From Kiritimatiellia bacterium (GTDB taxonomy: Bacteria > Verrucomicrobiota > Kiritimatiellia > CAIQIC01 > Lenti-01), in contig JAFYAC010000058.1 in the NCBI GenBank assembly GCA_017540905.1, forward strand, positions 1 through 48,804: a stretch of 48,804 nucleotides of DNA, written 5' to 3'. Each line of letters opens with the position of its first letter. Positions within the stretch are counted from its first letter, which is position 1. The translations under genes were made by a program, and so were the position numbers. The notes beneath the pieces were generated by a model. It was not told where the DNA came from, ran no database searches, and worked only from the letters and a program-made list of their open reading frames with translations. This document shows, piece after piece, positions 1 through 48,804 of this stretch.

Positions 1-567
1 CGCTGGATTGCCGCCCATCCCGAAATCACCGACGTCCTCCTCTCCGGCGGCGACCCCCTCCTCCTCCCCGACGAAACCCTCGACGCCCTCCTGACTTCCC
101 TCCGCGCCATCCCCCACGTCCGACTCCTGCGCATCGGCACCAAAGTCCCCGCCACCCTCCCCATGCGCATCACGCCGGCATTGGTCCGCATCCTCCGCGC
201 CCACCGCCCCCTCTGGCTGAGCCTCCACTTCACCCACCCCGACGAACTCACCCCCGACACGAAAAAATCCCTCCGCCTCCTCCTCGACGCCGGTATTCCC
301 CTCTGCTCCCAGACCGTCCTCCTCCGCAATGTCAACGACGACACCGAAACCCTCCGCACCCTTTTCGAGAATCTCGTCCTCAACGGCGTCAAACCCTACT
401 ACCTCCACTACACCGACGCCGCCGAAGGCACCGCCCACTTCCGCGCCTCCATCCCCCGCGGCCGCGCCCTTCTCCGCGCCCTGAACGGCACCGTCCCCGG
501 CTACGCCATCCCCCTCTTCATGCAAGACACCCCCGGCGGCGGCGGCAAACACCCCCTCGGCCCCTGA
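1..567 (+). CDS. Lysine 2,3-aminomutase family radical SAM protein (3' part)
   Basis: The frame is open from base 1, so the N-terminus, including the radical-SAM CxxxCxxC cluster, lies outside the window; 188 residues remain. SGGDPL (residues 15-20) is the family motif after the iron-sulfur cluster region, and TPGGGGK (177-183) carries the lysine that binds pyridoxal phosphate in KamA/EpmB enzymes. The protein stops five residues after this lysine. Clostridial KamA has a longer tail, so an EpmB/YjeK-like enzyme (beta-lysylation of EF-P) fits better than catabolic lysine aminomutase, but the missing N-terminus prevents a firm choice. Family assignment is secure; the substrate is inferred. Confidence 0.85.
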   Translation, partial: RWIAAHPEITDVLLSGGDPLLLPDETLDALLTSLRAIPHVRLLRIGTKVPATLPMRITPALVRILRAHRPLWLSLHFTHPDELTPDTKKSLRLLLDAGIPLCSQTVLLRNVNDDTETLRTLFENLVLNGVKPYYLHYTDAAEGTAHFRASIPRGRALLRALNGTVPGYAIPLFMQDTPGGGGKHPLGP

Positions 568-688
568 GCGCCCGCCTTTCCGCACCCTCCCTCCCGCACG
601 GTCGCGCAGAAGCGCCCCCCTCCCCCCGCGCCCTCTGACCTCCCCCGCCCCCCGCACCCCATGCCGCAAAACTCCCCCGCATGGACCA

Positions 689-708
689 TCTCGCGAGATT
701 ATGGAAAA
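689..708 (-). repeat. TTTTCYRYAATCTC motif, copy 1
   Basis: Read on the minus strand this is TTTTCCATAATCTCGCGAGA, ending in the palindrome TCTCGCGAGA. It is one of seven dispersed copies in the window (others near 9010, 9811, 11345, 14106, 35804 and 37891). Confidence 0.75.
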
Positions 709-932
709 TCCATTGAAATCCACCGTGTTTCCATGCCTTCCTCCCCCATGAACCCCAACGCGCTTCCGAACGCCCCCCGCCGTTCGGTTCGCGCGGAAGC
801 GCCCCCCACGGGACAACTTCCGAATAGCCGCAGACCGCTTGCCCCCGCCCGGCCCGCCCCCCCACCCCCGGCCTTTTCTCCCGCGTTCCGTTCCTCGTCC
901 GCCGCTTTTCCGGCATGAGGAAAAAAACGGGA

Positions 933-961
933 TTGAAAAGGGTGGGTGGACTTGGCATAGT
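933..961 (+). promoter_or_regulatory. Sigma-70-like promoter for the LysM gene
   Basis: TTGAAA (933-938), a 17-bp spacer and CATAGT (956-961). A leader of about 57 nt follows, with AAGGAGAG just before the ATG at 1025. Confidence 0.55.
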
Positions 962-1024
962 CGGCGGCGTGTTGGGTGGCGGAGAAGCCATCCGCGTGAT
1001 TTTGTCCAACAAGGAGAGAAAAGC

Positions 1025-1972
1025 ATGAAAATGTCGGTTATCGCCAGCTTGATCGTGGGAATCCACGTGGTCGTGATTGCGTCCGTGGCCGTCCAAGGTT
1101 GCACCACGCAGCACCGGCCGGGCGTGAACAATGGCGTCGAAGCCGTCGAACCGCCGCCGGCCCCCGAGATGCCGCCGATGGTCGACCCCGTCGTCCTGCC
1201 GCCCGAAGAACCCGTAGCCTTCCAGCCCGCCGCGGTGCAGCCGCCGGCCGCCCCGGCCCCGGTTCCGGCCGCCCCGGCCGAATCCTCCGTGTACGTGGTG
1301 CAGAAGGGCGACTCGCTCTCGAAGATCGCCGCCAAGCACGGTTGCAAGACCGCCGAGTTGCAGGAACTCAACGGCATCAAGGATCCCAACAAGATCCGCA
1401 TCGGCCAGAAGCTGATGCTCCCGGACGGCTCCAAGCCCTCCACCTCCGCCCCCGCCAAGGCGAACGACGCTGCCAAGGCGCCCGTCGCCGGCCCCGGCGA
1501 GTACGTCGTGCAGAAGGGCGACGCCCTCTCGAAGATTGCCGCCAAGCACGGCTGCAAGACCAAGGAGCTGATGGAGCTCAACGGCATCAAGGACGCCAAC
1601 AAGATCCGCATCGGCCAGAAGCTCAAGCTGCCGGGCGCCGCCGCCGCCGAACCCGCCAAGCCGGCCGAAGCGAAGGCCGAAGAAAAGCCGGCCGCCTGGG
1701 TCGCCCCGCTGCCGGCCGAAGAGCCCGCCGCGCCCGCGCCGGCCGCTCCCGCCGCCCCCGCGGTCGCCCCCGCCGCCGCCGAAGCCGCGTCCGCGGCCGC
1801 CGCCGACATGGAAGACGTCCTGGACTACACGGTCCAGAGCGGCGACACGGTCGAATCCATCGCCCGCCTCTTCGTCGTCAGCGCCGCCGACATCCGCAAA
1901 CTCAACGGCCTGGCCAGCGACGCGGAAGTGACGCAGGGCAAGGTCATCAAGATTCCCCCCACCGCCCTGTGA
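1025..1972 (+). CDS. Triple-LysM lipoprotein
   Basis: A 315-residue protein. The N-terminal hydrophobic segment ends in a lipobox-like VQGC, so it is probably a lipoprotein processed by signal peptidase II. Three LysM peptidoglycan-binding modules start near residues 90, 160 and 268, each opening with the typical YVVQKGD or YTVQSGD. The first two are nearly identical, which suggests recent duplication. Linkers are rich in Ala, Pro and Glu. No catalytic domain (NlpC, M23 or amidase) is present, so a binding or scaffolding role at the cell wall is inferred. The ATG at 1025 is chosen because AAGGAGAG lies just upstream and the lipoprotein signal begins there. A strong terminator follows at once. 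Confidence 0.88.
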   Translation: MKMSVIASLIVGIHVVVIASVAVQGCTTQHRPGVNNGVEAVEPPPAPEMPPMVDPVVLPPEEPVAFQPAAVQPPAAPAPVPAAPAESSVYVVQKGDSLSKIAAKHGCKTAELQELNGIKDPNKIRIGQKLMLPDGSKPSTSAPAKANDAAKAPVAGPGEYVVQKGDALSKIAAKHGCKTKELMELNGIKDANKIRIGQKLKLPGAAAAEPAKPAEAKAEEKPAAWVAPLPAEEPAAPAPAAPAAPAVAPAAAEAASAAAADMEDVLDYTVQSGDTVESIARLFVVSAADIRKLNGLASDAEVTQGKVIKIPPTAL

Positions 1973-1987
1973 GGCGGCTTCCGCGGG

Positions 1988-2018
1988 AAAACGCCCGGTC
2001 TGCACCGGGCGTTTTTTT
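1988..2018 (+). terminator. Rho-independent terminator after the LysM gene
   Basis: Stem ACGCCCGG (1991-1998) pairs with CCGGGCGT (2005-2012) over a 6-nt loop and is followed by a run of T to 2018. Confidence 0.92.
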
Positions 2019-2099
2019 GTCGGAAACGGCGACGGACATGGGCATTCGGGTTCCAACGGGCGGCGCGGGCTCCGCCCCGTGCGCGGCGGGAGGACGGGC

Positions 2100-3233
2100 G
2101 TGAAGGCGAAAGTGACGCTGATGCTGACCGTGCTGGCGCTGCTGATCTTCGGCATCGTGATGATCTACAGCACGAGCGGACCGTTCGCGGAGAACAAGTA
2201 CGGGGTGGGGCACGGGGACTACTTCATCGTCCGCCACGCCGTGTGGGTGGCGTTCGGGCTGGTGGCGTGCTGGGTGGGGGCGAAGGTGGATTACCACGTC
2301 TGGATGAAGGGCGTCTGGGCCATCCTGGGGGTGACAACGGTGTTGCTGGTGCTGGTGTACATTCCGCCGATCGGGAAAAACATCAACGGGAGCCGCCGCT
2401 GGGTCGGGGTGCTGGGCTACACGTTCCAGCCGTCGGAGCTGGCGAAGTTCGCGATCATCAACCTCATGGCCTGGTGGTACGGGCGGCGCCGCCGGGAGAT
2501 GCCCGTGTACTGGCGCCGGTGCGTGTGGGACCTGCTGCTCCCGGGCGCCGTGTTCGCCGCGGTGCTGGCGCTGATCCTGTTCGAGAAGGATATCGGCTCC
2601 ACGGCGCTGATCGGCCTGGTGGGCGGTTTGCTGATGTTCGTGGGCGGCGTGCCGGTGGCGCCGTTGCTGGCGCTCGCGCCCCTGGCGGCGGGGCTGCTGG
2701 GGTACATCGTTTCGCAAAACAGCGAACGCATGGGGCGCATCGTCTCCTTCCTGCACCCGGAGGAGTACTCGCAGGGCGAGGGCTACCAGCTGCTGAACGC
2801 GCTCTACGCCTTCGTCTCCGGCGGCCCCTGGGGGGTGGGTCTCGGCGCGAGCCTCCAGAAGCGCCTGTACCTGCCGGAGTCGCACACCGACTTCATCTTC
2901 GCCATCGTCGGCGAGGAGCTGGGCGTCGTGGCGACGCTCTCGGTCGTCGTCGCCTTCGTCGTGTTCTTCGTCTGCGGCATGCGCATCAGCGGCCGGGCGG
3001 CGGATGCGGGCGGACGCCTGCTCGCCTTCGGCATCACCGTGCTCATGAGCATCCAGGCCATCGTGAACGTCGCGATGGTGACCGGCTGCGCGCCGACCAA
3101 GGGCTTCCCCCTGCCCTTCATCAGCTTCGGCGGCAGCAGCCTGATCGTGACCCTGTTCATGGTGGGCGTCCTCCTGAACGTCGCCGACCAGGGCATCGCC
3201 GCCGGCGCGGTCCGCCGCCGCCGACGCCGCTGA
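2100..3233 (+). CDS. ftsW: FtsW/RodA-type peptidoglycan glycosyltransferase (SEDS family)
   Basis: A 377-residue polytopic membrane protein of the SEDS family, which polymerises lipid II at the division septum (FtsW) or side wall (RodA). Visible family marks are YSTSG in the first segment, GSRRWVGV followed by FQPSELAKF, and the C-terminal PTKGFPLPFISFGGSSL. The last resembles FtsW (TTKG...PFISYGGSS) more than RodA, so FtsW is favoured. The start is set at GTG 2100 because GGGAGGA lies 5 nt before it; an upstream GTG at 2079 has no such site. The C-terminus ends in a run of six arginines. No other division or cell-wall (dcw) gene is adjacent. Confidence 0.9.
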   Translation: MKAKVTLMLTVLALLIFGIVMIYSTSGPFAENKYGVGHGDYFIVRHAVWVAFGLVACWVGAKVDYHVWMKGVWAILGVTTVLLVLVYIPPIGKNINGSRRWVGVLGYTFQPSELAKFAIINLMAWWYGRRRREMPVYWRRCVWDLLLPGAVFAAVLALILFEKDIGSTALIGLVGGLLMFVGGVPVAPLLALAPLAAGLLGYIVSQNSERMGRIVSFLHPEEYSQGEGYQLLNALYAFVSGGPWGVGLGASLQKRLYLPESHTDFIFAIVGEELGVVATLSVVVAFVVFFVCGMRISGRAADAGGRLLAFGITVLMSIQAIVNVAMVTGCAPTKGFPLPFISFGGSSLIVTLFMVGVLLNVADQGIAAGAVRRRRRR

Positions 3234-3376
3234 ATCCGCTGCCGCGGAGCCCCCCGTCAACGGACGCCCCCCGGGAGGGTCGCGCTTCCGCGCGACCATG
3301 TGGCAGGCAAGCGCCTGGAAAGCCGCGGGAAAATGCCCCCCGACGCCCCGGAACGGCGATGCCGTGCCCCGAAATA

Positions 3377-3480
3377 TTTTTCCAATCATTGGAAAACTCC
3401 CGAAAATTTTTTCCAATCATTGGAAAAATTGTCCGATTTTTTCCAACCATTGGAAAAAAATTTTCCAATCATTGGAAAAC
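3377..3480. repeat. Four-palindrome CCAATnATTGG array, copy 1
   Basis: Four imperfect palindromes of the form TTTTCCAATCATTGGAAAA, centred at 3387, 3418, 3448 and 3470 (spacings 31, 30, 22). The third is the variant CCAACCATTGG. It is followed by a short conserved flank containing ACCGGATTGTGC. Two further arrays (13671-13768 and 35622-35722) have the mirror-image layout. Confidence 0.9.
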
Positions 3481-3554
3481 TTTTCCGCCCCCCATGAGCC
3501 ACCGGATTGTGCAAAACCCGGGGCCCGCAAGCGCCTGTGCCCCTCCCCAGCCGC

Positions 3555-3752
3555 CGGCGGCAAACACGGAGCGCACGGAGGAAGGAGACACGGAGGTTGC
3601 CGGGAGGGAGCTCCGCACCCGCGGCAACCTCTTTTTTCGTTCCTTGGCCCTTGTTGAAAAGTTTGGAGCGCGCGGATACCCCTCCCATAAACTCTCCCCC
3701 CAAAAAAACCTCCGTGCCTCCTTCCTCCGTCCCCTCCGTGTTTGCGCCGCAG
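3555..3752. repeat. Long-inverted-repeat (MITE-like) element, copy 1
   Basis: Arms of about 43 bp (3555-3598 and 3708-3752), built on CACGGAG steps, are inverted copies of each other around a core of about 110 bp. Related copies lie at 21527-21720 and, with only the right arm preserved, at 22815-22990. Confidence 0.75.
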
Positions 3753-3801
3753 GCAATCCCCCCGTCCCACCGCCCGACCGCAAATCCCCCGCAAAGAAAA
3801 C

Positions 3802-3830
3802 TTGCGCACCCCGCCCGCGCGCCGTACACT
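3802..3830 (+). promoter_or_regulatory. Possible promoter for the hprK-HPr pair
   Basis: TTGCGC (3802-3807), 17 bp, TACACT (3825-3830). The same TACACT -10 occurs in the CRISPR leader promoter. The -35 is weak and the leader to hprK would be about 140 nt. Confidence 0.3.
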
Positions 3831-3975
3831 GCAAGGGCAAACGAGGAACATGCGGTGAGCCCCATTCCATCCCCCGATACCCGTCCAGCCCAGGTTTCGA
3901 CCCCCTCCACGGTCAAACCCACCGCCCCCTTCCGCCCCCCCGCCCCCCCCTCGTCACCCGTCACTCGTCACTCCC

Positions 3976-4950
3976 ATGAGCGTCCCTCCCAACTACCACC
4001 GGCCCGTCCTGACCGTCGCGGACTTCTACCGCGCCGGACGCGAATCCCTCCAGCTCGACTGGGAGCTCAACGAGGAGCACGCCGCCTCCCACCGCATCGT
4101 CGAGCTCGCCCTCAACCGCCCCGGACTCGCCCTCGCCGGCTACCTCCGCCACTACGCCAACAAGCGCATCCAGGTCCTCGGCCTCGCCGAAACCGGCTAC
4201 CTCTCCTACCTCCCCCCCGAGGAGCGCGCCGCCCGCGTCCTCGCCCTCGGCGACGTCCCCGGCATCGTCCTCTGCCGCGGCCGCCGCACGCCCCCGTACG
4301 CCCGCGCCGCCCTCTCCGGCCTCCACGTCCCCGTCCTGCGCACCCGCATGATCACGGGCGACTTCATGAACGCGGCCACCGTCCTGCTCCAGAACCTCGG
4401 CTCCCCGCGCCTGCGCCTGCCCGGCACCCTCGTGGACATCAACGGCATCGGCGTGCTCCTCGAAGGCGAACCCGGCATCGGCAAGTCCGAAATCGCCCTC
4501 TCCCTCATCAAGCGCGGACACTCCCTCATCTCCGACGACGCCATCGTCCTCACCCGCCTCTCCACCGGCTCCGTCCTGGGCAGCGCCGTGGGGATCATCC
4601 GCGAGCACATGGAGATCCGCGGCCTGGGCATCATGCACGTCCCGAGCCTCTTCGGGGCGGCGGCGATGCGCGACTCCACGACCCTCGACCTGATCATCCG
4701 CATGCGCCGCGCCGGCACCGCCCCCGACGACATCGACCGGACGGGGCTGGACACGACCACCCGGAACGTGCTAGGAGTGGAGATTCCCCTCATCACCCTT
4801 CCGGTGGCGCCGGGGCGCGACGTGACCAACGTGGTCGAGATCGCCGCCCTCAACTGCCGCCTCAAGCAGATGGGCCACGACGCGGCGCGCGAACTGGACG
4901 CCCGCATCATGGAAACCCTTTCCAGGAAAGAAAAACCCAACCACCCGTGA
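3976..4950 (+). CDS. hprK: HPr kinase/phosphorylase
   Basis: A 324-residue protein that phosphorylates, and dephosphorylates, HPr on a regulatory serine. The P-loop GEPGIGKS is at residues 164-171, and the HprK signature (EIRGLGI...) follows about 50 residues later; the N-terminal domain, length and layout are normal. Its stop codon overlaps the HPr start (GTGA), so kinase and substrate are translationally coupled. No EIIA, EIIB or EIIC gene is near, as in many Gram-negative bacteria where HprK/HPr acts as a regulatory rather than a sugar-transport system. That functional reading is inference. Confidence 0.95.
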   Translation: MSVPPNYHRPVLTVADFYRAGRESLQLDWELNEEHAASHRIVELALNRPGLALAGYLRHYANKRIQVLGLAETGYLSYLPPEERAARVLALGDVPGIVLCRGRRTPPYARAALSGLHVPVLRTRMITGDFMNAATVLLQNLGSPRLRLPGTLVDINGIGVLLEGEPGIGKSEIALSLIKRGHSLISDDAIVLTRLSTGSVLGSAVGIIREHMEIRGLGIMHVPSLFGAAAMRDSTTLDLIIRMRRAGTAPDDIDRTGLDTTTRNVLGVEIPLITLPVAPGRDVTNVVEIAALNCRLKQMGHDAARELDARIMETLSRKEKPNHP

Positions 4951-5282
4951 GCGACAAGCCCCAACCGAAAACCGAGAAGAAAGCCCCCGCGGCCCCCGGC
5001 GCCCCCGCCGGCGGCCCCCACGTCCGGCGCGTCACCGTCCTCAACCGCTACGGCATCCACGCGCGCCCCGCCTCCCTCCTCGTGAAGGCCGCCAGCCGCC
5101 ACCCCTGCGACATCTACATCGAAAAAGAAGGCCTCCGCGTCAACGCCAAGTCCATCATGGGCCTCCTGACCCTCGAAGGCCACTGCGGCGCCGTCATGGT
5201 CCTCACCGCCGAAGGCCCCGAAGCCGCCGAGGCCCTCGACGAAATGGTCGACCTCTTCGAGAAAAAATTCTTCGAGGACTAG
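4947..5282 (+). CDS. ptsH: Phosphocarrier protein HPr
   Basis: A 111-residue HPr starting at GTG 4947 inside the hprK stop. The catalytic histidine is His38 in GIHARPA and the HprK target serine is Ser69 in KSIMGLL. Their separation of 31 residues matches canonical His15/Ser46. The first 25 or so residues form a Pro/Ala/Lys-rich extension that ordinary HPr proteins lack; a later start would remove it, but no convincing ribosome binding site supports one. Both phosphorylation sites being intact argues for a working regulatory circuit with the neighbouring HprK and EI. Confidence 0.93.
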   Translation: MSDKPQPKTEKKAPAAPGAPAGGPHVRRVTVLNRYGIHARPASLLVKAASRHPCDIYIEKEGLRVNAKSIMGLLTLEGHCGAVMVLTAEGPEAAEALDEMVDLFEKKFFED

Positions 5283-5334
5283 CCCCCATGCCGCCCCTCC
5301 AGGCATCCGGTCCCAAAAACAACTCGAACAACTC

Positions 5335-5463
5335 CAAAACAACTCCAAACAACCGATTTGGAAGACCGGATAGGGTCATGCGGCAAGATCGTTTTTCCCG
5401 GCCTTCCGCAACCAGTCCAGCGAATTGTCGCGAATTGTCTTCCAAGTTGTTGGAGTTGTTTTG
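5335..5463 (+). promoter_or_regulatory. Inverted repeat in the ptsI leader covering its ribosome binding site
   Basis: CAAAACAACTCC (5335-5346) is the exact reverse complement of GGAGTTGTTTTG (5452-5463). The right arm contains the GGAG (5452-5455) that would serve as the ptsI ribosome binding site, so a long-range hairpin could hide it. Extra AACAACTC units enlarge both arms. Confidence 0.5.
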
Positions 5464-5466
5464 AAA

Positions 5467-7260
5467 ATGTCCGAAGCCCCCTCCTCCCCCCCCCAGCCCC
5501 CCCCGCTCCCGGAAATCATCCTCCGCGGGATCGGCGTCGCCGACGGCATCGCCTTCGGCCCCCTCCACCGCCTCGAAACCGCGCCCCCGCCCGTCCCCGA
5601 AGACCCCGTCCCCCCCTCCCGCGCACCCGTCGAACTCCGTCGGCTCGACGCCGCCCTCGCCGCCGCCACCGCCCGCCTGCGCGAATTGCAGGCCAACCTC
5701 GCCGCCGCGGGCAACCCCGACGCCGCGGCCCTCTTCGAGGCCCAGCTCGCCGCCCTGGCCGACCCCGAATACACCGGCGAAATCCGCACCGCCATCCGCG
5801 CCAGCCGCCTCAACGCCGCGCGCGCCGTCCAGACCGTCTCCGGCAAATACGCCGCCGCCCTCGCCGCCCTCGCCGACCCCTACCTCCGCGAGCGCGCCGC
5901 CGACGTCCGCGACGTCGCCCTCCGCCTCCTGCGCCTCCTCGCCGGGCAGGCCGATTCCGCCGACCTTCCCGCCACCCCCCACATCCTCTACGCCCGCGAC
6001 TTGTCTCCCTCCGACCTCGCCGCCGCCCCGCGCGACAGCCTCCTCGCCCTGGCCACCGCCGAAGGCGGCCCCACCTCCCACACCGCCATCCTCGCCCGTT
6101 CCCTGGGCATCCCCGCCCTCGTCGGCATCCCCGACTGGGGCCCCGCGGCCCCGCCCGCCCCCGGCCCCGTCCTCCTCGACGGCACCGCCGGGCTCCTCGT
6201 CTTCCGGCCCGCCCCCGCCCGCCAGTCCGCCGCCGCCAAACGCATCCGCGCCAGGAACCGCCTCGGCGCCCGCCTCGCCAAACTCCGCGACCTCCCCTCC
6301 GAGACCCTCGACGGAACCCCCATCGCCCTGCGGGCCAACATCGAATCCCCCGACGCCGCCCCGCGCGTCCTCGCCGCGGGCGCAGACGGCGTCGGCCTCT
6401 TCCGCAGCGAATACCTCTTCATGGACGGCAGCACCCTGCCCGACGAAGACCGGCAACTGCGCGCCTACACCTCCATCGCCCGCTCCCTCGCCCCCGCGCC
6501 CGTCACCGTCCGCACCCTCGACCTCGGCGGCGACAAACTCACCCGGCACCTCGACTTCCCCCCCGAAGACAACCCCGCGATGGGCTGCCGCGCCCTGCGC
6601 CTGTGCCTCGCCCGCCCCGACCTCTTCAAGCCGCAGCTCCGGGCCCTCCTCCGGGCCGCGGCCGAGAGCTCCAACCTGCGCATCATGTACCCGATGGTCA
6701 ACGACCTCGCCGACCTGCGCGCCGCCGAAGCCGTCCGTCTGGCGTGCGCCGACGAACTCACCGCCGAAGGCATCCCCCACCGCCGCGACATCCCCGTCGG
6801 CGTCATGGTCGAAGTCCCCTCCGCGGCGCTCACCGCCGCCTGGCTGGCCACGCACGTCTCCTTCTTCAGCATCGGCACCAACGACCTCACCCAGTACACC
6901 CTGGCGGCCGACCGCGGCAACGAACGCGTCGCGCACCTCTGCCCCCTCGCGCACCCGGCCATCCTCCGGCTCATCCGCCTTACCGCGGCCGCCGCGCAGG
7001 TCGCGGGCATCCCCGCCTGCGTCTGCGGCGAAATGGCGTGGCACCCCGAACTCGCCCCCCTGCTGGTCGGCCTCGGCGTCAGCGCCCTGAGCACCTCCCC
7101 CGACGCCATCCCCGGCATCAAGCACGTCATCCGCTCCCTGCGCCTGGACGAAGCCCGCACCTTGGCCGACCACGTCCTGACCCTGGAAACCCCCGACGCC
7201 ATCCTCTCCGCCTGCCGCACCTTCCTCTCCTCCCACACCCCCGACCTCCTCGACGACTGA
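5467..7260 (+). CDS. ptsI: Phosphoenolpyruvate-protein phosphotransferase (Enzyme I)
   Basis: A 597-residue Enzyme I, which transfers phosphate from PEP to HPr. The phospho-histidine is His205 in GGPTSHTAI; the C-terminal PEP-binding barrel shows SIGTNDLTQYTLAADRGN and the cysteine motif CVCGEMA. The start is ATG 5467, eleven nt after a GGAG; earlier in-frame codons lie inside a repeat-rich leader. It follows HPr by 184 bp rather than overlapping, so its translation may be set independently (see the leader inverted repeat). Length and motifs are complete, which supports a functional, though EII-less, phosphorelay. Confidence 0.94.
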   Translation: MSEAPSSPPQPPPLPEIILRGIGVADGIAFGPLHRLETAPPPVPEDPVPPSRAPVELRRLDAALAAATARLRELQANLAAAGNPDAAALFEAQLAALADPEYTGEIRTAIRASRLNAARAVQTVSGKYAAALAALADPYLRERAADVRDVALRLLRLLAGQADSADLPATPHILYARDLSPSDLAAAPRDSLLALATAEGGPTSHTAILARSLGIPALVGIPDWGPAAPPAPGPVLLDGTAGLLVFRPAPARQSAAAKRIRARNRLGARLAKLRDLPSETLDGTPIALRANIESPDAAPRVLAAGADGVGLFRSEYLFMDGSTLPDEDRQLRAYTSIARSLAPAPVTVRTLDLGGDKLTRHLDFPPEDNPAMGCRALRLCLARPDLFKPQLRALLRAAAESSNLRIMYPMVNDLADLRAAEAVRLACADELTAEGIPHRRDIPVGVMVEVPSAALTAAWLATHVSFFSIGTNDLTQYTLAADRGNERVAHLCPLAHPAILRLIRLTAAAAQVAGIPACVCGEMAWHPELAPLLVGLGVSALSTSPDAIPGIKHVIRSLRLDEARTLADHVLTLETPDAILSACRTFLSSHTPDLLDD

Positions 7261-7281
7261 GCCCCCCTTCCCCATCCTGAC

Positions 7282-7300
7282 GGCGGGCTGTCAGCCCGCC
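7282..7300. terminator. Hairpin between convergent ptsI and tyrS
   Basis: GGCGGGCT and AGCCCGCC pair over a 3-nt loop. There is no T-run on either side, so it is only a possible bidirectional terminator. Confidence 0.4.
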
Positions 7301-7324
7301 GCCCCTCCCCCGCCGCCCTCTCCC

Positions 7325-8530
7325 CTACCCGATCCGCACCTTCGCGAACCCCCGCTTCCCGCTGCGGATCACCATCCCCTCCTCCGGCGTCACCTGCGCG
7401 CGCACGTCGGTGACCTTCTCGTCGCCGATGCGCACCGCGCCCGCCGACACCAGCCGCCGCGCTTCGCCCGTGCTGGCGGCCAGTCCCGCCTTCACCATCA
7501 GGTTCAGCAACCCGATCGGCTCCGCCAGAACCGTCACCTCCGGCATGTCGTCCGGCAGCTGCGCCTGCGAGAACACGCGCTTGAACTCCGCCGACGCCTC
7601 CTCCGCGGCCGCCGCCCCGTGGAACTTCTCCACGATGCGCCGCCCGAGCTCGTCCTTCACGTCGCGCGGATGCCGCGAACCGTCCGCGACCGCCGCGCGC
7701 ATCGCCGCGATCTCGTCCTCCGGCATGCACAGCACCAGCGAGAAGTAGCGCCACATCAGCTCGTCGCTCACGCTCATCGTCTTGCCGAACGTCTCGCGCG
7801 GCGTGTCGTTGACCGCGATGTAGTTGCCGAGGCTCTTGCTCATCTTGTGGACCCCGTCCAACCCTTCCAGGAGCGGCAGGGTCATCACGATCTGCGGGTC
7901 CATGCCGTGCGCCTTCTGGATTTCGCGCCCGAGCAGCAGGTTGAACAGCTGGTCCGTGCCGCCGAGCTCCACGTCCGCCTTGACCATCACCGAGTCGTAC
8001 GCTTGCACCAGCGGGTACAAAAACTCCACCAGCGAAATCGGCTGCCGCGCCGCGTAGCGTTTGGCGAAGTCGTCCCGCGCCAGCAGCTGCGCCACCGTCA
8101 CGTGCGCGCTCAGCCGGATCACCCGCTCGAACGTCATCGGGCTGAACCACTCCGAGTTGAACCGGATCTCCGTCTGCGCCGGGTCGAGGATCTTGAACAC
8201 CTGCTCCTGGTAGCTCTTCGCGTTCTCCTTCACTTGCTCGCGCGACAGCTGCGGCCTCGTCGCCGACTTCCCCGACGGGTCGCCGATCATCCCCGTGAAG
8301 TCCCCGATGATGAACACCACCGTGTGCCCGCACTCCTGGAACTCGCGCAGCTTGTTCATCGCCACGCAGTGCCCGAGGTGCAGGTCCGGCGCCGACGGGT
8401 CGGCCCCCAGCTTGATGCGCAGGGGACGCTTCTCGGCCGCCGCCTTCTCCAGGCGGGCCTTGAGTTCCTCCGCGCTGTGCAGGTCCACGGTGCGGGCGGT
8501 GAGTTTCGCAATCTGTTCTTCCAAGGTCAT
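7325..8530 (-). CDS. tyrS: Tyrosyl-tRNA synthetase
   Basis: A 401-residue class I aminoacyl-tRNA synthetase charging tRNA-Tyr. HLGH (51-54, the HIGH motif) and KMSKS (229-233) are present, and the C-terminal 60-70 residues form an S4-like RNA-binding domain. Motif spacing and length fit the TyrZ-type subgroup. GGAAAGGA precedes the ATG on the minus strand. It stands alone, convergent with ptsI. Confidence 0.95.
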   Translation of the reverse strand: MTLEEQIAKLTARTVDLHSAEELKARLEKAAAEKRPLRIKLGADPSAPDLHLGHCVAMNKLREFQECGHTVVFIIGDFTGMIGDPSGKSATRPQLSREQVKENAKSYQEQVFKILDPAQTEIRFNSEWFSPMTFERVIRLSAHVTVAQLLARDDFAKRYAARQPISLVEFLYPLVQAYDSVMVKADVELGGTDQLFNLLLGREIQKAHGMDPQIVMTLPLLEGLDGVHKMSKSLGNYIAVNDTPRETFGKTMSVSDELMWRYFSLVLCMPEDEIAAMRAAVADGSRHPRDVKDELGRRIVEKFHGAAAAEEASAEFKRVFSQAQLPDDMPEVTVLAEPIGLLNLMVKAGLAASTGEARRLVSAGAVRIGDEKVTDVRAQVTPEEGMVIRSGKRGFAKVRIG

Positions 8531-8560
8531 GGGACAATCCTTTCCGTCAAAACTCCCGCC

Positions 8561-8588
8561 ACCCTACCGTCTCCCCCCCGGAAAGCAA
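8561..8588 (-). promoter_or_regulatory. Candidate tyrS promoter
   Basis: On the minus strand TTGCTT (8588-8583), a 16-bp spacer and TAGGGT (8566-8561). The -10 is poor. Confidence 0.35.
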
Positions 8589-8665
8589 TCCAAATCACAC
8601 CCCCGCGCATCCGCCCCCCCGTTCGCCCCGCCCTCCGGGCGCCCGAAAAAAACCGACTTTTTTTC

Positions 8666-8693
8666 TTGCATCCTCCGCCAAAAAGCGTATGGT
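8666..8693 (+). promoter_or_regulatory. Candidate tRNA promoter
   Basis: TTGCAT (8666-8671), 16 bp, TATGGT (8688-8693), placing transcription start about 10 nt before the mature tRNA. Confidence 0.45.
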
Positions 8694-8710
8694 ACCAACA
8701 AATCACCGAT

Positions 8711-8787
8711 TGCGGGGTGGAGCAGCCCGGCAGCTCGTCAGGCTCATAACCTGAAGGTCCTTGGTTCGAATCCAAGCCCCGCTACCA
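8711..8787 (+). tRNA. Initiator tRNA-fMet (CAT)
   Basis: A 77-nt cloverleaf with anticodon CAT and an encoded CCA end. It is read as the initiator because position 1 and 72 are both T (unpaired) and the D stem GAGC/GCTC gives the A11-U24 pair typical of initiators. Two features are odd: the 1-72 mismatch is T-T rather than the common C-A, and the anticodon stem next to the loop is AGG/CCT instead of GGG/CCC. The T loop is TTCGAAT. Confidence 0.95.
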
Positions 8788-8817
8788 ATTTCGTACGCAA
8801 TACAAAACACCGAAAAG

Positions 8818-8850
8818 ACGCTGGTTTCCCAAAAGCCAGCGTTCTTTTTT
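8818..8850 (+). terminator. Terminator after the tRNA
   Basis: ACGCTGG (8818-8824) pairs with CCAGCGT (8836-8842), followed by TCTTTTTT. Confidence 0.88.
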
Positions 8851-9000
8851 GTCCCCTTCGCTTTGCTTGCCTCCGCCTCACGGCAGCACGCCCCCCATAC
8901 CGTCCCCTCCCCCCGTCTGCCAACATTTTTGCCAACATCCCCCTGCCCCCCCTTCAAGCGCCGGACCGCCGCGTTGGCCTCGAAGGCATGCCGACCCAAG

Positions 9001-9018
9001 TCATGAGATTACAGAAAA
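9001..9018 (-). repeat. TTTTCYRYAATCTC motif, copy 2
   Basis: Minus-strand TTTTCTGTAATCTCATGA, 40 bp upstream of the unknown gene at 9058 and inverted relative to copy 3, which lies inside that gene. Confidence 0.7.
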
Positions 9019-9057
9019 TGATTGACATTCCTCCAACCATCCTCCATCCTCGCCCCC

Positions 9058-9975
9058 ATGAAAACCCAAGCCCCCCGCATCGTTTCGAACACGGCCAACA
9101 CCCTCTCGGCCATCCACTCCGTCTTCAGCGTCAACGCCACCATACGCGACAACGACTGGATGCTCCTCCTCGCCATCACGCCCCCCATCCTCGCCGCATA
9201 CGCCGCCACCGAAGTCGGCGCCTGGGTCATCCACGAAATCGGACGGCAAATCCGCATCCACGAAAAACGCCCCGCATCCCCCTCCCTTCGCGGCACGCCC
9301 ACGCCCAAGGAACTCACCGCCGACTGGCGCGAAAAGCCCCGTACCCTCGCCATCCGCCTCCGCCTCGGTTCGCGCCTGGCCGACCTCGATCCCACGCTCG
9401 ACCATTCCATCCTCCGCACCACCCTCCCGAGCGGCAAGACCGTCATCCGTTCCCGCAAGGGCGGCATGAAAGGCTGGCTGGAAGACCGCCGTGTCGCCAT
9501 CCCCTACTCCACCGCCATGCGCTACAAGAAGCTCGCCCAGCGACTCCGCCAACTCCTGCAGCTGGACGACCGCATGCCCCTCGAATGGCTGCTCTCCGGC
9601 ATTCCGGCGGAACAACACCTCCCCGCCGACCTCCAGAACGCCTTTGCGTCCGCCGCCCGTCGGCTCGCCGCCATCATCCGCGAGAACCCGACGCTCGCCG
9701 CGCTGGGTCGCTACGCGGAGCGGAAGCTCGGCATCGTGCGGCTGGTGGCGGTGAGAAAATCATGGGGGAGGAGAAGTGCGAAATCGCGTAAAACATCAGA
9801 GTTTTCCGCAATCTCGCGAGACAGGAGGGCCAATGTGTCGCCGGAGCGGGTGGAGGCGACGAAGGAGGCAATGGGGCGCGTGCTGGCCGCCCGGAATCTG
9901 GCGGGGACCGCCCTGCACCTGCAAAACCGCATCAAGGCATGGCTCGCGGGGCTGCAATCCGGGGGCCAAGCCTGA
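9058..9975 (+). CDS. Hypothetical protein
   Basis: I do not recognise this 305-residue protein with confidence. The N-terminal third is mildly hydrophobic (around residues 30-55), and the middle is basic with IPYSTAMRYKKLAQRL, which weakly recalls DUF3102 or phage-type DNA-binding helices. The ATG at 9058 is chosen as the first in-frame ATG; no ribosome binding site is visible. A copy of the dispersed TTTTCYRYAATCTC repeat (9802-9821) lies inside the frame, so the last 60 residues after it may be an add-on. Copy 2 sits inverted upstream. Codon use is less GC3-extreme than in neighbours. Possible transfer or repeat-associated gene; function unknown. Confidence 0.6.
   Translation: MKTQAPRIVSNTANTLSAIHSVFSVNATIRDNDWMLLLAITPPILAAYAATEVGAWVIHEIGRQIRIHEKRPASPSLRGTPTPKELTADWREKPRTLAIRLRLGSRLADLDPTLDHSILRTTLPSGKTVIRSRKGGMKGWLEDRRVAIPYSTAMRYKKLAQRLRQLLQLDDRMPLEWLLSGIPAEQHLPADLQNAFASAARRLAAIIRENPTLAALGRYAERKLGIVRLVAVRKSWGRRSAKSRKTSEFSAISRDRRANVSPERVEATKEAMGRVLAARNLAGTALHLQNRIKAWLAGLQSGGQA
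9802..9821 (+). repeat. TTTTCYRYAATCTC motif, copy 3 (inside a coding frame)
   Basis: TTTTCCGCAATCTCGCGAGA within the unknown gene at 9058-9975, preceded by a short AAAAC arm that could pair with GTTTTCC. Confidence 0.75.
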
Positions 9976-10027
9976 GGCCCCGGGCCCGCCCCTTGCAAAG
10001 GGGGATGCGCCCCCCGGCAGAAAACGG

Positions 10028-10056
10028 TTGGCAAACCCGCCTTCCGCCGCCATACT
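10028..10056 (+). promoter_or_regulatory. lpxK promoter, probably giving a leaderless mRNA
   Basis: TTGGCA (10028-10033), 17 bp, CATACT (10051-10056). The -10 ends 8 nt before the ATG at 10065, so transcription would begin at or next to the start codon. Confidence 0.6.
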
Positions 10057-10064
10057 GTCCCGAT

Positions 10065-11231
10065 ATGCCCAAGCAGTCCCCAGAGCGCCTCGAAGCGTAT
10101 TTCCTGGCCGTCATCGCCAACCGCATGCACGGCTGGGGGCCCAACGCCCTGCGCTGGGCGCTCTCCGGCCTTTCGCGCCTGTACAGCGGCATCGTCAACC
10201 TCCGCCTGGCGCTCTACGAACACCGCATCATCCGCTCCGAGGAGCTCGGCTGCCAGGTCATCAGCATCGGCAACCTCACGGTCGGCGGCACCGGCAAGAC
10301 GCCGGTCGTGGAAGTGTTCGCCCGCGAGTTGCAGAAGAACGGCCGTCGCGTGGCCATCCTCTCGCGCGGCTACAAGAAGGCCGAGCTGCCGTTCTCGGAA
10401 AAATTCAAGAATTTCGTCACCTTCAACACCCCCAAGCAGCAGCCCCCGCGCATCGTCTCCGACGGCCGCCGCCTGCTGCTGGACTCGGCGATGGGCGGCG
10501 ACGAACCCTACATGCTCGCCTCCAACCTCCCCGACGTCTGCGTGCTGGTGGACAAGGACCGCGTGAAGTCCGGCCGCTACGCCATCCAGAAGCTCGGCTG
10601 CGACACGCTGATCCTCGACGACGGCTTCCAGTACCTGCGCCTCAAGCACCGCGTGGACATCGTGCTCGTGGACCGCACGAACCCCTTCGACAACGGCCGC
10701 GTGCTCCCGCGCGGGCTGCTGCGCGAGTCGGTCCGCCACCTCTCCCGCGCGTCGTTCATCTTCATCACCAAGTCCGCCGGCGACGGCTCGCCCGAGCTGC
10801 GCGCGCGCATCCGCGAACTCAATCCCACGGCGGAAATCGCCGAATGCCGCCACACGCCGCGCCACTTCACCAACGTCTACACCGGCGAGCGCGAGGACCT
10901 GGACTTCCTGCGCGGCAAGAAGGTCGCCGCCATCTCCGGCATCGCCGCCCCGCGCGGCTTCGAGGAGTCGCTGGAGCGGATGGGCGGCGAGCTGGTCTAC
11001 CGCAAGCGCTTCGGCGACCACCACCGCTACACGCAGCAGGAAATCCTCGACATGATCAACGACAGCCGCGACCGCGGCGCGGAGCTGATCCTGACGACGG
11101 AGAAGGACGCCGTCCGCTTCCCCAAGATCGACCGCCGCGACATCCCGGTCTATTTCCTGCGCATCGCCATCGACCTGCTGAGCGGCGAGGAAGACTTCCA
11201 GCAGCTCATCCGCCGCATCTGTTTCAAGTAG
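10065..11231 (+). CDS. lpxK: Tetraacyldisaccharide 4'-kinase
   Basis: A 388-residue LpxK, which phosphorylates the lipid A precursor at the 4' position on the inner face of the cytoplasmic membrane. The P-loop GNLTVGGTGKT is at residues 69-79, preceded by a hydrophobic, basic N-terminus that anchors the enzyme to membrane. DDGFQYLRL (near 187) and LTTEKDAV near the C-terminus are further family marks. Its presence shows that the cell makes lipid A. No ribosome binding site precedes the ATG, which fits the leaderless promoter just upstream. It is a single-gene unit between the unknown gene and fusA. Confidence 0.93.
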   Translation: MPKQSPERLEAYFLAVIANRMHGWGPNALRWALSGLSRLYSGIVNLRLALYEHRIIRSEELGCQVISIGNLTVGGTGKTPVVEVFARELQKNGRRVAILSRGYKKAELPFSEKFKNFVTFNTPKQQPPRIVSDGRRLLLDSAMGGDEPYMLASNLPDVCVLVDKDRVKSGRYAIQKLGCDTLILDDGFQYLRLKHRVDIVLVDRTNPFDNGRVLPRGLLRESVRHLSRASFIFITKSAGDGSPELRARIRELNPTAEIAECRHTPRHFTNVYTGEREDLDFLRGKKVAAISGIAAPRGFEESLERMGGELVYRKRFGDHHRYTQQEILDMINDSRDRGAELILTTEKDAVRFPKIDRRDIPVYFLRIAIDLLSGEEDFQQLIRRICFK

Positions 11232-11336
11232 CCTGCGCGCGGCCGGCATGGCGGGGGAGAGGGGGCGGTCGGGGGGAGGACAACGGCCGTTGTTTTCTTG
11301 GGTTCGACCATGCTTGGAATCGGATGGTTTTGCTTG

Positions 11337-11354
11337 TTTTTCCGTAATCTCACG
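11337..11354 (+). repeat. TTTTCYRYAATCTC motif, copy 4
   Basis: TTTTTCCGTAATCTCACG in the lpxK-fusA gap; the hairpin arm seen upstream of other copies is missing here. Confidence 0.7.
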
Positions 11355-11508
11355 TCATGGCGGACGAGGGGCCGGCGCCATCTCAAAAAACGTTTTACCC
11401 TAGGCAATTTTTCCTCCATCCGCATTTTGGCCTTGATTTCCGGGCCCGTTCCGTCCATGATGCGCGCCCGTTTTGCCCGGGGCGAGCCCGGGCGAGGAGG
11501 TACGAACC

Positions 11509-13602
11509 ATGTCCAGAGAAGTCCCCATTTCCAACGTCCGCAACATCGGCATCATGGCCCACATCGACGCCGGCAAGACCACCGTCTCCGAGCGCATCCT
11601 CTACTACTCCGGCAAGACCCACAAGCTCGGCGAGGTCCACGACGGCCAGGCCACCATGGACTTCATGGTCCAGGAGCGCGAGCGCGGCATCACCATCCAG
11701 TCCGCCGCCACCACCCTCCAGTGGAAGGGCCACTACGTCACCCTCATCGACACCCCCGGACACGTCGACTTCACCGTCGAGGTCGAGCGCTCCCTCCGCG
11801 TCCTGGACGGCTCCGTCGCCCTCTTCTGCGCGGTCGGCGGCGTGCAGCCGCAGTCCGAGAAAGTCTGGCACCAGTCCGAGAAGTACGAAGTCCCCAAGAT
11901 CGCCTTCATCAACAAGATGGACCGCACCGGCGCCGACTTCTACGGCGTCCTCGAGGAAATCCGCACCGAGCTGCACTGCAACCCCGTGCCCATCGTGATC
12001 CCGATCGGCAAGGAGGACCGCTTCCGCGGCGTCATCCACCTGATCGACATGAAGGCCATCTACTACGGCGAAGGCGACGACACCGACGTCCGCATCGAGG
12101 ACATCCCGGCCGACCGCCTCGAAAAGGCCAGGAAGTGGCGCGAAAACCTCGTCGAGCAGTGTGCCGAGCAGGACGACGCGCTCATGGAGGAATTCTTCTC
12201 CACCGGCACCCTCCCGGCCGACAAGATGCGCGCCATCCTGCGCAAGGCGACCATCGCCCGCAAGATCGTACCGGTTTATTGCGGCAGCGCCTTCAAGAAC
12301 AAAGGCATCCAGCAGCTCCTCGACGGCGTCGTCGGGCTCCTCCCCGCGCCCAACGAAATCCCGCCCATCATCTCCGCCAAGACCGAAGACGGCGCCGAGC
12401 CCGAGCGCCGCGAACCCACCGACGAAGCCCCCTTCAGCGCCCTGGCCTTCAAGATCGTCGCCGACAAGCACGCCGGCAAACTCACCTACATCCGCATCTA
12501 CTCCGGCACCCTCACCGCCGGCCAGAACGTCTGGAACAGCACCCTCGGCAAGGAACAGCGCATCGGGCGCATCCTGCGCATGCACGCCAACCACTCCGTG
12601 CAGCTCGAGACCGCGCAGACCGGCGACATCGTGGCCGTGGTCGGCCTCGCCCACACCCGCACGGGCGACACCATCTGCGACAAGGACCACCCCATCCAGC
12701 TGACGAGCATCGAATTCCCGGCGCCGGTCGTCTCCATCTCCATCAAGCCCGACTCCACGGCCGACAACGAAAAACTCTCCAACGCCCTCTTCAAGCTGGC
12801 CGAAGAAGACCCCACCTTCACCGTCGCCTTCGACCAGGAGACCGGCGAGACCGTCATCTCCGGCATGGGCGAACTGCACCTGGACATCATCGTCGACCGG
12901 CTCAAGCGCGAATTCAACGTCGCCGCGCAGGTCGGCCGCCCCGAAGTCGCCTACCGCGAAACCGCCACCCAGATCGCCGACGGCCAGTACAAGCACGTCA
13001 AGCAGTCCGGCGGCCGCGGCCAGTACGCCCACGTCTGCATGCGGCTCGAGCCCCTGCCGGCGGGGAGCGGCTTCGAATTCGTCAACGAAGTCGTCGGCGG
13101 GCGCATCCCCTCCAACTTCATCCCCTCCGTCCAGAAGGGCGTCGCGAAGGCCATGCAGAAAGGCCCCTACGCCGGGTATCCCGTCGTCGACGTCCGCGTC
13201 GTCCTCTACGACGGCAGCTACCACGAAGTCGACTCCTCCGACTTCGCCTTCCAGGAAGCCGGCCGCGCATGCTTCTGCGAACTCTTCTCCAAGGCCTCGC
13301 CGGTCATCCTGGAGCCCGTCATGTCCGTCGAGGCGGTGACGCCCGAAGAATTCATGGGCGCGGTGACCGGCAGCATCTGCCAGCGGCGCGGCCGCGTCGA
13401 GACCATGGAAGACAAAGGCCACCAGAAGGTCATCACCGGGATGGTCCCCCTCGGCGAAATGTTCGGCTACGCGACGGCGCTCCGCAGCCTGACGCAGGGC
13501 CGCGCCGGTTTCTCCATGCAATTCGAGCACTACGAAGCGGTCCCCTTCTTCCTGACCGAAGAAATCATCAAGGCCCGCCGCAAGGCCGGCAAGATCCACT
13601 GA
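11509..13602 (+). CDS. fusA: Translation elongation factor G
   Basis: A 697-residue ribosomal translocase. The GTPase motifs are complete: AHIDAGKT (17-24), RGITI (switch I), DTPGH and NKMD; domains II-V follow at usual length. The start ATG 11509 has GAGGAGG eight nt upstream. The sequence after G1 (GQATMDFM in place of the common GAATMDWM) differs a little from classic EF-G, so an EF-G paralogue cannot be excluded. It is not next to rpsL, rpsG or tuf, unlike the str operon arrangement. Confidence 0.92.
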
Positions 13603-13666
13603 CCGCCCGCGCCATCCTCCGCGCCCCTCCCCCGCCGCGACCCGGTTGCCGACCGGGCCGCGGAAT

Positions 13667-13770
13667 TTTTTCCAATGATTGGAAAACTTTTTTCCAATGG
13701 TTGGAAAACTTGCGCCGTTTTTTCCAATGATTGGAAAAATTTTTCGGCCGTTTTCCAATGATTGGAAAAA
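13667..13770. repeat. Four-palindrome CCAATnATTGG array, copy 2
   Basis: Palindromes centred at 13677, 13699, 13729 and 13760 (spacings 22, 30, 31). The second is the variant CCAATGGTTGG. This is the exact mirror of the array at 3377-3480. Confidence 0.9.
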
Positions 13771-14081
13771 ATTTTCGCCCTCCGGCGGAAGGGTTTTCCG
13801 GGGCTCTTGGGCGGTTTCGGGAACCGTGCGGCGTGGGGCCGCCGTTCCGCCGGCCATTTCCGCTGCGGACGCGCGGAAGCGCGTCCCTCCCCCTGGAGCG
13901 CGCCCGGGGGTCGCGCTTCCGCGCGGCCTTGGCGTACGGGAAGCCGCTTGCACGCGCTCCATTCCCCGAATTCCGCCCCGCCATCCCGGCCCCCCCTTCC
14001 CCATCCACCGCGGCGACGGCGCCCGCGCCGCCGCCCGGGGAGGCGGCAAACGTTCATGGGGGGAAGATGGTTGCGGAACCG

Positions 14082-14115
14082 CGGAAAACAACGGTGTTTT
14101 CCGTAATCTCGCGAG
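14082..14115 (+). repeat. TTTTCYRYAATCTC motif, copy 5, with hairpin
   Basis: CGGAAAACA and TGTTTTCCG form a 9-bp stem with a 4-nt loop, directly followed by TAATCTCGCGAG. This is the clearest hairpin form of the family. Confidence 0.8.
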
Positions 14116-14138
14116 TGGGCCGGACATGGGGCGGGGAC

Positions 14139-14167
14139 AAAAAAACAGCCCCCGGGGACGGGGGCTG
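14139..14167 (-). terminator. Terminator of the outer-membrane barrel gene
   Basis: On the minus strand CAGCCCCC pairs with GGGGGCTG over a 6-nt loop, followed by seven T (14145-14139). Confidence 0.92.
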
Positions 14168-14188
14168 CGCGGGAGGGATGGAGGGGGG

Positions 14189-14842
14189 TCAGAAGTCGAA
14201 GATGACGCCCGCCTGGAAGGCGACGCCGCTGCAGTCGAGCTTGACCTCGTGGAAATCCTTGAGCTTGGTCTCGGTGCCCGTGTAGCGCGCTTCGCCGAAA
14301 ATCGAGAGGTGGGGGCAGAGCTGGAAGGAGAGGCCCGCGAGCCCATACCAGCCGACGTCGTTTTCGAGGTCGGTGTCCTCGTCGTACTCCTTGCGGTAGT
14401 GGTGGCCGTGGCGGGAGGAATAGGACTTCTCGTTGTAGTCGTAGATGTAGTAGCCCGCGCCGCCGCCGCCGTAGAGCGTGACGACGCTGCCGAGCGGCAT
14501 CATGAGGACGAGGCCGACTTCCAGCGGCACGCAGGAGAAGGTTTCGTCCTCCTTGTAGCGGCGGCCGTCGATCCAGTAGGTCTCGCCTTCCCAGTTGGCG
14601 GAGGCGCCGGCGCGGAAGTCGATGCCCAGGTACTTGATCGGCCGGATGCGGAAGATGATGTTCCCGCCCCACATCCCGTCGGAATCGAAGCCCTTGTCGC
14701 CGTCGATGTCCTTGGCCATCCAGTACTGGGCGCCGAGGCCGAGGTTGAACACGGAGTAGCCCTTGTCGCCGTCGTCCGCGCGGACGGCGGGAACGGCCGA
14801 AAGCAGGGCCAGCAGGCAGGCGCAGATTTTCCAGGTTTTCAT
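14189..14842 (-). CDS. Outer-membrane beta-barrel protein
   Basis: A 217-residue protein with a clear Sec signal peptide (about residues 1-22, cut after AVRA). The mature part is a run of alternating-hydrophobic strands rich in Gly and Tyr, ending in an aromatic VIFDF, the usual C-terminal signal for BAM-mediated insertion. It resembles small OmpW/OmpA-type 8-strand barrels (PF13505-like). The start ATG at 14842 has AAGGA just upstream and begins the signal peptide; upstream codons in the same frame lack both. No ligand is suggested by context. A strong terminator follows. Confidence 0.8.
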   Translation of the reverse strand: MKTWKICACLLALLSAVPAVRADDGDKGYSVFNLGLGAQYWMAKDIDGDKGFDSDGMWGGNIIFRIRPIKYLGIDFRAGASANWEGETYWIDGRRYKEDETFSCVPLEVGLVLMMPLGSVVTLYGGGGAGYYIYDYNEKSYSSRHGHHYRKEYDEDTDLENDVGWYGLAGLSFQLCPHLSIFGEARYTGTETKLKDFHEVKLDCSGVAFQAGVIFDF

Positions 14843-14975
14843 TCTGTAGTCCTTTCCAGGCCCGGTGGGGCCGTTGGTTTTCCTTTGGCCGGGGAGCATC
14901 CCACACCGCCGCGCGCAATGCCAGCAAAAAGCGGTCCAATCCCCCACCCCGCCGCGCCCCGGCGCGCCCGCCCGC

Positions 14976-15680
14976 TCAGTCCCCGCCGAAGCCGTACTTC
15001 AGGATGCAGCGGAGGGCGGAGAAGCCGTCCCTCCAGCCGATTTTCTTGCCTTCGGAGTAGTCGCGGCCGTAGTAGGAGATGGGGACCTCGTAGACCTTCA
15101 GGTGGCGCTTGGCGACCTTGGCGGTGATTTCGACCTCGAAGCCGAACCGGTTCTCCTTCAGGGGGATGGACTGGATGACCTCGCGCTTGAAGACCTTGTA
15201 GCAGACCTCCATGTCGGTGAGGTTGAGGTTCGTGGTCATGTTGGAGAGGGTGGTGAGGAAGCGGTTGCCGATGTAGTGCCAGTAGTACACCACGCGATGC
15301 GGCCCGCCGCCGAGGAAGCGCGAGCCGAACACCACGTCCGCCCGCCCCACCAGCAGGGGGGAGAGGAGGCGCGGATACTCGTGGGGATCGTACTCCAGGT
15401 CCGCGTCCTGGATCAGCACCCAGTCGCCCGTCGCCGCCCCGAACCCGGTGCGCAGCGCGGCGCCCTTGCCCTGGTTGACTTCGTGGAAGAGCACCTTCAG
15501 GGCGGCGTCTTCGGCCTGCATCGCCTGCAAGACCTGCCGCGTCCCGTCCGAGGAGCAGTCGTCCACCAGGATCAGCTCCTTTTCGATGGGGCCGATCGAA
15601 ACGGACTTGACCGTGTCGACGATGGTGCGGATGGTCGCGGCCTCGTTGTAAACCGGAATGACGATGGAAAGTTTGCTCAT
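14976..15680 (-). CDS. Family 2 glycosyltransferase, dolichyl-phosphate-mannose-synthase-like
   Basis: A 234-residue GT-A fold enzyme of the DPM1/GtrB type that moves a sugar from a nucleotide sugar to a polyprenyl phosphate or another acceptor. IVIPVYNE opens the fold, VDDCSSDG (39-46) binds the nucleotide, and QDADLEYDP (91-99) carries the metal-binding aspartates. No C-terminal membrane helices are present, so it is a soluble or peripheral single-domain form. It has its own promoter candidate and AAGGG ribosome site. Donor and acceptor cannot be read from the sequence. Confidence 0.88.
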
Positions 15681-15710
15681 GTTCGCTGCCCTTCTTGGAG
15701 TGCTGGAGGG

Positions 15711-15739
15711 AGCTTAGGGTTCCGCGCGGCGATTGGCAA
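15711..15739 (-). promoter_or_regulatory. Candidate glycosyltransferase promoter
   Basis: Minus strand TTGCCA (15739-15734), 17 bp, TAAGCT (15716-15711). Confidence 0.45.
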
Positions 15740-15783
15740 GGGCTTTGTTGTCGCCGCACCCGGCGAACGCGCCGCGGGGCCCG

Positions 15784-16557
15784 TCACAGCCGGATTTCGA
15801 GCCCGTCCCAGGCCGGATGGATGCCCTCCGGCAACAGCGCGTCGGCCTGCGCGTGGGAGGCGGCGTGGCACATGTGGATGATGTACGAGCGCTTCGCCCC
15901 CATGCGGAGGAGGAGTTCGCCGGCCTGGCCGATGCTCAGGTGCGTGGCGTGGAGTTCCGAACGCAACCCGTCGAGGACCGCGAGGTCCGCGCCGAGGCAG
16001 AGCGGCCAGGTGGTTTCCGGGATGCGTTTGCAGTCGGTGATGAGCACGCACGCGCGGCCGTCCGCCTCGATGCGCCAGCCGGTCATGAAGGACCGCCCGT
16101 GCTCGACGGGGAGCGGCGTGACGCGGAACGGCCCGTACGCGAACGGCCCCTCCACCTCGCGCAGTTCGACGCGCGCGAGCGACGTGCCCGGCAGCGGCGG
16201 CCGGCCGAGGTAGTCGAAGACGCGGCGCAGCGATTCCGCCGTGCGCGGCGAGGTCCAGACGGGCATCGGCGCGGGCATCCGGTTCGTGTAGGCGCGGAGG
16301 TCGTCGAAGCCGAACACGTGGTCGGCGTGGTCGTGCGAAACCAGCACCCCGTCGATGCGCTTCACGCCGTACCGCAGGCACTGGGTGCGCAGGTCGGGCG
16401 GCGTGTCGAGCAGCAGCACGGTGCCGTCGGCGGCCGTGACCAGGATGGACGTCCGGAGGCGCTTGTCGCGGGGGTCGTCCGACGTGCAGACGGGGCATCC
16501 GCAGCCGGGCACCGGGATGCCGTAGGAGGTTCCCGTGCCCATGAACAGCAGCTTCAC
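15784..16557 (-). CDS. MBL-fold metallohydrolase, PhnP-like
   Basis: A 257-residue metallo-beta-lactamase fold protein. HDHADH (75-80) is the metal motif; an N-terminal CGCPVC (19-24) next to GTGTSYGIPVPGC matches the PhnP-like cyclic phosphodiesterase subgroup, where cysteines bind a structural zinc. Further metal ligands are seen in VEHGRS, ITDCKR and IIHMCH. It begins with GTG 16557, overlapping the gspK stop (GTGA), so it is the last, coupled gene of the pseudopilin operon. A role in secretion is not implied; a cyclic phosphate or nucleotide substrate is inferred from the family. Confidence 0.88.
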   Translation of the reverse strand: MKLLFMGTGTSYGIPVPGCGCPVCTSDDPRDKRLRTSILVTAADGTVLLLDTPPDLRTQCLRYGVKRIDGVLVSHDHADHVFGFDDLRAYTNRMPAPMPVWTSPRTAESLRRVFDYLGRPPLPGTSLARVELREVEGPFAYGPFRVTPLPVEHGRSFMTGWRIEADGRACVLITDCKRIPETTWPLCLGADLAVLDGLRSELHATHLSIGQAGELLLRMGAKRSYIIHMCHAASHAQADALLPEGIHPAWDGLEIRL

Positions 16558-17585
16558 TGCATCTGCTCCTCGCGCCAGTAGATGGGCGTGACCTTGCGGT
16601 TGCCGACCTCGAAGATCGCCCACACGCCGCAGCGCACGCCGCCGTTCTCGCCGATGGAGGTGACGCGCACGAACGTGCGGTCGCTCACGGACAGCCGGTC
16701 GGAGAGCGACGCGTCGAGCCCGGTCTTGGCGATGGCTTCGGCGACGCTCCCGAAGCCGTCGTCCTCGGTGTTGGGCTCGCCGTCGTCGCCGAGCCGGTAC
16801 TTGAGGATGTCGTCCACGACCCAGTCGTCGAGCATCTTGCCGTTGGCGCCCGTGAGGGTGAGCAGCACCTCGCGCGAGGCGGTGTTGACGTTGACCTTGC
16901 CGTCGCCGAACGTCGTCAGCAGGTGGGCGATCCCCCGCAGCGGCTCGGCCTTGGGGTCGGGCGGCGGGCCGCCGTAGACGATTTCGGGCGTGAAGCCCTT
17001 GACGAGCAGCAGCTCGTCCACCGTGTCGAGCGGCGCGTTCTTGGGGACGTAGCCCTTTTCCTTGTAGTAGGCGTCGTCCTCCTCGGCGCCGTTGAGGCGG
17101 TGCGCGTCGCCCTCGTCGATCCAGTCCATGAAGCAGTCGATCAGGTCGGGCCACTTCTCCTCCGGCACGCCGCACTGGTCGAGCAGTTCCTCCCAGTCCT
17201 CGTCCTCGAGCTTGTTGACGTTGCGGCGGCCGCTCTCGGGCAGGATGTCCACGGTGGCGGTCGATTCGCCCATGGTGACTTCCACGCTGGTCGCGCCGAT
17301 GCCCTTTTCGAGGTTGAGGGCCATGACGCGCAGGGACTCGTGCTCCTCGTCGTCCTCCTCGAAGACGCTCGTCTCGAAGCTCTTCGCCAGCAGGAACTTC
17401 GCGTACTCGACGCCGCCCGCCGCCGCCGCGCGCGCCTTGACGAGCTTGCGCGAGTGCGACGTGATGCCGGCCTCCACGTGCATCTCGTACGCCAGCGACC
17501 CGATCAGCAGGCTCAGCAGCAGGATCGTCCACAGCGCCACGATGAGCGCCGCGCCGTTCTCGCGGTGGTTGCGCCGGGACGTCAT
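16554..17585 (-). CDS. gspK: Type II secretion minor pseudopilin GspK
   Basis: A 343-residue protein with the short basic N-terminus and hydrophobic helix (ENGAALIVALWTILLLSLL, about residues 9-27) of the GspK class. GspK lacks the usual glutamate at +5, and that is the case here. The large periplasmic part contains VNVNTASREVL, a helix-hairpin-helix-like GspK marker. GspK caps the pseudopilus tip with GspI and GspJ. The start overlaps the gspJ stop (ATGA), so the two are coupled. No gspG, gspE or gspD is in the window. Confidence 0.87.
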   Translation of the reverse strand: MTSRRNHRENGAALIVALWTILLLSLLIGSLAYEMHVEAGITSHSRKLVKARAAAAGGVEYAKFLLAKSFETSVFEEDDEEHESLRVMALNLEKGIGATSVEVTMGESTATVDILPESGRRNVNKLEDEDWEELLDQCGVPEEKWPDLIDCFMDWIDEGDAHRLNGAEEDDAYYKEKGYVPKNAPLDTVDELLLVKGFTPEIVYGGPPPDPKAEPLRGIAHLLTTFGDGKVNVNTASREVLLTLTGANGKMLDDWVVDDILKYRLGDDGEPNTEDDGFGSVAEAIAKTGLDASLSDRLSVSDRTFVRVTSIGENGGVRCGVWAIFEVGNRKVTPIYWREEQMQ

Positions 17586-18589
17586 GGCCGACCCCCTCCC
17601 CGGCCGCCGCCCGTGATGACGAGCGACCCGTCCTCCGTGCGCACGCCCGTTCGGCCGCCGCCGGGGCCGCCGCTGTTGCCGCCGCCGGGGCGCCCTGTGC
17701 CCGTCCGCCAGGAAGGACCGGAGCTTCCGGAGTTTCCGGAACTTCCGGAGAAACCGGGCCGTCGGCCCCCGCCGGAGTCCTCGTGCCGCGGCGGTTCCGG
17801 GCGCCCTCCGCCGCCGCCGTTGCCGTTGCGGTTCTCCTCCTCGCGCGCGGCTTCGCTCTCCTCGCGGTCGAGCTCGTCCTGGGTGGTGCGGTCCTTGCGT
17901 TCCCGGCCGGGCAGGTCGGGGGCGACCTCCAGCTCCACGATGCGCTGCAAGCGTACCGGGTCGCCGTCCTTCTCGCGCGGCTCCATCGTGAGGGACACCT
18001 TCAGCACCTTGGGCAGCGAATTCGTCTCCTCCCACTCCTGGCTCCAGCCGTCCTCCTCGAAATCGTACCACTCGCAGCTGAAGCCGCGCACGTCCGGCAC
18101 CACGATCCACGGCTCCACGTCCTTGCCGTCCGTTTCTTCCGAGAGGTGGGGCCAGGCGCGCACCGCGAGGCCCTGGCCGCCGCCGCGCGCGTGTTCGACC
18201 GTCACCGACAGCCGGTGCAGGCCGTCCTTGAGCGGCGAATCCGGCGGCAGGAAGGCCGTCCCGCTGGTGACCCAGCTGATCTCGTTCGCCGCCCGGTCCG
18301 AGGTCCCCCCGCTGTCGTCGAGCCAGAACCCGAACGCCTCGGGCTTGGACGAGAACCACGCCGCCCCGCGCAGCGCCGCGACGAGCTGGTCCATCGCGAA
18401 CTCCCCGTAATGCAGGTTTTCGAGCAAATCGTTCGCGCGGTTCCACGTCCGCGTGATGCTCCAGAACGACCCCGCCGCCATCCCCGCCACCAGCGTGAAG
18501 ATCGACAGCGCCAGCAGCAGCTCCAGCAACGTGAAACCCGCTTTGCCGGTCCGCCGGCAACCCCCAATCCTGTTCCTTCCGCTTTCCAT
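17582..18589 (-). CDS. gspJ: Type II secretion minor pseudopilin GspJ with long Gly-rich tail
   Basis: A 335-residue type IV pilin-like protein. The prepilin peptidase site is G18/F19 in KAGFTLLELLLALSIF with Glu at +5. The body to about residue 230 is normal for GspJ; the rest is a charged then Gly/Ser/Pro/Arg-rich low-complexity tail of about 100 residues, which usual GspJ (about 200 residues) lacks. The GC-rich repeats encoding it could inflate or shorten easily. It lies 40 bp after gspI and overlaps gspK. Confidence 0.86.
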   Translation of the reverse strand: MESGRNRIGGCRRTGKAGFTLLELLLALSIFTLVAGMAAGSFWSITRTWNRANDLLENLHYGEFAMDQLVAALRGAAWFSSKPEAFGFWLDDSGGTSDRAANEISWVTSGTAFLPPDSPLKDGLHRLSVTVEHARGGGQGLAVRAWPHLSEETDGKDVEPWIVVPDVRGFSCEWYDFEEDGWSQEWEETNSLPKVLKVSLTMEPREKDGDPVRLQRIVELEVAPDLPGRERKDRTTQDELDREESEAAREEENRNGNGGGGGRPEPPRHEDSGGGRRPGFSGSSGNSGSSGPSWRTGTGRPGGGNSGGPGGGRTGVRTEDGSLVITGGGRGGGRP

Positions 18590-18629
18590 CAGCTCTTCAA
18601 AGTCTTTGCGCCCTTTGCGTACTTTGCGG

Positions 18630-19100
18630 CTACAACCCCTTCGGCTTGAGCGTCCGCTTCCCGTCGATGTTCTCAGGCACGTACAAATACCTCACCGTCT
18701 CCTCCGAGCTCGTCTTCCCGCTGCCGCTCCCCCAGTACACCGTGGTCGTCACCAGGTACAGCCCACCCATCTTCTCGTCGTCCTCGCCCTCCTCCGACGC
18801 CGCCTCGATCTTGCGCGTCCACCGCCATCCCGGCGGCCCGTCCTGAAACGACCCGCCGTCCTCGCCGACCGTGATTTCGTCCTCCAGCCGCAGCGGCTTC
18901 TCCACCTCCACCAGCGCGAGCATCGTCCGCGCGGTTTCGTAGTTGCGGGCTTGCTTGACGACGCCGATGGCCTGCGACGCCGCCCCCAGCAGCGCCGCCA
19001 GCGCCGAGCCCAGGATCACGATCGCCAGCAGCACCTCCACCAGCGTCATCCCGGCCCGCGCCCCGCGCCGGGGGCGTTGCGATGTACCCATTCCGTTCAT
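18630..19100 (-). CDS. gspI: Type II secretion minor pseudopilin GspI
   Basis: A 156-residue pseudopilin. Prepilin peptidase would cut G17/M18 in RAGMTLVEVLLAIVILG, with Glu at +5. Two starts are possible: ATG 19100, at the predicted transcription start seven nt below the -10 box, and ATG 19091, which leaves nine nt after GGGAGAGG but with most of that site upstream of the predicted mRNA end. I chose 19100 for the promoter geometry; the mature protein is the same. It is the first gene of gspI-gspJ-gspK-metallohydrolase. Confidence 0.84.
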   Translation of the reverse strand: MNGMGTSQRPRRGARAGMTLVEVLLAIVILGSALAALLGAASQAIGVVKQARNYETARTMLALVEVEKPLRLEDEITVGEDGGSFQDGPPGWRWTRKIEAASEEGEDDEKMGGLYLVTTTVYWGSGSGKTSSEETVRYLYVPENIDGKRTLKPKGL

Positions 19101-19107
19101 CCTCTCC

Positions 19108-19136
19108 CTTATACTTCCATTCCCCCCCCGGCACAA
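19108..19136 (-). promoter_or_regulatory. Promoter of the gspIJK operon
   Basis: Minus strand TTGTGC (19136-19131), 17 bp, TATAAG (19113-19108); the -10 ends 7 nt before ATG 19100. Confidence 0.6.
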
Positions 19137-20004
19137 TCCCCCCTTGCCCGCTTTCCTCCCGTGCGCTCTCCACGGGGAGGGACGCGCTTCTGCGCGTCCG
19201 CAGTGGGAAATGGCTGGTGGGACAACGGCTGGAAGCCACACTGTTTTGGGAACCTTCAGCGGATGCAAAGACCAAGGGGGGCACCAGGATCCGCCCCCCT
19301 CCGAGACGGGGGTGGCGCGGCCATGGATGGGATGTCCATGCATGGAAGAAGGCAAACGGAAGGGGCCGCGACGGGGGGAGTACTGCGCTCGGCCGTCGTG
19401 AGAATCACGACTTTCCATTGCCAACAAAAGAAACAATCCCTCTGCGGATGGACCATGCGAAAGCCTACATCGACGGCCTCCCGCAGTACTCCCCCCGCCG
19501 CCCTTTCCATCTGCCCCGCTGGCTCAATCCCATTGCCAATCCTTCGGCGGCCCCCCCCCTCTCGGAGGGGGGCGAATGCTTGCGCGCACACCATGCGCCG
19601 AATACGACCCCCATCGTCCCAACCCCATCGCCACGATCCACTAGAACGGGTGAAGAAATGGTGTATCCGTTCCAGAGCAGGAAAACTCCGATTTGTCCGA
19701 TGCCTCCGCTAACGCTCCGGCGATGCGTTCCAATCGCTTTTTCAACTGCACTTCAATGTGCGCACCGACGGATGCCCCGGATGTGGGGCATCCGTCGCTG
19801 CGCACACGGCGAAGGTTTTTCCCGATTTCAGAAAGCGAAACGTTGGGAAACTCCTTGCAAGCTTGCGCGAATGATCTACGGGCCGGAATGGGAAAAATGA
19901 CCATCGTGCGGGCAGCGACGGAGGTCCCGGACACGGGACGTCCGTCGTTGCCCGCGTTGTGGGATGCCATGTTCCGGGAGGCCACGCCCCGGCGGCGTGG
20001 ACGA
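19137..20004. other. Intergenic region, about 870 bp, repeat-filled
   Basis: No gene supported. From left to right: a GC-rich palindrome (19177-19201), a pair of inverted arms built on GGGGGGAGTACTGCG (19376-19390 and 19486-19500), a CCCCCTCTCGGAGGGGGGCG palindrome (19555-19575), and a partial copy of the 360-bp structured element (19672-19975). Confidence 0.6.
19672..19975 (-). repeat. Structured terminal-inverted-repeat element, partial copy
   Basis: Matches the element at 31858-32219 in inverted orientation: one terminal repeat (ACTCCGATTTGTCCGATGCC), then the hairpin with CGACGGATG/CATCCGTCG arms, then the second hairpin, ending at the ATGGGATGCC-like junction (19964-19975). The other terminal repeat is missing. 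Confidence 0.8.
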
Positions 20005-21216
20005 TCAGGTCTTGGGGAGAAGCGGGCGGAGGGCGTCGGGGGTGACGGGCTTGAGGATGAGGGAGTCGAAGCCCTTGGCGACGTATTCGGCCTGGAGTTC
20101 GACGTCGGCGGTGACGACGTGGACGGGCAGGGATATCAGGTGCGGGTCGGAACGGATGGCGCCCACCAGGCCGCCGCCGTCGAGGTTCGGCATCCAGTAG
20201 TCGGTCAGGACCAGCGAGAAGGGGCGGTCGCCGGCGTGGCGGAGCATCTCCAGGGCTTCGTTGCCGTCGGCGGCCATCGCGATGTCGTAGTTGCCCAGGC
20301 GCTTGAGGAGGGCCTTGAGGACCATGAGGTTCATCTTGGCGTCGTCGGCGATGTGGTACGTCGCGAGCCGCACCCACATGTGCGAGGCGAAGAAGACCAG
20401 CAGCAGCAGCGCCAGCCACACGACGGTGGACTTGCCCAGCCGCCCCGTCTTGTCGTGCACCAGCAGGTGGCGGAAGACGAGCGAGCCGAGGATGCCCCAG
20501 ACCGCCAGGATGAGGTAGGAGTCGGTCGCGAACGTCACCACCGACACCAAGTGCGGCACCAGGCAGTACACCGCGAAGGCCACCGCCGCCAGCACCCCCG
20601 CGATCCCCGTCGCCGCGTACAGCCGCGACCCGCCGTGCTGGTGCGACGCGACCAGCGCGCACCACGAGACGTAGCCGTACGCCACCGAGGCGCCGATCGT
20701 CGTCACGTCCACGATCCACCCGATCGCCGTCCGCCCCGCGATAGGCGAAGGCCGACACCGCCAGCGCCGCCCCCATCACCCATCCCGCCAGGCGCCGCGA
20801 AAACCGTAGTGGAAGCCGCAGCGGAAGACGCCGCGGAACATGGTCCTGCCGATCAGCGCCAGGGCCGTCGCGTTCGCCCAGGCGATCGCCGCGTAGGTCA
20901 GCACGAGGAACCACGCGCAGAGGAAGGCGTGGTCGTGGTTGCACAGCTCCTTGACGTAGGCGTAGGCGCCGCCGGCGTCCGGATGCCGCTGCATCAGGAA
21001 GTGGTAGTTGAGCGCGATGACCCCCATCACCAGCGCGCCGACGACGATCCCCAGCAGCGTCCCCAACGGCCCCGCCACCGGCAGGAACGTCGTCCCCGGC
21101 ATCACGAACGCACCCCAGCCCACCGCGCTGCCGAACGCCAGCGCCCAGGCCGCCGCGGGGGAGAGGTAGTCGCCGCGCTCCGCGGGGGCGACCGAATCCA
21201 GTTTGTCGTTGCTCAC
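20005..21216 (-). pseudogene. APC-type permease fused to a response-regulator receiver domain, frame interrupted
   Basis: From GTG 21216 the frame encodes the start of an amino acid/polyamine/organocation permease (AVGWGAFVMPG, then two more membrane segments) up to a stop at 20776-20778. The same frame resumes near 20737 with GRTAIGWIVDVTTIGASVAYGY, more membrane segments and a C-terminal receiver domain (IADDAKMN, phospho-acceptor Asp in VLTDYWMP, Lys in LILKPV). About 60 bp between are readable only in the shifted frame (RRLAGWVMGAALAVSAFAY), so one base is missing in a T-run near 20801 and one is extra near 20738. The permease has about seven membrane segments rather than the usual 12, which suggests internal deletions. 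Sequencing error or decay are both possible. Confidence 0.7.
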
Positions 21217-21384
21217 GATTGTCTGTTCCTTCCGTCTGTCCCAACCGGCATACGCTTCCCAAAAAGGCGTTACAAGCCGGGAAAGAGCCCCGGCAGGACC
21301 GCGTTGCCGTTGCCCTTTCGGATTTGTCCGGCCGCTCCAAGTTCCGTGGAAAATATCCGTCTTGCCAAAGGGCAACCGCATCTT

Positions 21385-21483
21385 GGGAGGGCCCGGCTTC
21401 GTCCGGGCCGTGTCCGCAGGGCGCTTCGGGGACAAGACAGGAACACCCCGTCCGTGCGGCCGCGGCGAAGCGCGGCCCTCCCC
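21385..21483 (+). repeat. 98-bp repeat, left copy
   Basis: About 90% identical to the reverse complement of 22514-22612 by eye; both begin or end in GGAGGGCCCGGCTTCGTCC-like sequence. The pair brackets the STAS gene. Confidence 0.8.
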
Positions 21484-21526
21484 TTGCGCTCTCCACGGGG
21501 AGGGACGCGCTTCTTTCGCTTCTGCC

Positions 21527-21720
21527 TGCGGCGCAAAACACGGAGCTTGCGGAGAAAGGAGACACGGAGGTTTTGCAGGGAGGAGCTTCATGCGTCCAAA
21601 AACGTCCCAATGAAACGTTTGTCCTGCGTTTCCCGGGTGCGGAGTCTCCTCCAACAAACACCCCATCCAAAACCTCTCCGTGTCTCCTTCCTCCGCGCGC
21701 TCCGTGTTTCGCGCCGCGGG
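21527..21720. repeat. Long-inverted-repeat (MITE-like) element, copy 2
   Basis: Arms with GCGCAAAACACGGAG... and ...CTCCGTGTTTCGCGCCGC are inverted copies around a core of about 110 bp, matching 3555-3752. Confidence 0.75.
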
Positions 21721-21798
21721 CCCCGACCGCAAGGGAAATTCTTGTCTGATCAGCATTCCGGGCAGTCCCCTGCCCGCCGTGCGCAAGCGACGCGGCGG

Positions 21799-22092
21799 TC
21801 AGGCGATCTCGAAGACCGAGTCGAGGCCCGTGACCTCGAAGACGCCGCGGACCATCTCGTTGGGGTTCGCGACGAGCATCTTGCCGCCCTTGGCGGACAT
21901 CGCCTTCTGGGTCGACAGCAGCACGCGCAGTCCCGACGAGGCGATGTATTCCACGCCCGCGAAGTCGAACACCAGCTCCTCCACGCCGTCGAGCTTCAGC
22001 GCCCCCTCCAGGTCGGGGGAGGTGTTGGTGTCGAGGCGCCCGGTAAGGGCGAGGGTCAGTTTGGCGTTTTCCAGTTTCTTGTCGATGGTCAT
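21799..22092 (-). CDS. STAS-domain anti-sigma factor antagonist
   Basis: A 97-residue single STAS domain of the SpoIIAA/RsbV type. ASSGLRVLLS (51-60) contains the serine that a partner kinase phosphorylates in this family, and the length is typical. AAGGAGCGGTCC precedes the ATG. Such proteins bind an anti-sigma serine kinase, but no kinase or sigma factor is adjacent, so the partner is elsewhere. The gene sits alone between inverted repeat copies (21385-21483 and 22514-22612). Confidence 0.9.
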   Translation of the reverse strand: MTIDKKLENAKLTLALTGRLDTNTSPDLEGALKLDGVEELVFDFAGVEYIASSGLRVLLSTQKAMSAKGGKMLVANPNEMVRGVFEVTGLDSVFEIA

Positions 22093-22513
22093 CGGACCGC
22101 TCCTTGATTGTCCCCCACCCTATCATGCCGCCCGCGCGCTGTGAAATTTTTTTTCCGGGGGACGGCTGCGCGGACTGGACGATGGATCGCGCCCCCCCCA
22201 CCGGACGCCTCCCGGTTGGGCGGCGCCCCTTGGGGGGATGCCGGCCGCGAGATGTCGGAAAGAGATTTGGAGAGAAGAGAGTGCGCAAGCATTCGCCCCC
22301 CTCCTTGATCCTTGCATCCGCGGAATTCGGGAGACGGTTCCACTGGTACAGCATCAAGTCCAAACATTCGTATTCGTCGGCTGCGGGCAGGGCGGGCAGT
22401 CCCCTGCCCGCCGTGCGAAAGGGGGGCGGAATGCAGGCAAATCCATGCGCAAGACAGGCACACGGCGGCGAAGGGACTCGCCGCCCTACCCCGAAAATGG
22501 GAGGGAAACGTCC

Positions 22514-22612
22514 GGGGAGGGCCGCGCTTCGTCACGGCCGCGCGGACGGGGTGTTCCTGGCATGTCCTTGAAGCGCCCTCTGGAGACGGCCCGGACGAAG
22601 CCGGGCCCTCCC
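22514..22612 (-). repeat. 98-bp repeat, right copy (inverted)
   Basis: Reverse-complement partner of 21385-21483. Confidence 0.8.
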
Positions 22613-22674
22613 GGCGGAATTGACCGGTTTGAAGCTGGGAGAAGAATCCTGTGCTTGGGCGGTGATGCCCCCCA

Positions 22675-22752
22675 CCGGTAGGGCCCGACCTCCGGGCGGG
22701 CCGTGCGGCAGGATGGCCCATGCCGGGCCGCCCGGAGGTCGGCCCCTACCGG
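22675..22752. repeat. Large GC-rich hairpin
   Basis: CCGGTAGGGCCCGACCTCC (22675-22693) and GGAGGTCGGCCCCTACCGG (22734-22752) are near-perfect inverted arms, extended inward by CGGGCGG/CCGCCCG. Confidence 0.8.
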
Positions 22753-22814
22753 CCAGCCGCACCCTTGGACGGGACGCGCGGAAGCGCGTCCCTCCCCGTG
22801 GGGGGCGCAACGCG

Positions 22815-22990
22815 AGCGCAGAGCTTGCCGGGAGGGGGCTTCGCTCCGGCGCCATCCATTCTTTTCCTGTCTTGGCCACCGGAAAAGAGTTTGAAGTGTG
22901 TTTTCGGTGCGTGCCCCCCTCCGGCAAACGCCACCTCCCAAAACCCGCAGTGCCTCCTTCCTCCGTTCCCTCCGTGTTTCGCGCCGCGGG
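22815..22990. repeat. Long-inverted-repeat element, copy 3 (left arm degraded)
   Basis: The right arm (22940-22990) and core resemble copies 1 and 2; the left arm is barely recognisable. Confidence 0.6.
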
Positions 22991-23046
22991 CCCGCTCCCC
23001 TGCGGCAACGCCTTGTCCGGTCGGCATTCGGGGCGGTGGCAACCGC

Positions 23047-24111
23047 TCAGGTCTTGGCGCCGGGGGTGAAGACGATGGGGGTGGTGGCGAGGCGGTCGTC
23101 CGGGAGAAGGGAGGCCGCCTTCGAGATCTTCGCCGCGCGGCGCATCTCGGAGCAGGTGATGGGGGAGCCGCCGGAGCGGCGGATGTCGTCGAGGCTGCGC
23201 TTGGCGGCCTCGCCCTTCACTTCGGCGCGGAAGCGGCCTTCCATCGACTTGCCGGTGTTGTCCGCGTACTGGAAGAGGACCGGGATGCCCTGCTCCTTGA
23301 AGAATTCGAGCCCCATCTTGCTCGTCTGGCGGAACATCGCGTTCGTGAAGATGTTGCTGAAGGTGATGTAGCGCTGGCAGCGGTCCGTGGGCGTGTAAGA
23401 CTCGAACAGGCCCTGGATTTCCTCCTCCGTGCAGTCTTTGTAGGACTCGTCGGCCCGCAGCTCGTCGAGCTTGCCGTCTTCGGCGGTGCCGAGCCAGTTC
23501 TGGCGCTTGAAGAATTCCTCCAGCTGCCGTTTCTTGTCCTCCCCCTCGGGCAGGGCGCTCAGTTCCGCGAAGCGTTTCACGCGGGAGCAGAGGTCCTTGA
23601 ACTCGTCCGGGGAGATGTCCTTCGCGCTTTTGGGAAGGTTCTTGAGGACGAACTGGGCGAGCGCTTCGTCCTTGTCGGCGGCGTTGGCGAAGGTCGCCTC
23701 CCAGCCGGTCTGCTTGGCGGGGACGTGCCCCGACGGCAGGTTCAGGAGGCGGTGGAGCTTGCCGGGAATGTCGATTTTCGCCACGTTCTCCGGGCGCGCG
23801 AGGAAGGATTTCCACGCGTTGGCCGTGTCCATGTCGAAGTCCGCGGTGGAGACGTTCGTGTTCAGGGGAAGGGTCCCGGTCCTGATTTGCTGGAGCGTGC
23901 CGGCGAAATGCATCGGCGAGAACGAGGAGGGCTCGATGGAGAAGAGCGAGTTGTAGGCGTCGATCTGGTTGAAGAAGAGCTTCCGGCCGGTCGTCGCCCC
24001 GAACTTCTCGTTGAGGGCCTCGACGAGTTTGGCGTCCCGCACCGCGTTGCGGTTCCGCGAGAGGCCGTAGTCGGCGACTTCGAGGCGGTCCCCGCCGGGG
24101 GCCTTGTCCAT
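23047..24111 (-). CDS. Hypothetical protein, probably 5'-truncated
   Basis: I do not recognise this 354-residue, charged, soluble-looking protein. It has no signal peptide or membrane segment. The ATG at 24111 is the first in frame, but the frame stays open with protein-like sequence (FQIVSNSRAYLGHL) for about 13 codons upstream, up to the edge of a dispersed repeat that begins at 24150. This suggests that the repeat arrived in, or recombined with, a longer gene and removed its 5' end. It lies directly downstream of the hsdR operon on the same strand, across that repeat, and probably has no promoter of its own. Confidence 0.6.
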   Translation of the reverse strand: MDKAPGGDRLEVADYGLSRNRNAVRDAKLVEALNEKFGATTGRKLFFNQIDAYNSLFSIEPSSFSPMHFAGTLQQIRTGTLPLNTNVSTADFDMDTANAWKSFLARPENVAKIDIPGKLHRLLNLPSGHVPAKQTGWEATFANAADKDEALAQFVLKNLPKSAKDISPDEFKDLCSRVKRFAELSALPEGEDKKRQLEEFFKRQNWLGTAEDGKLDELRADESYKDCTEEEIQGLFESYTPTDRCQRYITFSNIFTNAMFRQTSKMGLEFFKEQGIPVLFQYADNTGKSMEGRFRAEVKGEAAKRSLDDIRRSGGSPITCSEMRRAAKISKAASLLPDDRLATTPIVFTPGAKT

Positions 24112-24149
24112 CAGGTGGCCGAGGTAGGCCCGGCTGTTGGAGACGATCT

Positions 24150-24247
24150 GGAAGCCGCACCTCCGGAAGTTCCGCGATGCTTGTTCAGAAACTTCCGCGC
24201 CACTTCCGGGGGTGCGGCATCCTGCCGCGCCATGGCGGGTGGCTGAG
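24150..24247 (+). repeat. Dispersed repeat (GGAAGCCGC...GCCGCGCCATGGCGG), copy 1
   Basis: Shares GGAAGCCGC, CGCGATGCTTGTTCAGAA, CACTTCCGGGGGTGCGGCAT and CTGCCGCGCCATGGCGG with 35828-35930 and 37915-38015. It lies between hsdR and the truncated unknown gene. Confidence 0.8.
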
Positions 24248-24282
24248 CGGGAGAGGAATTGGAGAACGGGCGGCCCGCCCGC

Positions 24283-26646
24283 TCAGGCCGCGTAGAGGCG
24301 GTGCTGGATGTCGCCGAAGAAGGCAAGGGCGGCGGCGGGGGTGGGGAAGCCGAGGTCGGCGAGGGCGGTTTGGATGTTGCCGCCGTAGAGCTGGTTCATG
24401 ACGTCGGTGAAGGTGGCGCGGGTGAGCTTCCAGACGCCGTCTTCGACGTAGTTGGCGAGGACGATTTCGGCGAACTTCCGCCGGGGGCCGGACATGGTCT
24501 CCAGCACTTCGGCCAGCCGTTCGACGCGCATCGCCCGGGTGACGGGCCGGACGTCGTACGCGAGGTCGAGCATGACGTCGAAGAGGTCGCAGGCCTGCAA
24601 GTCCGCGTATTTCTGGACGTCCCTGAGGGCGTCCTCGGTGAAGCCGGCGTCGGCGATGGCGTCGAGGAAGTCCCGGCGGCTGGCTTCGTCGCTCCACCGG
24701 GCGCGGAGTTCGTCGGGGCCGGCGGCGGCCTGTTTGACGGCCGAGACGAAGCGTTCAAGGAAGTCTTTGGTCGAAAGCATTTCGTCGTCGAAGAAGATGA
24801 AACTTTCCCAGACGGCGGAGATGTCGCGCCCGCTGGAGAGCTTGATTTCGACTTCGCGGGTTTCCCTGGGCGGGCAGGTGCATTCGGCCTTGGGCATTCC
24901 GCAGCGGAGGCAGTATTTTTCGCACACGCAGGGGCGCTCCCCGCAGACGGGGCAGGGTTTGGATTCCGGCTTTTCGCAGACGCAGGGGGACTGGCCGCAC
25001 TTGGGACAGGGCACGTCGGGGGAGCCCCAGCCGTCGTCCTTGAACTTTTCGGTGGCGCCGACGAAGTCGTAGACCTTGAAGTAGGGCTTGCCGGAATAGG
25101 TGCGGGTCCCGCGCCCGATGATCTGCCGGAACTCCACCATGCTGTTGACGTTGCGGTAGAAGACGATGCCGCGGACGTTGCGGGCATCGAGGCCGGTGGA
25201 CAGTTTTTGGGAGGTGGTGAGGATGGTGGGGACCGCGAGTTCGTTGTTCTGGAAGAGCCGCAGGTAATACTCCCCGTAGGGCCCCGCGTCGGCGGTGACG
25301 GTTTCGCAGTAATGGGGCTTGTGGAAGCCGCGCCGGACGGCCTCTTCGTTGACGAGGCGCGCGATGCGCCGGGCGTGCCGCTGGTTGACGCAGAAGACGA
25401 TGGCTTTCTGGTCGTGCGGCATCCGCTTGAAGAGTTCGTCGACGAAGTGCCGGTCGCGCTCCTTGATGCGGATGTGCCGGCGTTCGATTTCGTCGTTGGC
25501 GTAGACCTTGCCGTCGTCGATTTCCCCGGGGAAGTTGATGATGTCGCCGTCCTCCACCCGGTAGGTTTCGAGCGTGGACCAGCACCGCTCCACCCGGTAG
25601 GGCGAAAGGAAGCCGTCGTCGATGCCCTGCCGGAGGGAATAGACGTAGGCGGGCTTCCCGAAATACTCGTAGGTCGAGCCGTTGACGTCGGCCTTGGGCG
25701 TGGCGGTGAGGCCGAGGTAGGCGGCGCCGTCGAAGTAGTCGAGGATTTTCCGCCACTCGCTTTCGTCGTTCGCCCCGCCGCGGTGGCACTCGTCGATGAT
25801 GACGAGGTCGAAGAAACCGCACCCGAACGCCTTGTATTTTTCGGCCGTTCCGTCCTCTCCCAGCAGCGTCTGGAAGAGGGTGAAGTAGAATTGGCGGTCG
25901 AGTTTCAACTCCGTCCCCGCCTCGTAGCGGAAGCACTTGCCCGTCTGGAAACAGAAGCTGTCGAAGGCCTGGTCGGCGAGGAAGTTGCGGTCGGTCACGA
26001 AGAGCACGCGCGGCTCCTCCTTGCCCAGTCCGCCGTCTTTTTTCCACTTCACCGCCGCCAGCTTGTGGACGAGCTGGTAGGCGATGAACGTCTTGCCCGT
26101 GCCCGTCGCCAGCGTCAGCAGCGCCCGCCGCGTCCCCTCCCCGAAAAGGCGCAGGACGGATTCCACGGCACGCTCCTGGTAGTAGCGGATTTCCCTGCCG
26201 CCCGCACGGGACCACGGAACTTTCGCGCACGCGGTTTCGAGGTCCGTTTTCGGCGTGGCATCGACTTTGGCAAGCAACTCCGCCACCGTGGGGAAGGCCC
26301 CCATCGGGAACTCCCGCGATTGCTGGGTTGCCATGTCGATTTCCAGCACCTTGGCGCCGTTCGATGCATAGACGAACCGCACCCCCAGCGCTTCGGCATA
26401 AAACCGCGCCTGCGTCTCCCCCGCGTCGAAGTCCTTGCAGGACCGCTTCGCCTCCAGCACGGCCACGCGCCGTTTCCCGTGGAAGAGCACGTAATCGGCG
26501 GCTTTCGGCTTGTGGTGCCGGGCGTCCGAGCCAATCCGGCCGGGCGCGATCGGGAACTCGTCCACCCACCGCGCCGGAGCCGTGTCCCACCCCGCCGCTC
26601 GGAGCGCCGGGTCGATCAGTTGCTTCCGCGTCTGGGCTTCCTTCAT
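24283..26646 (-). CDS. hsdR: Type I restriction enzyme, restriction subunit HsdR
   Basis: A 787-residue endonuclease and translocase subunit. The N-terminal PD-(D/E)xK nuclease shows Asp51 and LEAK (64-67); the SF2 helicase core has ATGTGKT (180-186), DECH (285-288), TATP and GRGTRT. Between the helicase and the C-terminal domain is an unusual insert near residues 545-590 with twelve cysteines in CPxC, CVC and CLRC pairs, probably zinc ribbons. The start ATG 26646 overlaps the hsdS stop (ATGA), so R is translated after S. It is the last gene of hsdM-hsdS-hsdR. Confidence 0.93.
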   Translation of the reverse strand: MKEAQTRKQLIDPALRAAGWDTAPARWVDEFPIAPGRIGSDARHHKPKAADYVLFHGKRRVAVLEAKRSCKDFDAGETQARFYAEALGVRFVYASNGAKVLEIDMATQQSREFPMGAFPTVAELLAKVDATPKTDLETACAKVPWSRAGGREIRYYQERAVESVLRLFGEGTRRALLTLATGTGKTFIAYQLVHKLAAVKWKKDGGLGKEEPRVLFVTDRNFLADQAFDSFCFQTGKCFRYEAGTELKLDRQFYFTLFQTLLGEDGTAEKYKAFGCGFFDLVIIDECHRGGANDESEWRKILDYFDGAAYLGLTATPKADVNGSTYEYFGKPAYVYSLRQGIDDGFLSPYRVERCWSTLETYRVEDGDIINFPGEIDDGKVYANDEIERRHIRIKERDRHFVDELFKRMPHDQKAIVFCVNQRHARRIARLVNEEAVRRGFHKPHYCETVTADAGPYGEYYLRLFQNNELAVPTILTTSQKLSTGLDARNVRGIVFYRNVNSMVEFRQIIGRGTRTYSGKPYFKVYDFVGATEKFKDDGWGSPDVPCPKCGQSPCVCEKPESKPCPVCGERPCVCEKYCLRCGMPKAECTCPPRETREVEIKLSSGRDISAVWESFIFFDDEMLSTKDFLERFVSAVKQAAAGPDELRARWSDEASRRDFLDAIADAGFTEDALRDVQKYADLQACDLFDVMLDLAYDVRPVTRAMRVERLAEVLETMSGPRRKFAEIVLANYVEDGVWKLTRATFTDVMNQLYGGNIQTALADLGFPTPAAALAFFGDIQHRLYAA

Positions 26647-27821
26647 GGGGCAAAGGCCTCCGACAGGATGGCGGCGCGGAGGGTTTCCGATGCGCGAAGG
26701 CCTCGCTCCGCAGATGTCTTCAGCTTTTCGCACCGTGCTTTTGCGGCGTCGAGTTGGGCAACAATCGCGCATTGGACATCTTCGGTGGGCAATACAAAGT
26801 CAGCGTTTCCCAACTTCTCGAAATCGACGAAGGGAATCGCTCCTTCAACAATTGTTGAGCGCATGTCAAATGAAACCACCCAGTAATACAGGAAATCACT
26901 TCTCAATTCCGGATATGGGGAACAAACTCCCGTGTTCAAATCAACAACCGAGTCAAACTTCAGCACCCTCACCTTTCCTGTGTACACAGCCCCACCATTC
27001 TTTGGAAAAACAATTGAGCCTGAGTGAAACAATCTTCTGCAATTCGACAACCACCCAGTTGGAACAGTTAACATCGTTTCATTCCCTGCAAGGTTCATTG
27101 CGGAAATTCGATAGTAAGGGACATCGCCATCTTCCACGAGTTCCTCCGCTTTGGGCGTGTAACCATTCTTGAGTTGGCACACATCTCCCAGCCGAACCCT
27201 TTCGCCTTCAACCCTCCTGAACGTCTCCTCCAGCTCCGCCTTGAACTCGGCATCGGCCAGTTCCGCAATCCGTTTGAAATTCGCTGCAAGGCTGTCGGCC
27301 TCCGCCAACTCTCTCTCCAGCCGCTCGACAATCTCGCGCTGTACGGGGAGAGGAGGGAGAGGAATTGTGAGATTTTTCAAGCGCTCTGTTGATAGTTCCT
27401 TGAATGTAGTTCCACTTCCCAACGCATTCAGTTCAGCAGTCCTGCCGCGAAGATTGTGGCAAAGATATGCAGGTAGGATGCGCCCATCGGGGACCAAGGT
27501 CTTGCATCCTTGATTGGTGCACATCGGGCATTTGTTGATCAGCACGTAGCCGATGGGGGCCCGGGTTGAAACAATCACGGAATTTGCGGGAAAGAGCGTG
27601 CTGCCCGTGGATAAACCAAGGTCGGTAAGGGTCCTCGAGGTGTTCTCCACGCAAATGCCACGAACTATTCCCATGTCACCAGGGGTCAACCAAGGAATGC
27701 CCCCACCCCAATACTCCGGTATTTTTGTGCTGGGAGTGCCTCCCAAGACAACGGTGCACACCTCCCCCAGCCGAACCGCCGGCCATGCGTGTTTCGCCCG
27801 AGTTGTGCCCAAAGCCTCCAC
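26643..27821 (-). CDS. hsdS: Type I restriction enzyme, specificity subunit HsdS
   Basis: A 392-residue protein with two target-recognition domains, each opening with a VRLGEVC or VRLGDVC element, each followed by a helical spacer (LPPLPVQREIVERLERELAEAD for the first). The two TRDs define a bipartite DNA site that cannot be read here. GTG 27821 lies two nt after the hsdM stop. DNA within the TRDs (about 26800-27650) is clearly more AT-rich than the flanking hsdM and hsdR, consistent with recent TRD exchange. Confidence 0.92.
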   Translation of the reverse strand: MEALGTTRAKHAWPAVRLGEVCTVVLGGTPSTKIPEYWGGGIPWLTPGDMGIVRGICVENTSRTLTDLGLSTGSTLFPANSVIVSTRAPIGYVLINKCPMCTNQGCKTLVPDGRILPAYLCHNLRGRTAELNALGSGTTFKELSTERLKNLTIPLPPLPVQREIVERLERELAEADSLAANFKRIAELADAEFKAELEETFRRVEGERVRLGDVCQLKNGYTPKAEELVEDGDVPYYRISAMNLAGNETMLTVPTGWLSNCRRLFHSGSIVFPKNGGAVYTGKVRVLKFDSVVDLNTGVCSPYPELRSDFLYYWVVSFDMRSTIVEGAIPFVDFEKLGNADFVLPTEDVQCAIVAQLDAAKARCEKLKTSAERGLRASETLRAAILSEAFAP

Positions 27822-27822
27822 C

Positions 27823-29322
27823 TCACCACCCCTGGATGATGGCCCCGATTTCCTCGAAGGCGGCCTTGATGCCCTCGCGGCATTCGGCGGCTGAGGCGCG
27901 CGTTTCGGCCTTCCGGTTCGGGTTTTTGACGGAGAGGTCGAAAGTGTCCTTGTCGACGAGGGCCGGATCGACGGTCCAGAAACGTTCCACGCCCTCTCCG
28001 CTCTGCCTGCCGGTGGCGATGGCCTCGAATTCGGCGAGGTCGCTTTCGCGCAGGGGCCGCGTCTTGCCGAGGGAGACGCCCTGCATGTCCAGCTCGTAGT
28101 ACTTGATCGGCGCGGTGGTGGGGCCGCCCTTGTGGAAGAAGAGGACGACGGCCTTGACGCCGGCGGCGAATACCTTCGGCGGGAGGTCGAGGACCATTTC
28201 GAGGGAGCAGCGTTCGAGGAGGAGCTGGCGGATGTAGCGGCTGGCGTTGTCGGTGTTGGAAAGGAGCGTGTTCTTGATGACGATGGCCGCGCGTCCGCCC
28301 TCCTTGAGCTTGGCGACGAAGTGCTCCATGAAGAGGTAGGCCGATTCGCCGGAGCGGGTCGTGAAGTTCTCCTTTTCGCCCTTCTCCACCTTCGCGCCGA
28401 AGGGCGGGTTGGCGGCGATGACGTCCACGCGGTCGGCGTCGGTGATCGAGGAGGGGTTCTGCGCGAGCGAACTGCCGAAATGGATGTCGGGCGATTCGAG
28501 GCCGTGGAGGATGCAGTTCATCTGCGCGGTGACGTAGGCGAGCGATTTGACTTCGCCGCCGAAGAACGTCCTTTCCTGCAAGGTCACCCACTTGTCGGCG
28601 GTGTTGGGGGCGGTTTCGGCGAGGTAGGCGAACGCTTCGCACAGGAAGCCGCCGGACCCGCAGGCGCCGTCGTAGAACGTCTCGCCGAGCTTGGGGGCGA
28701 GGATGCGGACCATGGTGCGGATGAGGGGGCGCGGGGTGTAGTACTGGCCGCCGTCGCGCCCGGCGTTGCCCATCTCGCGGAGGCGGTTTTCGTAGAGGAC
28801 GCTCATCTCGTGGCGGTCCTCGTTCGTCTGGAACTTGAGCGGCTGGATCAGGTCGATGACCTCCCGGAGCGTGTAGCCGCTGGCGAAGCGGCAGGTGAGC
28901 TCGCTGAAGATGCTGCCGATGCGGTACTGGAGCGAGGTCGTGCCCGCCGCCTCGTCGCGCAGGGCCTTGAGGCCGGGGAAAAGCCGCTGCTTCACGAAGT
29001 CCAGCAGCGCGTCGCCCTTGAGCGAGCGGTCGAGGTCGAAGGACCCGTCGGGCCGGGTCGGCCACGCCCAGGCCCCCCACGAAAGCTCCGGCGGAAGCGC
29101 GGGCTCGTAGGTTTTCCCCTGCATCTCGGCCGTGAGGCGGCGGTTTCCCTCCTGCGCGTCCAGGTAGCGGAGGAAGAGGAGCCAGCTCGACTGCTCCATG
29201 TATTCCAGCGACCCCGAACACCCCCCGCCGGACCCGCGCAGCAGGTCGTCAATGGCCTTGAAGGCCGATTCCGCGTTCCGCGTCCCCGGTTCGATGGATT
29301 TCGTTTTCCTGCGTGCGCACAT
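27823..29322 (-). CDS. hsdM: Type I restriction-modification DNA methyltransferase HsdM
   Basis: A 499-residue N6-adenine methyltransferase. GQYYTPR (192-198), the AdoMet motif DGACGSGGF (218-226) and catalytic NPPF (305-308) are intact. The N-terminal helical domain (residues 20-170) is typical of HsdM. ATG 29322 is taken as start because GGAG precedes it and homology-like sequence begins there; the upstream in-frame part is arginine-rich, non-conserved-looking leader. It is first in hsdM-hsdS-hsdR. Confidence 0.92.
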   Translation of the reverse strand: MCARRKTKSIEPGTRNAESAFKAIDDLLRGSGGGCSGSLEYMEQSSWLLFLRYLDAQEGNRRLTAEMQGKTYEPALPPELSWGAWAWPTRPDGSFDLDRSLKGDALLDFVKQRLFPGLKALRDEAAGTTSLQYRIGSIFSELTCRFASGYTLREVIDLIQPLKFQTNEDRHEMSVLYENRLREMGNAGRDGGQYYTPRPLIRTMVRILAPKLGETFYDGACGSGGFLCEAFAYLAETAPNTADKWVTLQERTFFGGEVKSLAYVTAQMNCILHGLESPDIHFGSSLAQNPSSITDADRVDVIAANPPFGAKVEKGEKENFTTRSGESAYLFMEHFVAKLKEGGRAAIVIKNTLLSNTDNASRYIRQLLLERCSLEMVLDLPPKVFAAGVKAVVLFFHKGGPTTAPIKYYELDMQGVSLGKTRPLRESDLAEFEAIATGRQSGEGVERFWTVDPALVDKDTFDLSVKNPNRKAETRASAAECREGIKAAFEEIGAIIQGW

Positions 29323-29548
29323 GGTGGACTCCGTGGTGCGGCTGCCACGGCCGGCATGGGAGGGAAACGAAAAAGCGCGTTCTCGGTCCATGCCCATCTC
29401 GGAGGCCATTCCACGGGCCCGTGTCAATCGCATGGGAGAACGCGCCCGGTGGGGGCGCGTCTGCTGGTGGATTGACACAAGTCCGAGATTCGGCCTTGCC
29501 GTTTTACGACGACGTTGGAATGTGTGGAATGTTTCCGATATGGCGTCG

Positions 29549-29565
29549 TTTAGCAGTTCGCTAAA
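29549..29565. promoter_or_regulatory. Palindrome upstream of hsdM
   Basis: TTTAGC-AGTTC-GCTAAA, a perfect inverted repeat in the only AT-rich patch upstream of hsdM. Position and form suit an operator for the restriction operon, but no controller gene is seen. Confidence 0.45.
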
Positions 29566-29820
29566 AAATGGTTAAGGATTCAGCTGGATGATGCTTGAAG
29601 GGACTCCGTTTCCGCCGGGCGTCTCCCCGGGATGGGAGACCGCGCCCGACGCTCCCGGACTGTAGCCGCAAGCCCCCTCCAAGGCAAGGCAAATGCCGCA
29701 TCGGCGCCCGCGGGGAAACCAAGTACGGCATCCGGCCTTTTCTTTCGGGTTTTCCCGGAGGGCCGCGCTCCGTCGCGGCCGGGTGGAAGGGGCCAAAAGG
29801 CCATACGAGGGGTACTGGGA

Positions 29821-29870
29821 GCACGGGCAGCTTGCCCGTGCCTTCTTCTTGCACGGGCAGGCTGCCCGTG
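29821..29870. repeat. Tandem CACGGGCAG palindromes
   Basis: GCACGGGCAGCTTGCCCGTGC (29821-29841) is followed after ten bases by CACGGGCAGGCTGCCCGTG (29852-29870). Confidence 0.75.
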
Positions 29871-30320
29871 ATCCCAGCGGGGATGCGGCCACGCCATTTC
29901 TTGACCCGCTCCAGCGGACGTTACCGCCCTTGCAAAGACGGGAGACGAAGTTGCGGTGCCGCCCTGCGGGCGGAAAGTGGAAGGGGAAGCGGGCGATGCG
30001 TAGTTCTGGTGGCCCCCCATTCTCCTCCCTCCCGCAACCCATCCGCTGGGGCGCGACTGGAAAGTCGCACCTCCAGCTGTCGATTCGACGGCCCTTTTCT
30101 TTGACGGCCGCCGCCCGGTTGGGCGGCGCACCTTGCAAGAGTTGTCCCGAGTTGTCCAAGTTGTCTCCCTCCATCCGCTCTCCAAGCGTTCCTGTCCGCG
30201 GAGCGGTTTTCTTGGTTTTCAATGTCGAAAACCATTGTCGCAATTGTCTGACAGCCCTTGTTCTTTCCTTGTTCTGCAACCCGTTTTGTCCCTTTTGCTT
30301 CCAACCTGGCATCTTCCCTG

Positions 30321-30353
30321 TTGAACAATCCTGTAAAAAGCGTATATTATACG
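30321..30353 (+). promoter_or_regulatory. Antitoxin promoter with overlapping operator
   Basis: TTGAAC (30321-30326) and TATTAT (30345-30350) or TATATT (30343-30348). The -10 lies inside the perfect palindrome CGTATATTATACG (30341-30353), the expected place for autorepression by a ribbon-helix-helix antitoxin. Confidence 0.65.
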
Positions 30354-30386
30354 TAGATTGCACGCAAAACATAAGGAGATGAAGCC

Positions 30387-30656
30387 ATGACCAGCAACTA
30401 TACCATCCGTCTGGATGCCGACTTGCGGCGGGAGGCGGAAACGCTTTTCACCGATTTGGGCATGAGTCTGGCGACGGCTTTCCAGATCTTCCTCCGGCAG
30501 GCCATCCAGGAACAGGGATTGCCCTTTCCTGTGCGGAAAAAACAGCCCAACAAGGCAACCCTGGCGGCCATGAAAGAGGCGCTGGGGATTGCCGAATCGC
30601 CCGATGCCAAGACCTACTCCTCCGCCCGCGAAATGATGGAGGACATTCTCAAATGA
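30387..30656 (+). CDS. RelB/DinJ-family antitoxin, apparently without its toxin
   Basis: An 89-residue protein. The N-terminal TIRLDADLRREAETLFTDLG...TAFQIFLRQAI is the ribbon-helix-helix DNA-binding domain of the DinJ/RelB family, and the C-terminal part is the toxin-binding tail. TAAGGAGATG lies before the ATG. A YafQ/RelE toxin gene normally overlaps the antitoxin stop; here the overlapping ATG (30653) begins an unrelated frame. The operator-containing promoter is intact, so the gene is likely expressed and autoregulated. It is either an orphan antitoxin or the remainder of a pair that lost its toxin by deletion. Confidence 0.88.
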   Translation: MTSNYTIRLDADLRREAETLFTDLGMSLATAFQIFLRQAIQEQGLPFPVRKKQPNKATLAAMKEALGIAESPDAKTYSSAREMMEDILK

Positions 30657-31614
30657 GACTGGGCCTGCGGAAGGCCGTCCGGGTCGCCGCCGCGGCCCGC
30701 CTGGAGCCGATGCTCCGCGCCAAGGGCGTGCCCGCGCATCTGGCGCCCGTTTTCGCGGACAAGCTCGCCGCCAAGGGGGGGAGATTCTCGACAGTGCCGC
30801 CCTCCACCACGGCGACGCCGTGATCGCCGCGCTCGACGCCCTCGACGCGAAATACGTCGAGGAAGACCCGGACGCCATCGCGGCGCTGGCGGTGGACAAG
30901 GCGGAAACGCTCCTCAAGACCATGTTCGGGCGGCAGGCCCTCGAGGACGAGGGCGCCCAAAAGGCCCTTGGAGAACTCAAGGAGAAGCTGGACGCCGCCG
31001 GCGTCCAGAAGACGCTCACGGTGGACGAGTGCAAGGCGGCCCTCCTCGACCGGGTCGAAAAGAAGTGGCTGGCGTCCTGCCGCCAGGCAGCCGCCGAAAT
31101 CGGCGCCTCCGCGCTCGCCCCCGAGCAGAAGAAGGCCTTCCTCGCCAAGATCATGGAAGACAAGGTCGATGCCGGACACGTCAAGATGGCGCTCAAGACG
31201 GTACCCGCCTTCGATGCCAAGGAGCTGGTCGCGGCGGCCAAGGCCGGGGACGGCAGGCAGTTCGCCGAACAGTTCTCCCGGTTCATCGCCAAGACGAACG
31301 CGATGCTCACGGACAAGGCCGAACTCACGTCCATAGAGGGGTCGGACGACTACTCGGGGTTCATGGGCACCGCCGCGGAACTGCTGTTCGTCCTGAACCC
31401 GGACCTCGTGGAAACCGTCCGAGGCCTCGACGCCGACACCCGCGGCAAGCTGCTCGAGGACGCCGAGCGGGCTTCGTCCGGCAAGTCGCGCGAAATCCAG
31501 GCCAAAGCCGCGGCCGAAGCCGACAAGCAGCAGGCGCGGATCGTGGCCCACGAAGCGCGCTACTGGTCGGCGGCCAACGCCTGCGTCATGCAGCTTCAGC
31601 AGGCCATCGGCTGA
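30653..31614 (+). pseudogene. Hypothetical protein, frame interrupted in a G7 run
   Basis: ATG 30653 overlaps the antitoxin stop (ATGA) and reads 42 protein-like codons (LEPMLRAKGVPAHLAP...) before a run of seven G (30775-30781). Beyond it the frame in use is -1 and reads on (EILDSAALHHGDAVIAALDALDAKY...) for about 277 codons to 31614. One extra G would join both into a protein of about 320 residues, rich in Ala, Lys and Glu and mostly helical. I recognise no domain. The open downstream part alone could start at GTG 30820. Sequencing error, a true frameshift or slippage are all possible. A strong terminator follows. Confidence 0.6.
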
Positions 31615-31641
31615 CCCCGCCCGCGCCAGCCGAGGACGCAC

Positions 31642-31678
31642 GGGAGGTGCGGCGGACCGCCGCACCTCCCTTTGTTTT
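31642..31678 (+). terminator. Terminator after the antitoxin operon
   Basis: GGGAGGTGCGGC (31642-31653) pairs with GCCGCACCTCCC (31659-31670), followed by TTTGTTTT. Confidence 0.88.
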
Positions 31679-31857
31679 GCCTGCGGCGAAGCGCCCCCCC
31701 TGCCCCGAACCTCCCGCCCCCCCCTCGCCCCTCTTCCGGAGGTGCGGCTTTCCAGCCGCGCCCCCAACAAGCCGCCGCGGCCGCAGGCCGCCCCGCAGCC
31801 CGTCTCCCGTCTTTCGAGCGATTTCAGAAACAGTGTGGCCGCATTGGGAAGGAAAAC

Positions 31858-32219
31858 AAAACTCCGATTTATCCGATGCCTGCGCTAACGCTCCGGCAAA
31901 GTTTCCCAATGGCTGGTCCCATGGCATTCCACAACGCGGGCAACGACGGATGTCCCGTACCCGGGCCCTCCGTCGCTACCCGCACGATGGACATTTTTCC
32001 CATTCCGGCCCGCAGAGCATTCGCGCAATCTTGCAAGGAGTTTTTCAACGCGTCGCTTCCCGGAATCGGAAAAATTCTTCGCCGTGTGCGCAGCGACGGA
32101 TGCCCCACATCCGGGACATCCGTCGCTGCGCACATTGAAGTGCAGTTGAAGAAGCGATTGGACCGCATCGCCGGAGCGTTAGCGGAGGCATCGGACAAAT
32201 CGGAGTTTTTCTGCCCTGG
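31858..32219. mobile_element. 360-bp element with terminal inverted repeats and two internal hairpins
   Basis: Ends carry inverted repeats of about 37 bp (left from 31858, right to 32208) built on ACTCCGATTTGTCCGATGCC and GCTAACGCTCCGG. Inside are two strong hairpins: arms GCGGGCAACGACGGA and TCCGTCGCTACCCGC (31938-31984), and arms GTGCGCAGCGACGGATG and CATCCGTCGCTGCGCAC (32086-32132). No coding frame is convincing. A partial inverted copy is at 19672-19975. Read as a non-autonomous element or a structured repeat. Confidence 0.7.
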
Positions 32220-32266
32220 ACCGGATATAATCCGCTCTAAACCGCTCTCGCCGCTCGTCTCGCCGT

Positions 32267-33118
32267 TCATGGCGAAGGCAACGCATCGAAAACCTGCGCG
32301 AGGGTGCCGGCGCGGTCGGCGCGGCAGACGAAGTGGTAGGTGGCGGTGGCTTCGGGGTCGCGGAAAGGGATTTTCACGCGGTTGCCGGGATAGGGGCCCA
32401 GGCGGGCGGCCTGGTCGGAGTAGAAGCCGGGGAGGTCGGAGTTGGCGACGATGTGGCGGGCGGCTTCGGTGGTGCCCTGGGCGAGGAACTCGGCGCGGGG
32501 AATCTTCCGGCGGCAGAGGGGGATCCAGAAGCCGCTGTCGCCGAAGAGGACGAAGGTCTCGCCCGCCAGGTCCGCGAAACGCAGGGTCTTGCGCCGCGCC
32601 AGGGGATGCACCGGCGAGAGGAGGACGCCGAGGCGCTCGCGCAGGAAGGCTTTCGATTGCCAGCCGCCGCCCGCCGGGGGACGGAGGAGGACGGCGGCGT
32701 CGAGGGTTCCTTCTTCGAGGGCCGCGACGAGGGGGGCGTCGGCGTCGGCAAGGCGCGATTCGACGGTCTTGCCCGGCAGGGCGCGCGCCAGCAGCGGGGC
32801 GAGGACCCACACGGGCATGGGCGCGACGGAGCCGTAGCGGAAGACGCGGGCGGCGCGGTCGGCTTCGCGCACGGCCGCGGAGAGTCCGTCGAGGGCGGAG
32901 AGGACGAGGCGGGCGTGTTCGGCGGCGAGGCGCCCGAGAGGGGCGAGGACGGTGCGCCCGGCGGTGCGGTCGAAGAGGGCCGCCCCGAGTTCGCCTTCGA
33001 GTTTCTGCATGGCGCGGCTGAGGGCGGGCTGCGAGACGTGCAGCGCCTTCGCCGCCGCCGTGAAGGACCCGCACCGGTCGATTTCCGCGATGCCGCGGAG
33101 GAGGTAGGTTTCGATCAT
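32267..33118 (-). CDS. LysR-family transcriptional regulator
   Basis: A 283-residue LysR regulator. The winged helix-turn-helix is at residues 1-60 (SFTAAAKALHVSQPALSRAMQKLE), followed by the periplasmic-binding-protein-like effector domain. It is divergent from the flavodoxin and aldo/keto reductase genes, the usual arrangement for a LysR gene and its target. A perfect 11-bp inverted repeat in the shared region is a good operator candidate. The effector is unknown; a redox or aldehyde cue would fit the target genes but is inference. Confidence 0.9.
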   Translation of the reverse strand: MIETYLLRGIAEIDRCGSFTAAAKALHVSQPALSRAMQKLEGELGAALFDRTAGRTVLAPLGRLAAEHARLVLSALDGLSAAVREADRAARVFRYGSVAPMPVWVLAPLLARALPGKTVESRLADADAPLVAALEEGTLDAAVLLRPPAGGGWQSKAFLRERLGVLLSPVHPLARRKTLRFADLAGETFVLFGDSGFWIPLCRRKIPRAEFLAQGTTEAARHIVANSDLPGFYSDQAARLGPYPGNRVKIPFRDPEATATYHFVCRADRAGTLAQVFDALPSP

Positions 33119-33181
33119 GGTGGTCTTGCTCCCGGTCCGCGGCGCGGAAGGAAGGCGTTTGGGGAGTCGCAGGGAGATGCA

Positions 33182-33216
33182 GAGCGCGAAATTGGCAATT
33201 TACCGATTTCGCGCTC
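33182..33216. promoter_or_regulatory. Candidate LysR operator
   Basis: GAGCGCGAAAT (33182-33192) and ATTTCGCGCTC (33206-33216) are exact inverted arms spaced 13 bp, with a nested AAATT-GGC-AATTT, 64 bp upstream of lysR. Confidence 0.65.
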
Positions 33217-33409
33217 CGGCATGATAACCACAAGCGTCTGCAGTGGCGTGAAAGCTGAAAGACTGGGCTTTTTCACCGCTGCTAACACGTTTTGCGTGTC
33301 CCTTCCGAAGCGCCAGACCTGTTGTAGGTTTCGATCATGGGCGGGGAAAGTATCACGATGCACCGATCTTGTCCATGCGCCGTACGCATGGAACCATGCA
33401 AAGGTTCTA

Positions 33410-33439
33410 TTGGACGGCCGCGGGGGCGGGCCGTAGGAT
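33410..33439 (+). promoter_or_regulatory. Candidate flavodoxin promoter, leaderless geometry
   Basis: TTGGAC (33410-33415), 18 bp, TAGGAT (33434-33439); the -10 ends 7 nt before ATG 33447. Confidence 0.45.
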
Positions 33440-33446
33440 GGGGGGC

Positions 33447-34067
33447 ATGAAAGCAACCGCCATGTTCGTACTATCCGCCCTCCTGCCGTTCGCGGGATGT
33501 GCGCGGGACACCGAAGCCGGAACCACCCAACAGGAGACCCCATCCATGCACCGGACGCAAAAACCGCTCGTCGTCTACTACTCCCGCACGGGGGAGAACT
33601 ACGCCGTCGGCGACATCGCCGAGGGCAACACCGCCATCGTCGCGAAGATGATCGCCCAAAAGACGGGCGCGGACCTTTTCGAAATCCGCACCGTCAAGGA
33701 ATACGCCGCCGACTACACGGAGTGCACGGAGGAGGCCAAGCGCGAGCTGCGCGACGACGCGCGGCCGGAAATCGCCGGGGACGTGGCGGACTTCGCGCAG
33801 CACGGCACGGTGTACGTCGGCTACCCGATCTGGTGGGGGGTGCCGCCGATGGGCGTTTTCACGTTCATCGAGAAGCACGACTGGGCCGGCAAGACGGTGC
33901 GCCCGTTCTGCACGCACGAGGGCAGCGGCCTCGGCGGCTCGGTCCGCGCGCTCAGGAAGGCGCTCCCCGGCGCCACCGTGGCGGACGGGCTCGCCATCCA
34001 GGGCCACGTCGCCCAGAACGACCGCCCCGCCGCCGAAACCGCCGTGGAGCGGTGGCTCGGGAAATGA
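33447..34067 (+). CDS. Flavodoxin-family lipoprotein
   Basis: A 206-residue protein with a lipoprotein signal (FVLSALLPFAGC, Cys near residue 18) and a flavodoxin domain. VVYYSRTGENYAVG binds the FMN phosphate; YPIWWGVPPMGVFTF and THEGSGLGGS are the flavin-stacking loops typical of flavodoxin_4 proteins. The same gene set, LysR with flavodoxin and aldo/keto reductase, is common in gut bacteria and suggests a quinone or aldehyde reduction role, but the substrate is unknown. The ATG at 33447 is chosen because it begins the signal peptide and fits the promoter. Its stop is immediately followed by an inverted-repeat cassette. Confidence 0.88.
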   Translation: MKATAMFVLSALLPFAGCARDTEAGTTQQETPSMHRTQKPLVVYYSRTGENYAVGDIAEGNTAIVAKMIAQKTGADLFEIRTVKEYAADYTECTEEAKRELRDDARPEIAGDVADFAQHGTVYVGYPIWWGVPPMGVFTFIEKHDWAGKTVRPFCTHEGSGLGGSVRALRKALPGATVADGLAIQGHVAQNDRPAAETAVERWLGK

Positions 34068-34538
34068 CTCACACAGAGGCACAGAGGCACGGAGGGGTTA
34101 TCAATGCCGACTGTTTCGAGGAATGAACGATGACGGAAAATGAAATCAGCGGCGACGTGTTGGACGCGGCGATCAAGATACACAGGGCTTTCGGACCCGG
34201 GCTGCTCGAATGCGTTTACGAGACGCTCCTGGCAATCGAACTGGAAAAACGCGGACACAAGGTTGAGCGGCAAAAGTGGATTTCGTTCGAATACGAAGGA
34301 GTCCGCCTTGAAAACGCATTCCGGCTGGATTTGCTTGTGGACAACACGGTTGTCGTGGAGCTGAAGTCGACGGAACAGATGAACCCTGTTTTCATGAAAC
34401 AGGTCAAGACCTACTTGGTCATCATGAAACTCCATCTGGGACTTGTCGTCAATTTCGGCATGGAAACCCTCCGCGACGGTTACGCCCGTGTCGTCAACGG
34501 ATATGCTTGACCTCCGTGCCTCTGTGCCTCTGTGTGAG
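34068..34538. mobile_element. GxxExxY cassette bounded by perfect 28-bp inverted repeats
   Basis: The left arm (34068-34095) starts CTCACACAGAGGCAC and the right arm (34511-34538) is its exact reverse complement. Between them is one gene. The left arm begins one base after the flavodoxin stop. A further related single arm lies at 35427-35453, just after the aldo/keto reductase. Read as a small mobile or recombining cassette inserted into a flavodoxin-reductase operon. Confidence 0.7.
34130..34510 (+). CDS. GxxExxY protein
   Basis: A 126-residue member of the GxxExxY family (TIGR04256 type). The name motif is GLLECVYE (residues 24-31). Downstream FRLDLLVDNTVVVELKS has the D...ExK pattern of PD-(D/E)xK nuclease-fold proteins, which is inference. 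The family is known for many near-identical copies per genome in PVC and other bacteria and has no established function. The gene starts at ATG 34130 and stops one base before the right 28-bp arm, so it fills the cassette exactly. GC content is lower than in its neighbours, which suggests transfer. Confidence 0.9.
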   Translation: MTENEISGDVLDAAIKIHRAFGPGLLECVYETLLAIELEKRGHKVERQKWISFEYEGVRLENAFRLDLLVDNTVVVELKSTEQMNPVFMKQVKTYLVIMKLHLGLVVNFGMETLRDGYARVVNGYA

Positions 34539-34568
34539 ATTTTGAACCCCGCAAACCAAAGGACTCCC

Positions 34569-35417
34569 ATGCACACCACCACCCTCACCCTGAACAACGG
34601 CGTCGAATGCCCGGCCGTGGGCATCGGGACCTTCATGCTCTCCCCGGCGGACGCCGAGAACAGCGTGCGCGAGGCGCTCAAGATGGGCTACCGGCTCGTC
34701 GACACCGCCGCCGCCTACCAGAACGAACGCGCCTGCGGACGCGGCCTCCGCGCCAGCGGCGTCCCGCGCCGGGACGTGTTCCTCTCGACCAAGCTCTGGC
34801 CGTGCGACTACGCGAACCCGAACGCCGTGGACGAGACGCTGGAGCGGCTCGGCACGGACTACGTGGACCTGCTCTTCCTCCACCAGCCGGCCGGCGACTG
34901 GCCCGCGGGCTACCGGCAGCTGGAGAAGGCGCTGCGCGACGGCAAGGCGCGGTCCATCGGCATCTCGAACTTCGAGGGGCGCTACATGGAGGAGCTGGAG
35001 CGGCAGTGGGAGGTCGTCCCGCAGTTCGTCCAGGTCGAGGCGCACCCCTACTTCCCGCAGCACGAGCTGCGCAAGACGCTCGACCGCCTCGGCATCCGCC
35101 TCATGAGCTGGTATCCGCTCGGCCACGGCGACAAGGCGCTGCTGGCGGAGCCGGCCGTCGCGGAAATCGCGCGCCGCCTCGGCCGCACCCCCGCGCAGGT
35201 CATCCTGCGCTGGCACGTCCAGACGGGCTTCGCCGTCATCCCCGGCAGCCGCAACGTGGACCACATCCGCGACAACCTCGCCATCCTCGACTTCGCGCTC
35301 TCCGACGCCGACATGGCGGCCATCGCGGCCCTCGACAAGGGCGTCCGCTACTACACCCGCACCGACGCCCAGCTCGCCCAGTTCGCCGCCTGGCACCCGG
35401 CCTTCGAGACGGCTTGA
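34569..35417 (+). CDS. Aldo/keto reductase
   Basis: A 282-residue NADPH-dependent aldo/keto reductase with the full catalytic tetrad Asp45, Tyr50, Lys75 and His105, and the NADPH-binding PGSRNVDHIRDN near the C-terminus. It belongs to the 2,5-diketogluconate reductase-like class; the true substrate is unknown. It was probably next to the flavodoxin gene before the GxxExxY cassette came between, and both are likely controlled by the divergent LysR gene. ATG 34569 is the first codon of recognisable sequence; no strong ribosome site is visible. Confidence 0.92.
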   Translation: MHTTTLTLNNGVECPAVGIGTFMLSPADAENSVREALKMGYRLVDTAAAYQNERACGRGLRASGVPRRDVFLSTKLWPCDYANPNAVDETLERLGTDYVDLLFLHQPAGDWPAGYRQLEKALRDGKARSIGISNFEGRYMEELERQWEVVPQFVQVEAHPYFPQHELRKTLDRLGIRLMSWYPLGHGDKALLAEPAVAEIARRLGRTPAQVILRWHVQTGFAVIPGSRNVDHIRDNLAILDFALSDADMAAIAALDKGVRYYTRTDAQLAQFAAWHPAFETA

Positions 35418-35621
35418 GAAGAAAACCTCGCACAGAGGCACGGAGGCACGGAGAAGACGATATGGTTTTACGTTCCGGACATCCCGCCCACTCCGCCGCC
35501 CATCCTGCATTGGAACCCGGTAAAATGACCGGGCCGCCCGGAGAGCCCCTCCCTTGAGACTCCTTGCCCCCCCGCCAACCCCGGGGGGCGCACAATCCGG
35601 TAGCCCGGCGGCCAAACCGAT

Positions 35622-35725
35622 TTTTCCAATGATTGGAAAAAAGTTTTCCAATGGTTGGAAAAACAGGCCCATTTTTTCCAATGATTGGAAAAATTTTTCA
35701 CGCATTTTCCAATGATTGGAAAAAT
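35622..35725. repeat. Four-palindrome CCAATnATTGG array, copy 3
   Basis: Palindromes centred at 35631, 35653, 35683 and 35714 (spacings 22, 30, 31), the second being CCAATGGTTGG. Its left flank (CGCACAATCCGGT) is the reverse complement of the right flank of copy 1. Confidence 0.9.
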
Positions 35726-35765
35726 TTTTCGCGGAAGCAATACCACCCACAAAGACCGCAAACAG

Positions 35766-35812
35766 GAAAACGAAAAACACTTGAGAACGCCAATGTTTTC
35801 CGCAATCTCACA
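35766..35812 (+). repeat. TTTTCYRYAATCTC motif, copy 6
   Basis: GGAAAAC (from 35765) and GTTTTCC (35795-35801) can pair; the core TTTTCCGCAATCTCACA (35796-35812) follows. Confidence 0.75.
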
Positions 35813-35827
35813 TCCCACCCCGCGCCT

Positions 35828-36180
35828 GGAAGCCGCATGATCCAAGAGCCCCGCGATGCTTCTTCAGAAGCTTTCGCGTCACTTCCGGGGGTGCGGCATC
35901 TTGCCGCGCCATGGCGGATGGAGAGCGGAAGAACGACTCACGCCAAGTCCGCCAAGGCCGCAAAGGGATTGGGAGGCGAACGGGAGGGAAGAACTCCCGC
36001 GGAGACACGGAGGCGCGGAGGGCCTGGAGGACGCTTTTACACAAAAGGACCAAAAGGAAACAAAAGGGCGGCTGGAGAGCGGGAGGAAGATCGGCATTGA
36101 AAACCATGAAAACCGCTTCGCGGACATGGAAAGAGGGAGGAAAGCGGCTGTGCAGCCGGGGCGCGGGTGACCCGCCCGCT
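35828..36180 (+). repeat. Long dispersed repeat, copy 2
   Basis: Shares with 37915-38215 the blocks GGAAGCCGC, CACTTCCGGGGGTGCGGCAT, GAGGACGCTTTT, CACAAAAGGAC, AACCATGAAAACCGCTT and GACATGGAAAGAGGGAGG. Only the first 100 bp recur at 24150-24247. Confidence 0.8.
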
Positions 36181-36327
36181 TTCTTTCCACTCCACACCCG
36201 CAGGGCGTACCGCCCTTTCCCCTCTCTCCTCACTCCTTCCTCGACGCCCAACTCGCCTCCGGCACCATCACCCCGCCCTCGTCCATTGCTGACCATCCGT
36301 TCCCGTGTTTTGTGCCCACAAATAGAC

Positions 36328-36408
36328 ATACAAGGCTCATGTTTATGTTTTAATGTCATATATACAGGCTCATTTTTGTGTTGTATCCGGTTGCCAATCA
36401 GATATCAT
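36328..36408 (+). promoter_or_regulatory. Promoter and direct repeats upstream of the ATPase gene
   Basis: TTGTAT (36381-36386), 16 bp, TATCAT (36403-36408). Upstream, ATACAAGGCTCAT (36328-36340) and ATACAGGCTCAT (36362-36373) form a direct repeat 33-34 bp apart, about three helical turns. Confidence 0.45.
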
Positions 36409-36442
36409 CCGGAGCATGGAAACAGGTTGAAACAGAAAAAAC

Positions 36443-37810
36443 ATGCAATATTTGCGAAGAAGAATGGACGAAGGGCTCCTTTCCTGGAAACAGGAAAAAG
36501 GGCACTGTCCGCTTGTCGTCAAAGGGGCCCGGCAGGTCGGCAAGACGGAAACCATCCGGCGGTTCGGACAAGGCAACTACGCGAACACCATCGAAATCAA
36601 CTTCGCCACCCAACCGCAGTTCCGCCGCATCGTCGCCGACGGCTATGCCGTGGGCGACATCCTCCGCAACCTGAGCCGCATCGCCCCCTCGATGCGGTTC
36701 CTGCCCGGAAAAACACTCCTGTTCTTCGACGAAATACAGGAGTTCCCCGACATCGCGACCGCCCTCAAGCCTTTTGCCGAAGACGGCCGTTTCGACGTCA
36801 TCTGCAGCGGTTCCCTCCTGGGCGTCCACTGCAAGCGCATTTCCCACATCGCCGTCGGCCGCCAGACGGAAATCGAAATGCAGTCGATGGACTTCGAAGA
36901 GTTCCTCTGGGCCTGCGGACACGGGCGGGACCTCGTGGACGACGCCCTCGGGCGCATCGTGGAAGCCCGTCCCCTCCGCGAAGTGGATTCCGACGTCCTC
37001 GCTGCGCGCTTCCTCGACTTCTGCATTCTCGGGGGCATGCCCGCGGTCGTGAGCCGGTATGCCGGACAGGGCACGTTCGAGGGGACCCTCGCGATCCAGC
37101 GCCAGATCCTGGCCGGCTACCGGGCGGACGTACGCAAATACGTCGAAGGCCTCGACCAGTCGCGCATCCTGAAAGTCTTCGAAAGCATTCCCCCGCAGTT
37201 GGCCAAGGAAAACAAGAAGTTCCAGCTCTCAAAAATGGAAAAAGGCGCCCGTTTCCGGGATTACAACGGCTGCGTCGAGTGGATTTGCGACGCTGGAATC
37301 GCCCGCAAATGCCATTGTCTCTCCTTCCCCGAACTGCCCCTCGGCGGCAATTTCGATCCCGACCGCTTCAAGCTCTACATGGCGGACTCGGGGCTGCTGG
37401 TCGCCATGCTCGACGATGAGGCCCAGCTGGACCTGCGTGCCAACCGCAATCTCGGTGGCTGGAAAGGCGGCCTCTACGAGAACATCGTCGCGGAAGCCCT
37501 TGCCAAGAGCGGCTTCCCCCTCTACTACTGGAAGCGCGAAAACTCCACCCTCGAAGAAGATTTCTTCGTCCGCTCCCACGACAACCTGGTGCCCGTCGAA
37601 GTCAAGGCCACGCGCGGGCGAAGCCAGTCCTTGCGGACCCTCATTGCGTCCGACCGCTATCCGGACATCCGCTGGGGCGTCAAATTCGCATCCGGCAGCA
37701 TCGGCTTCGAAAACGCCATCCTCACCCTCCCCCACTGCCTCGCCTTCCTCCTGCGCCGTGCATTGGCCGATCCCCGTTTCCGTCCACGGACACGCCAGGG
37801 CATCGGCTGA
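36443..37810 (+). CDS. AAA ATPase with C-terminal DUF4143
   Basis: A 455-residue ATPase of the widespread ATP-binding/DUF4143 family. Walker A GARQVGKT is at 28-35 and Walker B LLFFDEIQ at 92-99; the C-terminal part has EDFFVRS...LVPVEVKA, the nuclease-fold-like DUF4143 end. Function of the family is not established; it is frequent in mobile and defence regions. It has its own AT-rich promoter with a direct repeat, and is flanked by two copies of the same dispersed repeat (35828-36180 and 37915-38215), which could recombine and excise it. It is not coupled to the cas operon. Confidence 0.9.
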   Translation: MQYLRRRMDEGLLSWKQEKGHCPLVVKGARQVGKTETIRRFGQGNYANTIEINFATQPQFRRIVADGYAVGDILRNLSRIAPSMRFLPGKTLLFFDEIQEFPDIATALKPFAEDGRFDVICSGSLLGVHCKRISHIAVGRQTEIEMQSMDFEEFLWACGHGRDLVDDALGRIVEARPLREVDSDVLAARFLDFCILGGMPAVVSRYAGQGTFEGTLAIQRQILAGYRADVRKYVEGLDQSRILKVFESIPPQLAKENKKFQLSKMEKGARFRDYNGCVEWICDAGIARKCHCLSFPELPLGGNFDPDRFKLYMADSGLLVAMLDDEAQLDLRANRNLGGWKGGLYENIVAEALAKSGFPLYYWKRENSTLEEDFFVRSHDNLVPVEVKATRGRSQSLRTLIASDRYPDIRWGVKFASGSIGFENAILTLPHCLAFLLRRALADPRFRPRTRQGIG

Positions 37811-37858
37811 TCCCCGGGCCGGGCCGCGGGCGTCCCGCCCGCGATGCGTCTGAAAAGC

Positions 37859-37899
37859 GGAAAACAAGCGAAAAGGCCAATGTTTTCTGTAATCTCACA
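37859..37899 (+). repeat. TTTTCYRYAATCTC motif, copy 7
   Basis: GGAAAACA and TGTTTTC arms, then core TTTTCTGTAATCTCACA (37883-37899), in the same place relative to the dispersed repeat as copy 6. Confidence 0.75.
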
Positions 37900-37914
37900 T
37901 CCAGCGGCGCGAAC

Positions 37915-38215
37915 GGAAGCCGCCCCGCCGAAATCCCCGCGATGCTTGTTCAGAAGGTGCCACGCCACTTCCGGGGGTGCGGCATCCTGCCGCGCCAAAG
38001 CGGATGGAGAGCGGGCGGGAAAAGCTCACGCGGAGCCGCGGAGACGCGGAGGGCTTGGAGGACGCTTTTGCACAAAAGGACAAAAAGGAAACAAAAGGGG
38101 CGACTGGAGAGCGGGAGGAATGCCAACATGGAAACCATGAAAACCGCTTTGCGGACATGGAAAGAGGGAGGGAAGTGGATGTGCAGTCGGGACGCGGACG
38201 TCCCGCCCGCGGGGC
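37915..38215 (+). repeat. Long dispersed repeat, copy 3
   Basis: Same block order as 35828-36180; ends near a GACGTCCCGCCCGCGGG palindrome. Together they bracket the DUF4143 ATPase as direct repeats. Confidence 0.8.
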
Positions 38216-38443
38216 GGATAGCGGACTGGAGAATGGAGATTACCGGAGGAAACCCAGACGGGAAATCCAATCCTGCGTGGCATGGAACTCCCGCATCCGC
38301 GCGCGGACCGCCGCCCCGTTTCCAGCCATCTCGTTCATGCGCCCATCCTGTTCCCCCCCCCGTCCTCAAGCGTTTTCCTCCGTTCGGAACGCATCCGCCC
38401 GCCACCCGCTCCGGAGCCATCCGCCTTTCCATGAAAAAGAATG

Positions 38444-38471
38444 TTGACAAAACCGTCGTTCGTGATTGAAT
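38444..38471 (+). promoter_or_regulatory. cas operon promoter, leaderless geometry
   Basis: Consensus TTGACA (38444-38449), 16 bp, TTGAAT (38466-38471). The -10 ends 7 nt before the ATG at 38479. Confidence 0.65.
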
Positions 38472-38478
38472 GTTCACA

Positions 38479-40818
38479 ATGACACGCCATTCTCCATCTT
38501 CCTCGTCCGCCCCCGGCACCCGCCCACTCATCGCCCACATCGATCCCTCCGACCCTTCCCGCACGGAATCTCTGGCGACCCACGCCGCCAACGTCCGCTC
38601 GACGGCCTTCCGCTTCGGCGCCCGCTTCGGTTGCGCCGCCACGGCCGCATTCGCAGGCGGCATCCACGATTTCGGGAAAGCGGACCCGGAAGTCCAGAAG
38701 TATCTCTGGTCCTTCGCCGGGGATTGCTCGGAAGAAGATGACGCGACCCCCACCCCTCCCGGCAGTCACCGCGGTCCCGACCATTCCACGGCCGGCGCCC
38801 AGTACGCCGAACGCGTCCTCCCCGGTCTCGGGCTCCTGCTGGCCTATGCCGCGGCCGGCCACCACACGGGCATGCCCGATGGGATCGCCCCCTCCCGCGC
38901 TTCGCTCGCCCGGCGCCTTGCCAAGGCCTTGCCGGACTGGGAAACGCCGGCCCGTGCACAGCTCCCGCCTGAATGGTTCGCCTGCGACCGCGACGCCATC
39001 GCCCGCGAAATACGCCCCTTCCTGGCAAACGGCGAGGGTTATGCCCTCGCCTTCCTGGCGCGCATGCTCTTCTCCTGCCTCGTCGATGCCGACTATCTGG
39101 AAACGGAACGGTTCATGGATGGCGAAAAAGCCGCCTGCAGGGAAGACGCGGCGTCCCGGGATTTCGTCTCCCTGCAATCCCACCTGGATTCCCACTTCCG
39201 CACGCTCGCCGCGGAAGCCGCCGCGGGTGCGGGCCTCTCCCCTGTCAATGCCATCCGCGAAGAGGTGCGTGCGGATTGCATGGCGTCCGCAAAACTTCCC
39301 CCCGGTCTCTTCACGCTCACGGTGCCGACCGGCGGCGGCAAGACGCTGTCTTCCATGGCGTTCGTCCTGGAACACGCCCGGCAACACGGTCTCGACCGCG
39401 TCATCTACGTCATCCCCTACACCAGCATCATCGAGCAGAACGCGCAAGTCTTCCGCGGCGTGTTCGGCGATGCGGCCGTCCTGGAGCACCACGGAAACGT
39501 GGACTACGATGCCGCCCCGTACGGCATGCACCTCCTCTCGGAGAACTGGGATGCGCCAATCGTCGTCACCACCAGCGTCCAGTTCTTCGAATCCCTGCAC
39601 GCAAACCGTCCTTCCGCCTGCCGCAAGCTCCACAATCTCGCGCGTTCGGTCGTCATCCTGGACGAGGCACAATCCCTCCCCATCGACCTCCTCCGGCCCT
39701 GCCTGCGCGCTCTCGACGAACTGGTCCGCCACTATGGCACGACCGTCGTCCTTTGTACCGCCACGCAGCCCGCCGTCCTGGCCGGACAGCTGGCCAAGGG
39801 CGGCCTGTCCGGCGGTCCGGAAGGCTGCCGCGAAATCATTCCGCAGGAACGGAATTTGCACGAGCGCCTTCGCCGCGTGATGGCGGAGCGGATCCCCGGC
39901 CGGATTTCGGATGCCGAACTGCTGGACCGGGTGGACTCGTACCCCTCCGCCCTGGTTGTGGTCAATACCCGCCGCCATGCCCGGGAACTTTTCGAAGCGG
40001 CCCGCAAACGCTTCACCGAGCGCCCGGTCTTCCACCTGAGCGCCCAGATGTGCCCGCAACACCGCGCGGAAATACTGGACACCGTCAAAGGGTTGCTTCG
40101 CCGCGGCGAGCCATGCCTCCTCGTCTCCACGCAGCTCATCGAGGCGGGCGTCGACATCGACTTCCCCTGTGTCTTCCGCGAATTGGCCGGCGCCGACTCC
40201 CTCGCGCAGGCGGCGGGACGCTGCAACCGCGAAGGCAGACTGTCCTCCCCCGGCCGGGTGTTTTTCTTCGAATCCTCCGAAAACCACTCCCCTCCCGGCT
40301 TCCTCGCCACGGCGGCCGCGAAAGGCAACGAAGTCCTCGCGCTGCCCGAGTTCGCGCACGATCTGCTCGCGCCCGCCCTGGTCACGCGCTATTTCGAGCT
40401 ACTTTACGCGGACCGGGAACAATCGCTCGACCGGCTCTCCGTCCTCTCCGACATGCTTCCACCGGCCCTTCCGGCGAAGCGCGGCGACTTTCTCGCTTAC
40501 AAATTCAGCACCCTCGGCAATTCCTTCCGCCTGATTTCCGATTCATCGGTCACCGTCTTCGTCCCCTACGGCACCGAAGGCCGCCGCCTCTGCGAAGAAC
40601 TCCGTGGCGCATACGCCCCCGGTGACCGCCGACGCATCGTCCGCAAGCTCGCCCGGTTCGCCGTCAGCCTCCACGGCCCCGAGCCCCGCGGGGCGGACGG
40701 AGGCCCCATCGCCGAGCTCGTCCACGGAACCTGGTGGGTCCTGACGAGCCCCGAACTGCATTACGACAAGGATTTCGGCATTTCCAACCAAGCCAAAACC
40801 GACTATCTGGGAATCTAG
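38479..40818 (+). CDS. cas3: CRISPR-associated helicase/nuclease Cas3 (type I-C)
   Basis: A 779-residue Cas3 with an N-terminal HD nuclease (His35, HDFGK at 63-67, a later DHSTAG) and an SF2 helicase (PTGGGKT 283-289, DEAQ 395-398, motif VI AQAAGRCNREG). It unwinds and degrades target DNA after Cascade recruits it. The start is ATG 38479, placed by the promoter just upstream; ATG 38470 is also in frame and adds three residues. It heads cas3-cas5c-cas8c-cas7c-rhuM-cas4-cas1-cas2, with 16 bp before cas5c. Confidence 0.95.
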   Translation: MTRHSPSSSSAPGTRPLIAHIDPSDPSRTESLATHAANVRSTAFRFGARFGCAATAAFAGGIHDFGKADPEVQKYLWSFAGDCSEEDDATPTPPGSHRGPDHSTAGAQYAERVLPGLGLLLAYAAAGHHTGMPDGIAPSRASLARRLAKALPDWETPARAQLPPEWFACDRDAIAREIRPFLANGEGYALAFLARMLFSCLVDADYLETERFMDGEKAACREDAASRDFVSLQSHLDSHFRTLAAEAAAGAGLSPVNAIREEVRADCMASAKLPPGLFTLTVPTGGGKTLSSMAFVLEHARQHGLDRVIYVIPYTSIIEQNAQVFRGVFGDAAVLEHHGNVDYDAAPYGMHLLSENWDAPIVVTTSVQFFESLHANRPSACRKLHNLARSVVILDEAQSLPIDLLRPCLRALDELVRHYGTTVVLCTATQPAVLAGQLAKGGLSGGPEGCREIIPQERNLHERLRRVMAERIPGRISDAELLDRVDSYPSALVVVNTRRHARELFEAARKRFTERPVFHLSAQMCPQHRAEILDTVKGLLRRGEPCLLVSTQLIEAGVDIDFPCVFRELAGADSLAQAAGRCNREGRLSSPGRVFFFESSENHSPPGFLATAAAKGNEVLALPEFAHDLLAPALVTRYFELLYADREQSLDRLSVLSDMLPPALPAKRGDFLAYKFSTLGNSFRLISDSSVTVFVPYGTEGRRLCEELRGAYAPGDRRRIVRKLARFAVSLHGPEPRGADGGPIAELVHGTWWVLTSPELHYDKDFGISNQAKTDYLGI

Positions 40819-40834
40819 CAACGAAAGGAACGAC

Positions 40835-41572
40835 ATGTCCGTCAAACTCCACGTCTGGGGTGATTACGCGCTCTTCACCCGCCCCGAAATGAAAGTCGAG
40901 CGCGTCTCCTACGAAGTCATGACGCCCTCCGCCGCCCGCAACATCCTCACCGCAATCTACTGGAAGCCGCAAATCCGCTGGGTCGTCGACCGCATCCACG
41001 TCCTCAAGCCCATCGCCTTCACCTCCGTCCGCCGCAACGAGGTCGCCTCCAAGGCGGTCACCCCTTCCGCCGCCGTCATGGCCGGCTCCGAAAAGGCCGT
41101 CCTCGGGCTCTGCCCCGAAGACGACCGCCAGCAACGCGCCTCGCTCGTCCTCCGCAACGTCGGCTACCTCATCGAGGCCCACTTCGACGTCGTCGAACGG
41201 ACCCTCGAACCCGGCGGTCCCGAACAGCCCAAGGACGTCTGCGCCGCCAAGCACATCGCCATCTTCACCCGGCGGGCATCGTCCGGTCAGGCCTTCCACC
41301 AGCCCTATCTCGGTTGCCGCGAGTTCCCGGCCCGCTTTGCACTGATTCCCGACGGCACCCCGTTGCCGCCCTGCGAACTGCCTCCAGGCCAGCGGAACAA
41401 GGACTTCGGCTGGATGTTCCACGACTTCATCTACCGCGAGGACCCGAAGGGCAAAATCGTCGAATCGCACAAGGGGCGCCGCCTTACCGCGGAACCGCGC
41501 TTCTTCCATGCCGTCGCCGAAAACGGCGTCATCCGCGTCCCCTCCCTCGACGGAGAGGAGGTCGTGTCATGA
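40835..41572 (+). CDS. cas5c: Cas5c (Cas5d), crRNA-processing Cascade subunit
   Basis: A 245-residue RAMP protein. In type I-C there is no Cas6, and Cas5c cuts the repeat and caps the 5' end of the crRNA. The N-terminal VKLHVWGDYALFTRPEMKVERVSY is the family signature, with EVMTPSAARNIL following. GAAAGGA lies before ATG 40835. The stop overlaps the cas8c start (ATGA). Length is normal. Confidence 0.95.
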   Translation: MSVKLHVWGDYALFTRPEMKVERVSYEVMTPSAARNILTAIYWKPQIRWVVDRIHVLKPIAFTSVRRNEVASKAVTPSAAVMAGSEKAVLGLCPEDDRQQRASLVLRNVGYLIEAHFDVVERTLEPGGPEQPKDVCAAKHIAIFTRRASSGQAFHQPYLGCREFPARFALIPDGTPLPPCELPPGQRNKDFGWMFHDFIYREDPKGKIVESHKGRRLTAEPRFFHAVAENGVIRVPSLDGEEVVS

Positions 41573-43413
41573 TTCTCTCCAAGCTCCACGAACTCTACGG
41601 CCGCCTGGCACAGGATCCCGAATTCCAGGATGCCCTCCCGCAGCTCGGCACCAGCAAGCAGAAGGTGTCCTTCATTGTTGTCCTGACACCCGACGGAAAA
41701 CTCTTCGACATCCAGGACGCCAAGATTGAAACCATTGTGGCGGGCAAGAACGGAAAGGAAAAGACCGTCCTCGTTCCCCGCGACCTCATCGTCCCCGGCG
41801 GTGCCCACCCGTCCGGCTCCGCCGCCACCCCGCGTCTCCTTTGGGACAGCACCGCCTACATCTTCGGCTGCTATCCCGCCAAGGCCAAAAAGAAGGACAA
41901 GGACCAGAAAAAAGCCCGCAACGTCCTCTTCCCTGCCTTCCGCGAACGACACCGTGCCTTCCGCGATGCCGCAGGCATCCACGACCCCGGCCTCGACGCC
42001 GTTGTTGCCTTCCTCGATTCATGGAATCCCGACGAAATCCCGGACGGCGTCCGCACGAAAATCGAACGCTTCGGCGACAACTTCGGTACCTTCGCCATCC
42101 AAGGTCGGCCCGGATACGTCTACCAAACCCCGGCCGTCATGGAGGCCGCCCTCCGCGAATCCCTCGAAACCGATCCCGGCGCCCCCCGCGGCACCTGCCT
42201 GATCACGGGCAAAACGGACCAGCCCCTTGTCTCGACCGTGGAAACGAAGGTCAAACTGGCCGGGACCTCCGTCGGCGGCGGCGCCATTGCCTCATTCAAC
42301 GCCCCCGCCTACGAATCCTACGGCAAGGAACAGACCTACAACGCTCCCCTTTCCCTTGAAGCCTCCTTCAAGGCCCACAACGCCCTCAATCTCCTCATTG
42401 CCGACACCCGCTACCACTTCAAGCTGGCCGACACCACCGTCGTCTTCTGGACCGGGCGGAAAACGGTCACCGAAAACCTCCTTGCATGGATTTGCTCACC
42501 GCCACCTGCCGACGGCCCCTCCGTGGATGTGGCCCTCGCGCAACAGCTGAAAACATTCTGGGAAATCGTCTCCCAAGCTGGCGATCCCGACCTAGCCGCC
42601 CTCGGCGACGACGCCACGACCCCCTTCGACATGCTCGGCATCGAACCCAACGCCGCCCGCATCGTCATCCGTTTCTGGCATGAGAGCTCCCTCGGCGACT
42701 TCATCCTCCGCCTCCGCCGCCACGCCCGCGACATGGCCATCCAGAAGACCTTCCCCGACGAACCCGACCACATCCCCCTGTGGATGCTGCTCCGGCAAAC
42801 CGCCCGGGATGCCGATGGAATTCCCCCTCTCCTGGCCGGCTCCCTGCTCCGGGCCGTTCTGGAAGGGCTCCCCTATCCCGAAGCCCTCTTCCAGCTCACC
42901 CTCAACCGCGTCAACGTCGCCCGCGACAAATACAAGGTCGGCGGCAAGGTCTCCTACTTCCAGGCCTCCGTCATCAAGGCCTTCCTATCTAGAAACAAAC
43001 AAACCAAAGGACTCGCCATGGCCCTCGATCCAGAAAACAAAACCCCAGCCTACCTCCTCGGCCGCCTGTTCGCGACTCTGGAGATGGTCCAGAACGACGC
43101 CTCCGGCGGCGTCAACGCCGGCGTCGGAGACAAATTCTACAGCTCCGCTTCCGCCACCCCCCGCATCGTCTTTCCGACGTTGCTGGACCTCTTCCGGAAG
43201 CACATCAAGAAACTGTCCGCCGACAAGCCCGGCCTCGCCGTCGTCCGCGAGAAGCTCGTCGGCGAAATCCTCGATGGCATCGACCCCGCCAAGGGCTTCC
43301 CCAGCCAGCTCTCGCTTGAGGACCGGGGACTCTTCGCCCTCGGCTACTACCAGCAGATGCGCGCCTTTTTCACCAAGAAAACCGAACCGGCCTCCCCCGC
43401 CGAAAGCAACTAA
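41569..43413 (+). CDS. cas8c: Cas8c (Csd1), type I-C large subunit
   Basis: A 614-residue large Cascade subunit that recognises the PAM and recruits Cas3. MILSKLHELYGRL opens it and MLLRQTARDADGIPPLLAGSL lies in the middle, both typical of Csd1. It overlaps cas5c by four bases and ends 27 bp before cas7c. In type I-C systems the 3' part also yields the small subunit Cas11c from an internal start; a strong internal site is present here (see cas11c). The length is ordinary for the family. Confidence 0.95.
   Translation: MILSKLHELYGRLAQDPEFQDALPQLGTSKQKVSFIVVLTPDGKLFDIQDAKIETIVAGKNGKEKTVLVPRDLIVPGGAHPSGSAATPRLLWDSTAYIFGCYPAKAKKKDKDQKKARNVLFPAFRERHRAFRDAAGIHDPGLDAVVAFLDSWNPDEIPDGVRTKIERFGDNFGTFAIQGRPGYVYQTPAVMEAALRESLETDPGAPRGTCLITGKTDQPLVSTVETKVKLAGTSVGGGAIASFNAPAYESYGKEQTYNAPLSLEASFKAHNALNLLIADTRYHFKLADTTVVFWTGRKTVTENLLAWICSPPPADGPSVDVALAQQLKTFWEIVSQAGDPDLAALGDDATTPFDMLGIEPNAARIVIRFWHESSLGDFILRLRRHARDMAIQKTFPDEPDHIPLWMLLRQTARDADGIPPLLAGSLLRAVLEGLPYPEALFQLTLNRVNVARDKYKVGGKVSYFQASVIKAFLSRNKQTKGLAMALDPENKTPAYLLGRLFATLEMVQNDASGGVNAGVGDKFYSSASATPRIVFPTLLDLFRKHIKKLSADKPGLAVVREKLVGEILDGIDPAKGFPSQLSLEDRGLFALGYYQQMRAFFTKKTEPASPAESN
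43018..43413 (+). CDS. cas11c: Cas11c small subunit from an internal start in cas8c
   Basis: In-frame ATG 43018 is preceded, after 6 nt, by AAAGGA (43006-43011), the same type of site used by cas5c and cas7c in this operon. The product would be 131 residues, starting MALDPENKTPAYLLGRLFA, the right size and place for the Cas11c known to be made from within cas8c in other I-C systems. The reading of the site is direct; expression is inferred from the family. Confidence 0.75.
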   Translation: MALDPENKTPAYLLGRLFATLEMVQNDASGGVNAGVGDKFYSSASATPRIVFPTLLDLFRKHIKKLSADKPGLAVVREKLVGEILDGIDPAKGFPSQLSLEDRGLFALGYYQQMRAFFTKKTEPASPAESN

Positions 43414-43440
43414 CCCCCATCCAACGAAAGGAATACTGTC

Positions 43441-44292
43441 ATGTCCCTTGAAAACCGCTACGAATTCGTCCTCCTCTTCGATGTCCAGGACGGCAACCCC
43501 AACGGCGATCCCGATGCCGGCAACCTCCCCCGCGTCGACGCCGAAACCAACAATGGCCTCGTCACCGACGTCTGCCTCAAGCGCAAGGTCCGCAACTACG
43601 TCGGTCTCTCCCGCCAAGGCCAGCCCGGCTTCGACATCTACGTTGCCGAAAAGGCCGTCCTGACCAACCAGCAGAAGAAGGCCTACGACGCCCTCAAGCT
43701 CGAAAACAAGCCCGAACACGCCTCGGCGGCCAAGGCCTGGATGTGCCAGAACTTCTTCGACATCCGCACCTTCGGCGCCGTCATGTCCCTCAAGGAATAC
43801 AACGCCGGACAGGTCCGCGGCCCCGTCCAGATGACCTTCGCGCGGTCCATCGATCCCGTCCTCTCCTCCGAGCACTCCATCACCCGCATGGCCGTCGCCA
43901 CGGAAGCCGAGGCCGCCAAGCAGGGCGGCGACAACCGCACCATGGGCCGCAAGTTCACCCTCCCCTACGCTCTCTACCGCGAGCAAGGATTCGTCAATCC
44001 CTTCTTCGCCGACCAGACCGGATTCTCCGATGATGACCTCGCCGTCTTCTGGGATGCCCTCGTCCGGATGTTCGACATCGACCGTTCCGCCGCCCGCGGT
44101 CTCATGGCTACCCGCAAACTGGTCATCTTCAAGCACGCCTCCAAACTCGGCAATGCACCCGCCCACGTCCTCTTCGACGCCGTCAAGGTCACCCGCAAAC
44201 CCGGCATCGAGTTTCCCCGCTCCTTCGCCGACTACACGGTCTCCATCGACCGCAGCTCAATCCCCGCTGGCGTCGAAGTCATCGAAATGTAG
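43441..44292 (+). CDS. cas7c: Cas7c (Csd2), Cascade backbone
   Basis: A 283-residue RAMP protein that polymerises along the crRNA to form the Cascade backbone. [19 protein letters not shown] near the N-terminus is the Csd2 hallmark, and [14 protein letters not shown] is in the centre. GAAAGGA precedes ATG 43441. After its stop a 99-bp gap precedes rhuM, in contrast with the tight spacing of the rest of the operon, which marks the insertion point. Confidence 0.96.
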
Positions 44293-44391
44293 TTTCCCGG
44301 CAGTGAAACGCATCCTGGCATTTCTGTTCTCCGGTCCCGCCACGCGCGAACCGGAGAGCAGGAATGGCCGGAAAACCACGACAGAGAGTCC

Positions 44392-45507
44392 ATGACACGC
44401 AAGAAGCAAGACAGGAAGTCCCTGAACCTGACTCTCCAGAAGTCTTCCGCGGCGACGTTCCTCACCTACATCGCCTCCACCGGGGCTGGCGACGAACGGT
44501 TCGAACTGCGCTACGAGGACGAAAACATCTGGATGAGCCAGAAAACCCTCGCCGCCGTCTACGGCGTCGAAGTCCCCAACATCTCCTACCATCTGCGCAA
44601 GCTATTTTCCGACATGGAGATAAGTCCGGAGACATCTGTTAAAGAGTTTTTAATAGATGTCGGCGACGGCAGGCAATTCTCCGTCAAACACTACAACCTC
44701 CAAACCATCGTCGCCATCGGCTTCAAGATCGGCAACGACCAGGCCGTGCAGTTCCGCAAATGGGCCAACGGCATCGTCAGCCAATACACCATCAAAGGCT
44801 GGGTGATGGATTCGGAGCGGTTCATCAAGGGTTCCCCGCTTTCCGACAAGTATTTCGAGGAACAACTCGAACGGATCCGCGAAATCCGCATGAGCGAGCG
44901 CAAGTTCTACCAGAAGGTCACCGACCTCTACGCGACAGCCGTCGATTACGACCGCAGCGCACGGACCACGCGGGAATTCTACGCCACCGTCCAGAACAAG
45001 ATGCACCAGGCCGTCCACGGCCACACCGCGTCCGAACTGATCTACACGCGCGCGGATGCCGGCAAGGAGCACATGGGCCTCACCTCGTGGGGCGACGGCC
45101 CGGACGGCAAAATCCGCAAGGCCGACGTCTCGGTCGCGAAAAACTATCTCTCCGCGGACAAACTCTACGTGATGGAACGCATGGTTTCCGCCTTCCTCGA
45201 TTTCGCCGAAACCAAGACCCGCCAGCACGTTCCCCTCACCATGGAGGACTGGAAAAAGCGTCTCGACAAGTTCCTGCAACTCTTCGACCAGCACCCCCTC
45301 CCGTACGAAGGCGACCCGGACTCCCCCTACAAGGCCCAATTGTGGGCCGAGACGGAGTTCGAGAAATACCGGATTGTCCAGGACAAGATTTTCCTAAGCG
45401 ACTACGACCGCTATCTGATGGAATTGGAACAGGCCGTACAGGAACACGGGAAGGAAGACAACCCGACATCCGGCGGTCGGCAGGATGGAGAACCCGGTGC
45501 CGGTTGA
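44392..45507 (+). CDS. RhuM-family protein inside the cas operon
   Basis: A 371-residue protein of the RhuM (PF13310) family. The N-terminal part has IWMSQKTLAAVYGVEVPNIS, an adhesin-like/KilA-N-style helix-turn-helix; RQFSVKHYNLQTIVAIGFKI is the core RhuM motif; the C-terminal half contains GKEHMGLTSW and a helical tail. First named in Salmonella, its activity is unknown; family members occur on phages and in defence islands. It lies between cas7c and cas4, overlaps the start of cas4 by 23 bp, and so is co-transcribed. A short patch (44620-44660) uses AT-rich codons (TTA, ATA, GTT) foreign to this genome. RhuM is not a standard I-C component. Confidence 0.88.
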   Translation: MTRKKQDRKSLNLTLQKSSAATFLTYIASTGAGDERFELRYEDENIWMSQKTLAAVYGVEVPNISYHLRKLFSDMEISPETSVKEFLIDVGDGRQFSVKHYNLQTIVAIGFKIGNDQAVQFRKWANGIVSQYTIKGWVMDSERFIKGSPLSDKYFEEQLERIREIRMSERKFYQKVTDLYATAVDYDRSARTTREFYATVQNKMHQAVHGHTASELIYTRADAGKEHMGLTSWGDGPDGKIRKADVSVAKNYLSADKLYVMERMVSAFLDFAETKTRQHVPLTMEDWKKRLDKFLQLFDQHPLPYEGDPDSPYKAQLWAETEFEKYRIVQDKIFLSDYDRYLMELEQAVQEHGKEDNPTSGGRQDGEPGAG

Positions 45508-46201
45508 TATCCCAGACAGCGGCGACGATTTCGCCATGATTTCCGCCTTGCAGCACTTCCTGTTCTGCAAGCGCCAGTGCGCCCTCATCCACCTCGAAGG
45601 CGTCTGGGCCGAGAACTGGCTCACCGCCACCGGCCGCGTCATGCACGAACGCGTCGACACCCGCGCCAGCGAGACCCGCCGCGACCTCCGACAGGCCACG
45701 GCCCTGCGAATCTTCTCCCGGCGGCTCCGCATCGCCGGCGTCGCCGACATGGTCGAGTTCCACCGCGTCGCTGGCGAATACGATGCCCACGGGCGCAAGA
45801 TGGCCGCCCCCCTCCCCGGTGCGTCCGGCTTCTGGCGGCCCTTTCCCGTCGAATACAAGCGCGGCAAACCCAAGGCACACCGAGCCGACGAAGTCCAGCT
45901 CTGCGCCCAGGCCTTCTGCCTCGAAGAAATGCTTGGCGTCGAAATCCCCGCCGGAGCCCTCTTTTACGGCGAAACCCGCCATCGCACCGACGTTCCCTTT
46001 GACGATTCCCTCCGCCGCATCACCCAGGAGGTTGCCGACGGCGTCCAAGCCCTCATCGCGTCCGGACGGACACCTCCGCCCGAATACGGCAAGCACTGCG
46101 CCGCCTGCTCCCTCGTCGAAGAATGCCAACCCAAGGCCTTTTCCTCCCGCCGCTCCGCCCGCGCCTGGCTGGACCGCGCCATCGGGGATGCTGTGTCATG
46201 A
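45485..46201 (+). CDS. cas4: Cas4, spacer-acquisition nuclease
   Basis: A 238-residue RecB-like nuclease with a 4Fe-4S cluster. The N-terminal cysteine is in FCKRQC (28-32) and the other three in CAACSLVEEC near the C-terminus; PVEYKRGKPK is the QxxxY/ExK active-site area. Cas4 trims prespacers and sets PAM orientation with Cas1-Cas2. ATG 45485 falls within the end of rhuM, so the two are coupled; the cas1 ATG overlaps the cas4 stop. Confidence 0.94.
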   Translation: MENPVPVDIPDSGDDFAMISALQHFLFCKRQCALIHLEGVWAENWLTATGRVMHERVDTRASETRRDLRQATALRIFSRRLRIAGVADMVEFHRVAGEYDAHGRKMAAPLPGASGFWRPFPVEYKRGKPKAHRADEVQLCAQAFCLEEMLGVEIPAGALFYGETRHRTDVPFDDSLRRITQEVADGVQALIASGRTPPPEYGKHCAACSLVEECQPKAFSSRRSARAWLDRAIGDAVS

Positions 46202-47223
46202 AAAAACTCCTCAACACCCTCTACGTCCAGACCCAGGGCATCTACCTCCGCCAGGAAGGCGAAACCGTCGTCGCCGAAAAGGACGGCCAGGTCCTCATGC
46301 GCTTGCCCATCCACACCCTCTCCGGGCTCGTCACGTTCGGCAACGTCATGTGCTCCCCCTTCCTGCTGCATCTCTGCGCCGAACGCGGCGTCGCCATCTC
46401 CTTCCTCTCCGAGCACGGACGCTTCCTCGCCCGCGCCACCGGCCCCGTCTCCGGCAACGTCCTCCTCCGGGTCGCCCAGGTCCGCGCCCACGACGACCCC
46501 GACCGCAAGGGCGACATCGCCCGCTCCTGCGTCGCCGGAAAGATCGCCAACGACCGCAACCTCATCCTGCGCCGCATGCGCGACCACGGCGACACCCCCG
46601 CCCTCCGCACGGCCGCCGCCGCCCTCGCCGACGTCCTCCTCCGCCTCCGCGATTCCCCGCCCGACGCCGCCCGCATCCGAGGCCTCGAAGGCGAAGCCGC
46701 CGCCGCCTACTTCGCCGCCTTCAACGACCTCCTCCTCGCCAACCGTGAAGCCTTCGCCATCGCCTCCCGCAACCGGCGGCCGCCCACCGACCCCATGAAC
46801 GCCCTCCTCTCCTTCCTCTACACCCTCCTCGCCCACGACTGCCGCGGCGCCCTCGAAGGCGTCGGACTCGACCCGCAGGTCGGCTTCCTCCACGAACTCC
46901 GCTCCGGCCGCCCCAGCCTCGCCCTCGACCTCATGGAAGAATTCCGGGCCCCCGTCGCCGACCGGCTCGCCCTCACCCTCGTCAACCGCCAGCAACTCGC
47001 CCCCAAGGACTTCAAGACCACCGAATCCGGCGCCGTGCAGCTTTCCGAATCCGCCCGCAAGGACGTCCTTCTCGCCTGGCAGCAACGGAAGCTCGAAACC
47101 GTCACCCATCCCTTCCTCGACGAAAAAGTCCCCGTCGGCCTTCTCCCCCACCTCCAGGCCCTCCTGCTCGCCCGCCACCTGCGCGGCGACCTCGACGCCT
47201 ACCCGCCCTGGATGCCCAAATAG
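46198..47223 (+). CDS. cas1: Cas1 integrase
   Basis: A 341-residue Cas1. The three metal ligands are Glu in GLEGEAAAAYF, His in GFLHELRSGRPSLALDLMEEFR and Asp/Glu later in the same stretch. MKKLLNTLYVQTQGIYLRQEGE is the type I-C form of the N-terminus. It overlaps the cas4 stop (ATGA) and is followed by cas2 after 10 bp. Complete and of normal length, so adaptation is likely possible. Confidence 0.96.
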   Translation: MKKLLNTLYVQTQGIYLRQEGETVVAEKDGQVLMRLPIHTLSGLVTFGNVMCSPFLLHLCAERGVAISFLSEHGRFLARATGPVSGNVLLRVAQVRAHDDPDRKGDIARSCVAGKIANDRNLILRRMRDHGDTPALRTAAAALADVLLRLRDSPPDAARIRGLEGEAAAAYFAAFNDLLLANREAFAIASRNRRPPTDPMNALLSFLYTLLAHDCRGALEGVGLDPQVGFLHELRSGRPSLALDLMEEFRAPVADRLALTLVNRQQLAPKDFKTTESGAVQLSESARKDVLLAWQQRKLETVTHPFLDEKVPVGLLPHLQALLLARHLRGDLDAYPPWMPK

Positions 47224-47233
47224 GAGCCCCGCC

Positions 47234-47527
47234 ATGCTCATGCTCGTCAGCTACGACGTCTCCACCGTGGACCGCGCCGGCCGCGCTCGCCTCCGCAAGG
47301 TGGCCAAGACCTGCACCAACTGGGGCATCCGCGTCCAGAACTCCGTATTCGAGTGCCACGTCGATTCCGCCCAGTGGGTCCGGCTGAAGGCCGAACTCGA
47401 AACCATCTGCGATCCCAAGACCGACAGCCTCCGCTACTACAACCTCGGCAGCCGCTACCAAGGCAAGACCGAACACTACGGTGCCAAACCCGCCCCCGAT
47501 CCAGAGACCGACCTCCTGTCCATCTGA
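47234..47527 (+). CDS. cas2: Cas2
   Basis: A 97-residue Cas2 with MLVSYDVST (Asp8) at the N-terminus and the ferredoxin-like fold ending in the I-C-type RYYNLGSRYQGKTEHYG, which extends to contact Cas1. TAGGAG lies before the ATG. It is the last cas gene; a terminator and the leader follow. Confidence 0.96.
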   Translation: MLMLVSYDVSTVDRAGRARLRKVAKTCTNWGIRVQNSVFECHVDSAQWVRLKAELETICDPKTDSLRYYNLGSRYQGKTEHYGAKPAPDPETDLLSI

Positions 47528-47615
47528 CCCTTTTTCCCGCGCCGCGAACCCCATGCCCACATCCCCACCCCGGTAGGTTCGCGGCGTCCCGCTCCCGTTC
47601 TGTGACAACTGAATA

Positions 47616-47635
47616 GCCCATTATGGGCCTTTTTT
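47616..47635 (+). terminator. Terminator of the cas operon
   Basis: GCCCA-TTA-TGGGC (47616-47628) followed by CTTTTTT. It isolates the array from operon read-through. Confidence 0.85.
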
Positions 47636-47641
47636 GCACAC

Positions 47642-47669
47642 TTGCCATCCGCCCCCGTTCCGCTACACT
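47642..47669 (+). promoter_or_regulatory. CRISPR leader promoter
   Basis: TTGCCA (47642-47647), 16 bp, TACACT (47664-47669), which places the start of pre-crRNA about 38 nt before the first repeat. Confidence 0.65.
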
Positions 47670-47714
47670 CCCCCCTCCAGCGGCCAATGCGCGTTTTCCC
47701 CCGCATTTTCCGCA

Positions 47715-48804
47715 GTCGCGCGCCCCGTGCGCGCGTGAATTGAAACGCTACATTGGATGGTGCCGCCATCCATGCCGCGTGTCGCGCGCCCCGTGCGCGC
47801 GTGAATTGAAACTGTTCCCGAAAGAAAAGCCTATGGGGTCACTATGTCGCGCGCCCCGTGCGCGCGTGAATTGAAACTGGGTATTGCGCGCCGTGGACTG
47901 GGCCGCGTCCAGTCGCGCGCCCCGTGCGCGCGTGAATTGAAACCCCCTTCCGCTCGCTTGGCATCTTCGAAGGTCAGGTCGCGCGCCCCGTGCGCGCGTG
48001 AATTGAAACCGTGCCTCCATCCATGGCGCGCGTGATGGGGTGTCGCGCGCCCCGTGCGCGCGTGAATTGAAACTCGGACTTGGCGAGAATCCACTCGGCC
48101 GCGTGGTCGCGCGCCCCGTGCGCGCGTGAATTGAAACCGCACATCACACACCCGAACATGATTGCCGCCCGTCGCGCGCCCCGTGCGCGCGTGAATTGAA
48201 ACCCGCCAGCGATGTAGTTGCTCGTGAACGCCGTGTCGCGCGCCCCGTGCGCGCGTGAATTGAAACTGGAACCGGCGCGGAGAGCTGATGGCCGAGAAGA
48301 GTCGCGCGCCCCGTGCGCGCGTGAATTGAAACCTTGCCGCGCAACCTGGCTTGAAATCAGAGGTGTCGCGCGCCCCGTGCGCGCGTGAATTGAAACCATA
48401 CTGCGCCTTCCTCAAGTCCGGCGCGTATGTCGCGCGCCCCGTGCGCGCGTGAATTGAAACTCCGCGGACTACGCGGTGCTGGACGCGAACGGGTCGCGCG
48501 CCCCGTGCGCGCGTGAATTGAAACAACAAGCATTGGAAAGAGCCGGAAGGGGGCAAGAGTCGCGCGCCCCGTGCGCGCGTGAATTGAAACATCTTCCCCG
48601 CCCTTTCGTGCGCAGAGCGTCCCCGTCGCGCGCCCCGTGCGCGCGTGAATTGAAACTGCGAGGACTACGAGGAAACGTGGTGCTCGAACGTCGCGCGCCC
48701 CGTGCGCGCGTGAATTGAAACCAATGACCCCGTCCCCCGTCCAGCGCCTCGCCGTCGCGCGCCCCGTGCGCGCGTGAATTGAAACACATCGCCGCCGCGC
48801 ACCA
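47715..48804 (+). CRISPR. Type I-C CRISPR array, 17 repeats, runs off the window
   Basis: Seventeen 32-bp repeats start at 47715, 47781, 47846, 47912, 47978, 48042, 48106, 48171, 48235, 48301, 48365, 48429, 48493, 48559, 48625, 48690 and 48754. All look identical, starting GTCGCGCGCCCC and ending GTGAATTGAAAC; CGCGCGC and GCGCGCG form a 7-bp stem over a 5-nt loop. The 16 complete spacers are 32-34 bp; the seventeenth is cut by the window end. The final GAAAC end matches the Cas5c-processed 8-nt handle of type I-C. Leader side is cas2, so spacers nearest 47747 are the newest. Confidence 0.99.

Follow-up and report, generated by a model that had tools for sequence, protein, structure and literature searches.

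Helically phased palindrome arrays in intergenic DNA of Kiritimatiellia, with half-sites that change between lineages: candidate sites of a cooperative dimeric protein

The DNA analysed here, hereafter the window, is a stretch of 48,804 nucleotides from a Kiritimatiellia genome (G000; 3.51 Mb in 178 contigs, 84% complete), in which genes were predicted with a home-made gene finder whose frames for fusA, HPr kinase and LpxK are borne out by Pfam. Three arrays of four short palindromes lie in it (Table 1), present where an earlier note on this DNA had placed them (3377-3480, 13667-13770 and 35622-35725) and, as it had also said, each of the three between predicted genes. Read on the strand with the central G, and with distances in bp taken from centre to centre, every array has the layout A-22-B-30-A-31-A, A being CCAATGATTGG and B being CCAATGGTTGG, so that the fixed 22-30-31 spacing described in that note recurs in all three. 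The variant half-site falls in the same unit each time, B being the second in three of three arrays, between the 22 and 30 gaps, and copy 1 is indeed inverted, with its central G on the minus strand and those of arrays 2 and 3 on the plus strand. The flank that all three copies were said to share held in part: GCACAATCCGGT is plain to see in just two copies, 1 and 3, and copy 2 is at best weakly alike. With zero or one mismatch to CCAATNATTGG the window contains 12 palindromes (nine exact and three with one mismatch), which are the 12 array units; two mismatches bring in seven more matches, which are scattered.

Table 1. Positions of the palindrome arrays, their variant units and side modules in the window
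Feature	Position	Strand	Context or basis
Array 1, A-22-B-30-A-31-A	3379..3478	- (central G on minus)	FtsW/RodA-type gene 2121-3233 (+) to HPr kinase 3976-4950 (+)
Array 1 variant unit B (CCAATGGTTGG)	3443..3453	-	motif scan and layout comparison
Array 1 side module (GCACAATCCGGTGG on minus strand)	3499..3523	-	common to a subset of own-genome arrays
Array 2, A-22-B-30-A-31-A	13669..13768	+	66 bp past fusA end (13602); convergent with beta-barrel outer-membrane protein gene 14189-14842 (-)
Array 2 variant unit B	13694..13704	+	motif scan and layout comparison
Array 3 side module (GCACAATCCGGTAGCCCGGCGG)	35590..35611	+	alignment with other own-genome arrays
Array 3, A-22-B-30-A-31-A	35623..35722	+	aldo/keto reductase gene 34569-35417 (+) to AAA/DUF4143 gene 36464-37810 (+)
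Array 3 variant unit B	35648..35658	+	motif scan and layout comparison

Elsewhere in the window, a type I restriction HsdR-like protein is encoded at 24283-26646 on the minus strand and a Cas3-like helicase-nuclease at 38479-40818 on the plus strand, early in a run of plus-strand genes. Near tRNA-Met (8711-8787), positions 9005-9975 form a dispersed repeat with more than 12 matches at 68-73% identity in contigs of the relatives G001 and G002; its ORF (9058-9975) had no Pfam match. A mosaic dispersed repeat comprises 19155-19971 and 13838-13942, with many copies of 74-95% identity in the same two genomes, and its part at about 13847-13931 matches the same places there as 19155-19246, on the opposite strand.

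Across the whole genome, exact TTTTCCAATSATTGGAAAA was found 244 times and its reversed control not once, a result that rules out a chance origin of the palindromes in 3.5 Mb; TTTCCAATNATTGGAAA (280) and TTTCCAA-N3-TTGGAAA (508 sites) likewise had reversed controls of zero. The grammar of the arrays was read from 40 stretches picked around arrays together with the window (462 kb in all). Arrays reach six units, and their usual order is A-22-B, B-30-A and A-31-A, with exceptions that include B-22-B starts, A-22-A and single gaps of 21, 23, 29 and 32 bp. The earlier note had held that random spacing genome-wide would speak against its proposal; instead, all 166 of the 166 successive site distances of up to 250 bp in these 40 mostly array-centred stretches (at most one mismatch allowed, the overlapping stretch L092 left out) measured 21-23 or 29-32 bp. 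The 22-bp linker is mostly constant in length, and its A/T boundary shifts. A side module around GCACAATCTGGTAGC is common to 17 arrays, chosen by eye from the 49 with at least three units and then aligned, and conservation ends sharply beyond it. Because linkers and side module are partly conserved, some arrays of this genus have also multiplied as copies. On two other contigs (C42 and C75; stretches L093 and L102), the two arrays match at every letter, flanks included, over the stretch compared; part of the genome is therefore duplicated or was assembled twice.

Among 387 genomes of the phylum, TTTTCCAATNATTGGAAAA was present in 25, all inside the class. TTTCCAA-N3-TTGGAAA was found in 59, with a maximum of 1010 sites in one relative; 13 of these 59 genomes belong to other classes, with one site each, and the reversed control matched in five of the 387, once or twice each. 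A pair pattern (TCCA-N5-TGGA twice at 27-35 bp) occurred in 64 of these genomes, versus a reversed control seen once in each of three. At least four phased pairs were found in 47 of 131 class genomes, spread over 13 families, versus none of 256 genomes of the other classes; a single pair was found in five further class genomes, and one to three pairs in 12 of the 256. Since 84 of the 131 class genomes have fewer than four pairs, the system would be inessential to the class, unless dialects went unseen. A search of nine array-free or nearly array-free genomes (20-80 kb each) for other over-represented inverted repeats yielded nothing comparable, the strongest being CGCCCC-N3-GGGGCG with six copies in G036. 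A wider contig scan returned at least 117 stretches, and among the matches listed nearly all were titled Kiritimatiellae, Kiritimatiellia, Kiritimatiellales, Pontiellaceae, Lentisphaerae, Verrucomicrobia or uncultured, the other titles among them being Spartobacteria (three, one MAG) and Firmicutes (one, a 3-kb contig). In f15 and f17, some lone palindromes fall within orthologous open frames or at their starts (FPIIGK and similar; L112/L133, L114/L144, L132/L149), and lone sites there may thus be coding coincidences.

In other families the linkers are unrelated and the spacing is held at 31-32 bp. All 29 of 29 pairs in G020 stand at 31 bp with differing linkers, though the search pattern permitted 14-44. 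In the f2 genomes, successive distances of up to 250 bp fall at 31-32 bp in 41 of 44 cases in G021 (39 at 32, two at 31) and in 47 of 51 in G018 (30 at 31, 17 at 32), and at positions 11-20 from the centre the commonest base is found in just 27-41% of the 144 sites of these two genomes. A 31-32 peak in the set of named MAGs is not evidence, because that set was retrieved with a 31/32-bp pattern. Successive distances longer than 35 bp keep a 10.5-bp phase (n=31 from nine pooled sets whose arrays are not fully independent; R 0.63, p ~4e-6). The own-genus distances alone (22/30/31) gave no clear 10.5-bp period, fitting best at 9.5, the lowest value in the tested range, and the seven f17 distances showed no phase.

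The half-site itself exists in dialects: the own genus uses TTTTCCAA, sister genera use TTTTCCAY and one species uses TTTTACGT, and a fourth relative has the latter two together with hybrids. Each of six sister-genus genomes of the same family had zero TTTCCAA-N3-TTGGAAA sites, and four of them (G005, G007, G008 and G010) had 45-140 TCCA-N5-TGGA pairs, with half-sites CCAC or CCAT. The change can be followed inside one genus, g6, where G007 and G010 have 93 and 98 TCCA-type pairs and no TTTACG-N5-CGTAAA site, in G013 169 TTTACG-N5-CGTAAA sites stand beside one TCCA-type pair, and G014 has 34 of the former sites and 18 of the latter pairs. The ACGT form was met in only three of 18 family genomes searched, namely G013, G014 and G017 (one site). 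Its spacing is that of the other dialects, nine of ten distances being 31 bp and the tenth 32. A pattern of architecture alone, TTTT-N11-AAAA three times, gave 31 triples in G013 versus one in the control, and is weakly informative where controls are high (57 versus 36 in G014, 50 versus 25 in G002). In G014, 11 of 31 array sites are hybrids that combine a CCAC/T half with an ACGT half, as are 11 of 46 in an overlapping 245-kb sample; many of these stretches had been selected for holding an ACGT site. The earlier note's proposal of sites for a cooperative dimeric protein gains support from the kept spacing with unrelated linkers, the phased longer distances and these hybrid half-sites.

Some further features of these dialects were observed. 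In three stretches of G005 (L207-L209), 10 of 12 array sites combine one CCAC half with one CCAT half, which suggests an intrinsic left-right asymmetry of the site. In stretch L195 (3793-3886), four ACGT palindromes at 31-31-31 abut the ATG of a frame, presumably a HAD-family phosphatase judging by eye, leaving no space for a ribosome-binding site. Five G014 contigs (C10, C12, C13, C14 and C75) have ACGT-type sites less than 280 bp from their starts, as if the assembly breaks nearby.

The arrays are biased towards intergenic DNA. In the own-genome stretches, of 59 sites or arrays one is inside a predicted gene and another overlaps the end of a gene, 11 of the 59 being at stretch edges; relative to tandem genes, nine have the same orientation and 16 the opposite one. 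In stretches chosen irrespective of arrays, array midpoints fell in predicted genes in nine of 34 cases in G021 (29.7 expected) and two of 18 in G018 (15.9 expected), and of the gaps of at least 60 bp an array occupies 24 of 63 and 15 of 41, respectively, about 40% in the two f2 genomes sampled. Convergent and divergent gaps both contain them, with 13/32 convergent versus 7/33 divergent in the own genome, 4/9 versus 3/13 in G021 and 2/5 versus 1/8 in G018, so that promoters are not the common denominator. A preference for gaps with a 3' end, at which the stop-codon distances in G021 given below hint, was not significant per gap (p 0.34, 0.22 and 0.82).

Placement differs between close species. 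At the fusA locus, where flanking genes are 97-98% identical, G000 has an array after fusA, that of G002 is laid out differently and lies about 190 bp off on the opposite strand, and G001 has none within 1.5 kb; upstream of hprK, with flanking genes of the same 97-98% identity, an array is present in G000 and in G001 at different places and is missing from G002 within 1.5 kb. Other genes in this comparison are 78-95% identical. In two more orthologous gaps (G014/G010 and G008/G007), one genome of each pair has an array. That arrays are not fixed in place between close species counts against the explanation favoured below, as such turnover would fit dispersing repeats equally. A position that recurs, with both CCAA and CCAY forms, in G006, G010, G021, L302 and L310 (five genomes or loci) is directly upstream of a gene that we take, by eye, to be pheS.

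If the palindromes acted as stems, changes in one arm could be expected to be matched in the other. Actually, complementarity was at or below the level expected for independent arms at most variable positions: in f1, 0.40 versus 0.55+-0.06 at position +-2 and 0.31 versus 0.44 at +-1; in the own genus, 0.59 versus 0.67 at +-1; and in f2, 17 one-sided changes with no compensated pair in 144 sites at +-2. The exception is position +-1 in f2 (0.72, slightly above the 0.66+-0.02 expected). The general lack of arm co-variation, together with the phasing, is what a double-stranded DNA site read by one subunit on each half would show. The arrays do fold strongly as RNA (z -5.2 to -5.8), because near-perfect palindromes fold so anyway, and in G021 the distance from a site cluster back to the stop codon is 1-14 nt in 23 of 41 cases, both of which would agree with transcribed hairpins, either intrinsic terminators or structures at mRNA 3' ends. 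This explanation is nevertheless hardly credible, given that arrays occur in divergent gaps too, that compensatory change is mostly absent and that hybrid units could not make a full unit hairpin. A terminator scan of window positions 1-20000 was at background, with 19 terminator-like sites versus 15.6 in shuffles, and the single intrinsic terminators that the earlier note had named as the contrary outcome did not appear, as no unit of arrays 1 and 2 was among the 19 or had the GC-rich stem followed by a T run that defines them. One terminator-like site, at 13643-13660, has a T tail that overlaps array 2 at its first T run. Known RNA families gave no Rfam match in the window except tRNA. Taken together, the kept spacing, changed half-sites and unmaintained pairing (with its one exception) argue against hairpins, terminators and REP elements alike, and for cooperative dimer binding on one face of double-stranded DNA.

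REP elements deserve separate consideration. The arrays could be non-autonomous mobile repeats of the REP/BIME kind, spread by a RAYT-type (Y1) transposase reading single-stranded DNA hairpins, with spacing as a by-product of tandem copying. REP/BIME elements are described as intergenic palindromes, over 100 in number, that form mosaic arrays with regular spacing, and BIMEs can be hybrid (PMC2817692), and the class arrays resemble them in being extragenic and of high copy, with hundreds of mostly intergenic copies, mosaic arrays and lineage-specific sequences. The partly conserved own-genus linkers and side module, and the presence or absence of arrays between 97-98% identical flanking genes, point the same way, and 36 of 39 relatives have Y1_Tnp. 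However, its Pfam-level counts do not follow the pairs (17 matches to 98 pairs in G010, 3 to 191 in G000, 6 to 312 in G021), and at that level the Y1 transposase is disfavoured as a discriminator. According to the account in PMC3733652, RAYT-mobilised REPs have a GTAG or CGTC tag at the palindrome foot; in the 12-nt flanks of the own genome GTAG was found in 0 of 446 (about 10 expected) and CGTC in 7 of 446 (about 39 expected), for which A/T-rich flanks explain part, and the respective numbers were 1 and 12 of 334 in G018 plus G021 and 0 and 1 of 118 in f1 sisters. Tagged REPs were rejected in all three sets of flanks, and paired REP stems at the tested positions except f2 +-1. The class sites differ from REP/BIME also in hybrids at the level of the half-site, common in G014, and in phased spacing with free linkers, which stays at 31-32 in other families where linkers are unrelated. 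We therefore regard such a mobile repeat as unlikely.

The main rival is that the arrays serve a single global transcription regulator (Lrp-, NrdR- or CRP-like) as operators, with a regulon over many operons. NrdR boxes are found at ribonucleotide reductase operons, in one or two pairs, with a sequence unlike that of the class sites. They are described as palindromes with 15-16 bp spacers whose centres are best about three helical turns apart, one more turn being tolerated (PMC12051234), a two-box geometry that the class arrays share, in geometry only. The way these phased pairs work, and the array just upstream of the presumed pheS, are in favour of the operator explanation. In contrast to NrdR boxes, the class arrays amount to hundreds of sites, up to six per array in the own genome and seven in one predicted viral contig, with two-turn spacing as well and with changing half-sites. 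Operators of oligomeric Lrp/AsnC regulators consist of several regularly spaced semi-palindromic sites, BarR being described with 21 genomic loci (PMC4977709). Yet AsnC (PF01037) is present in 108 of 128 class genomes, families without arrays included, and has one match in G014 with its two dialects, so that its presence does not follow that of the arrays and it failed as a discriminator; its N-terminal helix region varies among dialects, which alone decides nothing. With arrays in convergent gaps and in some 40% of the f2 gaps sampled, a single regulon seems doubtful. A DNA-uptake or self-recognition signal is very unlikely: genome-wide copies in lineage dialects recall the DNA uptake sequence of Neisseriaceae, a motif re-specified between related species (PMC3630211), but the copies here are hundreds, not thousands, they are biased to intergenic DNA, and phased palindromic arrays are unnecessary for uptake and are not part of its description in that source.

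We consider it probable, though by no means assured, that the arrays are phased sites of a cooperative dimeric protein that coats or bridges intergenic DNA in an organising or insulating role. The 19-bp palindrome (TTTT, a 4-bp half-site, 3 free bp, a half-site and AAAA) would be the double-stranded site of the dimer, one subunit reading each half-site, and successive sites, mostly two or three helical turns apart, would align successive dimers on one face of the DNA and favour cooperative binding. As sites number 508 in the own genome and as many as 1010 in a relative, and are mostly intergenic, such a protein may coat or bridge this DNA, organise the nucleoid or insulate its parts, and affect flanking transcription. 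The half-site would have been re-specified by lineage while the geometry was retained, and the hybrid sites of G014, in which two specificities appear to coexist, suggest hetero-dimers of two related subunits. The reading as dimer-bound arrays is well supported and a chromosome-level role is the likeliest; the organiser proposed in the earlier note stands as one possible role, no protein having been found among the families examined.

Palindromes read by chromosome-organising proteins include matS (MatP), parS (ParB) and the Noc sites, which differ from the class arrays in having a conserved sequence, fewer sites and no known fixed array spacing. No published description of these arrays was found in the open-access literature, judged from the titles and abstract openings of part of the matches, and a search there for papers on nucleoid-associated proteins in these bacteria found none. 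If bound cooperatively, the arrays would amount to a chromosome architecture written in the sequence across the whole genome under a strict helical rule. More tentatively, it is possible that one bacterial class has a chromatin-like system in which paralogous subunits homo- and hetero-dimerise, read modular half-sites (TTTT plus 4 bp) and assemble in helical register in many intergenic regions, and whose recognition code was replaced genome-wide within a genus, from CCAY to ACGT, through a stage of hybrid sites, the protein co-evolving with hundreds of sites. A half-site change inside one genus, with one genome holding both forms and hybrids, offers a natural experiment on a protein and many sites switching specificity together. 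Neither Y1_Tnp, AsnC/Lrp nor the array neighbours examined yielded a candidate binder or a co-occurring family, the recurring neighbours recognisable by eye being ordinary genes such as pheS and sulfatases. The binder's gene would be expected to distinguish G007/G010 from G013 and to occur twice in G014, which offers a direct route to it.

Palindrome arrays were also matched in 14 stretches of predicted viral contigs (L412-L424 among them), with sites at 30-32 bp; L413 has seven, at 31-31-22-31-31-31. Either phages of these hosts carry the arrays, or host fragments were misclassified as viral. In another predicted viral contig, L062, three sites (3436-3498) lie within an open frame at 3128-3577.
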